From: Plasmodium relictum
Lineage: Eukaryota > Apicomplexa > Aconoidasida > Haemosporida > Plasmodiidae
Reading direction: 5' to 3'
Length of the DNA stretch: 64,000 nucleotides
Assembly (NCBI RefSeq): GCF_900005765.1
Contig: NC_041681.1
Location: 62,001 to 126,000 of the forward strand
In this document: piece after piece, positions 1 through 64,000 of the stretch
Position numbering within the stretch: position 1 is the stretch's first letter
Layout of the letters: every line of letters begins with the position of its first letter
Made by a program: the position numbers and the translations under genes
The notes under the pieces: generated by a model
What the model was told of the DNA's origin: nothing
The model's input: the letters and a program-made list of their open reading frames with translations, nothing else
Database searches by the model: none

Positions 1-114
1 TTTAACAACAATAAGTGGAAATATTGCATCAATTCATAAGCATAATAATTATGATTTATATAAGAAAAAAAAAAAAAAAAAAAAAATTAACTAAAAATTA
101 TGCATTTTTTTTTT

Positions 115-3100
115 TTAATTATTTTTAAAATAAAATAATAAAAGTGATCCTATTAGCATAACTCGTTCATTAAATGATAACTTACTTGAAGTAGTATTTT
201 TAATTATACATATTACAAAAATATCTATATATAATTGAATGGATTCTAACTTATAGATATTGTTTATTGCATCTAAATGATACTTTTCTACTTTCTTTAA
301 TAAATCATAATTTTTGCCTAATTTACCTTGCCTAAAGATAGTTCTTAAATCGTCATTTGTATTTGATATAAAATTTTTATTTTTATTCTCATTAGTTGTT
401 GATAAATCAGACAAATCAATATTATTTATATTTTTTAATAAATCTAAAACTAGATATTTATAAATCAATCTTCTAAAATTTACGCTTTTAGTTACATTAT
501 TTATGTTGTTTACATTCCAATCCTATAAAAATTAAAAATTAAAAACATAATTTTAGTTATTAAAATTAGCTTAAATATATAAATGGGTACATATATTAGT
601 TTAAAAGTGTAATAAATGATAAAAGTGATAAAACTCGTAGATAAATTTTTCTTTTTTTTTTCATTTGAAAATATTATTTATAAATTTATCATTTTCATTA
701 TTATTTAAGAATAATTATTTTAAAATTACTTGTAATGTTAAGCAAATATATTCATAATATGATTTCATTGGAATATTTTTCCCATTATCACTATAATTAA
801 AACTGAAAAGAGCATTAATATTAATACTTTGAATAATTTTAAAAATATTTAAATAATAACGATTCATTATTTCATCACTATTGTAAAAGCTATTAATTGA
901 TTTACAATATACTCCTACTTCTATAAATTTACAAGGAAAGTTATCACTAAATTTTTTCAATAAATTTACATTATTTAGTATTTTTTTGTTTTTATGATTA
1001 TTATAAATATGAAATTTTTTCTTTTCTTCTTTTCTTTTTATATTTTTATTTTCATATAAAGATTTATCATATTTTTTTATATCTGAATTTTTTATAAACT
1101 TATTAATGTTCTCATGACATAATACATCATCTGGAAATGTCTTTTCATTTTCTTTTTTTTTTTTTTCATTATAATGAATTATTTGAAAATCTTTGTTGTC
1201 AACCTTTTTATCATTTATGCAATTCTCCAGTTCATATTTACTAGATATGCAATTAATTAAATCATTTTTGTTGGATAAATCAGAATTTATTATAATATTA
1301 AAACAATCAGTATATGCACTATTTATTATATTATCTATGTCATTTTTATTATTTCTATTAAAATTAACTCTTTTTTTTGTTAAATAATTTAATTCTTTTT
1401 TACTAATAATATTTGAATTTATATTTAAATTTTCTGTATTTAAATCTATATCTCTTATGTTTGTGTATTTCTCATTATTTTTATCATCTTTCTGATAGTT
1501 ATAGTAACTAAATTTTTTTTCATCTATTAATTTATTATAATTATTTAGATTCATATTTTTATCATTTATTTCATTTTTCATTATATTATTTTCTTTTGTA
1601 TCATTTTTTATTATATTATTTTCATTTGTATCATTTTTCATTATATTATTTTCATTTGTATCATTTTTCATTATATTATTTTCTTTTATATCATTTTTCA
1701 TTATATTATTTTCTTTTGTATCATTTTCCATTATATTATTTTCTTTTGTATCATTTTCCATTATATTATTTTCACTTATATCATTATTTATTATATTATT
1801 TTCGTTTAAATCATAATTAATTATGCCATTTTCACTTGGGTTATATATTTTATATCCTAAAAAAGAAAAGTGAGTATTATCTACTAAATTGTTATTTTTT
1901 TCATAATTATTATTATAATAATTATTTAAGTATAAGGATGAAAAATATTCTTCGTTGTTATATTCATTTTTATAATCATAATAACCATTTTCTAAATTTA
2001 CTGGTTCATAGTCATTGATATGATTATCATTTAAATTATTTAAAAATTTCATATCATTCACAAAGTTCTCATTTCCATAGTTCTCATTTTTGTATATATA
2101 ACCCTCTTTATAACTTAAATTATTCTTATTGCGTTTTAAATATTCACAATTATTTATGTTAAGATTATTATATTTCAAAATATTTTCTTTATTGTCAATT
2201 AAATCACTGTAAATGGAATCAACATATTTTCCCTTAAAAATATTATCAAATTTATCTTTATCATTCATGTTATTTTTATTTTGAGAGTTTATTTTTAATT
2301 TTTCGCAATTATTTGTATAATTTATACCATATTTTATTTGTTTATAACTGTAACAATTTAATTTTACATTTTCTTTTTCATTATGATTTATTATTTTTCC
2401 ATTTTCATTAAGATCAATATAAGATTTACTTAAATCATTATTAATTATAAACGTACCAGTATTTTTATTATAAGTATTACTCATTTCGTTCATTCTATAT
2501 TCATTCATATTATGATTGCATAAATTTTCATTTTCTTCTATATCATCTTTTTTTTCATTATTTCTATTATAGCTTTTAAAATCATTATCATTTTTTTCAT
2601 ATAATTGATTTTTATTAGATATTCCATTTTTCTTGTCATCATTTTTATATTCTATATTTAATAAATGAAAGTTAGAGTTAATTATGTAATTATTATTTTT
2701 ATTTATTTCTTCAAAATTTTCAAAAGAGAAATTACTGATAATTTTTTTATTATAACTTGGAAAATAATCATTGCTATTTATTTTTATGTTATCTAAGGAA
2801 TTATTTCTTCTACTGCTAACTTTATTTTCATTATCATGTATTAATATAGATTCATTATCAGATAAGCATTCATTTAGAAAATGTTCTTCAACATTGTTTA
2901 TCATATTTTTGGGAAAGTTAGTGATTTCTTTGAGATTATCCTGTGTACTTTTTAATAAACTTTCACTATCTTTATTTTTTAAAAAATTGTTACTATTCGC
3001 ATTTTCTTCAGTTAAATTTGTTTCGTAATCATTATAATTATTATAAGTACTATAAGAAATTTTTTTTTCACAATTATTAAAATTTCCTATCTTAATTTTT

Positions 3101-3850
3101 TTATCATATTCAAATGAATTTACATAACAGCAATCATTATTTAAAGAAGAATTAATCAAATTATTATAATTATTTTTATCATATGTTTCTACTTCAAAAA
3201 AAAAATTATTAGGATAAAAATAGAGCTTTTGTATATGAGGATAATTGCCTTGATTTTTTAAACTTTTATGTTCTTGTTCTATTATCTCTGGTTCTTCCTT
3301 TATTTTCACAGAATTGTACAAGTTTTTATTTTCTTTCTCATTAATATAAGAATAGTATGTATCTTTTGTATAGATAATTTTTTTATCCTCCATTTTACTA
3401 TTAATATTATTGTTATATCTACTATTATTCATAAAATTGTTCTCTCTTTTTTGTAGATATTTATCTTCTAATTCTTTTTCATTTATTTCATTTTGTATAA
3501 TTATATTTTCATTAAAATCCTTAAATATATATTCATTATTTAAATGAGACGTATTATTTATATCAGATATTTTACTTATGCTTAACATATTTGTGTTATG
3601 AGTATTGCTTTTATATGATACATCATTTATATTTGAATTATTATTCATATTTATCTCCTCGTTTTCTAGCCTACAAAAGTATTTTTCATATAATCCATTA
3701 GCATTTTCATTATTTTTATAATCTGGAAAATCGCAATACTTAGAAAAAAAAGTATTATTATCATTATCATTATTATTATAATTATTATTATTATTATTAT
3801 TATTATCATTATTATTAGTATTATTAGTATTATTAGTATTATTATTATTA

Positions 3851-3887
<37 letters not shown>

Positions 3888-6800
3888 CTTTATTATTAGT
3901 ATTATTAGTATTATTATTATCATTATTATTATTATCATTATTATTATTATTATCATTATTATTACCATTATTATTATTATCACTATTGTTATTATTATTA
4001 TTATTATTATTATGATTATTATCTTTATTATTATTATTATCTCTATTATTATTATTATTATCTCTATTAATATTATTATTATCTTTATTATTATTATTAT
4101 TATTATCTTTATTATTATTACTATTATCTCTATAGTTATCAATATATATACTATTATTATCGTTAATATTATTATTGCTATCATGTACACTTTTAATTTT
4201 TTCTTTAAAATTAAGAGACAAATTCAAGTTATAATTTGAAATCATACTATCATCTTTTATATTACTTAGCATATTATTTTTTTTAATATGTTGATCAGTC
4301 ATTATATTTTTGTTTAAAGAATAATTTTCCTCATTTTCGTTATACACTAATTTGCTATGAATATTTATAACATTATTTGCATATATATTTTTTTTCAAAT
4401 TCCTTTTATTAATTTTTGAAAATTTTGTTATATTATTATCATTAGAGAAAAAATTACATTCAATAATAGAATTTTTTGAATTCCTTTTTTTTTGTTCTAA
4501 ATCATCAACATTATAATAACTTTCCATATTAACTACTTCGTTTTTGAAGCTATCTAATTTATCATTATTTACATTATCAATTATGCATTTCTTTCTTAAA
4601 TATAATGTGTTATTCTCTTTAGAAAATTTATTTAACGTTAACGAATCAATGAAATTTGCTTTTTGAATGGACAAGTTATGTTTTTCATAATCCTTTTTTG
4701 CAATATTATCATCAAAACTACTTAAATTGACAAAAGTATTTGTGTTAATTGATTTATTTTTATCAATTAAATTATTATTTACAATATTATATGCATCATT
4801 CAAATTATTTGTACTAATAGGGATATTTGCCATATTAATATTACTCGAATTATGAAAATCATTAAGTTCATTTAAGCAGTTTATTTCATTAAAATTATTC
4901 ATATTATTAAAATTATTAACTTGACTTAAATTATGTGCATTATTAAAGTTATTTAAGTTTCTAAAGTAATTTACATTATTAAAATTATTTGTGTCATTAA
5001 AATCATTTATGCTAGTAAAATTATTTATATTATTGTGATTATTTATATTATTAATGCTATTTCTATCAATAAAATTATCTGTATCTATAGAAGAATTTAC
5101 ATTAATTGGTTCATTCATAAAATTAAAACGACTTTCTTCACTTAAATTATTAGCATCATCATAATTATTTAAATTATATATATTATTTATTTTTTCATTA
5201 AAATTATAAGTTGCTAATATTATATTATCATTTACATTATTTACATGATTCTCACAAATATTCATATCAATTCCAGCGTCTTTATAATTTTCATTTTTTA
5301 CAATTATGTTATTATTTGTATTGTTTCCATTTTTAAAAACTTTAAATGCAAAATTTTTTTCAGTATTTGCATTATTATTATTATTATCATTTTTATTATT
5401 ACATTTATCATCACTGTAATTCTTCCATTTATTACTTATTTTTTTCGTGTATTTTTTTTTTAATATATTTTTTTTTTTATTTTCTATGTTTATCTCATTT
5501 TTAATTTTTTTTAATTTTAAATTATTTTTTCTTTTTTGTACTTTTAGTCTACTTTTAACTGCTAATTCTCTAGCTATTAAAAAACCATATCTATATACAG
5601 AAAAGCACTCTTTTTTTTTATATCCATATGCACACCATCTTTTTTGCCTAATATCAAAATGAACACCTTTCATTTTAGGCATTTTCATTATTTCATTGTA
5701 ATAATTTATATTATTCTCTTCATTAGAACTTTTTTTAAAATGATTTGATTTTTTAGAATATTTCTCGAATTTTGTTTGTTTGTTAATAAATTTCTTTAAT
5801 TTTTTATCATTCTTGTGATTTTTACTTATATCACTATTATTAGTATTCTCTTTATTTAATAATATTAAATCATTATTTTTATTATTTAATGAACTAGAGA
5901 AATTGCACTCAACGTTATTGCAAACATTATTATCTTTTTTTATTTTTTTTTCTACCACATTTTTTAGATTTGTATCTTTATTTTCATTTGCAAAAATATT
6001 TATTATATATTTTCTTTTATTTCTTTTTCCATTTTTTTTTTTTTTTAAATAATATATATCATTACTTTCCATTTTATCTGAGCTACAATTTCGCTCATCA
6101 GCGTCATTGGCATTCTTTAAAATGTTTGCATTAAAAGAATTGCATAATTCATATTTTTCATTTGTTTTCTTATTTTCATCTCTTTTATTCACATTATGTA
6201 TTGTATCTGTTATATTTGATTTTTTTTTACTAGATACTTCTTTATTGCTATTTTTATTAATACTATTATTATAATTGTAATCAATGTTGTTATTATTGAT
6301 TGAGTTATATATATTATTCCAGTGATAATGATTATTATCATTATTAAGATTATTACTCACCACACTATCATCATTTTTGGTTATAATATTCCTATTATTC
6401 TTTGAAATAATATTACCAAAACTTTTAGTAGCTTTGTCTTCCTTATTCTTAAGAGTAACAAAAGCATCTACATTATTTTTGTTACTTGAATGCTTTATTT
6501 TTAATTTTTCACCTTTTCCTTCTTTTTTTTCTTTTTCATAAGTTGATATATTTTTGTATTTTTCACTTGTATTAATTTTTTTTTTACTTATTGTTTTTCG
6601 TTTTCTTGTTTTTTGATTTTTGATATTTTTATTATTCGTGTTTTCCTTTTCATAAAATTCTTCTAAGATAGCTTTTTCTTTTGTTGAAAATTCTTCATTA
6701 TTTAAATTATTATATATTTTGTTATTTTCAAAATGAACATTTTTCTTTACTTTTACTATACTATTAAAATGCTCAGAAAAATGAGAAGCTGTAGAAGCTC

Positions 6801-9800
6801 TAGTTAAAGCATATATATCTTTTTCTCCTTTTTTATTTTTATATAAATTTAATTTTATATTTTCATTATTATACAATATATGGTCATTGTTTGATATCAT
6901 AAAAATGTTATTAACATTATCTATATTAAGTATAGTGTTATTGTTTACTTTTTTATTTACCAAATTAATATTCTTTAATAGAATATTATCTATATTTTTT
7001 TTATTCAAAAAAAAATTATTTTCATATATATTTTTTAATGAGCTATTTACTGTATTTTCTTCATTACCTTTAATTATTATTTCTTCTTTTCCATTTTTTA
7101 AGTAATTTTTTTTTTTTTCTTGTATATAATAATGACAAGCTTCATTTTTTATATAGCAATCTTTGTTTAAATTATTTGTTAAATTATCTTGATGCAACTT
7201 TGTTATATTATGAAACTCATTATTATTATTATTATCTTTCATAATATTTATTTGATTAGAATGATTTTTTGTATTAATATTATTTAAATAGTTTAAGTAA
7301 TTCAAATCGTAACTATTCATTGAGTTATATTCATTTGGTATATTAACATTATTAATCATATCTAATTGTGTAGAAGCATTTGTATTACTTGAAATGTTTA
7401 TTTCGTGAAATTTATTAATATTATTTAAATGATTTTTATATTTCAAGTTATTTGTATTATTTTCCATTTTAATTAGAATATTTATATCATATTCTTTATT
7501 TTTAAAGCTATTCAAGTCATACATAGAATTAATATTAGATGAATTTTTGCTTATCATTATTTTATTGAGTTCATTTAAATTTGATTTATTGCTATCATTA
7601 TAAAGAGCTATAGGATTATCTACTCTGTTTTCATATATATTATTTATATTATTAATAATAGTATTAAAATTCATTTTTCTAATATTATAGCTATTTAAAT
7701 AAGTAAATTGATTTTCATCATTATATTCTATGTAACTGTTATAATTATCATCATTATAAATGTTATTTGTATCATATACCTCATAAAAGTTATTCATTTG
7801 ATTATTAATAAAACCAAGAGATTTTTTACTACTTGAGTTACATTCATTCTTAAAATAAGAGAGGTTATCCTGGTTCTTAGAAAATTCCATATTATTAAAT
7901 ATTTTTTTTTCACATTTTAAATTATCTACGTATTTTAAATCAAGTATTTTTTCATTTTTTAATGAGTTTTCTAGAACATTTTTATAATCATAAAAATTAT
8001 TATTCAATTTTTCTCTATAATTTGAATCGTTTAATAAATCTAAATTTACGTTTACCTTTATATCTGTTTTTTTAAATTCCATATTTCTATCTTTGTAATT
8101 TTCCTTATTATTATTATTATTTGTATCAAATGTCATTTCATAGTTGTTTATTTTCAGATTATTTTTACTGATACAATAGTTTATATTTTGTTCTTTCATA
8201 TTACCTTTAATATTATTTCTATTTTTACTATGTCCGTAATTTTCTTTTATACAAGCATTATTTTTATTCTTATTACTAATATTTTCATTTGAGCAATATA
8301 TCATTGAATTTTTATTGGAATTGTTACGTTTTTTTCCCTTTGTTTCATTGTTACTATTAATTAAATTATTAGAAAATTCTTTATGCTTTTTGTTAATATT
8401 ATATTCTTTATTATTTACTTTTGAATTTCGAAATTCTAAAGCTAATTGTCTAGCCTTATAAAAGCCATATTTACATACAGGGAAATGTTTTTGAATTTGT
8501 TTATTATTTTCATTCTTCCAATAAGCAATCCATCTGATTTGATTATGATCAAATGTAAGACCTTGTATTTTTTCCATTTGTTTTGCTAATATTCTATAAT
8601 ATTTTCTTTCATTTAAAGGTATTCCACTTCTCTTTTTATTTTTACTATAGTTAACAGAATATAATTCTTCATTCGAGTTGTTCAAATTCATGTAATTTAA
8701 ATTTATAATTTCCTTGTTAAACTCTAAAAATTTATTATCTATTTCACATGCGTGTATATTTCTTTCATTTAAATATATATTTCCATCATTATTTTCATTA
8801 GCACTCTTTAAAAAATTATTGTTTAATTCACAAGAAGCTGGTATACTATTTTTATCGTTTGATATATTTACTCTTAAGTAATTTTCTTTACATTCATTTA
8901 AATTCATTCTATTTTTATTCATAAATAAATCATTATGTTCAATTACATTATTTTCACCTATGTAAACATTCTGGATGCCTTCACCTAAAATGTGAGAATT
9001 AAGTATATTTTTATTAAATTCCTCTTTTAAAAAATAATCACTTTGATTTTCTTTATGTATATCATTAATTTTAATATTCAAGTTAGTATCATGCTGACTG
9101 CTCTTCTTAATAATGTAATTTTCAAGCATGTTTTCTTTTAATTTTTTTTTATTATATATATATCCCCCATTATTTTCTTTTAAAAATTCTATGCTTGAAA
9201 TCACATTTTCATTATTAGATTTCCTTTTTTTTTTCGTTTTTTCTTTTGAATTTTCAATTAAACATTTTTCATCTTTTTTTTTTTTTAAATATGTTAAATT
9301 AGAAAACTTTACCATACTAGTATTCAATTTTTTTATATCATTTCTTTCTTCTTCCGCTGTTTCTACTTTATCCATCTCTTCTTTTTTTTCATTATAATCA
9401 GCATGTTCTTTTTTATTCATTTTTCTTTCTTCCTGATATTCGCATTTATTTTTTACAATTTTTTCAATTCTTCCTTCTATATTATTGCTATTTTTTTTAT
9501 TTGATAATTTACTTCTTGTAACTTCTCTATTCATTCCTATTATATCATTATTTGAAATTTTCTTCTCTAAATCATCTATTCTTTTTTTTTTGTTTGTAAA
9601 AATTCTTTCACTTGATTTTATTTTGTCTTTTATCGATAAAGAACTTTTACCAATGTTATTACGGCTTAATTTTTTTATTTCATTATTTAGAATATTAGTT
9701 TCTTTTGGTGTGAATTTTGCTTTGTCAGATAATTTATTTATATCAACATTTTTTATTTCTTCTGAGGATTTTTTTTCATTTAATTTATATATATTCTTAT

Positions 9801-11937
9801 TTTTAGGAGAAATATTATTATTTTCTAAATTTTTTAATTTAGAATATTGTGGTAATTTTTTTTGTCTTTTATTTTTAATAACATTTTTTATTTCCGAAAA
9901 TTTTAAAGATGAAATGAAATTCTTACTACGGAAGTCATTTGAATGAAAATTTTCGTTTAAATGACTTTCACAATTAGTAGTAGGAATAATAATATTTGAA
10001 TTTTCTAATGATATGTCATTTTTTTCATTAAAATTTGCTAACTTATTTTCATTAATTCTTTCCTTTGAAATTTTTGTTGTTTTATCATAATTTTTATAAT
10101 TAGTTCCAATTTCTATATTTTTCAATTTTAAAAAATTACCTGTATTTTTTTTCCCAAAAAAATTAAGTTCTATTTTTTTTTTAACATTGAAAACATTATC
10201 AACATTTTTGTTCAAATATATATTATTTTTTACTGATACATCATTTTCATTTTCCATAATTTTTTTAGTACTTACATTTATTATATTCTTATTTATGAAA
10301 ATCTCTTTATGATTTAGTTGATTAGCATCATTAAAAAAGCTCTTTAAATATGTATTATATTCATTTTTTTCACTGTTGTTTTTTTTCTTTTCAATTTTTA
10401 CTTTTTCATCTTGATCTTTTTCTTTAACAATATTACTATTTGATGAATTAATATTATTTTTTCTTATAAAATGTTTTAAATCGTCTGATAAATCTGAATT
10501 TTTCTTACTTTTATAACTACTATTTTTATCATTATTATTTTTATTATCATAATACTTATCATATGCTACCTCATTAATATTTTTATTTATGTTATGGGAA
10601 TTAATATTATGATCACTATTTCCATTATTATTAATGTTATTATCGTAATTATTTATAGCATTACTATCATTTATATTATTATTATTATTTTCACTGTTAG
10701 ATGATGCAAATGAATTATCTTTTTTTTTTGATATTTCTATGTTACTAATTTCACTTGCAATAATTTCTTTATGTTTCATATTATTCACAATATCAAATTT
10801 TTTTTTTAAATGATAGAAATTATTTTTTTTGTAATACATTTCATTTTCTTCTTCATAATTACTTAAATTAGGACTTTTTTTTTGCGATTTTTCTATATTT
10901 GGGTCGATAAGGGTATTATACTGAGTTATATTTTCATTTAAATTTTTATAATTCTTTTTTTTTTCTTTTTTTTTTACATCATCTGGATTTTTTACTTCTA
11001 TTGTATTATTAATTATATGTTCTGTACCATTTGTTTCTTCAGTATTATCTACTTTTTCTATATTATTTATCATATTACAATTATATACTTTTGAAATTTC
11101 TTTGCAAAAGTCCTCATTTTTTTTACTTTTCATTTCTGAATGACGATTATCATTATTGTTATTAATTAATTCTAAGTCATGAGAATTATTTTTCTTTTCT
11201 ATTATATAATAAGATGAGTCTTTATAATTACTATTATTATTTAATCCATTTGAACTGATAGCATTATTTATTTTTTGGCACGGATTTTTATTACTTATAA
11301 TATAAGATATATAAACATCCTGATTACTTAAATCAGTAGGTAAATTTTGTAATTTATTTTCATAATATTTTTCGCTATTTATCTTAATCATATTATTTTC
11401 TTCCTTTAAATTCATATTCACCTTATTTATATTTTTTTTATAATATGCAGATACATTTTTATCATTTAGGTTATAATCATTATTTTTGTTGTTTATTTCT
11501 TTTTCAATGTTTTTGTAATTTATATCACTATTATTATTATTATTAATACATTTTTCTTTTAAGTTTTTTGTAATACATGATTCATTATGTTGAATATTAT
11601 CATGGGAATAATACATATCTTTTATAGTTTCATTTAATTCGGAATAAGGATCACCAAAGTATGTATTTTTAAAATTTTTAAAATCTTCATTAAAATTTCT
11701 ATAATTAAAATACTCTGAATTATTTGAAAAAATATTTTCCTTTTTTATACATATGTTCATATCATTTATTCCATTTTTTTCATTTAAAATGCTACTTTGA
11801 CTATTATTATTATTATTATTACTACTACTAGAGTAATTATAACACTTTGTTTCTAAATTAAAAATACTTTCAGTACCTTTTTTTAATTTTTGGATATTAT
11901 TATCTTGAAAATCATTATCTTCATTAGAAAAACTCAT
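115..11937 (-). CDS. AP2-SP2: ApiAP2 transcription factor, AP2-SP2-like, two exons
   Basis: Nuclear DNA-binding regulator of the apicomplexan AP2 family. Exons are 730-11937 and 115-522, joined by a 207-base intron. The donor follows the codons for LTLQ and reads GTAATT; the acceptor is TATAG; the junction is phase 0, giving 3871 residues. The ATG at 11935-11937 is the first after an in-frame stop. Two AP2 domains are visible: residues about 1100-1172 (core GLTFDHNQIRWIAYW, then YGFYKARQLALEFR) and about 2083-2131 (MKGVHFDIRQKRWCAYGYKK, then YRYGFLIARELAVKSR). Residues from about 3660 onward (CKFIEVGVYCKSINSFYN and the whole second exon) look like the C-terminal AP2-coincident domain, split by the intron. 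The rest is Asn/Lys-rich low complexity, including a long poly-Asn block and a decapeptide repeat. The symbol rests on the two-domain layout and on the neighbouring P36/P52/DPAP3/P41 order recalled from P. falciparum and P. berghei; the family call is much firmer than the exact orthologue. Confidence 0.85.
1590..1830 (-). repeat. 30-bp coding repeat (decapeptide ENNIMKNDT-type) in AP2-SP2
   Basis: A run of about eight 30-base units encodes decapeptides of the form NENNIMKNDT, with variants MENDTK, MKNDIK, IKNDTK and NNDISE. It lies about 500 residues from the C-terminus of the AP2 protein. Units are nearly identical at DNA level, which points to recent slippage or unequal exchange rather than ancient conservation. 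Confidence 0.85.
3748..4160 (-). repeat. Poly-asparagine (AAT/ATT) tract inside AP2-SP2
   Basis: About 400 bases of almost uninterrupted ATT triplets on the + strand encode Asn runs broken by Asp, Lys, Thr and Arg. Open frames seen here in other frames, rich in Ile, are by-products of the triplet repeat. Confidence 0.9.
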
Positions 11938-12495
11938 GTTTTTTTCCAAAGCAATAGAGACATTTAATTTTAACTTATTTATTTTTTTAAATTTATTTCA
12001 ATTTGTATGTTTTTCTTTATCTTTTAAGTATTCATTAAGTTTACTATTTCCCTGATTTAAATTATTTGATTTTTTCTTTTAATCTACTTATATATGATGT
12101 AACAAAGAAATCTTCTTTGGATAATTTTGTATTTATAATATTAATTTTCATTGATAAATATATATATATTTTTTCTTTTTATTAAAACTTGTATAATCAT
12201 GGTTTTATTTCTTATTTTAAATATTAAACATATTCACTACATTAATAAAAAAAAAAGAATATCTAAATATATATGAATAAAAAAAATTATATTTTAAAAT
12301 TATGTAAATTTTTTTTTTTTAAAATAAATTATATACATTTCTAATTATTAAAAAAAAAAAAAAAAAAGCACAAAACTTAAGATCTTTTGATTTAGACAGC
12401 AAAATATATAATTTACAAATAAAAAGGAAAATGAAAAAAAAATTTAACCGTAATATTTTTTATAAGAGAGATTATAGTAATTGTTATATACAAAA

Positions 12496-12531
<36 letters not shown>

Positions 12532-12814
12532 AAAAATTACGTACTTCAACACATTAAGGTATCGTATGTATATTTGCACAAACAAAAAAAAAAAAAAATA
12601 GCATATACCATGAAGAAAAAAATGAATGTTACATTTACAAAAAGGATAAAGAAATTAAAAAAATATATAAATATATATATGTGAGTTCAATTAATAATAT
12701 TATGAATACTTTTAATATTTTATTAATATGATATTAATCATTTTAACTAATAAGATAAGCATTTATATATTATGTTAAATGAAACCGGAAAAAGATACAG
12801 AATGGTATTAATGC

Positions 12815-12826
12815 ACGTGTACACGT
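12815..12826. promoter_or_regulatory. Perfect palindrome ACGTGTACACGT upstream of AP2-SP2
   Basis: A 12-base perfect inverted repeat in a local patch of raised G+C, 878 bases before the AP2-SP2 start codon. It contains a GTAC core flanked as GTGTACAC. GTAC-core sites are the type bound by AP2-G in published work. A regulatory role is inference only. Confidence 0.35.
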
Positions 12827-13218
12827 AAAAACAACAAAATACAACTTTTTTAGCACAAATAAAATTTTTTATTTTTAAAACAATTAGAATTATGTAAAAA
12901 AAAAAAAAGAATTAAACTTACATGAAAATGAGAAAAAAGAAAAAAAAATTAATATAATATCACTTTTATATTTATGAAAAACAATCAAAAGAATAAGTAT
13001 AAATTATAATTATTTTCTAATATTTTGTATAAATATATATTAATTTTTAATATGTTGATCTGGATATAATATTACATAGAATAAAATTGTAAATAAAAAT
13101 GTTAAGATGTGTAAATATAGAAAAAAAATTTATTTATAATATCTTTTCAATTATTAATTTATACATGTAGTTTTTGATGAATTATGTATTTCATTGATTC
13201 AATATGCACCTTTTTATT

Positions 13219-13227
13219 TGCATGCAT
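13219..13227. promoter_or_regulatory. TGCATGCAT motif (AP2-Sp-type core) upstream of AP2-SP2
   Basis: TGCATGCAT lies about 1.28 kb before the AP2-SP2 start. TGCATG is the published recognition core of the sporozoite factor AP2-Sp. A second TGCATGCA stands at 15048-15055. Function is inferred from the motif and position only. Confidence 0.35.
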
Positions 13228-15657
13228 ATAACTTAGATGTAAATTTTTTGATAATTTAATTAAAATATACAAACAAAACAAAATATATAGGATTTTTTTG
13301 TTATAAAATTCAAAATTCTTTTCCTTCAAGAAAAATTGATTTTTAAAAAAAAATAATGAATATTCGCTTAATCTACTAATATTTTAAATAAAGAAAGAAA
13401 AAAAATATTTATTAAAAAATTAGAAAAAAAAATACAAAAATTTTAGCACTAAAATGAGTTATCTTTTATGTGCTACATTTAATAGAATTATTATTAAAAA
13501 TTTTTAAAAAAATACTAGATTATTTCCATTAGTCATTTAATTTGTTATTTTATATATTACAAATTATTATGTTCTATCCTTCAGAAAAAAATTATTTTAA
13601 CAAGTTACACTAATAAAAATTTACTAAAAAAAGAAATTGTTGGTGAAGTTAATGAAAAAAAAAAAATTATAAAAACAAGCCATTAGTGATACATAATATT
13701 TTATAATAAATATTTATAATTATTAAAAAAAATATAGCATGAATGTATATTTCTATTTTAGGTATCAATGAGAAAGGTATAATGTGGTTATATGTAAATG
13801 TAGATAAGTATATATAATAAAAAAGATTAATAATAAAAAAAAAGGAACAGAGTTAAATTAAGAAAGAAACTAAGCACAAAAGTGTTTATAGAAATAAACT
13901 TTAATCAAAGAAGTAAATTTTAAATTCTATTTTACACTAAAATATATATATATATTTATTAAAATGAATAAACATAAAAAAAACGAGATGATACTAAATA
14001 TATATGAACAAAGTAAATAAAAAAAAATTTTTATATGAAAATAAAAATTATTGGGTTTGTAATTACTTACATTATTCTATATCATTAAAAATATATATAT
14101 ATATATATATATATTGTATAATAATTAATTAGATTGTTCTATATAAAAAAAAAAAATGTACAAACTATTTATCTGTTTGCTAATATAATTAACTTTTTTA
14201 TTTATTGATGAAGTTTTTTTTTTTTTCATAGACTGTAATTTAATTTAATTTTTAATTTCAAATTGTAATTATTTATTACATAAAATGATACAGATACTAA
14301 TATAACATATATATTAGTGTTATTACTAATGTTATATAAATATTAAGTATAGAATTACATGTAGAAATAATAATTATTTCATTTAAGTAATAAAATAATT
14401 ATATGTTCGTTATAATTCTATTTCAATTATTTCAAATAAAATGAAATAAAAAAAAAAAAAAAAAGTAATATAAGATAGAATTATTAAATAAATTATTTTT
14501 TTTTAATAAATACATAAAGAATTAACACGTAAACTAAATTCAAAAACTTAAGATTACATTTTATCATATAAAAAAAATGTATCATATAATTCTATTAAAT
14601 TGATGAATATACAACTCTTAATATAATAAATAAAAAAAATATTATGCAAGAGGTGCATTTTTCTAATATTTTACTTTTATAAGAAACTAAAAAATGTAAA
14701 TTTTATTGTATCTATTAATAAGCACACTCTTTTAAGGTATATGTTTTCAAAAAGGACAATTTAATAAATTATTTTACTAATATAATAAAGTAGATAAAAT
14801 ATAAGAATAATAGTTGAGATTATTCTTTTTATTAGTAATTTTTTTTTTTTTTTTTTTACATACTTTTAAGAATAGACCTTTTCAATATACTAATATATTA
14901 CAGTATAAAATTTTAAAAATTATTTATATTATTCTTAACTATTTTTTTTCAATTTTTATTCAATTGTATTCTCCATTAAAAAAAAAAAAAAAGAAAAAGC
15001 CTCATACAAAACTAAATTTAGCATAAAATATTTTGATCTAAATAAAATGCATGCAAAATAATTCTTATTTCTTTAATTAAAATAATATGACCTTTCAAAT
15101 TGCTTTATAAATTTTCTTCTATTATTATTATTTTCTTCTTGAGAGCAAACATATTGAATATAGTAATATATATATGTTTTCTTAAAAATGGAATATATGA
15201 ATATAAAATAAATTTTGTTAAGAAAATGAATAAATTATAAATTAAAAGATTCAATTTTTGAAATATCTCTAATTTCTTTTTCAGTTTAAGTATTTTTAAA
15301 AATAAAAAGGAACAAAAAAAAAATATTTTTTTTTTTTTTATTGTTCATGAGGAAAATTATATACTTTTTTTTCTATAGCAAATAATGTATCATATTGAAA
15401 GGTGTAATTTAACTATGTGTATAAATATACACATATATATATATATATATAATTATATATATAATTATATCTATTCATATGAAATGATGAAATATACAAA
15501 AAAAAATTATATATGGTAATAAAGTATCAATTTTTTTTATATTTTAATTTTTTTTTTTTTTTCCTAATAAAAAATAATTAGGAACATATATAAGACAAAA
15601 AAAAAAAAAAAAAATTTCATAAAGTCTAATTCTTTTAGTTTTTATAAAAAATAATAT

Positions 15658-16228
15658 TTATTTTTTAAAAAAATTGTTAATAAATTCATTTTGTGTATGT
15701 ATCTTATATTTTCTCTCTTTATCAGCAACTTTCATAACCTAACAAAAAAAAAAAAAAAAATAGAATTATTATATAAATTAAAATTATTATAAGAAAAAAA
15801 TATATATAAGAAAAGTATAGAAATACCTGTACAATATATTTAAATTGATTATAATCTAACAGAGGTAAAAAAAGTATAGGAGAGATAATTCCTTTTTTAT
15901 TTAAATGTATTCCTTTTGATCCCATACCATATAAAACATTTAGATGAAAAGTAAGAGTTTTATCAATTTTTCTTTTATATATTTCATCAATTATTTCTAA
16001 TTTAGTCCAATTACAACTTAATATTTTTGAATGAAGTAAAAAATTTATTATTTGATTTATTTTCGCTCTTGGTGGTGAACCTTTTGATATTTTTTCAAAT
16101 GAACTCTTTAAATCTTCATCATATAAATGGAAATTTTTCTTTAGTGTATATATATCACGTTTTATAATATTTGTTTTCTTAATCAAAAAAAAAAGAAAAG
16201 AGTTTTTATAATTTAAATGTATAATCAT
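15658..16228 (-). CDS. Conserved-looking 160-residue protein, two exons, possibly mitochondrial
   Basis: Exons are 15827-16228 and 15658-15738, separated by an 88-base intron (donor CAG/GTATTT, acceptor GTTAG, phase 0). The join replaces a hydrophobic read-through tail with the soluble C-terminus VMKVADKERKYKIHTQNE. Start is the ATG at 16226-16228. The N-terminus is basic, with Phe/Leu and Lys/Asn and no acidic residues in the first 20, which would suit an organelle presequence. The middle is a normal globular-looking composition (SPPRAKINQIINFLLHSK, TFHLNVLYGMGSKGIHLN) with no low-complexity insert, unusual for this genome and suggesting a constrained small protein. I do not recognise the family. 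A mitochondrial ribosomal or respiratory-chain subunit is a guess. By position it is one of the two small genes between AP2-SP2 and P36. Confidence 0.75.
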
Positions 16229-17049
16229 TTTACTTTTTCATTAATAAAAGCATATAAAAAGAAAAGAAATTAAGAATAAAAAAAAAAAAAAAAAAGTTAT
16301 TTTTATCTCATATAAAAATCTAAAAAAAAATGTATTTTCAAAAGTTTAAAAAAAAAGGAATAATATACATCTAAATATTATTTTTTTTTTAAATTATTTT
16401 ATTTATTTTAATTCTCTACAATTATTAAAATTTTATAATATAGTTAGATAACTTTTCAAAAAAATTGCTAAAAAGATAATGTTTTTTTTCACATTCTTTT
16501 TTTTTTTTTTTTTTGTTATATAATAGTTTATTTTTATTTTATTTAATTTTCTTATTATGATTTAATTTAAAAATTTTCTTTTTACTAATTTAATACAATT
16601 CCTTTTTTTTTTTTTTTTTGTTTATTTGTTTATTTATATAATACTTAAAATTGTAAATATGAATACCTACAAAATATCAAATTTTTTTAAATTTTTTTCT
16701 TATTGTAAATAATAATTTTTATGTGTATCATATATTATTTACAACTGTAAGTTTTATTCTTTAAAGATAAATTTTACACATTTAAAATTTTTTCAAAAGA
16801 TTTTAAAATTAAATCACAAAAAAGAAAAAAAATACATGAATAAAAAAGTTATGTATATTATAAAATAAAATACCTAAATATTTTAAATGTATAACTTTAA
16901 AATATAATTTATAATATAAAAATTAAAAAAATAAATATTTCATTTCACATTTTTTTTTTTAATTCATTAATTTTACCAAAAAAAAAAAAAAAAAATTATT
17001 TAATAATAAAAATGGAAAAAAAAATATTATTTTTACTTCTAGAATCTTT
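16229..17049. other. Intergenic, nothing recognised
   Basis: About 820 bases of T- and A-runs between the start of the 160-residue gene and the stop of the Ran-binding-domain gene, both transcribed leftward. I see no coding or RNA signal. Confidence 0.7.
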
Positions 17050-20000
17050 TTAATTTTTTTTTATAATATTGTCAATTTTCTTAACAAATTCATCCCTTGA
17101 AGCACTGTTCATAAATGTTACAATGTACTGATTCAATTTTTTTTCATCACCTAATAAAATAAAATGAAAAAAAAATACTTTATTCAAATCTCAGAAAAAA
17201 AAAAAAAAGGGAAACAAAAATAAAAATATATAAATTATAAAAATAATACTGAGTTATTAATTAATTTTTTTTTTTTTGTTTAATCTACATATATCTCTTC
17301 CGCTAAATAAAGCAGACATATTTTTGGTTGGTATTATTTTGAATCCATTGAAAATATCTGTATTTAAAAATAATCTTCCACTTCCTTTTTGGAAACATAA
17401 GATTCTACATTTGTTATTTTCTTTATTTTTCATTATTTGTATTTTGACTGGTAAGTAACCTGACCAATCATATTTCTCATTTTTCTTTATAAATTTACTT
17501 ATTTTTATACTACTCTCTGAATATAATGTTTCTTCATTTTCTACAAAAATAAAGAAAAAAGAAAAAAAAAAGGTAAAAAAATAATATATTTTTTGAAAAA
17601 AAAGAAAAACAGAAAAGATATGCATATATATATTTATGAAAAATACTAACCAAAAGCATTTTCTGAAGCACTCATTTTAACTTCCTTTTTTTCATCAGTA
17701 AGATCTTTTTTTTTATTTAAACTTTTTCTTAATTTTTCTATATCTATATTTATATTTCCAAAAATATTTAATTTCTCTATATTTTCATTATTAAACAATT
17801 TATTAGGTGAGTTTGAATCATTCTAAAAAAGAAAATAAAAATATATTTATGAAAGATTTTCATTTTAATGATTTTAGTAAATATAACTTCACAACTTCTT
17901 ATAAATAGGCATTTTCTCTTTTTTTTTTTTAAATACTAATGAAGAAAATAGACGATCATTCTTTTTTGTATGACTATTTTCACTAGTAACACTTTCATTA
18001 TCACTGTAAAAAAAAATATTTAGGTATTTTTTTTTTTTTTTCTTTTTTATACTGAATTCATTTTATTATGTTATTTTTAATAATTTAAAGTGACCTTTTC
18101 TGATTTTTATTGTTATTAACATTTTCTTTTTCCTTCTTTTTTTCTCCTTCAACATCTTGAGAATTTTTATTCACATCTTCATCGTCATCATTTTTTTCTT
18201 TTAAATAATTTTTTCTGTGGGGAGGCTTTCTTTTTCTTCTTTCTTCTTCTTCTTCTTCTTCTCTCTCTGCTTCTTCATCAAATTTTCTTACTTCTTCTTC
18301 ATCATCTTCATCTTCTTCTCTATCTATTTCTTCTTGGACTTTTTCATCTTTCTCTGAATCATCTAAATCATCATCGTCACAATCATTGTTACTATCTCCT
18401 GGAGTTTCACTTTTTGAGGAAGATTTTCTTTTTCTTCTTTCTTCTTCTTCTCTCTCTGCTTCTTCATCAAATTTTCTTACTTCTTCTTCATCATCTTCAT
18501 CTTCTTCTCTGTCTATTTCTTCTTGTGCTTTTTCATCTTTCTCTGAATCATCTAAATCATCATTGTCACAATCATTGTTACTATCTCCTGGAGTTTCACT
18601 TTTTGAGGAAGATTTTCTTTTTCTTCTTTCTTCTTCTTCTTTCTCTGCTTCTTCATCAAATTTTCTTACTTCTTCTTCATCATCTTCATCTTCTTCTCTA
18701 TCTATTTCTTCTTGTGCCTTTTCGTCTTTCTCTGAATCATCTAAATCACTATCACCATCTTTTTCTGATATTCCTTTTAGTAAGGGATGTCTTCTTTTTC
18801 TTCTTTCTTCTTCTTCTCTTTCTTCTTCTTCTCTCTCTTCTTCATCATCTTCATCTTCTTCTCTATCTATTTCTTCTTGAACTTTTTCATCTTTCTCTGA
18901 ATCATCTAAATCATCATCGCCACAATCATTGTTACTATCTTCTGGAGTTTCACTTTTTGAGGAAGATTTTCTTTTTCTTCTTTCTTCTTCTTCTCTTTCT
19001 TCTTCTTCTCTCTCTTCTTCTTCATCATCTTCATCTTCTTCTCTATCTATTTCTTCTTGTGCTTTTTCATCTTTCTCTGAATCATCTAAATCAGTATCAT
19101 CCTTTTCATTTTCGCTATATTTTTGTTTAGAATTGGTATCATTAGCATTTTCACTTAATTTTAAAAAGGAATTTTTTTTCTGATTCTTCTTATTATTTCT
19201 TTTTAAAATTCCTTTTTTTTTCTGGGTTTCTTTTTTTAGTTCCTTTTTTTCCTTTTCAATATTTTTTTTTTTAATTACTTTTTTAATTTCTTCTGCATAA
19301 CCTTTCTTTCCTCCATTTTTTTTGCTTTTTATATTATCTTTTTTTGATAAACTAATTCTGCTTTTATCTTTATCTTTTGAAATACTCTTAATCAATTCTC
19401 TTTCTTTCTTAACAGTTTCATTTTCCTTTTTTGAAGTATTAATTTCTGACAATTCACACTTTTTGTTACCTGTATTTTTAATTTAAAAAAAAAATAAAAT
19501 AAAATAAAAAATAAAAAAATATTAATCTTCAATTATTTTTAAAATGTGTTTATATATATATATATATATATATATATTTTCTTTTTACCATCTTTTATTT
19601 TATTTTCTGTAGGATCAAAGCCAGTTTTTGCTATCTAAAAAAAAAAATTTGTGTAAAATTAAAATTAATGTAATAATTACAACATAAATAGAAAAAAAAT
19701 TTTTTTTCTCTTCTTTCTCTTTTAATTATAACTTTAACGGGTGTGTTATTTTTCTCTATATTACGCCTAAAATAGAAATGTATTTTTAAGAAATATAGCA
19801 TTTATATATATAACCATTTTGATTTATATATGTATATATATATGAAATTAATGAAAATAAAAGGAAATTTATTATCATATCCAAATAAAAAAAAAAACTT
19901 AGAGACTCATATCCAATAATTAAAAACAAAAATTTTTTTCTTTATTATATTTTACAAATTTATTATTTTTTTCGTACTTTTTAGAATTTTTTGTTTTAGA

Positions 20001-20209
20001 GTTATTTTCCTTTGCTTTAGATGAGTTTAATTTCTATGAAAATTTAAAAGAATAATTTTTTAAAAAATAAAAAAAAATTAACGGTCTAATAATTGTAGAA
20101 AAAATATATAATGCATCTATTATATATATTTTGAAATTAATTATACTTATTTCCGTGTTAATTATTGCATTTTTATATATTTATTTTATTTTAAATTTTT
20201 AGTTACCAT
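17050..20209 (-). CDS. Ran-binding-domain protein, Nup50/Nup2-like nucleoporin, nine exons
   Basis: Exons in transcript order are 20207-20209 (ATG only), 19978-20033, 19733-19766, 19589-19634, 18095-19469, 17937-18003, 17651-17822, 17289-17540 and 17050-17150. All junctions are GT..AG and all phases close, giving 701 residues. The C-terminal part is a Ran-binding (RanBD) fold: ENEETLYSESSIKISKF, then YDWSGYLPVKIQIMKNKE, then CRILCFQKGSGRLFLN, ending DEFVKKIDNII. In the family this domain binds RanGTP at the nuclear pore. The N-terminus SKKRNIEKN resembles the basic start of Nup50/Nup2, and an FG-type FGNI sits before the domain. The fifth exon carries five acidic repeats. It would work in nuclear transport at the nuclear envelope. 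RanBP1-like or another FG nucleoporin is the alternative. The domain is firm, the Nup50 assignment moderate, and the one-codon first exon is the weakest part of the model. Confidence 0.8.
18229..19110 (-). repeat. Five tandem acidic/basic repeats of 165-189 bp in the Ran-binding-domain gene
   Basis: Units begin DLDDSEKDEK(A/V)QEEIDREEDED, pass through an EEE/ERRKRK block and, in three copies, end SSSKSETP-DSNNDC. Spacings between successive units are about 189, 189, 165 and 180 bases, all multiples of three. DNA between copies is nearly identical, so expansion is recent and length probably varies between isolates. It is strongly charged and likely disordered. Confidence 0.9.
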
Positions 20210-22406
20210 TGTTTATTTAAATTGAATAGAAATCAACTTTTTTGAATAATGTACGTATATTTAAAAAAAAATTTTAATAAAAGATAGTGTATCTGAAAAT
20301 TTTATTTATAAAAATATATTTAAAAAGTATAAAAGAAATGGATATATCATGTGTTTTAAAAATTTTTTTGTTTTTAATGTAATCATTAATTTATTTATTT
20401 ATTTATTTTATTTTATTATGTTTTTTTTTAAATTAGCTTATCTAATTTTTTATGCATATTAAAAACAAATTAAAAAGATATTTTTATGCTTCATATTTCA
20501 TTTTTTTTTTTTTTTTTATTTTTTTAAAATTTTTTATCATTTGTAAGCAAAAAATTTCGTAGTATTTTATTTATAAAATAAATATACATAATTTTTAAAT
20601 TTTTCTTGCATCTTTTTTTTTTTTTAAAAGGTATATTAACACACTGCTTTTATTTAAATGCGTTCATACTTTAAGGTAACAATATATTATAATAAAACCT
20701 TTGAATTATGTAAGCAGAAAATGTAATATTTTAAAAATTTCTAATATAAATATTTATTAATTACAACATGTTTAAATCAGAAAAAAAAAAAAGAGAGAAT
20801 AAAGTTGAAATATATTTGGAAATAAAAAAAAAAAAAGAACAAAGCTAAAATCAGTTAAATCTTAAGAATATTTAAATTATTTCTCTAAAAATAATACGTA
20901 AGCATTAATTTAATTATCCTGAACATTATTTATTTTTTTTCTTTTTACACTATCGTATGTTTTATTATTTAATAATTATAATTTATTCAAAAAAAAAAAA
21001 AAATATAAATTAAAGTTGTCAAAAATATAAGATAATCTATAAAAATCCTTAGAGTAATTTTGTTAAAAATTATAATTAAATGAATTTTTCTAGTGTAAAA
21101 TAATTAATAAAATAAAATGAAAATAATTATATTTAAAATTATCAAAAAGAATAAAAGTAAAAATTATTAAAATTGAAATAAACACATATAAAATAATATA
21201 TATATATATATATATATACATATATTATACTTTCAAAATATTATAAGATAAAAGATTCTTTAATAAAATTAAATACATATATGTATGATATTTAATAGTA
21301 TAATTCAATTAACATATAAATGAAATATATTTTAGAAATTAATTTAAAATATGTTGTAAAAAAAAAAAAAAAATAAAACAATTGAATAAAATATCATGGA
21401 AAAATTATATATAATAATATATTAATTTGTAGTATAAGCACTTTATGTAATTGTCTATTTTATTTCTGGGTAATAAATTTGTTATTAAAAAAAAAAAAGT
21501 AAAAAACAAAAAATAAAATTTTAACTTTATTTCGTGTATATTATTTTTTATATTGTTAATTTCAAATTATTTATAATTAATATTAAATATATTTACAATA
21601 TATTTACTACTGAGATTAATTTCTATGATTATCTTATGTTTTTGTTTATATATATATATTTATTTATTTAGTCAATTTAATATATAATTTTTATAAATTA
21701 CTTTAATCTGGAAGTACTATATAAAACTTTCTATTATTCCTTGTACAATATTATTTTACATTAAGAATCTATCATAAATATTTTTATTTTTTTATTTTTT
21801 TTTATTTTTTTTTTTGAATAAATTTTAAAATTCCATTAAATCAACTTGCTCTATTGTATAAATGTATAATAAAGTTGTAATGCCCAAAATATCTTAGAAC
21901 AAATAAATAATTTTAAAAAAAAATTTTCTTTGATATTAATTAATTTTATTTTTATCACGTCTTCTTAAAAAGAAATAAAAAATATACATTTATAGATATG
22001 TATCATTATTAAATTTTTATTTAAAACATATTTAAAGATATATAATTATATATGTATTTATTTTAAAAAGAAAAAAAAAAAAATAAATATGGAAATAAAA
22101 TGTATTTTCTTTAAAATGTTCTTAAAATTTTACTATATAAATTTATAAAAATTTTAGCTTATTTTAAATTTAAAAAAAAATAAATAAAAAAAAAGTTCTA
22201 AAATGAACGTTTCAACTAGAAGTTAAAAGATGTAAAATCTATTTAATTAAATATTTTTATGTAATAAAAATCAGAATATTTTTTTTTTTAGAAAAAAAGA
22301 ATTTCAAAAAGAAATAAGAAAATATTTTTTATAATCTCCTTATCATAATTCCAAAATTTTATAAGAGAGTACTTATTTATTTTATTTTATTTTTTTTTTA
22401 AATATC
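20210..22406. other. Intergenic, upstream of the Ran-binding-domain gene
   Basis: About 2.2 kb between this gene's start and the P36 stop. It contains poly(A)/poly(T), a TA run near 21195-21220 and no supportable coding or RNA gene. Confidence 0.7.
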
Positions 22407-23315
22407 TTATTGATTTTTTTTAATGTTGTAAATAGCAACTCCAACACCATATGAATATTTGCAATAACATAAAAATGTTACATCATAATGAACATTTTCA
22501 GGTATCCATAGGTAAGAAGTTGTAGAAAATTTTTGAAAGTTTTTGTCTTTATCAAAAGATGAAAACTCAGGGTAATATTTTGCATCAGGTATTAAGTTAT
22601 TTATATTCATTGTTACTAAATTCAATGAGGATACTGAAAATGATACTGTACCAAAACAAGTAGGAGGCAATATCTGTATACCTTTAAAGTTCTTATCATT
22701 ATAATTATTGCAGTTAATCCCAACTACATCTCCTCCAGTAGCGTCTATTTCACAAATAAAACTTTCTCTTTGAGACATGGTCTTTGTTAAAAATTGTTGT
22801 TTTCCTTTATTATTACCGTAGTCGCATCCTTTAATATAATCTTCATTACTATTATAACTTTTTTTAGTTTTAAGAACTATTTTAATATATGGTGTTATAC
22901 CTTCTTTATTTGATTGATCACATGTACATACAATAGCTACATCTTCTTTCACATAAAAAGGAGCATATATGCCTAAATGATTTCTATTAAATTTAATTAT
23001 ATTCTCTAATATTATTCCTGGTAATGTTTGGTGTATCTCTTCTTCTTTATTATTAATAATAAGTTTATCTTTTATTCCTAAATACTTAAAACAGTAACTT
23101 GAGTTGTAATCATTATTTGCTCTATTTATAGGGCATAACAATTTTATAGCTTTATTGTAATCGTAATTAACCTCACAATTTCCAGTTGGATAATCTTTTA
23201 AATTGCAAATGTAGTAATCTCCAATTTTTAATTCTTTTACATCAAGCATATATATAGTGTAATAAGAAAAAAAATATATATATATAACTAATAATGAATA
23301 ATATGAATTTTTCAT
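22407..23315 (-). CDS. P36: 6-cysteine protein P36 (secreted, no GPI tail)
   Basis: A 302-residue s48/45 (6-cys) protein. After a signal peptide (LLVIYIYFFSYYTIYML) come two 6-cys domains with all twelve cysteines. Domain 1 cysteines occur in YIC, GNC, LLCP, YCF and the pair VCTC. Domain 2 cysteines occur in KGCDYG, FICEI, GINC, PTCFG and the pair LCYC. There is no C-terminal hydrophobic tail, so no GPI anchor; this and its place next to P52 identify P36. Known biology: P36 acts with P52 on sporozoites in entry into hepatocytes with formation of a parasitophorous vacuole. The start is the ATG at 23313-23315, the only one before domain 1; the frame is open further upstream but without another ATG. 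It is the downstream-most of three tandem, same-strand paralogues. At 302 residues it is somewhat compact for the family. Confidence 0.9.
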   Translation of the reverse strand: MKNSYYSLLVIYIYFFSYYTIYMLDVKELKIGDYYICNLKDYPTGNCEVNYDYNKAIKLLCPINRANNDYNSSYCFKYLGIKDKLIINNKEEEIHQTLPGIILENIIKFNRNHLGIYAPFYVKEDVAIVCTCDQSNKEGITPYIKIVLKTKKSYNSNEDYIKGCDYGNNKGKQQFLTKTMSQRESFICEIDATGGDVVGINCNNYNDKNFKGIQILPPTCFGTVSFSVSSLNLVTMNINNLIPDAKYYPEFSSFDKDKNFQKFSTTSYLWIPENVHYDVTFLCYCKYSYGVGVAIYNIKKNQ

Positions 23316-26004
23316 CTTTAAAAAAAAAAAAAAAGAAAAGAAAAAGGAAAAGTTTAAATAAAAAGATAAAATAGAATAAAATAAATACAAATGTATTGGT
23401 AATGAAAGGGAGCTACTAATATTTTATATTACTTATTCAATAGAATAATGCCAATGATAGTTAATGTTGTATTATATATATATATATATCAATTTTATTA
23501 TTTAAAATGCATTTTATAAAAATCAAGAAGTGAAATAAAAATAATAAATAAAAAATTTATTTATTAAAATGTATATTTATACATATATATATATATATTG
23601 TTACTAACAAAAAACACGGAAAATTTTCATATGATTATGTTTTACAAAATAAAATGCAACTATTAATTTATGTTATTTATCCGTATATATATATCCTTGT
23701 CTTTTTTTTTTTAATTTTTTTTTATTTTTATTTTTTTAAATGTAAAAGAATTTCACTATTACACAACACTTCAGAAATACAAAACGATTCAAAATTTTTC
23801 TAAAAAAATAAAGGTATTACGTTATATTCTTTATTTTAATCTATCTTTTACATAATTTAGTTAAAATAATATTTTATTATTTCTCTTTTTTTTTTTCTTT
23901 TATTCTTTTAAAAATAACATAAGTATAATAAATATATATATATATAAATGAAAATTAATAAAAAATAATTTTTTTTTTTTAACATGCAACTATAAGTAGA
24001 ACTAATCTTAGGTGAGTATTTAACTCAAAATATTATTTTCTTAGTTTTTTTTCGTTTTCTAAATATCTTTTTATATTTATAGCGGTCCAAAAAAATCAAA
24101 AAATCATCAATTTTTGTGCATGAAAAATGATATAATATTGTATTTTAACAAAGAATATGATTTGTTTCTATAACAAATCATAATTAGTAGTAATATCAGT
24201 AAAAATGATCATAAAAAAAAAAAAAATTTAAGTATATAACTACATATTTAAAGTACCATAAAATATATATATACACATTATTAATAAGTATTTCTTTTTT
24301 TTTTTTTTTTATATATAAAAAATTAACTTTTACTTTTTTTTATGTTATTAATTAATAAAAGTATGTGTTAATCTCTATGTAAGTTGAGCAAAGTTACATA
24401 TTCATCGAGATGTTTTAAACGAATGAAAATTAAAAATTCATAAAAGATATATTGTTTTAAAGCTTTTTAGAATGTAAGGAATTGGAAATAATTTTTTTTT
24501 TTCTCTATATATATTTATTTTTTTTTTACATAATTATTTTTATAATTTTTATAAAAATATTTATTATAAATTTTTATATAAGTATATATTTTATAGGAAA
24601 TAATATACAATGTGAAAAGTTAAATAACCAAAGAGGGGAAAATATCAAAGAAAAGAAGAAATATTCATAAAATAAATAGGAATATCCGATTATTTAATGA
24701 AATTTTAGAAGAGAAAATAGTTCATTAAGTATATTGTGTTCGTGTTTACATAAGGTTTTTATTATAAGTTATATGTATGATTTACGCGTGAATACTTATA
24801 CATTTAAATATGATTAAACATTTAGTTAACTTTAAATTAGACTTTTACATAAGAGAATTAATAAAAAAGTTATTAAAATTAGTAGATATTTATATGCATT
24901 CCCATTATTAATTTATTTGTTGAAAACTCTAGCAAAGTAGCTGAAAGGACAAGTAATAAATTTGTTATAGTTCACTTTTATTTTTAATTATTCTTTAGAA
25001 AAAAAAATTTTTTTTTCTTCTTATATCTTTATAGTTTTGGCAAGTATAATAATTCCATAAAAAATCTTTTTGTTAATTTCACAAAAGTAAATTATTTAAA
25101 ATAAAAGAAAATAAATATACATAAAAGTATAGAAATATATTAACTAATGCAATTATGCCTGTATATAACTATGAATAAAGTTTTAACCTTTAGATTAAAA
25201 AAAAAAGAAGAAATAGAATATATCTAAAATATTTTTTTAATTTGTTTTCATCTTATTATTTTCATAAAAGAATTACACCTTATGAAACATAATAAAAAGA
25301 AGTAAAAGACGAATTATTACTTATTGCAGGATCTAAAAATGTAAACATGCATTTCTTCATTAAATATTTTTATTATTATTTTTATTTAATAAAGCATAAG
25401 AAGCTTTCATTTCTTTATGCTATTTTAAGTTTATCGAAATATTCAATTTATTGCTAAAAATGAAATTTAAATTAAAAAAAAAAGAAAAACATATAATTTT
25501 ATAAAATATAATAAAATTAAAGTTATTACAAAAGTTTACGAATTCAATACAAAAAACAAATTATATATCTTATTAAAAACTTTAAAATATAAAAAAAAAA
25601 TTTTACTTCACTTTTTAATTATATTTTTAGTTCATTTCTATATAAAACATTATATATATATTATTAACAATGGATAAATAGATACATCAAAAATAAAAAA
25701 ACGATTATACCATTTTTGAATTATTAATTATATACAATATTAGAAACATAAAACTGTAAAAATATATTAGAAAAAACAAATGTTTAAATAATAATTAATG
25801 TGTTTATAAAAGTGGATATACATTATTGTATTTTGAAAATAATAAAAAAAAGAAATATAATGATGCTAATATATTTTAAAAAGAAAGATAAAAAATAAAA
25901 ATAAATTATTTCAAATGATAAGAATCGAAAAAAAAAAAAATGTATATGGTAATATATTTATAAATATACACGCATGTAAAAAAAAAAAAAAAAGGTTATA
26001 ATTT
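23316..26004. other. Intergenic: upstream region of P36
   Basis: About 2.7 kb between P36 and P52, both leftward. It holds TGCATG sites at 24117-24122 and 25346-25351 (the latter as CATGCA) and poly(dA:dT). The open frame at 24482-24670 is low-complexity and not supported as a gene. Confidence 0.7.
24117..24122 (+). promoter_or_regulatory. TGCATG motif upstream of P36
   Basis: TGCATG within TTGTGCATGAAA, about 800 bases before the P36 start codon. P36 is a known sporozoite gene and TGCATG is the AP2-Sp core, so this is a candidate activator site. Motif match and position are the only evidence. Confidence 0.4.
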
Positions 26005-27387
26005 TTAATATATATGAATAAGTAAGAATATAAATAGTAGATAATTAAGTGATATATAATATGAAGAAGATAATCCAAATAAATTTTGCCAGAAAGTCCT
26101 TTTACTTCTATTTTCAATATTTAATTTATCATTAAAACCATTTACATCAATATTATTATTTTTAAATAAATTTTCAATAGTTTTATGGCCATCATTACGA
26201 GAAACATTATTATTAATATAGTTATAAATATCATCAGAATAATCTAAATTATGTTTATCTTGTAAATTTGATTCATTTTGATCATGTTGATCACTTTGAT
26301 CATTTTGATCATTTTGATCATTTTGATCATTTTGAATATTTTTGTTAATTTGTCCAATTTGTTTAATTTTCCCAATTTTCTTAATTTGTTCAATTTGCTC
26401 AATTGGCTCAACTTGCTCACTTCCCTCATTTTCATTTTGTTCGTTATTTTCTTCAGCATTATTTTTTCTTTTGTCAACATCATCATCTAACAACTTTTTT
26501 TTTGTTTTAATGAAAATAATCATAGTACCCGCATATTCATTTCTTTTACAGGCACAACCTATTTTTAAATTTTCCTGTAAATTATCTGGTAAAATTATAT
26601 AAGAAAAAAAAGAATGCATTTTTGTTAATGATACATCTTTCGAAGGATCAGGTATAACTCTAGAATTTGGTATTAGATTTTTTGAACTTAATACTAAGTC
26701 ATAACCATAAAAAACATTATGAAAACATTTATTTGGTATCAAATGTAAGTTATCATTATAATTATCATTATTATCTTTTTTAAAACAATTTATTCCAACT
26801 ATATCACCAGGGTAAGCATGAATAATACAAGAAGAGCTTTCATTTAATGATCTGTTATTTGCAAAATCTCTTCTCGATTTTATATTATCTCCAAAATCGC
26901 ATCCTTTAATTTTTTTGTTTGTTTTTCTAAAATTAATTCTCATTATATGTTTTACCTTAGTTTTTTTATTTCCATAGCATAAACAGCTAAACTCAATATC
27001 TTTATTAGAATAAAGAGCGCCATAAAAGGCAAAAGATGCTCTCAAAGCAGAATTATTAGTTCCAAATAAATTTTGAAAAACGTCGTATGTATTAGTTTCT
27101 GGTGAGTTTTCATTTGGATTATTTTGATTTACATACGTTTTGATTGCACAATCAGCAGGTTTTGAGAGAGCCATCAAACTATTAGAATCATCTACTTTGC
27201 AAATAAATACTAGTAATTTACCAAATTCATTTTCTAATATACATTCTTCAACATCATCTGATTTCGTATTTACAATACAAAATTTTACATTTCCTATAGT
27301 TTGTACTGGTTTTATTCTATTACTATAAACCACGTAATTGTAAATAGTATAAACAAAATAATATAATATAGCCTTTTTATATTTCAT
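26005..27387 (-). CDS. P52: 6-cysteine protein P52 (GPI-anchored)
   Basis: A 460-residue s48/45 protein with a signal peptide (AILYYFVYTIYNYVVYS), two complete 6-cys domains, a long low-complexity linker and a C-terminal GPI signal (GLSSSYYISLNYLLFIFLLI). Domain 1 cysteines occur in KFC, EEC, FICK, ADC and the pair SCLC. Domain 2 cysteines occur in KGCDFG, SSCI, GINC, NKCF and the pair GCAC. The linker after domain 2 has EQIEQI/KIGKI repeats and NDQ triplets, unusual for this family. P52 forms a complex with P36 on sporozoites and is needed for productive hepatocyte infection. The ATG at 27385-27387 immediately precedes the signal peptide. The GPI tail distinguishes it from P36, and position between P36 and the third paralogue fits P52. 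Confidence 0.9.
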   Translation of the reverse strand: MKYKKAILYYFVYTIYNYVVYSNRIKPVQTIGNVKFCIVNTKSDDVEECILENEFGKLLVFICKVDDSNSLMALSKPADCAIKTYVNQNNPNENSPETNTYDVFQNLFGTNNSALRASFAFYGALYSNKDIEFSCLCYGNKKTKVKHIMRINFRKTNKKIKGCDFGDNIKSRRDFANNRSLNESSSCIIHAYPGDIVGINCFKKDNNDNYNDNLHLIPNKCFHNVFYGYDLVLSSKNLIPNSRVIPDPSKDVSLTKMHSFFSYIILPDNLQENLKIGCACKRNEYAGTMIIFIKTKKKLLDDDVDKRKNNAEENNEQNENEGSEQVEPIEQIEQIKKIGKIKQIGQINKNIQNDQNDQNDQNDQSDQHDQNESNLQDKHNLDYSDDIYNYINNNVSRNDGHKTIENLFKNNNIDVNGFNDKLNIENRSKRTFWQNLFGLSSSYYISLNYLLFIFLLIHIY

Positions 27388-27516
27388 ATTTTATTGAAAG
27401 TTACAAGGCATAACAAAAAAAAAAATAAAATAAAATATTTTAAATAGAAATAAAGACACCAAAAGAAATATAGTATGAAAACAGGTGAGGAAGAGAAAGA
27501 GAAAAAGAAAAAGAAA

Positions 27517-27643
27517 GAAAAACAAAAACAAAAACAAAAACAAAAACAAAAACAAAAACAAAAACAAAAACAAAAACAAAAACAAAAACAAAAAAATAAA
27601 AACAAAAACAAAAACAAAAATAAAAATAAGAACAAAAACAAAA
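27517..27643. repeat. CAAAAA hexanucleotide array
   Basis: About 20 units of CAAAAA, with a few AATAAA interruptions near 27596 and 27620, lie 130-255 bases upstream of the P52 start codon. Strand-asymmetric (purine-rich + strand). Probably length-polymorphic. Confidence 0.95.
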
Positions 27644-28254
27644 TGACAAAAATACAAAAAAATAAGTATATTATTTTAATTATACTCAAGTAAAGTAATT
27701 AAAAAACAAAACAACGAAAAAATGAATCTTATTATTAATTCAATTTTAATTAAACTTTCTAATAGAAATGTTAAAGTTTTGACTTTAAGAAAAACATAAG
27801 AGAATATAAAAAAAAAAATAGAAACATGTATTACAGTAGTAATAGAAATAAAAATGAAAATATAAACTGAAACAAAAACAAAATAACAAAAAAAAAAAAT
27901 AAAAAAACATTAATAAAATTATTTTTTATATTTATATTAAAGTAAAATTACTGGAAAAAAAAGAACTAAAAAATAAATTTTCAAATAAAATGAAATTATT
28001 TCATTTTAAAATATTTTACATCATTTTTTATAGATATAAAATCAAATTTGAATAAATAATATACAAAAAAAAAATTATGTTACTTTAAAATCAAAATGTG
28101 CTACATATTTTGTTTCATGGAGAAATTAAAATTCTACTTTTAAACAACGAAAATTATATAAAAATACATATATATGTTTATATACTTATATAATTTTACA
28201 AATTAATTGTATATCTTGTTAAATTAATTCAAAATATATAAGTGAATTTTCTAA

Positions 28255-28285
<31 letters not shown>

Positions 28286-28440
28286 ACATATTTAAAAGAT
28301 GAAATAATAATATAAAGAAAAATATGTATAAAACTTTCATTTTTTTAAATGCACTACTATGTAATCGTATAGACATATATTTATACTCAAGATAGTATAA
28401 TAACCCTTTTTTTATGTTTTTTTATAATAAATGTCAGATG

Positions 28441-28448
28441 GCATGCAC
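28441..28448. promoter_or_regulatory. GCATGCAC motif upstream of P52
   Basis: GCATGCAC (minus strand GTGCATGC) about 1.06 kb before the P52 start. It includes the TGCATG core on the minus strand and a GTGCA element. Candidate AP2-Sp-type site, by motif only. Confidence 0.4.
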
Positions 28449-29709
28449 AAAATAATACTCAAAAAAAAAAAGTTCTTTTCAATTTGTTATAAATAAATTA
28501 GATGTAAAGATCATTTTTTTTCTTTTATAATATTAGAAATGATCATAAATAAAAAAAAATAATTTGTACTGTATTTTTAATTAATATTAAAGTTTTTATA
28601 ATTTTTTTTTTTTTTTTAAACTTAAAATATCAAAATAGCTACTTTTCTTAATACCATTATTAAGAGGGGGTTTGTAAATATTAACATTTCTTACTATTTT
28701 TTTTTTGAAAAATCTCACACTTTATTGATGAAATTGTTATAAAAAAAAAAAATAATAAACTTATATTGGAGAAAAAAAAAATTGTGCTAATTTTATTATA
28801 TAAATTTTAACATTTTAAAGTATTCAAGTTGAAATTTTCAAAATTAGGTCTTCCTTTATTTTGATTTTTTGATTATCCAAGAATTTAATTTTAAATAGAT
28901 ATTATTCTTTCTCTTTTAATTCTCTTCTATTATTTTCATAAATAGTTAATAAATAAATCGTTCGGGGGAGAAATAAATAAAAAAAATTCTTGGTTTATTA
29001 TTGCTCTTATTTCAACTTTTAAAATTCACTGATGAAAAGGCAATTATTTATATCTAAATTGTAAATTACACAATATTTTCTTTTCTTTCCCCATTATAAG
29101 TGATTTTATTAAAACATAATATTTTAAAATTAAATATTAATTAAATTATCAAAAATATTTATATAATGTAATTTTTTAAAATTAGTTTTTATATATTATA
29201 TTATAAAAATATTTTTTTATATATGAATTATAAGAAACATATTTCAATAAACTAAAAAAAAAATGACTTATACTACACATAGATAAGGAGATAAATTATT
29301 TAATCTTATTAATAACACTTTCTTGTACTTTATTACAATAAAGTATATATATATAATGTTCAAAATTGAAAACTTACAGCAAAAAAAACAAAAATAAAAA
29401 TAATAAGTATGGAATCAATAAATTAGCAAATAATTACAAAAAATAAAATAATATAATCTAAAAAAATGTAAAGAGAATATACAAAAAAATAAAATGTCAA
29501 ATTAAAAAAATCATTCAAAAATTAAATACATTGTGGATTTAAGAAGAAAATAAAAAAATACATATATTTCAATGATATGCTTCTTTTTTTTTTTTTCAAA
29601 TAAGATGATAAATTTAAAATTTTTATATGAAAAAATACTAATTTAAAAAATTAAAAAAAAATACTTCACTTTTTAGATTAATTTAAAATATTAACACAAA
29701 AATAAGATG

Positions 29710-29740
<31 letters not shown>

Positions 29741-29741
29741 A

Positions 29742-30845
29742 TTATAAAATGCAATATATATATGTGTAAATTAAAATAATAAATAAAATGGAAAAGTATT
29801 CTAATGCAGCACTTCCTTCATCTTCATCACTTACATTATTATTGTTTAGTACTTTTTTAGTTATTTCCTTTTCATTTTTTCCTTTATTATATATACTATA
29901 AGTAAATAAACTAGAATTTTTTTCTAAGTTTAAAAAAAGAGTACCTGAATAAAAATTGGATGAATAGTAATTAACAATTGTACAAGAGCATTTGATTATT
30001 GATGTTTCTTGTATAAAAGATGGTAATAGTAAATAAGATAACAATTTTTTTCTGTTATTATTATAATAAAAAAAGGATTCTGGAATTACCTTTACCCCAT
30101 TAATCAAACCGTAAATATTAGTTTCTTCATTATTTTCATTTAAAACTATATGAAAACAAAATAATGGTGAAATAATAAAATTACTATTTTCATCACTAGA
30201 GCATTGAAAGAAAATTATATCATTTGCACGAGCATTAATAGTGCAACTACTATTATCCTTTAAATATAAATTTACCTCTGAAGAATTTTCATTTTTCTTA
30301 ATATTTTCTGAATAATAAAAATTACAACTTTTCACATCTTTTGTGTTTTTAGAAACTTTAATATCTAATTTAAATACTTTTTTTTTATCTCTATCAACAC
30401 AATAACAAGAAAAAATTATGTCTTCATATATGTTATGAAGCATATAGAAAGAATATAAATGTAATGAACTACCTTCATATGAAACAATATTAGGTAACAA
30501 TTCTTCCAATTTTTTTGCTTTTTTTTTATCGCTATCTACCATAACGTTATTAAAACATACATTATCATTATTTATCTTAAAATTATTAAAATATACATTC
30601 TCATTATATTTTAAAACATCAGTTGGACAATAAAAATTTATACGTTTACCAAATTCAATATTTATGTTACATTTTTTTTCATTGATATATTCTGAAACAC
30701 AAAGCGTTAAATCACCTTTTTCCATAAAACAAAATACATTTTTTTTAAATTCTAATACAATTATTAAATACAGAATAATAATCATTAAAAATGTTGAATG
30801 AACAAAAAAATAACTTTTTACAACAAAAAAACAAATGTTATACAT
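29742..30845 (-). CDS. Third tandem 6-cysteine protein, divergent, GPI-anchored
   Basis: A 367-residue s48/45-family protein. It has an N-terminal hydrophobic signal (FLMIIILYLIIVLEF), two domains with twelve correctly ordered cysteines, and a GPI signal (GSAALEYFSILFIILIYT). Domain 1 cysteines occur in TLC, KKC, FYCP, NVCF and the pair SCYC. Domain 2 cysteines occur in KSCNF, SSCT, FQC, LFCF and the pair KCSC. The usual GCD(F/Y)G at the start of domain 2 is replaced by KSCNFYYS, and GDIVGINC by NDIIFFQC, so it is diverged but keeps every disulphide cysteine. It lies upstream of and on the same strand as P52 and P36. From memory, in P. falciparum and P. berghei the gene next to P52 is the giant membrane protein, with no 6-cys gene between. 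It therefore looks like a lineage-specific or elsewhere-lost paralogue. The start ATG is at 30843-30845. Confidence 0.88.
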   Translation of the reverse strand: MYNICFFVVKSYFFVHSTFLMIIILYLIIVLEFKKNVFCFMEKGDLTLCVSEYINEKKCNINIEFGKRINFYCPTDVLKYNENVYFNNFKINNDNVCFNNVMVDSDKKKAKKLEELLPNIVSYEGSSLHLYSFYMLHNIYEDIIFSCYCVDRDKKKVFKLDIKVSKNTKDVKSCNFYYSENIKKNENSSEVNLYLKDNSSCTINARANDIIFFQCSSDENSNFIISPLFCFHIVLNENNEETNIYGLINGVKVIPESFFYYNNNRKKLLSYLLLPSFIQETSIIKCSCTIVNYYSSNFYSGTLFLNLEKNSSLFTYSIYNKGKNEKEITKKVLNNNNVSDEDEGSAALEYFSILFIILIYTYIYCIL

Positions 30846-31724
30846 AGTTAAATAGCTATTTTATATTAAGACACATAGTAAATATGCATATTTCCTATTT
30901 TAAAGAATGTAATTTAATTTTACTGATTTATTAAAAGTAATGCAATGAAATATTTATGTGCACATTAATTGATAAGTTTTTATTAAGAAAAAGGGAAATA
31001 ACTTAAATCAAATTTGAAATAATATAAATATTTTGTCTTAAAACAAATCATAATGATAAATAAAAAAAAAAAAAAATTAAAATAATTATATATTTTATAC
31101 AATGAATTTAAGTATGGAGAATTATTTGCAAATATAAAATTTAGCACACTTATATGTAAGCAATACATTAAAAAAAAATAAAAACAGTTATTTAATGTTC
31201 CAATAAAAATATATAATCAAAAACATATATATATATGTATATAAACGTTTTAAACAAAAAATTGTCAAAATATATTTATTATAACGTAATTTTTACTAAA
31301 ATTTTTTTTCCGAAAAATAAAATCCTTTATGTGTGTTCAAAAAAGGATTAGGAATAAACTAAGAAGAAGTAAAGAATTCAAATACATAAAAATTAAGATT
31401 TTTTTTTGTCATAAATATATATAATAAAAAAATAAAAAGAAAAATATATCTCTAAACTTAAATACGCAGATTAGTTGCTGTTATTAACCTCAAAATTTAC
31501 ATATGTGGTATTTTTTAAATAAGTTTATACCATTAAAAAAAAAAATAATTTTTAAATAAATTGTTTTTTGAAGTTAACTACTTAAAGTGACTAAAATATA
31601 AATATATTTATCTTCAAAATATGAATATCTTTTGTTATGTAAATATCTTGAAAATAAATCACTTTTTTTCCTTGTGTGGAAAAATCATACTTCTCATATA
31701 TCGTATAGAGACGAAATCAAAAAT

Positions 31725-31734
31725 TGCATGCATG
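31725..31734. promoter_or_regulatory. TGCATGCATG double motif upstream of the third 6-cys gene
   Basis: Two overlapping TGCATG cores about 880 bases before the start codon, at nearly the same distance as the P36 site. This suggests the extra paralogue shares sporozoite control with P36/P52. Motif evidence only. Confidence 0.4.
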
Positions 31735-34700
31735 TCAAAATATGATTTAGTAAATCTTTTTTTTAATATAAAATATAATTTATTTAAAATATGTCATTTA
31801 GACATGTTTATTTAAAAAGAGAATAAAAAAAAAAAAAAAAAAAACTTAATAAAATCAATAAAAATAAGAAAAAAACATAATTTTTTAAATATATATTATG
31901 TACAATTTATTATAAGAAAAATTTCCATTTTCTTTTATTTTAAAACAATTTATTACTTTTAAAAGTAAGATAAATTCCTTCATTAACAAAAATAAAAGGT
32001 AAAATTACATAAGTTAAAATATTAATTATTAAATTTTATTTAAAATTTATTTTCACTTTCTCTTTTTATAATTAAAGGTATAAAATAGTTTTCAAATATA
32101 GCTTTTTTATAAATCTATTAATTCGGCTTAAGAGAAAAGTACTAGTAAACATATATACGATAAAACTATAAGAAAAAAAAAAAGATATTCTTTGTTTAAA
32201 CAATAATAATACAATCCAAAAGTAATAGAAAAATTAAGAATACTAATTATTCTAAAAATAATATTTATTTATTCGAAAAATAAACTTATTAAATGCTATC
32301 AATTTTAATATGTATTATTTATGGGTATATAAACATTATATATATATATATAATATATATATATTATTTCTATAATTAAGCAGTATAAATATCTAAAAAT
32401 GTAAAAATAAGCTTATATTATATCTTAATTATTTTATTAATAAATGATAATATTTTGATTTAAATTCATAGTTGTATTATTATGTAAAAATTATTATAGC
32501 CCCAAAACTAACAATTTTACTACAATTTTTTTCCAATTTTCTATTTGTACAGTAGTTTTCTTTTTACCTTTTAATATATATATATAGAAACTAATGATTA
32601 AAAATTAAAACAAATCAATCAAAATGAATAAAATATTCATTTAAATTGAAAACATCGTAAAAAAAAACCCTTATAAATAATTTTATGAAAAGACAATAAG
32701 AAATACATTTTTTATTTCATCTTTATCTTTTTTTTTTTCTTTATCTACATAACTATATTCCTTAACATTTTGCTTGCATATTTTTCTATATGCATATTTT
32801 TTTTTTTTTTATAATATACTTCTTCCAATTTTAGTAAAATTTAAATATTAATAAAAGAATACTTATGTAAGCCCATCTGTATATGGCTTATTTAAATGAA
32901 AAATATTTTTAAATTATCATCTAATAATCCTAATTTACCTTATTATGAATATATTTATTCTTAATATAATAAAAAGTACATTTTCCTTTTTTAAAATACA
33001 TTTGATCGCGTAAATAATAATAAAATACCAAAAAATATATTATATTATTTTCCATTTTTAATCTATTTATTTACTTTTTTCTTTTTCTTATATTAGAATT
33101 TTTATCATTTTAGATTAATAAGTGGCAAGAATATTTATAAAATAGGTTTAGTGACGTGTGAAAAATAAATTATTCAAATGAGATAATATGCATGTTATAA
33201 TACCTTGGATATACGCGAAATTATAATATATTAATATCATATAAAACAATAAATATATATATATATATTTAAAAAAAAAAGATACATCTAAACAAAAATG
33301 ACAAGAAATTATCCCATTAAGATTTTTAATACTTTTCTTGTAAGAATAATATATAAGATTGGTTAGGTAAAACTATCCACAATAATATATTATTAATAAG
33401 ATTCTATATAAAAAAAAAAAGAGAAAAATTGATTAAATTATTTTTCTTTTTTTCTTTTTAGTAATTTATATTTACTAAGGTACCTTTTCTTTTTTTCATA
33501 GATATATTTTATGCGAAAAGGAAATAAGTTTCTTTTTCTTTTAAATATTTCATATGCATATTAATTCATTATATGGGCTTTTAATCAATAAGAAAATATA
33601 AAAAGAAAAAAAAAAAGCAGTAAAATCTTTTATTATTCTGTAACAGTTCCTTAACTTCTATTAAATACATTTAGTTCCTTTTATTTATCATGGAATTTCA
33701 TTTGATTAAAATTGTTGAGATAAAATTGAGCAAAAATATATGATAACATGAAAAATAATATTACGTATGATTATTTTTTAATTAATGTATTAAGTGAAAA
33801 GTAATATAATGATTTATTAACATTGAAATTTCGATATATATAATAGTTACACTGATCAAATTTCATTAAATATAAAAGAATGAAAAAAAAAAAGTTAAAG
33901 TCGTTAAGATTTTGAAAATGTTTAAATAATTAAAAAAATTATATCAAATGATTCATAAATTTACAAAATATGTTTATTTTTGCATGTTGTATTATATGTA
34001 TATTTTTTTTTTTAAGCAAATGCAAATTTTTTTTTGTTTTATTTAGCATTATATATATAAATTAGTATTATAATTATTAATCCATAATTAAATAAAATAT
34101 ATATTTTAAATAATAAAAAAATATATATTTGTATATATTTATATATCCAAAATAATACATAATATTTAAGTAGTTCATAGATACTTTTTATTTTTTAATA
34201 TTATATAAATATAATCAATTTTACGTTATTCAAAATAATTAAATGTATATAATTGTGTATTAAACTTTTTTTTTTTTTATAGAAATTCAATAATTTTATA
34301 AAAAAAAAAAAAATTTAAAGGAATATACATTTAATTTTCTACGATTCCACACTCATACTTTTGTATATCCTAAAAAAATTTAATTCGTTTAAAAAAAATA
34401 TTAAATTTAATTCTTTTTTTATATTAAAATTACATATAAATGTACATATATATATACATATATACAAATTAATTTTCGAAAAGTGATTGTTCTTTTAAGA
34501 TTGCTTTTAAAAAAAAAAAGAGTGCACAAGAAAGTACACATAATTATGTAGAATATTAAATATATCGAATTCATTTAAAAATATATTAAATATATATGTA
34601 TATATATTATTGTAAAATATAATATATATTTTTATGTAAATTTTTATAATTTATGAATTTCATTATATTCATTTGGTTTTGCATTATTATTTTGTATTTT

Positions 34701-35619
34701 AAATGAATATATTTTGTAAAACTTAATAATCGAAAACCACAATATAGTGTATTGAATTCCTTACTTGCATTAACTTTTGTAACTATTTAATAATCGATCT
34801 GCTTAATACAAACAATTTTTTTTTTCTTATATCTTTTTTTATTACATATAAAATCATATTCCAATTTTCATTTTATTTTAATTTTTTTTTTTTTTTTTAA
34901 ATTCTATATTTTTAACTTAATAAAAAAAAAATAATTATATAAATTAATACATTTTATATAAATACTATTCACAGTAACAGATAGCATACAAAAAATAAAT
35001 ATACAATATAATTTATAAAATAAAATATAAAATAGTAACGATTTTCAAAAATTGTATGATTTATTCACGAATAAATATATTATTTTTATTTTTATGTATA
35101 TGTTTTTTTTTTTTTCTTAGTTGCACTATTACTCACAGCGCCCCAATATATGCGTGTAATATACCTGAAAATTTTGATAATTCTTAAGGACAGGATTATA
35201 ACATTAGTTATTCTAGCTTACTATATTAAATTATTATTAATATATCTTTATGAAACCAGTATTTTTAAATTTTGAATTGCATTTTTGATAAAATAATTTA
35301 TTGAAACAGTATTTTCAAAGAAAAATAAAATATCCTCATAAAATTTAAATATCTTTTAAAAGAAAATACATATCTACCATTATATTTATAATTTTATTAG
35401 CATGAATATATATATAATATAATTATTCTAAATATTTTCATATATACTTTTACTATATATTAATGTATGTTTATTAATATTTCATATATTTAAGCATTTT
35501 ATTTTATATAATAAAATATAAATTTGCATATTCTTATATATGTAATTCTTCTATTAAAATGGTAATGTATTTTTATTATATATATATATATATATAAAGT
35601 AAAAATATAATTTTTATTT

Positions 35620-35783
35620 TTCATAAAAAAAATATATTTTCATTACATATATAAGACAAAAGAAAAAAGAAACTTATTTCAAAGAACAGAAAATTTTAAC
35701 ATTCATAAAAAAAATATATTTTCATTACATATATAAGACAAAAGAAAAAAGAAACTTATTTCAAAGAACAGAAAATTTTAACA
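35620..35783. repeat. Exact 82-bp tandem duplication
   Basis: The sequence from 35620 to 35701 (TTCATAAAAAAAATATATTT onward) is repeated without mismatch at 35702-35783. The unit is not simple sequence, so this is a recent duplication. Confidence 0.95.
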
Positions 35784-35809
35784 GCATAAAAGCAGATAGA
35801 AAATGCTTT

Positions 35810-35884
35810 ATTATATATATTAGTTATATATGTTAGTTATATATATTAGTTATACATGTTAGCTATACATATTAGTTATATATT
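35810..35884. repeat. Short tandem repeat TTAGTTATATATA, about 15 bp
   Basis: About five imperfect units of the form TTAGTTATA(T/C)AT(A/G), starting about 30 bases after the 82-bp duplication. Confidence 0.85.
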
Positions 35885-36194
35885 CTTAATTTTTAACTTC
35901 TACAAAATATGTAAATTTTTCCCTATTTTTAATATATTTATAAATATTAATGCATAAATTATTATATTTTAATTTTAACTAAAAAATAGAAATAATATAA
36001 ATAATAAATAATTTATTACATATTTTTTTTTTACTATTTAATTAAATTTAAAAAAGCATCGGATATATGTTTATGTTGCTTTTAAATTTTATTCATTTTA
36101 ATTAGTTTCATTCCACTTTATGTCTATATTTCTTATATTTTATTCTTTTTTTATCATTTTTTTATGAAGAAAAAAAAATTCATTTTATTATGCC

Positions 36195-36212
36195 AAACCT
36201 TTATAAAGGTTT
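36195..36212. repeat. 18-base perfect palindrome AAACCTTTATAAAGGTTT
   Basis: A perfect inverted repeat with no spacer. It is followed by a moderately complex stretch (CTATAGACGTAACAATGATG). It could be a protein site or hairpin; role unknown. Confidence 0.6.
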
Positions 36213-37379
36213 CTATAGACGTAACAATGATGCATTAATTTAGTTTAAGTTTTTATTTTTTTTCTTAGAGCATATTTTTTTTAACCTTTATTTATATAAA
36301 TTCGAAAAAATAAAAAAGGACATGAACATAAAAAAGTATTTATATTTATATATTTTTATTATCTTTTTTAACTCTATATCATTCATGTATTATTCGTAGT
36401 TTTCACTTATGATTAAGTATATTATATTTCCTTTTTCTTATTATTACGATTTATAATTTATTTTTTTTTAATTCTATATGTTTTATTAAACTTGAATATT
36501 TGTTTTTTTTTTTTTTTTTTACGAAAAGTTCATATAGTTATTTCTAAAGAACAACAATTATTTTCATATTTGTTTCCTTTTTTATTTAAATAGTATATAT
36601 ATTATCTTTTTTTTTTTTTTAGCAATATTCTTATAATATTTTTAAATTAAAATAATTCTTAGTTACAGCAATTTATCATTTACTATTTTCTTTTTTTATA
36701 ATATATATATCTTTATTTTTTTTCTTATTAAATATCATACACACATAGTTAACCTTTTTTTTCTAATATATTTAATATTTAACGACTTCATTGTTTCTTT
36801 TAATTAATCATTATTTATTAACTTATTACTAATATGATATTTCGAATTTTTTATGAAAATATATTATTCATATATGCTTAAATGAAATAATTGTAACTGT
36901 TATAACTATTATCAAGCAAAATATATATATTTAATTATAATAAAAGTCATTTTTATTTGTATATTTTCTATTTAAATTTAAAAAAAAATTAACATAATTT
37001 AAAAAAAAAAAAAAAATAAAATAAAATAAGATGAATTAAGAAATACATAATGGAAATTTTTTATTCTTTATATACATAAATAACCCAAAAAAATAAAAAG
37101 AAAGAATAGTGCATGATTAAAAACACATTTTCATTTTTGATTATTTGATGATTTTTTTTTCTTCTGATGCTATACAATTTTTAATTTAAAAAGTATATTA
37201 AACATTTAAAAATAAAGATAATAAAAAGTAAAAAAACATAAAGAAAGTTCATATTATGTTTTGTTAATGTTGCTTTAAACTCAAATTTTTATTGAATTTA
37301 GAATATTTATGAATAGCTTTCTTAATTATACTTTTAAAATTTTTATTGAAAAATCCTTATTTGTTAATATATGTCTAAA

Positions 37380-37485
37380 TTATCTATCTATTTATCTATT
37401 TATATATCTATCTATATATATATCTATATCTATATATCTATATCTATATATCTATATCTATATATATATCTATATATATATATTT
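37380..37485. repeat. TATC/TATA microsatellite array
   Basis: About 100 bases of ATCT/ATAT units. The open frame across it (Ile/Tyr/Ser-rich) is an artefact of the repeat. Confidence 0.9.
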
Positions 37486-38161
37486 ATTATAAGCATGTAT
37501 ATTATTTATTAATTGGTATTTTGTTCATTTCATATTGAATTTAAAATGATTCATTTTTGTTTACAACACGTATATTTATTTTTTTTTTTTTTGTTTATTA
37601 TTTTTCTGTATGTTACAATAAAAATAAATATATATATATATATTATTAAATATATTAAAAATATATAAATTAGTTAATAGTGAACCCTCATTATATGATT
37701 AAATTTTATTTGCATAAATATAGTTATATATATTATTTTAAGTATAATTTATATATATATATATATATTTACATTTTTAAAATAATCTTTTAAATGAAGT
37801 ATTAAATACAAAGGTAATATAATATTTAACATGTAATTTTTTTTTCTCTCCTATTCTACTATTTTGTGAATTTACTCTATTATATTCTTATGAAAATCAC
37901 ATTTTTTTTTTTTATTATGTAATTATTTATTAAAAAAACATGTTATAGTATTTTATATACATTAATATATACATATATATAAATATAATTCCTTCTTTTT
38001 ATATAAATATATATGTATATAATTCCTTTATTTGTACAAATTTTTTTTTTCAATTATAAAGGAATAATATATTATGCATGAGCCTTTTTCATTTTATTTT
38101 TATAAAATTTTAATATAATTTTATATTTTAAGTTAAATATTAATATTATTAATATTATTAT

Positions 38162-38166
38162 TTTAC

Positions 38167-38213
<47 letters not shown>
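38162..38213. repeat. ATT trinucleotide microsatellite
   Basis: About 16 ATT units in non-coding DNA upstream of the giant HEAT protein gene. Confidence 0.95.
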
Positions 38214-38214
<1 letters not shown>

Positions 38215-40252
38215 ATAATATTTCAATTATTTATGTTTAATTATTTATTTTACATTCATTTTTTTTTTTTTACATAGAGAAAAAAGCTTACTATAATTCA
38301 TATATTTTTAGTTATACAATATTTATAGTTAATAGATTTTTAAGTAATTAACAGTTATATATGTATATATATATTTATGTGTTTATATTTATTTTTATTT
38401 ATAGAAAAAAGATTGTCATTGTATAGTGATAATTTTTTAATTTACATTTATTATGAAGTTATTACAATTAGTGATATATTATTATTGATATATATATAAA
38501 AAAAAAAAAAAAAATAATAATATACTGTGTGACCTTTTATATATAATATACATTTTTTTTATTTAAACTCTATATGTATATATATATAATTAAATACGTA
38601 ATTTTTATAAAAAAATACCAATTTTAATTATTTTGTTCATTGATGACAACTACATAGAATTGATATGTGTAAAATAAAAAAAATGTTTTAAAAAGAAAAT
38701 ACATATTTTTATGTCTTATATTTATGACAATTCTTTTTAAATTAAAATATAAAAAAGCTACATTAATAATTATTTTTTTTACTTCTCATAATTTATATTT
38801 ATTTCATGAAATTTTTCTGAAATTCGTTTTTTTCGTGTATCAAATTGCATCATTATTTTTTTTTTTTACATTAAATTCGATTATTAGTGATTATTTTAAT
38901 TTAATATAAATAAAAAAATTATTTCATTATATATTTTTTTCTTAAAGAATCTATAATTTTAATAAATTTCATAGTTGTAAAAGTCTTTATATATATATAT
39001 TTCTATTAAAAATTTATGATTACTATTTAAAGTTAATTTTTTATTATTTTTTAGATAAAAAAAAAAAACTGTTTGAATATTTTCTGATTAAAGATTTACC
39101 AAAAAAAAAAAAAAATATCATTAATGTTATATATATTATGATGTTTTATTTTTCTTTTTAATATATTATTTTAATTGGCTATTTGTTTGCGTAATATGCT
39201 TCATATTATTTTAATAATTTAGTTTATTGAAATTAAGATTATTTATTTTATTAAATTCATAATATTATTATATTCTCAAATATTCTTTACTATTTATGTA
39301 TTAAAGAAAAGTCTTATATTCCTTTTTTACATTTATTTTAAAAATTAAGTTTTAAATTTTAATATGATGTTAAGTAAAATTATTATTGATTATTCTATAT
39401 ATATATTTTTAAAAAAAACATTCATATTCTTTTTAGGATTCATTGTCTACATTAGTTACAACTTATTTTAATTTTAAATTAAATGATTTATATTATTTTT
39501 ATTTATTTTATTTTTTATTTTTTTAATGACTTTTAAAATATTTCTAAAAAATTTTATTCACAGGCATAAACAGTAAATAAAATTTATAGGAAATATATAT
39601 TTACCTTATTAATTAATTCGTGAATTTTTTATATAGGCATATGCATATGTCTTTTTTAGAAAAGTTATAATATAAAGAAATTATATTTTAAATAATTAGT
39701 ATACAAGTATTTATATTTTATTTGTTTATTTATTATTAAAAAGCATATGCCATTATATTATTGAGATTTATATATTAGAACATTTAAAAAAATTATATTT
39801 CTCTTTTTAGAAAAAAAAAATTATAATTTTTAATTATTAAATAATATTTGATGTGTTATTTTCTTTAAATAAAATATTACAACTATTTAAATTATTAATA
39901 TTTTTAGAAAATTTCAATTTTAATATAATAGACATTATATATAAATTATGTATTGTTCATATACATACTAATTTATTTTTAATTTTTTTATTTTTAATTT
40001 GAAAATTTATTAAAAACACGTAATATAAAAAATTTGTGAAATTTGTTAATTAGTAATTTATCTATCATAAAGAAGAATGATACGTTATTAATACAAAATT
40101 TATAAAAAAAAATTAGTTTATGATTTATTAAAAAAAAAAATTAGTGTATCTATATATTTGTAAATTCATATTTATTCAAATTTTTTTGCAAACGTATATG
40201 TGTATATATTTGCATATTAACATTTATGTAGATATTTTTATGAAAATAAAAA

Positions 40253-43200
40253 ATGGATAAAAATATATATAATTTTTTAAATATTAACCAGAAAATTTCT
40301 CAGGAAGAACTAAATTTAATAATCAGTAATATGAAAAAAGAGAATAAAAAAGATAAATTACATAATGTTTTAAATGAAGTATATAACTTTCAAGAAAATA
40401 AATTAGAAGAAAAACATTTTTGTACATTAAAAAATAATGATAAAATAAATGAAAATATAAGGATCATAGATCATTTTGAGAAAAATAATTTCCCTTTTTG
40501 TAATGGAAACAACAAAAAAAAAAATCAAGTATACTCAATGGAAGATGCTCTAAGCAGCATGGACATACAAAATTCCTCAAATTTATTAAAATCAAGTATA
40601 AAAAGAAAAGAAAAAAATAAAAAAGTTGATAATTATGGTAGTAATAATAATAATAATAATAGTGATATGCATGTAAATGAAAATTCAGAAAAAAATATCA
40701 ATTTGAATTCTTTTAATTTGAATAAATATACAAAAAATGATATGAAGTTATTCATGATTCATGATAATATAATTAATGAACAAAAAAGGAATAATTTTAA
40801 ATGTAAGAATATGCAAGATTCTATCACTAAAAATAATAAAAATTGCAATATTGTAAATTTAGAAGAAATAGACAATAAAATTAAAGTGAACACAAGAAAT
40901 GATCAAAAATCAAAAAATATAAAAGAAACTAGCTATGAAGATAAGAACTGTTTTATTAATGCATTTAATAATCTTGAAAATAATCACGTATTTGATTATT
41001 TTGTACATGAAAATCTAAATAATCTTAATAATATACATTCTGATAATCTATACAAGTATGATAATGTCAATGAAAGAAATCATATATTTGAAAATAGACC
41101 AAATTATATAAATGAACATAATTCAAACTTTATAAATGAAGATATAATTCATATAAATAACAATAATGATAACATGAGTTTACCTAATAATACAAATGGC
41201 AACAATAATTTAAAAAACTTACGTGATTCATTGAATATAAATCCATCATTAAACATTTATAAATATTTTACAAATAAAAATAAACAAGTACACAATGTTA
41301 ATGAGATGTATACGAATTTTAACGATAAAAATAAAAATAGAATAATTGACGATAAAGAAACAGATGATTTCAATAGAATAATTAATTATAATAAAACAAA
41401 TAATAATAATATATTAATTAATGAAATTAGAAATGCTAATAACTCGATAGCTAAAGAAAATGAAGTAAATAATTACGAAAGTAGAATAAATTACAATGAA
41501 AATGATAATTTTGACAATAGAGCAATGGGTAATTATATTACCAATAATAACATAAATTATAAAAATTTAACGAATTTAAATAATTTCAATAATAAAAAGA
41601 ATGACTACAATATTGATTTTTTAGGAGATTATATAAATAACATGAATATAAATAAACTAAAAATAAATAGCATAAATAATAATAATGTGAATATGACTAA
41701 TTTAAATATGTATAATAATAATAATAATAATAGCATAAATTATGATGAACAAAAAATGCAAGATATGAATAAAATGCAAGTAGTAAATAATTTTAAAAAA
41801 GATGAAATAAATGAATTAAGGAATAATTTAATAAATAATAAAAATACGAATATTCAAAATATAATGAATTATAGCAATTGTAATTTTTTGAAAAATGATA
41901 CAAAATTATCTGGGTTTTCATTGGATATTAATACATTAAATAGCGCTGAATATAACTTAAATAATTCTTTATATAATAATTTTACAAACAATATGAATAA
42001 ATTAGAAACTGATTTAAGTGAATATGAAAATTATAAGGAAAATATGAAAATATATGGAAGTTTAAGTCAAGAAAACTCAAGTAGTAAAAATATAAAACCT
42101 AATTCATACTTTAAAATGAATGCTCTTAATAATACAAATATAAGAAATGATAAAATAAACGATACAATTTTAAATTTTGATGAAAAAGCAAAATGGTTAT
42201 TGGATTTCAATTTCGAAAAAAATAATTTCAGTCCGTCAAATACATTTATGTTTAATGAAAAAATGATGAATAAAAATAATATGTACAATTTAAATATTAA
42301 AGATGATTTATTAAGTAATATAAGAATTGAAAATAATAGTGAAAAAGATAAAGAAAAAAGCATAAATTGTGATGAATATAATAAATTTGGCAATGTGCAT
42401 TTTGAAGATTATATTGAAAAAGTTAATATAGAAAATAACCATGTTACCAATAAAGTAAATTATTATGCTATTAATAATGAAAAAAACAGTAAAGATTATT
42501 TATTTAATGCGTTGAATGAAAATAAGGGATTAATTTTTACAAATGGAATAAAAAGTTTAAAGTATGATTGCTCTAATAAAAATTATGATCTTAAACTTTT
42601 GAAAAATAATGGAGCTTTAGAAAAAAGTAAATTCAATAAAAAAGGAATTATGTTTGATTCATCTGGTTATAATTCTGATAATTCAAAATCTTCTAATATG
42701 TTTAATGGAAAAAAAAAAACAAAATCGAAAAAAGACATTTTATTTGATGTCAATAATAATGATGATGCTTTTTTGAATGATATCAATTTAAATAATAATA
42801 AATTTGATTATAAATTGGGAGTTATAATGCAGAGTATACGAGATTACAGTAACAAAGTGTTTAACGATTTATTTATGAATAACGATCCTTTTAAAAAAAA
42901 AAAGATAAATGAACTGAATTTATATTTATCAAAATTAAGGGTCAAAAATTGTGATGAATTTTTTTTCAATTTAAATAAATTTTACGAAATTGTTCTTACG
43001 TTACCTAATTCAAATTACATATATAAGTACAATTCATCTATTTTATATAATATTTGTGTAGTAACAAAAAACCTTCTGTTATTACTTCATTTAGGTGTTT
43101 ATATATTTCATATTATTAAAACCTGCTTGTTTTGTATTGTAAAGTTAATCTTAATAAAACCTGTTTCAATTATAGATAAGGTATGGTTTTTTTTATTAAG

Positions 43201-46200
43201 TTTATATAGATGTTTGTTTGAAAAATTATATGAATATTTTCAAAACGATTTGAATAGTGAAAATTTACTCAACAATAAAATATTTCTAGGAATAATTTTA
43301 TCGTTTACAAATGTTTTTAATGAAACTTTAATGGAATATGCAAAAATTCGTGTATTGTCTAGAAATAAAAAAAAAGAAGAACTTATTGCCTTTCCATTAT
43401 ATGAATCACTAAAACCTTTTTTCTTTGTATGTACAAATTATACAGAAGAAGAAATAAAATCAGAAGATGATAATTACATAAATGAAAAAAGAAAAGATGA
43501 GAACAATAATGAATATAATAAAGAACTCATGGAAGAAAAAGTAAAGAAAACAGAGTTAGAAAAATGTATTAATAATTTCGATGAAAAAATGAAAATAAAA
43601 AAAAATGATAAAGAGAGTGAAAAAGAAAAGAGAGAAGAGATAGAGAAAGAACAGGGAAAACAAGAAAATAAAATATCCTTAAAAGAAAACAATAATGAAA
43701 ATCATATTGATAATTTAATTGATGTGGGATTTACAAATAATATAAAGGATAGTGATATATATGATAAAAATATAGAAAATAGTAATATTTTTATTTCTTC
43801 TAAAGTATATACCAAAAAAAAAATCGAAGATGAATTATTAGTTTCAATAAGAAGTAATGTCTTATGTTGTGTTCATACATTAATCAAAATGTTTTCACAT
43901 ATTTACATAAACAACTGGGATAAAATTTTATATTATTACAATGAAAAAAGAAAAAAAAGTATTCCAATTTTTATGTCTATTACAGTAAGTGATCGAAATC
44001 AAAAATTAAGAGCTAATGCAATATTATGCTTAAAATATTTATTTGATTGTAAACAGCTGAAATACTGGTTTTTACTAAAAGATAATAATAGTAATAATAA
44101 TGACAATAATGCAAGTATTGTTGATAATAATTATAATAATAATAATGATTATATAGATAATAGCTCTATGAATAACAAAAACGATTCCTTTAATTTATTA
44201 AATAATAGTAAAATTCTTAATACTTTACCAGATGAAGAAAACAATTTCGCTTTAAATAAAGATGAATTATCACAAAATGAAATTATATCAAATAATTTAA
44301 ATAGTATAAATTTTAATAAATCGATTTATATAGATAAACATGGAGAATCAAATAATATTACGTCTAATCAGTATAATTCTATTTCAAATAGCACAAATAA
44401 TTTTAATAATAATAACATTAATAATTTCAGTAACAAAAATTCTTCGAATATAAATAATTTTGATAATGAAAATAAAGCATTAACAGAATCAGAAAAAAAT
44501 AAAAATAATCTATATGATGCACATATTAAAGAAGAAATTAGTGATAAAATGAATCCTTCTAATATGAAAATGATAATGACTAAACAAAATGTTGTAAAAA
44601 TATTATATGCATTAATAAAACTTATAATTAAGACATATACTTTAGATAATAAAAATAATTTTTATACAGCTGCAGATAGATTAAATATTTATCGTTTCTT
44701 TTTACGAGTTTCTCAATCAATATCGATGACTAGATTTAAAATTTTTCTATTTCCAATTTTAAAAATATTTTTTTTCTATTTGTTAAAATATCTTATTTAT
44801 TTCAACCATGGTGACACTTTTCATTTTTGTGTTGAAAGATTACTTCAAAATAATAATAATTTATATAATAAAGTAGAAAGAAGTAATTCTAATGATTTTT
44901 TCTCGAATAACGAAGAAAATAGTGACAAAGCAAAAAATGATAATAATATGAATGGTGTGAATCCTTTATATGATCTTAATTGTAATAATAATTATATAAA
45001 CTCCAACAAGAATAAGCATATAAATTGCGAACAAATTAATGATGACTATTTTTTTCAGAACTACTTGGATGAAGATGATCGCATATTTAGCTCATTAAAC
45101 AATTATATAAATAGTTTTAAGGAAAATGATGAATATGATGACAGTGAAGATGATATGAGGGAAAACATAACAGAAAAAGATAATGATAAGGCAAAAGAAA
45201 TACAAGAAGAAAATGAAGAAAGAAATATTTATGGTGATAATGAAATGAATGAAGAAAATGAAGTACAAGAGGAAGAAGAAGATGAAGAAAAACAGGGAAA
45301 TGGAAAGAAAAATGAAAAAATAAAAAAAATAAATAAAAATGAAAAGAAAAAAAAAAAAGGTAAAAAAGAATGTGACGATAATAATAAAGAAAATACAAAT
45401 GTTAAAATTAATAATGATGAAAATAAAGATGTGGAAAATAAAAAAAGTAGTACAGTAAAAAATGTATGTTCGTGTAAAATTGAATTAGGTAATATAGCAA
45501 AAAATAAAAGAAAAATTAACAAAAAAAAGGGTTCTAATGATATTGCTTCTATGTATAAAAATATAGATAAAATAAATAAAAAGTTAATGTCTAAAGAAGA
45601 TTATAAATTATTAATAAATATACTATATAGTAATGAATATTCTAAAAATTCTAAATATATATGTACAATCACTGTTATAATTAATATATTTTCTGTTCTT
45701 TTATGTGAATATAATGAAGATATGTTTCAATTTCTTTGTAGTAATATATATGGAGAAATTATCAATAATAAATTAAATAATCATAATATTTATTGTGGCA
45801 ATTTGTCTCAAAATTATCTCTATAATATATCATTTTCTCAGTTAATATATTTTATGTTAATTTTTTTATACAAAATATTTTATCAGCATACTTTGAATAA
45901 AAATGATGTTTTAGCAAAAAATTTAAATACAGCTAATATAAACGATAATTTTTTTTTACATAAGAATGAAAACATAAATAATGTGTCCAATACTACTAAT
46001 ATTGATAAAGTGTATTCATTTGATGCAGATAGTAAATATGGTTTTGAAACTTTTAATAAAGACAAAGAAAATAATTATAAATATGAAAAAAGACAAACGA
46101 TGAGTTCTTATAATGATTTATATGACAATTACATCATTTCTTATATGCAAAAGGAAAATAATGATCATAATAATATAAATGTTGTTGATAAAAATAATTT

Positions 46201-49200
46201 AGTACCTTATGATATTCAGATATTTAAAAATATATTTTTAGTTTTTCAGAAAACTTTAAAATATTATTTATTTTGTTATATGCATTGTTGGAAAGACGTA
46301 AAAAACTTATTGGAATATTTTTTACAATCAGAAAATATAAATATTAAAGTTATTTCAATAAAAATAGTAATTGATATATTTGTTTTTATTAATTCTTATT
46401 ATGATAATAATTCTAATGAATATGAATTACCGATTTATAAACAAAAAGATGAGTTTAAAAATAACCAAATTTTTAATAATTATAATAACAATATACAACA
46501 ACAACAATTAAATGAAAATTCCAAATATTCTAAAGATTGCATAAATACTAAAGTAAATGCTTACTTAAATACAAAGGATTATATACCTAATAATGAAAAT
46601 GAGAATAATATAAATATTTACAATAAACTTAATTCAGATACCTTGAATAATTTATGTAAAAATAAATATAATTCCATACATAATGATTTTATCAATACAA
46701 AAATAGAAAATTATATAGATGTTGATATTAAGAATATAAATAATTTACATGTAATAAATAATTTGAATAACTTTAATTATACAAAAGACTCAAATACTAT
46801 TGATAATGCAAGGTATGTCTATGATGATAATAATAATAATAAAGATAATAGTAATAATAATAAAGATAATAGTAATAATAATAAAGATAATAATGATAAT
46901 AATAAAGATAATAATAACAATAATAATAATAATAGTAAAGATAGTAATAATAGTAATAATAATAATATTAATAATGTGCATGATGATAACTATAGTAACA
47001 ATATTAATAATGTTAAGATTAATAATCACAATTGTAATGGAAATAGCTTTAATAATAATGATGATACTACTACTAATAATAATTATATAAGTCACAGAAG
47101 TGTTCCTGATTCAATTAATTCCAATAGCAATATAAACACTATATCAGAAATATTCACTGATCAAAAAAAATTAAACATTACAAAACATAATTTAGAAAAA
47201 AGTATTGATGTAAATAATGTTACAAATAAAAAGGAAGTATATTACACTAAATTAGATGAATTAGATCAAAATAGCAAAAAAGCGAAATTTATAAAAATTG
47301 TAGAAAATGATATGATTTATTTATTTCGTAAATATATATTAATACATATTCATAATATAAATAAGATTCATGATGATGTAATTAATAAAAGAAGTAAAGT
47401 GAAACATATATTTTTAAATACCATTATTTGCATTTCTCAGTTAAGTTATGAAGGCTTTAAAATTTTAAAAATTGAAGATATCCAAAAACTAACTAATTTA
47501 GTTTCTTCATGTGTTCATAGTATTAAATGCAATATTATAACAGCATTAAGTAAATATATTATTAAATATATTTTTGCTTTTAACAAGAAGTTTATTCAAA
47601 ATTATGAAAAAAAAATTAATTTATTGCACATGAATTCTACCAACGTTTATTTTAATAATATTCTCACAACAACAAATAATTTTAATATTAAAAAAAATAT
47701 AAATGTTGATGCTCTATATATTGCAGAAAATATATTGAATAATAAAAATTTTAAATCACATAGTAATGAAATATTTGAACCAAATGCTAAGGAAAGTGTG
47801 AATTATACTACTAATTCCTGCTCATTAAATAGTAGTGTTAATAAACAAATGAATATAACTGATAATAATATGAATAATAAAACGTACACGAATCTAAGTG
47901 AAAGTAATTCACTTCTACAAAAAAATGAATATAATAATACACAGTATTTTATGAATACAGATAACTCTTTAATATGTGATAAAATACATTCATATGATAA
48001 CAAAAATAATTTTTTTGACGAACATGTAATGAGTCGTACACAGTCAACAATATACAACTCAGAAATTAATAATGATTACAGTACCGCAAAAATGAATTTT
48101 GATTCATCGAAAACAGAAGCATGTACGAGAGATGTAATAGCATTAGAAAATGTAGTCAACGTAATTCCTGATGAATATAATTCTGATAAAAGTCATAATC
48201 TGAGTGACAGTTCTTTTGCAAAAAAGGGAAAAACTCAAGGCAAAGAAAGAATTATGATTTCTGATCATAATGTTAATACTTATTCAAATGCAAATAATCA
48301 AAAAAATGATTATTCTTTTAATAATGAATCTATGAACCATAAATGGGATGGATATATTGATAACTATAGCTTAAATGAATATAATAATGAATTATTCAAT
48401 ATGCATTACGGAAAATTTATAACACAAGAAAAAAATAATTGTTTTGATTCTAATAATTTAAAGAAAATGGAAAGTAATATAAACAATGATAAAGAGAAAA
48501 TGAATAATGAAGAACAACTAAGTAAAATAAAAAATAAAAAAGAAGAAATAAAAATAGAAGAAAGAATAGAAGATAAATGTATAATAGAAGTAAGTAATTT
48601 TGATATTAATAACGATGAAAATAATACGAATAACTCAACACATAATTTTCTTGATGTTCATAAATTAAGTCAACCTGTTCAATCATTAATTAATTCTAAA
48701 GGAAAAGATAAATATGATTTTGTTAATTCTTACATGGATTCAGAAATAGATAAGTATTATTTAAATGATCTATTTCCCATTGAAAAATCTGAAAACAAAA
48801 AATGGAAAGATATATATATGTTAGAAAAAAAGAGAAATGAAAAAAAATTATTTGAATTATATTATACATATATTTATATTATTATTCACATAATTAAGTT
48901 TTATAATGATTCCTTTGTTGATTTGAAGTATTATACATACAATTGTATATGTGAAATTGCAAGTTCCTATATTCCATTTTATTTCACACAGAAAAATATT
49001 AAAACATTTTCGTACTATAGTAATTATAGTAGTGAAGAAAATAAAGATATTAACAAGTTTATTGATTTTATAAATAATATCAACTTATCTACTGATATAA
49101 ATAGCTTAAACTTATATAACTTAAATAAATTGAATAATAATATTAATGAAAAATGCACTAATAAAGATAGTGATTATGATAACATAAATAATGAAAATAA

Positions 49201-51136
49201 TCTCATTGGTAAATCATTTCAAAATTCAAATAACAAAAACAAAATAGTGTGTGATAAAAAAAAAAATATTAACAATAATATAAAAATATCAGAAAATCAC
49301 GAAAAATCACTAACTAATATAATTACATGCTATAATAATATGAATGAAGTATTTTTAAATAATATATATTTAATTTCATACATTGAATATATATATATAT
49401 TATTATTAATCATAAGAGAAAACAAAAACGTAGAAAAAGACAGAGCAGTTTGTTGTATAATTAGATATGTAGGTTTCATTTGTAAAAATATGAACTTTTT
49501 TTTATTTAATTCCATTAATTTATTGCCTTCTACGTTTCTTATTAAATATTTTATATATTTAAATAATTTAATTGAAAAAAGATCATTCGACTTCTTTAAT
49601 TCTGATGAATCAGATAAAGAAATGAATAAAAAAGAAGAAACAGAAAAAGATCAATTATTAAATGAAAAAGATGAAAATTCAATTATGAAGCAGCATATGC
49701 AAGCAAAATTTGATATTAAGGAAGGAAAGTCATGCAATAATTATATTCATGAAATTGATATTTTAAATAAGAAAAAATTAAAGGATTTAAAAAACAATAA
49801 TGAAAAAAGTAATTTCATAGAAAAAAATAATCATGCTAGTGATGAAAAAAAACAATATCCGAAATTATATCACTTATTTTTGAATGTATATATAAAATAT
49901 GAATATGAATTTGATGACTGTTTTTTTTCATTTAACAAAAATATGCAAAAAAAAAAAAATATAATGGAAGATGCAGAAAATTACAATAAAATAAAAAAGA
50001 CAATGATCAACGAAAGTATAAATGAATATGATATAATAAATAACGAAAATTTAGAACATTTGAAATGTGATACCACCTTACATCATTTTAATGAAAACAT
50101 ATTTGAATCATATTCCGATAAAAAAGAAAAAAATATATGTTCAAATCCAATCATAATAGAAATAAGTGATATATTCAACTCAAATTTAAGTAAAAATAAT
50201 CTTATAAATAATCCCAATAATGTTGACGCTAAAATTATTTTATATTTATTATCAATAGTTAAAGATCATATAAAAAATAAAATTACGTGGAATGTATTAT
50301 ATGCTTTTAAATTAATTTATAATAATTTTTCTTTTTTCCTTGCTCAGAATTTTTCTGAATTGCATTATAAGATTTTAGATAATTTGATAAATACATTAAG
50401 ATTCACTAATGTTTATAAAATTAAAATACTATCATCATTGGCTTTAATTCACATTCCTTTATATTATAATATTAGTAAACAAAAATTGAAAGAACTGTGG
50501 GAAACTTTAATATCGAATATTTCCTTTTTTGATGTAATTTTTGTTGATGATAAATCCAAATCAAATCAATTCGTTTATTATTATGACAAGGCGTTAAATT
50601 ATATAACTATTAGTAAAAAAACAGAATATAAATATAAATGCACATTAAGGGTTAATATTTGTGAATTACTATATATATGTATATATAGATCATATATTCA
50701 TGCGAATATAAACACATATATTGAAATTGATAATAAAAAAATAAATTGTTATGAAGTTTTTAAAAAACACACACATATCTTTAATATTAATAACGATATA
50801 CACATATACAATTTAAATCATATATATAATAATCATGTTATGTATTATTCATTTTACAATCAAAATAATTCTACTCAAACTCACACAGAAGAAAAATATA
50901 TAGATAAAGATGATAATACAAATTGTTATATTTTAGAAAAAAAGGAAGAAAAATCCCATGATGATGATATTTTTGAACTTAAGTTATTTTTAAATGATCA
51001 TTTTGATAAATATCAATCTGTTTATAAGAATTTATTAGGAACAAGTAAAAACCCAATTTTTTTAGTACTCTTTTTAAAGCTTCATTATGAAATAAAATTG
51101 TCATTAAAAAAATATATAGAAAGAAAAAAGAAGTAA
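40253..51136 (+). CDS. Giant HEAT-repeat protein, HEATR6/DUF4042-like, 3627 residues
   Basis: A single-exon protein with Asn-rich low complexity over most of its length and islands of helical sequence. Residues about 1190-1275 (VSIRSNVLCCVHTLIKMF, then NNWDKILYYY, then SDRNQKLRANAILCLKYLFD) match the pattern of the DUF4042 region of HEATR6. Residues about 3340-3425 (NKITWNVLYAFKLIYNN, then YKIKILSSLALIHIP, then LKELWETLISNI) match the C-terminal HEATR6 helices, where human HEATR6 also has a W-N-x-x-Y/H-A-L/F motif. A hydrophobic stretch at about 940-990 may explain why orthologues are often labelled membrane proteins; it may instead be buried HEAT helices. Function is unknown in the family; HEAT arrays bind other proteins. 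It is the only rightward gene in the window, divergent from the third 6-cys gene and convergent with DPAP3. Existence is near certain; the HEATR6 link is recall-based. Confidence 0.9.
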   Translation: MDKNIYNFLNINQKISQEELNLIISNMKKENKKDKLHNVLNEVYNFQENKLEEKHFCTLKNNDKINENIRIIDHFEKNNFPFCNGNNKKKNQVYSMEDALSSMDIQNSSNLLKSSIKRKEKNKKVDNYGSNNNNNNSDMHVNENSEKNINLNSFNLNKYTKNDMKLFMIHDNIINEQKRNNFKCKNMQDSITKNNKNCNIVNLEEIDNKIKVNTRNDQKSKNIKETSYEDKNCFINAFNNLENNHVFDYFVHENLNNLNNIHSDNLYKYDNVNERNHIFENRPNYINEHNSNFINEDIIHINNNNDNMSLPNNTNGNNNLKNLRDSLNINPSLNIYKYFTNKNKQVHNVNEMYTNFNDKNKNRIIDDKETDDFNRIINYNKTNNNNILINEIRNANNSIAKENEVNNYESRINYNENDNFDNRAMGNYITNNNINYKNLTNLNNFNNKKNDYNIDFLGDYINNMNINKLKINSINNNNVNMTNLNMYNNNNNNSINYDEQKMQDMNKMQVVNNFKKDEINELRNNLINNKNTNIQNIMNYSNCNFLKNDTKLSGFSLDINTLNSAEYNLNNSLYNNFTNNMNKLETDLSEYENYKENMKIYGSLSQENSSSKNIKPNSYFKMNALNNTNIRNDKINDTILNFDEKAKWLLDFNFEKNNFSPSNTFMFNEKMMNKNNMYNLNIKDDLLSNIRIENNSEKDKEKSINCDEYNKFGNVHFEDYIEKVNIENNHVTNKVNYYAINNEKNSKDYLFNALNENKGLIFTNGIKSLKYDCSNKNYDLKLLKNNGALEKSKFNKKGIMFDSSGYNSDNSKSSNMFNGKKKTKSKKDILFDVNNNDDAFLNDINLNNNKFDYKLGVIMQSIRDYSNKVFNDLFMNNDPFKKKKINELNLYLSKLRVKNCDEFFFNLNKFYEIVLTLPNSNYIYKYNSSILYNICVVTKNLLLLLHLGVYIFHIIKTCLFCIVKLILIKPVSIIDKVWFFLLSLYRCLFEKLYEYFQNDLNSENLLNNKIFLGIILSFTNVFNETLMEYAKIRVLSRNKKKEELIAFPLYESLKPFFFVCTNYTEEEIKSEDDNYINEKRKDENNNEYNKELMEEKVKKTELEKCINNFDEKMKIKKNDKESEKEKREEIEKEQGKQENKISLKENNNENHIDNLIDVGFTNNIKDSDIYDKNIENSNIFISSKVYTKKKIEDELLVSIRSNVLCCVHTLIKMFSHIYINNWDKILYYYNEKRKKSIPIFMSITVSDRNQKLRANAILCLKYLFDCKQLKYWFLLKDNNSNNNDNNASIVDNNYNNNNDYIDNSSMNNKNDSFNLLNNSKILNTLPDEENNFALNKDELSQNEIISNNLNSINFNKSIYIDKHGESNNITSNQYNSISNSTNNFNNNNINNFSNKNSSNINNFDNENKALTESEKNKNNLYDAHIKEEISDKMNPSNMKMIMTKQNVVKILYALIKLIIKTYTLDNKNNFYTAADRLNIYRFFLRVSQSISMTRFKIFLFPILKIFFFYLLKYLIYFNHGDTFHFCVERLLQNNNNLYNKVERSNSNDFFSNNEENSDKAKNDNNMNGVNPLYDLNCNNNYINSNKNKHINCEQINDDYFFQNYLDEDDRIFSSLNNYINSFKENDEYDDSEDDMRENITEKDNDKAKEIQEENEERNIYGDNEMNEENEVQEEEEDEEKQGNGKKNEKIKKINKNEKKKKKGKKECDDNNKENTNVKINNDENKDVENKKSSTVKNVCSCKIELGNIAKNKRKINKKKGSNDIASMYKNIDKINKKLMSKEDYKLLINILYSNEYSKNSKYICTITVIINIFSVLLCEYNEDMFQFLCSNIYGEIINNKLNNHNIYCGNLSQNYLYNISFSQLIYFMLIFLYKIFYQHTLNKNDVLAKNLNTANINDNFFLHKNENINNVSNTTNIDKVYSFDADSKYGFETFNKDKENNYKYEKRQTMSSYNDLYDNYIISYMQKENNDHNNINVVDKNNLVPYDIQIFKNIFLVFQKTLKYYLFCYMHCWKDVKNLLEYFLQSENINIKVISIKIVIDIFVFINSYYDNNSNEYELPIYKQKDEFKNNQIFNNYNNNIQQQQLNENSKYSKDCINTKVNAYLNTKDYIPNNENENNINIYNKLNSDTLNNLCKNKYNSIHNDFINTKIENYIDVDIKNINNLHVINNLNNFNYTKDSNTIDNARYVYDDNNNNKDNSNNNKDNSNNNKDNNDNNKDNNNNNNNNSKDSNNSNNNNINNVHDDNYSNNINNVKINNHNCNGNSFNNNDDTTTNNNYISHRSVPDSINSNSNINTISEIFTDQKKLNITKHNLEKSIDVNNVTNKKEVYYTKLDELDQNSKKAKFIKIVENDMIYLFRKYILIHIHNINKIHDDVINKRSKVKHIFLNTIICISQLSYEGFKILKIEDIQKLTNLVSSCVHSIKCNIITALSKYIIKYIFAFNKKFIQNYEKKINLLHMNSTNVYFNNILTTTNNFNIKKNINVDALYIAENILNNKNFKSHSNEIFEPNAKESVNYTTNSCSLNSSVNKQMNITDNNMNNKTYTNLSESNSLLQKNEYNNTQYFMNTDNSLICDKIHSYDNKNNFFDEHVMSRTQSTIYNSEINNDYSTAKMNFDSSKTEACTRDVIALENVVNVIPDEYNSDKSHNLSDSSFAKKGKTQGKERIMISDHNVNTYSNANNQKNDYSFNNESMNHKWDGYIDNYSLNEYNNELFNMHYGKFITQEKNNCFDSNNLKKMESNINNDKEKMNNEEQLSKIKNKKEEIKIEERIEDKCIIEVSNFDINNDENNTNNSTHNFLDVHKLSQPVQSLINSKGKDKYDFVNSYMDSEIDKYYLNDLFPIEKSENKKWKDIYMLEKKRNEKKLFELYYTYIYIIIHIIKFYNDSFVDLKYYTYNCICEIASSYIPFYFTQKNIKTFSYYSNYSSEENKDINKFIDFINNINLSTDINSLNLYNLNKLNNNINEKCTNKDSDYDNINNENNLIGKSFQNSNNKNKIVCDKKKNINNNIKISENHEKSLTNIITCYNNMNEVFLNNIYLISYIEYIYILLLIIRENKNVEKDRAVCCIIRYVGFICKNMNFFLFNSINLLPSTFLIKYFIYLNNLIEKRSFDFFNSDESDKEMNKKEETEKDQLLNEKDENSIMKQHMQAKFDIKEGKSCNNYIHEIDILNKKKLKDLKNNNEKSNFIEKNNHASDEKKQYPKLYHLFLNVYIKYEYEFDDCFFSFNKNMQKKKNIMEDAENYNKIKKTMINESINEYDIINNENLEHLKCDTTLHHFNENIFESYSDKKEKNICSNPIIIEISDIFNSNLSKNNLINNPNNVDAKIILYLLSIVKDHIKNKITWNVLYAFKLIYNNFSFFLAQNFSELHYKILDNLINTLRFTNVYKIKILSSLALIHIPLYYNISKQKLKELWETLISNISFFDVIFVDDKSKSNQFVYYYDKALNYITISKKTEYKYKCTLRVNICELLYICIYRSYIHANINTYIEIDNKKINCYEVFKKHTHIFNINNDIHIYNLNHIYNNHVMYYSFYNQNNSTQTHTEEKYIDKDDNTNCYILEKKEEKSHDDDIFELKLFLNDHFDKYQSVYKNLLGTSKNPIFLVLFLKLHYEIKLSLKKYIERKKK
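46824..46975 (+). repeat. AATAAAGATAAT (Asn/Lys/Asp) coding microsatellite
   Basis: Units encoding NNNKDNS/NNNKD repeat in the linker of the giant HEAT protein. Both strands stay open across it, which makes false Ile-rich frames. Confidence 0.9.
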
Positions 51137-51617
51137 TAAAAATATTTATATAAAAAAATACATAAGAATTAAGTACACATTTTAATATAATTTTCTTAAT
51201 TTTTATGGGATTCTTATATTTATACTAACAATTATTGTTTGAATTATTTATATATTTATTATTTTTAATTTTTTTTTTTTTTTAACCATTTTATTTACTC
51301 ATCTACGAAATTTTTTTTAAAGCTTAAAATGTATACTTAAATTTTAAACAAAAATACAATTATGAATTATATTTAAAAAAAAAAAAAAAATTCAAAATCA
51401 TTTTTAAAAATATGTAAAAAGTTAAAACTTATTGCCTTAAAGTATTAAATTGAAATAATGAAAAAAGATTAATTCACTTCTAAAAGGTTGAAATAGTGTT
51501 CATTTAATATGTAAAATCTTTAATTATGTTATATTTTTTTTAATTTTTTTTTAATTTTTAAAGTTAATCTTGATATATATATTGTTTAAAGTATAAATAG
51601 AATTTTATTTAATTTTA
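51137..51617. other. Convergent intergenic, shared 3' region
   Basis: About 480 bases between the stop codons of the giant HEAT protein (+) and DPAP3 (-). It is AT-rich with A and T homopolymers and should hold both 3' untranslated ends; no other feature seen. Confidence 0.7.
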
Positions 51618-54481
51618 TTATTTTTTTTTATGTGATTTTTTAATAAATAAGTTAACATCACATAATAAAAGGTATGATTTTATGTTATAATAATTTTGAT
51701 CTCTTAATATATAAAAATAGCCATTATTACCCCAGTTTGTTCCCCAGCTATTTAAAATTTTCCAATATTTTATTATTTTATTTTTTTCTTTTTCTTTTAT
51801 ATCAAATATATCATCCATATCTGAATCATTTAAATAATTTTCTTTCATAAAATTTTCTACTGTATCTTCTCCCCATCCAACTATAACAACAGCATGATCA
51901 ACTTTATTCCATATGTATGCATTTGACTTATTTCCATCATGCATTTTTATGAAGTTTTCTTTTAATATTCCTTTTTTATATCTAAAAAATTCTTTTGATG
52001 GCTCAATGGCTGCTGCTATAGGACCATTATAGTAGATATATTTTTTTAAATTTTCTTCATCTTCTATATCTAAATACTCAAATTTTCTTACTTTAATTTT
52101 TACATCACAGCTGTTTATATATTTAAAGTCTAATTTATTTTTTTCGTATATCTTTTTATTCATTAATATATAGTCTTCATTTAATTCTTCATCATACTTT
52201 TGACTTCTTTCATCACTATCATCATTATTATTATCATCATTGTCATTTTCATCATAATCACTATCATCGTTATTATTATCATCATTGTCATTTTCATCAT
52301 AATCACTATCATCATTATTATTACTATCATCATAGTCATTTTCATCATAATCACTATCATCATTATTATTACTATCATCATAGTCATTTTCATCATAATC
52401 ACTATCATCATTATTTTCACCATAGTCATTTTCATTCTCTTTTTTTTCATTTATTTCACTGTTGCTTACTTCTACATTATTAAAATTATCAGTTTTTTCT
52501 ACATCATTTTTCAATTCATTTTCACTGCTATTATTATGCAATTTTATATTTTCAATTATTATGTTTTCTAAATTTTCCAAGAATTTCTTTTTTTTTTTTT
52601 TCTTCATATTAATTACAAAAGTGCTATCCTTTTCTTCTTTTTTCACATCATTTCTTTTATGCAGGAAAATTTTAAAAGTGTCAAATCGATCACACAGAAA
52701 ATTATTTTTTTCATCCTTATTTATATATTTATTCATGTATCTTTTAAAACACTTATCTGTATATAAAAAATTTTCGTAAGCATATTTTAAAGAAATGTAT
52801 ATATATCCTCCTGAACATCCCTGATTAAAATAATCACATATCAACAATTGTTCTTTACTGAAAAATAAAAAATCAATATTTTTTATATAATTATACTTTA
52901 TCCTTAATCTACTATTAATAATTAATGCAGCTGAATTTGCGTAACAAGAACCACAATTTTTCTGATCAATAGCATTATCAACAATTTTTATAAAATTACC
53001 TAATCTCTTTCTTACATCACCTTCATTTGTCCAATCAAAGTTTGATAATGTAATGTTTTTATTATCATAAATATCAAGTAATCTATTTTTTTTAAATTTT
53101 TTAGAAATATTATTACTAAATAAATTCAAACTAAAAATATTATTTCCTTCTTTTTTTTCTTCATTTAGTTCTTCACTTTCCTCTTCAATAATTCCTACAT
53201 TTTTCTCTTGATTTTTATCTTTTTTTTCCTCTTTTAGTAATTTAAACATTTCATAATTCTTATTATGCATATTCACATCAACTACTAGAGGAGATACAAT
53301 GTCAGATGGAATTTTGTTTGTTGGCATGTCTGACGCTACACTTAATTTTTTTCCATACCAACAATATCTATCCATCGTTAGAAAATTAAAATTTATAAAA
53401 TTATCATTATAATAATCAATTAATTCATAAAAATATTTTTCTTTAATTATTTTTTTATTCTTTTTTTTTTGTAAAAAAATGTTATAGTAATTGTCTGAGC
53501 TTTTATAGCTGATTGGAACATACTTTATTTCTGAATAATTTACATTTTTATTTAATACATATAAATCATTTCGCTTACTATTTAAATTTTTCCTATTTTT
53601 TAAAAGATTTTTTTTTATATTATTATATTTTATAAAATTAATATTTTTATTCTTTCCTATGCTATTATACACCAAGGAAGTAAAATTCCTTCCCTTATTT
53701 ATATAATTATAATTCAAGTAATAAATATTTACTATACCTATAATTAAATTATTACAATAGCTATAAGACACATCACCTTTTTCTTTAAATTTAAAAAAAG
53801 AAAAATATATTTCTTTTTTTTTGTTATCTTTGTATATTTCTATGTATAAAGCTTCATCGTATATTATTCTCCAATAACCATTATATTTATAATTTATATG
53901 ATTATTTTCAATTATATTTATTGTTCTATCATTATTGAAAACAATAACTTTTTTTTTTTTTTCTTCAAAATTTTCTTTGATTTTTTCTGGATTAAGATAG
54001 TCTATTTAATAAAAAAAATTATGACAATTTTTTAACTTTCAAAAAATAGTATGAAATACAATAAAATAAAATAAAAACATAACGCAATGTAGTAATATAA
54101 AGTAAGTATATGCATTTAAATGTAATGAAGTAAAATGTAACAATATGTCGTAAAAAAAAAAAAAAAAAGAAAGAAAATGAAATATAATTAAAACGAATAG
54201 AACAAAAAAAAAATTAAATATATTAAAAATATTACACCATGGAAATCAGAATTATCAGGTCTCCTATACCCACATTCATAATCATAATTAGGTTCATTCA
54301 AATTATCTTCAAGGATGCCTTTTTTTGAAATTTGCAATTTTTTGCTTTCTGAATTTTTATTTTTTAATAAACCTAATTTAATTTCCCACTTACCTTCTAC
54401 ATGTCTACTTAAACAATGAACTGGAACGTCACATTTTATATAATTCAAAAAAATTAGGAAAAAAAAAAGGATGAAAATCAT
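51618..54481 (-). CDS. DPAP3: Dipeptidyl aminopeptidase 3 (cathepsin C-like, C1A), two exons
   Basis: Exons are 54238-54481 and 51618-54001, with a 236-base intron (donor CATG/GTGTAA, acceptor AATAG, phase 1), giving 875 residues. A signal peptide (MIFILFFFLIFLNYIKC) is followed by a cathepsin C exclusion domain starting DVPVHCLSRHVEGKWEIKLG and running into the second exon (YNGYWRIIYDEALYIEI). The papain fold carries Cys434 in DQKNCGSCYANSAA, CSGGYIYISLKYAYENF, His784 in VDHAVVIVGWG and Asn832 in KILNSWGTNWG. A charged, Asp/Asn/Ser-rich insert lies between the Cys and His regions. The exclusion domain makes the family release N-terminal dipeptides. In P. falciparum DPAP3 acts in blood-stage parasites, with a role in invasion. 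Length is somewhat under the P. falciparum protein as I recall it (about 940). Family certain; paralogue chosen by gene neighbourhood. Confidence 0.92.
52200..52440 (-). repeat. Asp-rich coding repeat in the DPAP3 insert
   Basis: About five units of 39-48 bases encode DDSDYDENDYDDSNNN and shorter variants. It lies between catalytic Cys434 and His784, in a loop that must be outside the protease core. Confidence 0.88.
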
Positions 54482-55042
54482 ATCAAGATAATTTAAAAAA
54501 AAAAAAAAAAATCAAATCAACGGAAATTCCTAATAATAAAAATTAATAAAAAAAATCATCACATTTATACATATATATATGTTTTTCTTTCTTTTTCCTT
54601 TATAGTGACATTCCAATAATTTTAGAAGAATTAAATATATGATTAACAAATTTTTTTTTATTGAAATATTCTATATCTTTAGCATATACAAAACATAGTT
54701 CTATTATTTTTTATTTATTTTCTTGTTAAATTTTTACAATGCACTTAACTGCATAAAATGTTTCGAAATATATATTTGAAATAGTTTTTACAAAAAAGTA
54801 TCACACTTTTAAGTTAAAAAATTTTATATATATATAAAATGTAAAAAAAAATTTATTTCATTATAAGAATTATCAAACAAAAAAAAAAAGATAGAAGATA
54901 AATTAATCAAAAAAATATATTTTTATTAAGTAGACAGGTAGAAATCATTATAATAGTGATCTATTCTTTTATAAATATAGAAAGTGAAAATATTTTTTGA
55001 ATAAAAATAAAATTTGAGATAATAAATTAAAATCATAAAAAA

Positions 55043-55085
<43 letters not shown>

Positions 55086-55350
55086 TATTAGAATTATATA
55101 ATCTTATTTTTTTTTTTTAAATCTGTAAAAGTTCAAGAAAATGAATAAAACTAAGAAATTAAAAATTTTTATTTGTTATATATATATTTTTTTTTCTCTC
55201 AAAGATTTATTTTTGATTAACAAATGGTATCATTAGGTTATTCTACTATATAATTATGTGCTTTTTTCAACAGTAATTGAATTAGGTAACCTAAGATGGC
55301 TTGTTCTGCAATTTTTTTTGTAATGTTTAGCTTTTCATATACTATTCTAA

Positions 55351-55384
<34 letters not shown>

Positions 55385-55717
55385 TATAACAAGTTTAAAA
55401 AGTATAAATTATTTAAGAGTAATACATTTAAATATGTATCAAATGAAATAAATTAATATAGACAAAAAATATATTTAATAAAAGTTCAAATTATTTAATT
55501 ATATATTAAAAAAATTAATAACCAAATGAAAGAAAATGAGAGAATATACAAATACTTCATTATAAGTGATAAAAACGAAATAGAAGTTATATCAAGAAAA
55601 ATTATTGAAGAAAGATAATATAAAATATTTAATATATATCGTAAAATGTATATTCATATAGATAATTATAAATGTTATAAAAAAAAAATTTATTGAAGTG
55701 AATTTTTTTCGAAATAA
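54482..55717. other. Intergenic: upstream region of DPAP3
   Basis: About 1.2 kb of AT-rich DNA with TA arrays at 55049-55078 and 55360-55388. Nothing else recognised; DPAP3 promoter and the 3' end of the neighbouring gene are expected here. Confidence 0.7.
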
Positions 55718-57631
55718 TTACTTTTTTTTTATTGGGATATATTTACATAGAATTTCATCTTCATTTGAAAAAGTATTTTGAATATTATTGGTGTTATTTG
55801 ATATAGATCCATTCAAATTTTGAGACTCTTCAATAAAACTATATTTTACATTTTTATTTTTATTTTTTAAATGTTTTAATATTTCTTTAGATTTTGAGTT
55901 ATTTAATTCATTATTTAAAATATTTTCTAAAATAGAGAAAGAATATATTTTAGTTAATATATTTTCAAAATTTTTTTTATTTAAATTAGGAATATAAAAT
56001 AGTTTGGAGCCAACGTGAAATGGAGTTTTCAATAAAAAACTTAAGACTTTCTTATGTAACAAAATTATGTTTAAAAAAAAAGATTCAATAAATTTAAGCA
56101 TATCTGCAGCTATTCTTTCTTTTCTAGTTATAGAAAATAAAGTATCTATAACGATTATGAAACTTGAATATAAATATTTCTCATTTTTTTGGTATTTATT
56201 AAATAATATTGATCTAAGTGCTTCTATAAATATTTTATTGCTTATTTTTTTTTTAAAATCTTCTTTGCTATCTTCTGATGGATAAAAAATGAAATATTTA
56301 TATAATTGATCCATTTGATTATGAAATTTTGTTTTTTTTATCATAAATTCTAAAGAACTGTAATATTCATATAAATCATCTGCCTTGAAGTATTTCTCAT
56401 CTTTTATAGAGGATAAAAAGCATTTTAATGTTTTCATGTTACAGTATTGTGGTGGGTTTTCTTTTTTAAATTTACAATCCTTAACACAGTTATTACATTT
56501 TTTATCATCTGAATCACTAATATTTGGTATAGAATAATTTGATTTGGATTCTTTAATTAATTCTTCTGATTTTTTTAAAGCAATTCCATTGTTATGACAC
56601 ATATTAATCATTAATTTTTCACTTAATAATATGTTAAATACTCTTTTTAAATATATATGTACATTTAATTTTATGCTACTTTTTCTCTCATATAGTAATA
56701 TTCTTACATATTCAATAATATGTTCATAATTTTTTTTCTCAATTTCTTCCATTTCTTCTTTTTGTCTCATTGGATCCTCCTTTTTTTTTAAATCATAATT
56801 TTTTCCAAATAAATTATCATCTTCTCTAAATAGACTTTTAAAACTTTTTGCAGCATTTTTAAATGTAGCTATCTCTTCCAATTTTCTTAATTCATATTGC
56901 TTAATTAATTTTTTTTTTTCAATCTCTTCTTTTATATTTCCTTTTTCTTTTCCATCATTTATTTCTCCTTTTTTATTTTCTTCTTTTTCTTTTTTATCTT
57001 CTTTTTCTTTTTTATCTTTAATTTCTCCTTTTTTATTTTCTTTTTCTTCTTCATCCTCTTGTTCCCCCTGTTCTTCACCTTTTAGTTCTTCCTGTATTTC
57101 ACTCTCTTGTTCTTTTTTCTCTTCATCCTCTTGTCTCCCCTGTTCTTCACCTTTTAGTTCTTCCTGTATTTCATTCTCTTGTTCTTTTTTCTCTTCATCC
57201 TCTTGTCTCCCCTGTTCTTCACCTTTTAGTTCTTCCTGTATTTCATTCTCTTGTTCTTTTTTCTCTTCATCTTTTGCCCTTATTTCCTTTTCTTGTTCTT
57301 CTATCTTTACTTTTTCATTTTCTTTCGATAAGAATTCCTTATTTTCTTCTTTTTTTATATATAATTCTTCTTCTATTACTTTTTCTAATAAACTATTTTT
57401 TTTTTTTATAGGAAGTATCGTTTCTTGATTAATTTTTCTTACTCCCTCTTTATCTAATGAGTCATTATTTATTGAATCGTTACTTTTATATGAATTATTT
57501 AAAATTCTGTACAATCTTTTCTTATAATTTCCATTATTTACCCACTTATTTGGTAAATTAGAGTATTCGAAGTATACCCAATTAGAAAAGTAGCTAAACG
57601 CTAAAGGAAGAATAAATATGTATGTTCTCAT
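55718..57631 (-). CDS. Secreted protein with acidic 24-residue repeats and a Cys cluster
   Basis: A single-exon protein of 637 residues; start ATG at 57629-57631. The N-terminus (TYIFILPLAFSYFSNWVYF) looks like a signal peptide. Residues about 80-230 are Glu/Lys-rich, including three near-identical 24-residue units built on ENEIQEELKGEEQGRQEDEE. The C-terminal two thirds look globular and helical: MRQKEEMEEIEKKNYEHIIE; then a cysteine group (KKCNNCVKDCKFK, QYCNMKTLKCF) near residues 375-405; then a helical stretch (FIIVIDTLFSITRKERIAAD, FIESFFLNIILLHKKVLSFL). I do not recognise a family. Position corresponds to the unknown-function gene between DPAP3 and P41 in other species. A secretory-pathway, vacuolar or apical-organelle location is inference from the signal peptide alone. 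Confidence 0.88.
   Translation of the reverse strand: MRTYIFILPLAFSYFSNWVYFEYSNLPNKWVNNGNYKKRLYRILNNSYKSNDSINNDSLDKEGVRKINQETILPIKKKNSLLEKVIEEELYIKKEENKEFLSKENEKVKIEEQEKEIRAKDEEKKEQENEIQEELKGEEQGRQEDEEKKEQENEIQEELKGEEQGRQEDEEKKEQESEIQEELKGEEQGEQEDEEEKENKKGEIKDKKEKEDKKEKEENKKGEINDGKEKGNIKEEIEKKKLIKQYELRKLEEIATFKNAAKSFKSLFREDDNLFGKNYDLKKKEDPMRQKEEMEEIEKKNYEHIIEYVRILLYERKSSIKLNVHIYLKRVFNILLSEKLMINMCHNNGIALKKSEELIKESKSNYSIPNISDSDDKKCNNCVKDCKFKKENPPQYCNMKTLKCFLSSIKDEKYFKADDLYEYYSSLEFMIKKTKFHNQMDQLYKYFIFYPSEDSKEDFKKKISNKIFIEALRSILFNKYQKNEKYLYSSFIIVIDTLFSITRKERIAADMLKFIESFFLNIILLHKKVLSFLLKTPFHVGSKLFYIPNLNKKNFENILTKIYSFSILENILNNELNNSKSKEILKHLKNKNKNVKYSFIEESQNLNGSISNNTNNIQNTFSNEDEILCKYIPIKKK
57048..57266 (-). 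repeat. Three 72-bp coding repeats
   Basis: The marker CCTGTTCTTCACC recurs at 57067, 57139 and 57211, exactly 72 bases apart. Units encode KKEQENEIQEELKGEEQ-type sequence. Copies are nearly identical, so this is a recent expansion in the secreted protein gene. Confidence 0.92.
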
Positions 57632-58854
57632 TTTTTTTTTTTTTCAATTTAATTAAAATAATTTAACTATTAATAATGACATAGGAAAAAAAAGAAGAGA
57701 GTAAAAAAAAAATTTTTTTAAGTAATTGCCAACAAATTTTATGAATAATATATCCTCTATCTTAATGTAGAATATAAAATAAAGAAACAAAATAAAAATT
57801 ATTTTATATAAATTTTCTATTTTATCATACGAGGTAATATAAAAAAAAAAAAAAATTAAAAAAATAATTAAATAATTTTGAATATTATATATATAGTTGA
57901 GAAAAAAAAAAAAAAAACCCATATTAATAGTATTTATATATCTAGCTTGGTTGCATTTAATGAGTTGCATATTGCTCAACATGATCCTTACATGTATTAA
58001 AATTAGCTAATATTCAAATACCGATAAAGTAAAATTCTTAAATTTAAAATGAGTAAATGATATTATAAAACTACGTATTCAATTTTAAATAAAATGTAAT
58101 TTTTATAGAAAATTTTGCTTCAAAAAAAAAAAATAAAACAATTATTAGAACAAAATTTAAGGTAAAATATTTATGAATTTAAATATATATACCTTTTAAT
58201 AAATTTCTAAAGATATATAGATCAACTCATAGATCAAAATAAAAAAAAAATATATAAATAATAATATAATAATATAAAAATAAAAAAAGAAAACAATATT
58301 AATAATATATAAATATAAAAGAGAACATTAAAAAAAAAAAAAAACATAAGAATCTGTTTATTAATAAATAGACATGCATGTATGAAAATTTTGAGAAATG
58401 AAATAAAAAATTCCCATAAAGTAACATAATTGGGAAAATTTGTTTTTTAGAATGAAAACAAAAAAAAACCTATAGAAAATTTATTTTTTTTTTACGTAAA
58501 GTACAACTAATTAAATAAAAAAATGTGAAGTTGCTATTTTTCTTATTTATTTAGAAATTTCCTAAATAATAATTTCTACTTTTTTTATTTTATGAACTCT
58601 TTAATAAAAAAAAAAAATATATAACTTCTAAATCCTTAATTTTTTTTTTTTTTCTAACATGCTTTATAATATTACTTATTAAATAAAACTTTCATATTTG
58701 AAAAATATTTTAAAAAATAATATTATAATTAAATTTTATAATTTCTTTCTATTTTAGTTTTGGTATATTTACAAAAAAAATATTATAAAAAGAGGAAAAA
58801 AAAAAAAATGAACAAAATTAAATCAAATTATTTCAATATGAAATATATATATTT
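57632..58854. other. Intergenic between the secreted protein gene and P41
   Basis: About 1.2 kb. CATGCATG stands at 58373-58380, about 740 bases before the secreted protein's start. The leftward open frame at 57653-57982 is Phe/Ile-rich, homopolymer-derived and not supported as a gene. Confidence 0.7.
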
Positions 58855-59922
58855 TTAACTTCTGAAGGATTTTTTTATAATGCCACTTTCCCCTCCTTTT
58901 ACATTCAATTCAAAAATGTAATTATCAAATTCATGCTGAGTTGATCTACATTTGCATTGAATAGTGTAATCACTTTGTATAAAATGAGGCAATTGTAAAT
59001 AATAAGCATAATAATTATTCTCTGTACTTCCATAGGAAATGTATCCTGGCATAATATCTTTTAAATTGGTACTTGTATTATTATAAAAAACATTATCAAA
59101 ACAGTTGTTTGGCTCAGTAGAACCATGGGTATCATAAATACATTTAAATCCTACAAAATCACCAGGTTTTGCTTCAATCCTACAAACTCTACCACCATTA
59201 TGTTTCTCTAAAGGAAATGGTTTTGTAAAATGATCAGAGAAGGCAACACCGAAATCACATCCACTTATTTTATAAGAATTTTTAGAAACAACAACTTTCA
59301 TAATTCCATATTTATGTGTTGATTTTTTTACAACAAGTTGTGGTTCCTCTAAAACCACCTCTTCATTATCTTGTTGTTGTTGTTCATTTTTTTTTTGTAT
59401 ATTATTTACAAGCTTGTTCACCTTATCTAATGCTCTTTGATCATTTTCATTTATTTGCTCTTCTTCTTCTATTATTTGCTCCTCTTCTTCCTTTTTCTCT
59501 TTTTCCTCTTTCCCTTTTTCCTTTTTCTCTTCTTTTACTTCTACTGGTAATACTTTATTTTCTTCATCCGTTTGTAAATCACAAAAACAATGGAATGTTT
59601 GATTTTTTATAACTGCTGGTGATACTATAAGATTATTTTCATAAGCTATTGATCCGTATAATATAGTATTTATCGATATTACTGATCTATTTAGATTTTT
59701 CGTATCATTATATAAACTTACACTATGAAAACATTTTGTTCCAGCATGTTTGGGGCATATAAAAGTTAATATATCAAATGGTTTGGCATTTATTTCGCAA
59801 ATTTTATTATTTGAATGTTTAATTAAATTTTCTTCTTTTGTAAAATCACAGACATGATTTTCTGGGTAAGCAGAAAATTGCTTTATGCATAATAGTAAGG
59901 CATATAATATATATATATTCAT
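58855..59922 (-). CDS. P41: 6-cysteine protein P41
   Basis: A 355-residue s48/45 protein; signal peptide IYILYALLLCIKQFSA; start ATG at 59920-59922. Domain 1 cysteines occur in HVCDF, KICEI, FICPK, TKCFH and the pair HCFC. Domain 2 cysteines occur in SGCDFG, RVCRIE, GFKC, NNCFD and the pair QCKC. Between the last cysteines of domain 1 and its final strand there is an insert of about 80 Glu/Lys/Gln-rich residues, resuming at KYGIMKVVVSKN. An insert in this position is characteristic of P41 and is known to be involved in binding its GPI-anchored partner P12 on merozoites. There is no GPI tail, as expected. The gene is separated from the P36/P52 cluster by about 28 kb. Confidence 0.92.
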   Translation of the reverse strand: MNIYILYALLLCIKQFSAYPENHVCDFTKEENLIKHSNNKICEINAKPFDILTFICPKHAGTKCFHSVSLYNDTKNLNRSVISINTILYGSIAYENNLIVSPAVIKNQTFHCFCDLQTDEENKVLPVEVKEEKKEKGKEEKEKKEEEEQIIEEEEQINENDQRALDKVNKLVNNIQKKNEQQQQDNEEVVLEEPQLVVKKSTHKYGIMKVVVSKNSYKISGCDFGVAFSDHFTKPFPLEKHNGGRVCRIEAKPGDFVGFKCIYDTHGSTEPNNCFDNVFYNNTSTNLKDIMPGYISYGSTENNYYAYYLQLPHFIQSDYTIQCKCRSTQHEFDNYIFELNVKGGESGIIKKSFRS

Positions 59923-60740
59923 TTTTATAATTTATCTAAAAGTGCCATATAACTTTAAAAAAGAAAAGATATATTTATTATATATCAAAAATATAAATTT
60001 TTGCACTAACAAGAAATACAGAAAAATATTTGAAAAAAAAAATATAAGGTAAAAAATTAAAAAAATATTATATAATTCATATATATAAATTAAAAAAGAA
60101 ATATGTATGATCTAAATAAAAAAGTAGAAAATAAAAATACAACAGTGTTTAATTATGTTCTTGCCATATACAGATAAGTTTTTAAGCAAATTTTTTTTTA
60201 TTTTTTTAAATAAATCTTTAATATTTTTAATAAAAAAAAAATTTGTCCTTTAATTAGGTAGATGTAATTTTGTTACAACATTAAAATTTTAAAAAAAAGT
60301 GTGCATATCATGCATCTTATTATACTTTCTCTTTTTACTTATGGTGGTGTTAACCTATGTAATAATTAACAAAAAATGATTAATTTTTGTTGTTATTCCT
60401 TAGATTTTTTTTCTCTTTTTTTATGCATATTTTTTTATTTTCTCATTTTTATAGCATTTTTTTTTTTTTTACTCACTTTAATTTTAATTTTAATTTTTAA
60501 AGATTTTACTACTTAAAATTTTTTTTTTAATTTTCAATGGTTTCTGATGTATAAGTTCAATATTTTTTTAATTTTTATTCTTTTTTTTATTTAAACATAT
60601 AATAAATAAATGTAACAAAAAGAAAAAAAAAAAAATTTAAAAAGGTGTAAAGTAATTTTAACACATAAAACAATTATATTTAATTGCATAAATTGCTCTT
60701 CAAATAATATTTTTCTCCAGATTCATTTATTTTTTTTCTT

Positions 60741-60862
60741 TATAATGTGTAGATTTTATTTTTTTTATAATGCATAGATTTTTTCTTTTTTTTTAAAATG
60801 TGTAGATTTCTTCTTTTTTTTATAATGTATATATTTTTTCTTTTTATTTCTTATGCGCAGAT
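60741..60862. repeat. Imperfect tandem repeat, 26-28 bp, AATG(T/C)(G/A)(T/C)AGATT core
   Basis: Four to five copies of a TATAATGTGTAGATT-like core, separated by T/C-rich stretches, lie about 0.8-0.95 kb upstream of P41. Copies differ at single bases (TGTGTAG, TGCATAG, TGCGCAG). Confidence 0.75.
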
Positions 60863-61133
60863 TTTTTTATTTTTTTTTTCAATATACTTCATTTATCATA
60901 GCTAAGATAACAGCAACTTTACCTTGAAGTTTCATGTCCAAAAAAACAAAAAAAAAAAAATTTTTTTATATTTCTTATTATAACTTATTTTATATTCATA
61001 TAAAGAAGTGTTATAAAAGAAAATATTTATTTTGTTTAATTTAAAATGAGTATTTAAATTTTAATTAATGAATTTATACAAAAATTTCTATGATGTAATT
61101 TTTTTAAAAAGAGAGTGTGTAAAAAAGTGTATA

Positions 61134-61168
61134 ATGCAAAATGCAAAATGCAAAATGCAAAATGCAAA
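61134..61168. repeat. ATGCAAA x5
   Basis: Five exact copies of ATGCAAA in non-coding DNA. ATGCAAA overlaps the half-site of TGCAT-type motifs but shows no intact TGCATG. Confidence 0.9.
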
Positions 61169-61405
61169 ATAAAAGAAGGCAAATTAAAAATAAATTAAAA
61201 TTTGATCAAATATATTATATTTGTTCAAATAAATATAAATTTTATAGCATGCTAAAATTTATTCAAATTTAAAATAAGCTTAAAATAAAACAGGATAAAA
61301 AATTTATAGTAATAAAGAAAAACCTCTAAACATAAAAGGTTAATACAAAAAGTATAAACAAGAATAATTTATACAATATAAAACATTTTTATATAATGTA
61401 AAAAA

Positions 61406-61442
61406 AAAATAAAATAAAATAAAATAAAATAAAATAAAATAA

Positions 61443-61531
<89 letters not shown>
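61406..61531. repeat. AAAAT then AAT microsatellites
   Basis: About eight AAAAT units pass directly into about 29 AAT units, about 290 bases after the helicase stop codon. Confidence 0.95.
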
Positions 61532-61533
<2 letters not shown>

Positions 61534-61816
61534 TTATTTAAACTAAAAAACTTCAGTTAAAAGAAAAATGATATAAACTTTTTTACTTTTTAATAGCTAT
61601 TGCAATTTTGTTTTAACATTTTCATATTTTAATAAAAATTATCTTAATATATATATATATTTTTTGTCTATATAAAAACAAAAGAAACATAATTTATATT
61701 CAAAGATATATCTTTGGACAACAAAGTTTTAATATGAATTTTATAAAACCTATTTCTCTTTTTTTGAATATTATTTTAAAATTTTTTTTACTAAACTAAA
61801 CATATACATACTATTA

Positions 61817-63667
61817 TTATTGAAGATTTATTCTAATCAAATCTTCATAACTATAATATTTGTGACATTTTATTATCTCTCTATTTTCCATTTTTATTAT
61901 ATTTTTAATTAGTGGTTTTAAATGTAATATGTTCTTTTTTATATCGATTAATTTACTTTTTTTAAATCTCATTTGTTCAACTAATTTAATATTTCTTTGC
62001 TTAGCCGACTTATTCATAATAGCCTTTTCCTTTTTCTTAATAAAATGATACACATTTCCTTTATTACTATTATATCTGTACAGAAATATTTATAGTACAT
62101 ATATATATATATATTTATGTAATACAAATTCATAATATCAATATTATGTAAATTTATGTTTTAAAATTTATTAAATATGCAATGATTTTATTTTTTTTAT
62201 ATATAGAAGTATCATAAAATTTTTTTACCTTCCTAATCTTCCAATTCTATGCGTTAAAATATTGTAATATTTGGGCATATCATAATTTATAACATAATTT
62301 AAATTAACTGTATCCAAACCTCTTGAAATAGAATCCGTACATATTAAGATATTCAATTTTTTATTTAAAAATTCATTGAGAATTCTTTTTCTTCTTTTAT
62401 TTGATAAATTACGACTATACTCTTTTATACTATAATACTTTTCATTAGTATAACTAAAATAAATTGTTAAATATCTGAATAAGTTGTGTGATGATTCATC
62501 GTTGTCACAGAAAATTAACATATTCAAATCACCTGAGAAAAAAAAAGGTATATTTATATAGTTAAAAATTATTATCTAAAAAAAAAAAATATGGAAAAAC
62601 ATATTTGTAACTTCGTCATTATTATTATCATTTTTTTTTTTTATTTTTGTTTTACTTTTATTTTGAATATCTGTAATTAGTTTAATTAAAAAGTAAAGCT
62701 TATAGTATTTATTTTTAGTATATAAATAAAATTCTTCATTTCTTTTATAATTTAATATGTAATAAAAAAATATAGGCCTATATAAATTTAAAGACATTAT
62801 TTTATCAGAAACTTTACATAAAGTAGCAGAAACTAAAATTTTTTGAAGAAAATATTTTGGTTTATATAAATTATTAGTTGTATTTTGATATTTTTCTACA
62901 ATATTTGTTAAAGAATTAACTATACTACTTATATTACTTTTATTAAAAGACAAAATTTTATCTACTTCATCTATAACTAAAAATTTTAAATGTTTAAACA
63001 TATCTTCATTGCTATAAAATAACATTTCAAATTTGTTAGTAGTTGTTACAATAATATTGCAATCTTTAAAAGAATCATCATTATCGATAAATTCATCAAA
63101 ATAAATATTAGAATTAAACATATTTATATTTAAACTTTTACATATTAAATTGTTTATTCCAAAATTTCTAATAACCGTTAATATTTGATTAACTAATTCT
63201 TCTGTGGCTGTCAAAATAAGACAATATAATTTGCTATCTGTTTTGCATAAGAAATAATCTAGTATTGAAATTATATAACATAATGTTTTACCAAGACCAG
63301 TTGGGACTTCAATATAAATATCACCATTAATTAAAGAACTTGATCCATTTTTATATAATAACAAATATGGTAAAATGCAATTTTGGCAAGGTAATAATGT
63401 TTTGAAATGAAATTTATCATTCAAAGAATTTATAATAAATTCATTTATTTTGGTATTTTTTAACGAATTCCATTTTGAAATTTCTATTTCTTCATCTTCT
63501 ATTTTAACTATTCTGCAATTAGAACTTAAAGTACTTCTTACCTCTTCTAACTTTTTATTATCTTTTTCCTCATTTTCTTCCTCAGTTAAGTTTTCAAAAT
63601 TAGGAACTGTTAAATTTTCATTTTCAATAAACTTTTTCAGATGATTTATGTATAAATAATTTTTCAT
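61817..63667 (-). CDS. DEAD-box RNA helicase, DDX51/Dbp6-like, three exons
   Basis: Exons are 62656-63667, 62229-62532 and 61817-62075; junction phases 1 and 2; 524 residues. The first donor is AAAA/GTAAAA, so the Lys/Asn-rich stretch that follows it (62576-62655) is intron. Motifs in order: Q-like FKTLLPCQ; motif I PTGLGKT; motif Ia/Ib region LILTATEELVNQ; motif II DEVD; motif III SAT; motif IV LIFCDN; motif V TDSISRGLD; motif VI HRIGRLGR. NILICTDSISRGLDTVNLN and YVINYDMPKYYN resemble DDX51/Dbp6, which acts in nucleolar 60S ribosome assembly. DEVD in place of DEAD and Leu in the Walker A are variations. The C-terminal exon is basic and helical. Helicase certain; subfamily from recalled similarity. 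Confidence 0.88.
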
Positions 63668-64000
63668 TATATTAATAATATATATGTTTTTTTTAAATTA
63701 TATATTATTTTGATGAATTTTCTTTTTTTTAAAAATAATATGAAAATATCATATAACAAACAATTTTAATTCCATATTTTAATATTTATTACTTTTTTTT
63801 TTTTTTTTAAATTGGATACTTCACAAAATAAAGTAAAAAAAAAAAAATTACATATTTTTATAAATATATTTCAATAGTTTTATTTTTGTTATTATTGTTT
63901 TATATATTTTATGTATATATTTATATATTTTAATTTTTTAATGATGTTACAAATGAATTTAAGCTAATATTTATATATATATATATATATATTCTATAAA
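63668..64000. other. Upstream flank of the helicase gene, nothing recognised
   Basis: About 330 bases of AT-rich DNA to the window edge, with poly(T), poly(A) and a TA run at 63970-63992. Confidence 0.7.

What the first reader, a model, noticed from the sequence alone, without database searches (positions are those of the whole stretch)
29742..30845. An extra, divergent 6-cysteine gene beside P36 and P52
Seen directly: a third intact two-domain s48/45 protein with twelve cysteines, signal peptide and GPI tail, in tandem and on the same strand as P36 and P52. From memory of gene numbering, P. falciparum (0404400, 0404500, then 0404600) and P. berghei (1002100, 1002200, then 1002300) have no gene here. 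Domain 2 has lost the GCD(F/Y)G and GDIVG(I/F)NC signatures while keeping all disulphide cysteines. It could be a lineage-specific third partner of the P36-P52 hepatocyte-entry complex, adapted to a different first host cell, or an ancestral member lost from mammalian parasites.
Basis: partly seen in the sequence, partly recalled or inferred. Interest (0 to 1): 0.9.

Follow-up and report, generated by a model that had tools for sequence, protein, structure and literature searches.

The report
Third gene beside P36 and P52
A bird malaria parasite carries a third surface-protein gene next to two known cell-entry genes; the gene was already annotated, and a counterpart in the same place in the human parasite P. 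vivax makes an abundant protein of the mosquito-injected stage, so it is probably an old member of this gene cluster and not a bird-only invention.

Summary
The gene is real: one open frame on the minus strand (367 codons; the public model starts 20 codons later) with two s48/45 (6-cysteine) domains, all twelve cysteines and hydrophobic ends, directly upstream of P52 and P36. P. gallinaceum has a 72-73% identical counterpart already named '6-cysteine protein, putative'. Domain 1 cysteine spacing, profile comparison and a two-domain tree (88/92, not decisive) put it with P52 and P36, so it looks like part of an old tandem triplet. P. falciparum and rodent parasites are reported to lack the gene (a partial copy in P. 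chabaudi), but P. vivax has a GPI-predicted 6-cysteine gene, PVX_001015, upstream of P52 and P36. A probable alias, PVP01_0303900, is the most abundant P. vivax sporozoite protein without a P. falciparum orthologue and is putatively surface-exposed. A 2023 paper reports the extra duplication in bird parasites too. My searches retrieved no such sequence from P. vivax or its relatives, so orthology rests on position, architecture and that paper. Most likely function: a GPI-anchored sporozoite surface protein working with, or in parallel to, P36-P52 in entry into the first host cell. That function is inferred, not shown.

The parts
29742..30845 (-). gene X: two-domain 6-cysteine protein (367 codons from the first ATG; public model 347 aa from residue 21, i.e. 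from 30785)
30723..30845 (-). N-terminal hydrophobic leader (residues 1-41; hydrophobic 15-residue windows start at residues 11-23)
   Evidence: hydropathy only
30339..30716 (-). s48/45 domain 1 (residues 44-169, my cut), C1-C2 spacing 10
29976..30335 (-). s48/45 domain 2 (residues 171-290)
   Evidence: Pfam best stretch 171-289; modelled strands
29742..29816 (-). C-terminal hydrophobic tail, GPI-signal-like (residues 344-367 and stop)
   Evidence: hydropathy only; P. gallinaceum has a similar tail
26005..27387 (-). P52 (P36p)
   Evidence: s48/45; pairs with the P. ovale protein found beside one named '6-cysteine protein (P36p)', tree
22407..23390 (-). P36 (name by position and lack of a C-terminal hydrophobic tail; recalled)
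58855..59922 (-). P41
   Evidence: solved P41 chain 4ys4_A, E 1.6e-67
40253..51136 (+). giant 3627-aa ORF flanking X on the other side; no stop-to-stop frame over 78 codons between 30900 and 40200

Best explanation
X is the third, old member of the P52-P36 tandem 6-cysteine cluster, kept in bird parasites and in P. vivax and its relatives (as PVX_001015, probably the same as PVP01_0303900) and missing from P. falciparum and rodent parasites. It most likely acts as a GPI-anchored protein exposed on the salivary-gland sporozoite, where its two beta-sandwich domains bind a 6-cysteine partner (by analogy with the head-to-tail P36-P52 and P12-P41 pairs, plausibly P36 or P52) or a host surface protein during entry into the first host cell. 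Shown here: the gene, family, cysteines, tandem position, a bird orthologue. From papers: the P. vivax counterpart's position and its sporozoite abundance. Inferred: orthology of the bird and vivax genes, stage, partner and role.
Against: Three protein searches returned no relative of X beyond P. gallinaceum; the other hits were two P. ovale P52 proteins. These searches need shared 5-residue words and did not return this genome's own P52 or P36 either. If Bohme's avian-specific six-cysteine gene is X, their clustering did not join it to PVX_001015. PMC9876418 derives PVX_001015 from a P36 duplication and can be read as two separate events. With other programs the nearest paralogue of X varies: blastp with the P. 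gallinaceum query ranks the P38-like gene first, P36 second, P52 third; phmmer with X lists only the P38-like gene, with the P. gallinaceum protein only P52. Joining X with the P38-like gene or with P41 is not rejected (p-AU 0.143 and 0.136), and domain 2 alone pairs P36 with P52 without X (98/93). No bird-parasite expression was seen. PVX_001015 was also put in a merozoite protein library, with under two-fold change in patient IgG and a very faint blot, and PVP01_0303900 is labelled a pseudogene.
Confidence: 0.57

Rival explanations
1. X is a bird-lineage tandem duplicate of P52 or P36 that arose independently of PVX_001015; the shared slot reflects a locus prone to duplication.
For: Bohme 2018 reports a six-cysteine gene specific to bird parasites (identity with X unchecked). 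[quoted passage not shown] No hit in P. vivax or its relatives. The order inside X/P52/P36 is unresolved.
Against: Same slot, upstream of P52 and P36, and the same leader-two domains-GPI plan. X is no closer to P52 or to P36 of its own genome than these are to each other: the three arrangements differ by under 0.1 log-likelihood units, which I read as an old split.
Confidence: 0.25
2. X belongs to the P52/P36 group by descent but acts at another stage (merozoite, gamete or the second exo-erythrocytic round of bird parasites) and has no part in sporozoite entry.
For: 6-cys proteins serve many stages (PMC9309271, passages); PVX_001015 was included in a P. vivax merozoite library; Bohme suggests that the avian-specific genes may serve the second exo-erythrocytic cycle; X has diverged in domain 2 signatures.
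Against: The vivax counterpart is abundant in sporozoites; Bohme found blood-stage expression for only 2 of 50 avian-specific genes.
Confidence: 0.2
3. Artefact: misassembly, pseudogene, or a displaced P12, P38 or P41.
For: None found.
Against: Open frame conserved at 72-73% in P. gallinaceum; P41 and genes taken from memory for P12, P12p and P38 lie elsewhere in the genome; a genome search with X returned X alone of 8 scored candidates (it missed P52 too, so it excludes only close copies).
Confidence: 0.02

Closest known systems
PVX_001015 (probably = PVP01_0303900), P. vivax
   Same: 6-cysteine, predicted GPI anchor, upstream of P52 and P36, no P. falciparum orthologue
   Different: Sequence not available here, so identity unmeasured; PVP01_0303900 is labelled a pseudogene
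P52 (P36p)
   Same: Tandem neighbour, same strand, two s48/45 domains, hydrophobic C-terminus, short domain 1 C1-C2 spacing, EFGK motif; best profile match
   Different: 29% identity over 199 aligned columns; P52 keeps GCDFG and GDIVGINC and has a long linker before its tail
P36
   Same: Same cluster, domain 1 C1-C2 spacing 10, second-best profile match
   Different: No C-terminal hydrophobic tail; keeps both domain 2 signatures in the form GCDYG and GDVVGINC
P. gallinaceum '6-cysteine protein, putative' (P0003)
   Same: Orthologue, 72-73% identity, all twelve cysteines
   Different: Its neighbourhood was not seen
LISP2-like gene on the same contig (label recalled), first domain
   Same: Domain 1 C1-C2 spacing 10
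   Different: Keeps CDF, much larger protein; low profile score

Membership tests
s48/45 6-cysteine family (PF07422) | Pfam match above the curated cut-off | tested here: met
   66.3 bits, cut-off 24, two stretches
s48/45 6-cysteine family (PF07422) | six cysteines per domain in conserved order | tested here: met
   6 + 6, conserved in P. gallinaceum
s48/45 6-cysteine family (PF07422) | tandem beta-sandwich fold | tested here: met
P36/P52 cluster | adjacent, same strand, in tandem | tested here: met
P36/P52 cluster | groups with P36 and P52 in a tree of the paralogues | tested here: inconclusive
   88/92, 84/81 for domain 1; domain 2 leaves X outside the P36+P52 pair (98/93); rivals not rejected
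P36/P52 cluster | domain 2 motifs GCD(F/Y)G and GD(I/V)VGINC of P36 and P52 themselves | tested here: not met
   KSCNFY, RANDIIFFQC; X is a relative and neither of the two
PVX_001015 orthologue group | slot upstream of P52 and P36 | tested here: met
   window order against a PMC4689532 passage
PVX_001015 orthologue group | sequence clade with the P. vivax-side members | not testable with these tools
   no such sequence retrieved
GPI-anchored surface proteins | cleavable signal and GPI attachment | tested here: inconclusive
   hydropathy only

The most novel reading that the evidence does not exclude
The ancestral malaria sporozoite had a three-gene entry module (X-P52-P36) in which X was an alternative anchored partner for P36; its loss in the P. 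falciparum and rodent lineages went along with a change in how the first host cell is recognised. That would mean that work on P36-P52 in rodent and falciparum parasites has studied a reduced system, and would add a candidate reason why P. vivax P52 and P36 together fail to replace their P. berghei counterparts (PMC5470872 passages).
Probability: 0.25. Interest if true: 0.72.

Novelty: already known. Interest (0 to 1): 0.4.

Why it matters
P36 and P52 are needed for productive sporozoite entry into hepatocytes (PMC5470872 and PMC9906020 passages) and are deleted in an attenuated vaccine (PMC9309271 passage). P. falciparum and rodent parasites are reported to lack a third neighbour that bird parasites and P. 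vivax appear to share. If the third protein takes part in entry, results from those models may not carry over to P. vivax, and an abundant P. vivax sporozoite protein would gain a function and an evolutionary history.

Tried and rejected
Bird-only novelty: set aside because of PVX_001015 and PMC9876418. Displaced P41: rejected. Displaced P12 or P38: disfavoured, on labels that I recalled. B9 was not recognised in the Pfam scan of the genome, so X was not compared with it. A first structure job with two rows gave no usable model (pLDDT 34.8). Solved-structure sequence searches: X matched only 2loe (E 0.0017; 0.28 with the profile); P52 and P36 matched none at E 0.1. A weak RhgB_N Pfam hit of X (15.1 bits, cut-off 27.2) is taken as chance. 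Literature searches used all 10; Bohme's supplementary table and the FT-GPI tables could not be read (no supplement look-ups allowed). Frech and Chen 2011 (PMC3245289) held none of my four terms. A bird-parasite mosquito-stage transcriptome paper sought by a recalled DOI is not held. Haemoproteus: PMC7425995 counts 22 six-cysteine proteins there, but no Haemoproteus sequence was retrieved. Gene labels C11a/C11b (P12p/P12), C10 (P38), C12a/C12b (P47, P48/45), C14 (PTRAMP), P230, P92, LISP2 and DPAP3 are recalled from chromosome correspondence and were not tested.

Rows dropped: of the 38 domain hits, the P92-like, PTRAMP-like and several partial P230-like and LISP2-like hits were not used in the trees or the spacing table. 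One search had 37 rows (4 of them from P. gallinaceum and P. ovale), one search's table 38 and its domain-1 tree 12, 12 two-domain proteins (first and last domain for the two three-domain proteins). One search compared 11 paralogues, P52 cut to its first 300 residues. The tree programs warned of long branches.

Full report
What is there. The frame 29742-30845 lies on the minus strand, is open for 367 codons, and is far longer than the flanks would give by chance. Pfam finds s48/45 in two stretches. Twelve cysteines sit six to a domain, and each is kept in the P. gallinaceum protein P0003, 72-73% identical. The public model P0002 starts at residue 21. The contig length 617,973 of P0002 equals that of contig C3 of the window's genome, and a 22.6 Mb genome with a close P. 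gallinaceum orthologue on a different contig makes P. relictum the likely species; no call names it.

Surroundings. Downstream on the same strand are P52 and P36; upstream there is no stop-to-stop frame over 78 codons for about 9 kb, then the giant plus-strand ORF at 40253. A papain-family protease and P41 follow, and a LISP2-like gene (label recalled) lies beyond the window, as I recall for the P. falciparum chromosome 4 region.

Family and kinship. A Pfam scan of the whole genome gave 38 s48/45 matches, 36 of 38 over the cut-off, one of these only together with its neighbours; such counts are lower bounds. A protein search of the genome with X returned X alone of 8 scored candidates and missed even P52, so it excludes only close copies. 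Against 11 paralogues, profile comparison gives P52 first (score 68.0 global, 79.9 local) and P36 second (49.6, 53.2), then the P38-like gene (36.6, 46.2). Not all methods agree: blastp with X ranks P52 first, but with the P. gallinaceum query the P38-like gene first, P36 second and P52 third; phmmer with X lists only the P38-like gene and with the P. gallinaceum protein only P52. The two-domain tree puts X, P52 and P36 together at 88/92 with the order inside unresolved; forcing X with the P38-like gene or with P41 is not rejected. With domains taken one by one, domain 1 groups X with P36 (88/86) or with P36 and P52 (84/81), while domain 2 pairs P36 with P52 without X (98/93). A structural trait points the same way as the two-domain tree: the first two cysteines of domain 1 are 10-12 residues apart in X, P52, P36 and LISP2 (6 of 38 measured rows, the P. 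gallinaceum and P. ovale rows included) and 17 or more apart in the other 32, three of which show only 4-5 cysteines. I read this as an old tandem triplet.

What others have seen. Of the 14 papers that I opened I read passages only. PMC4689532: PVX_001015 is a 6-cysteine gene upstream of P52 and P36 at a microsyntenic breakpoint on P. vivax chromosome 3, with a predicted GPI anchor and no P. falciparum homologue; it was in a merozoite library, changed less than two-fold with patient IgG, and was very faint on the blot. PMC9876418: the extra GPI-anchored paralogue PVX_001015 exists in subgenus Plasmodium; [quoted passage not shown] chabaudi and otherwise not found in Vinckeia. One sentence there says 'only' subgenus Plasmodium, so the paper is not fully consistent. 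PMC5552340: PVP01_0303900, a 6-cys protein labelled pseudogene, is the most abundant P. vivax sporozoite protein without a P. falciparum orthologue, putatively surface-exposed, with syntenic orthologues in P. knowlesi and P. cynomolgi and none in P. falciparum or P. yoelii. That PVP01_0303900 and PVX_001015 are the same gene is my inference: same family, predicted GPI anchor and no P. falciparum orthologue; and PVP01_0304200 is given as the PF3D7_0404800 orthologue (PMC9380936), which puts 0303900 in the right place by numbering. [quoted passage not shown] PMC2850316: PVX_001015 is listed with PVX_001020 as pf52 in a list of sporozoite-specific genes. PMC7425995: 15 six-cysteine genes, one a pseudogene, in P. 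vivax against 14 in P. falciparum and 13 in P. berghei. PMC5880244: 'a six-cysteine protein' is among 50 bird-specific core genes, of which 2 of 50 showed blood-stage expression; I could not see which gene it is.

Mechanism. P36 and P52 form a heterodimer modelled as head-to-tail, with EM and SAXS in agreement, and P12 and P41 pair in the same way (PMC13372241); P36 governs receptor use (PMC5470872). X has the architecture of an anchored partner (P52-like) and comes from the same cluster. The simplest mechanism is that X holds a 6-cys partner, or binds a host protein, at the sporozoite surface during entry into the first host cell. Stage is supported only through the P. vivax counterpart. Partner and role are inferred. 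Of note, P. vivax P52 and P36 together do not restore P. berghei lacking both; the authors of PMC9906020 offer B9 incompatibility as a reason, and a missing third protein is a further possibility that I raise.

What was not shown. No counterpart sequence from P. vivax or its relatives could be retrieved, so orthology with PVX_001015 is not tested at sequence level. No bird-parasite expression data were seen. Signal and GPI calls rest on hydropathy. Searches for prior work.

Verdict. The gene and its family assignment are already public, and an equivalent in P. vivax is already in print; the functional idea remains open and testable.

Noticed in passing
L018 (G000:C12:1718929-1722267, minus strand): A further 6-cysteine gene with hydrophobic ends whose frame is interrupted by one in-frame stop within domain 1; possibly a decayed gene, a sequencing error or an unusual exon structure.
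   Followed up: partly
L030 (G000:C14:913244-916573): A protein with one s48/45 match and a transmembrane-like tail that looks like PTRAMP (name recalled).
   Followed up: no
27503-27662: Long A-rich hexamer array (AAACAA, about 21 copies at 27514-27643) upstream of P52, which reads as an open Phe/Cys/Leu-rich frame but is low-complexity.
   Followed up: no
35620-35791: An 82-base tandem repeat, 2.1 copies, 97% matched, in the gap between X and the giant gene.
   Followed up: no
18085-19452: Minus-strand Glu/Asp/Lys-rich protein built of imperfect repeats; no Pfam match.
   Followed up: no
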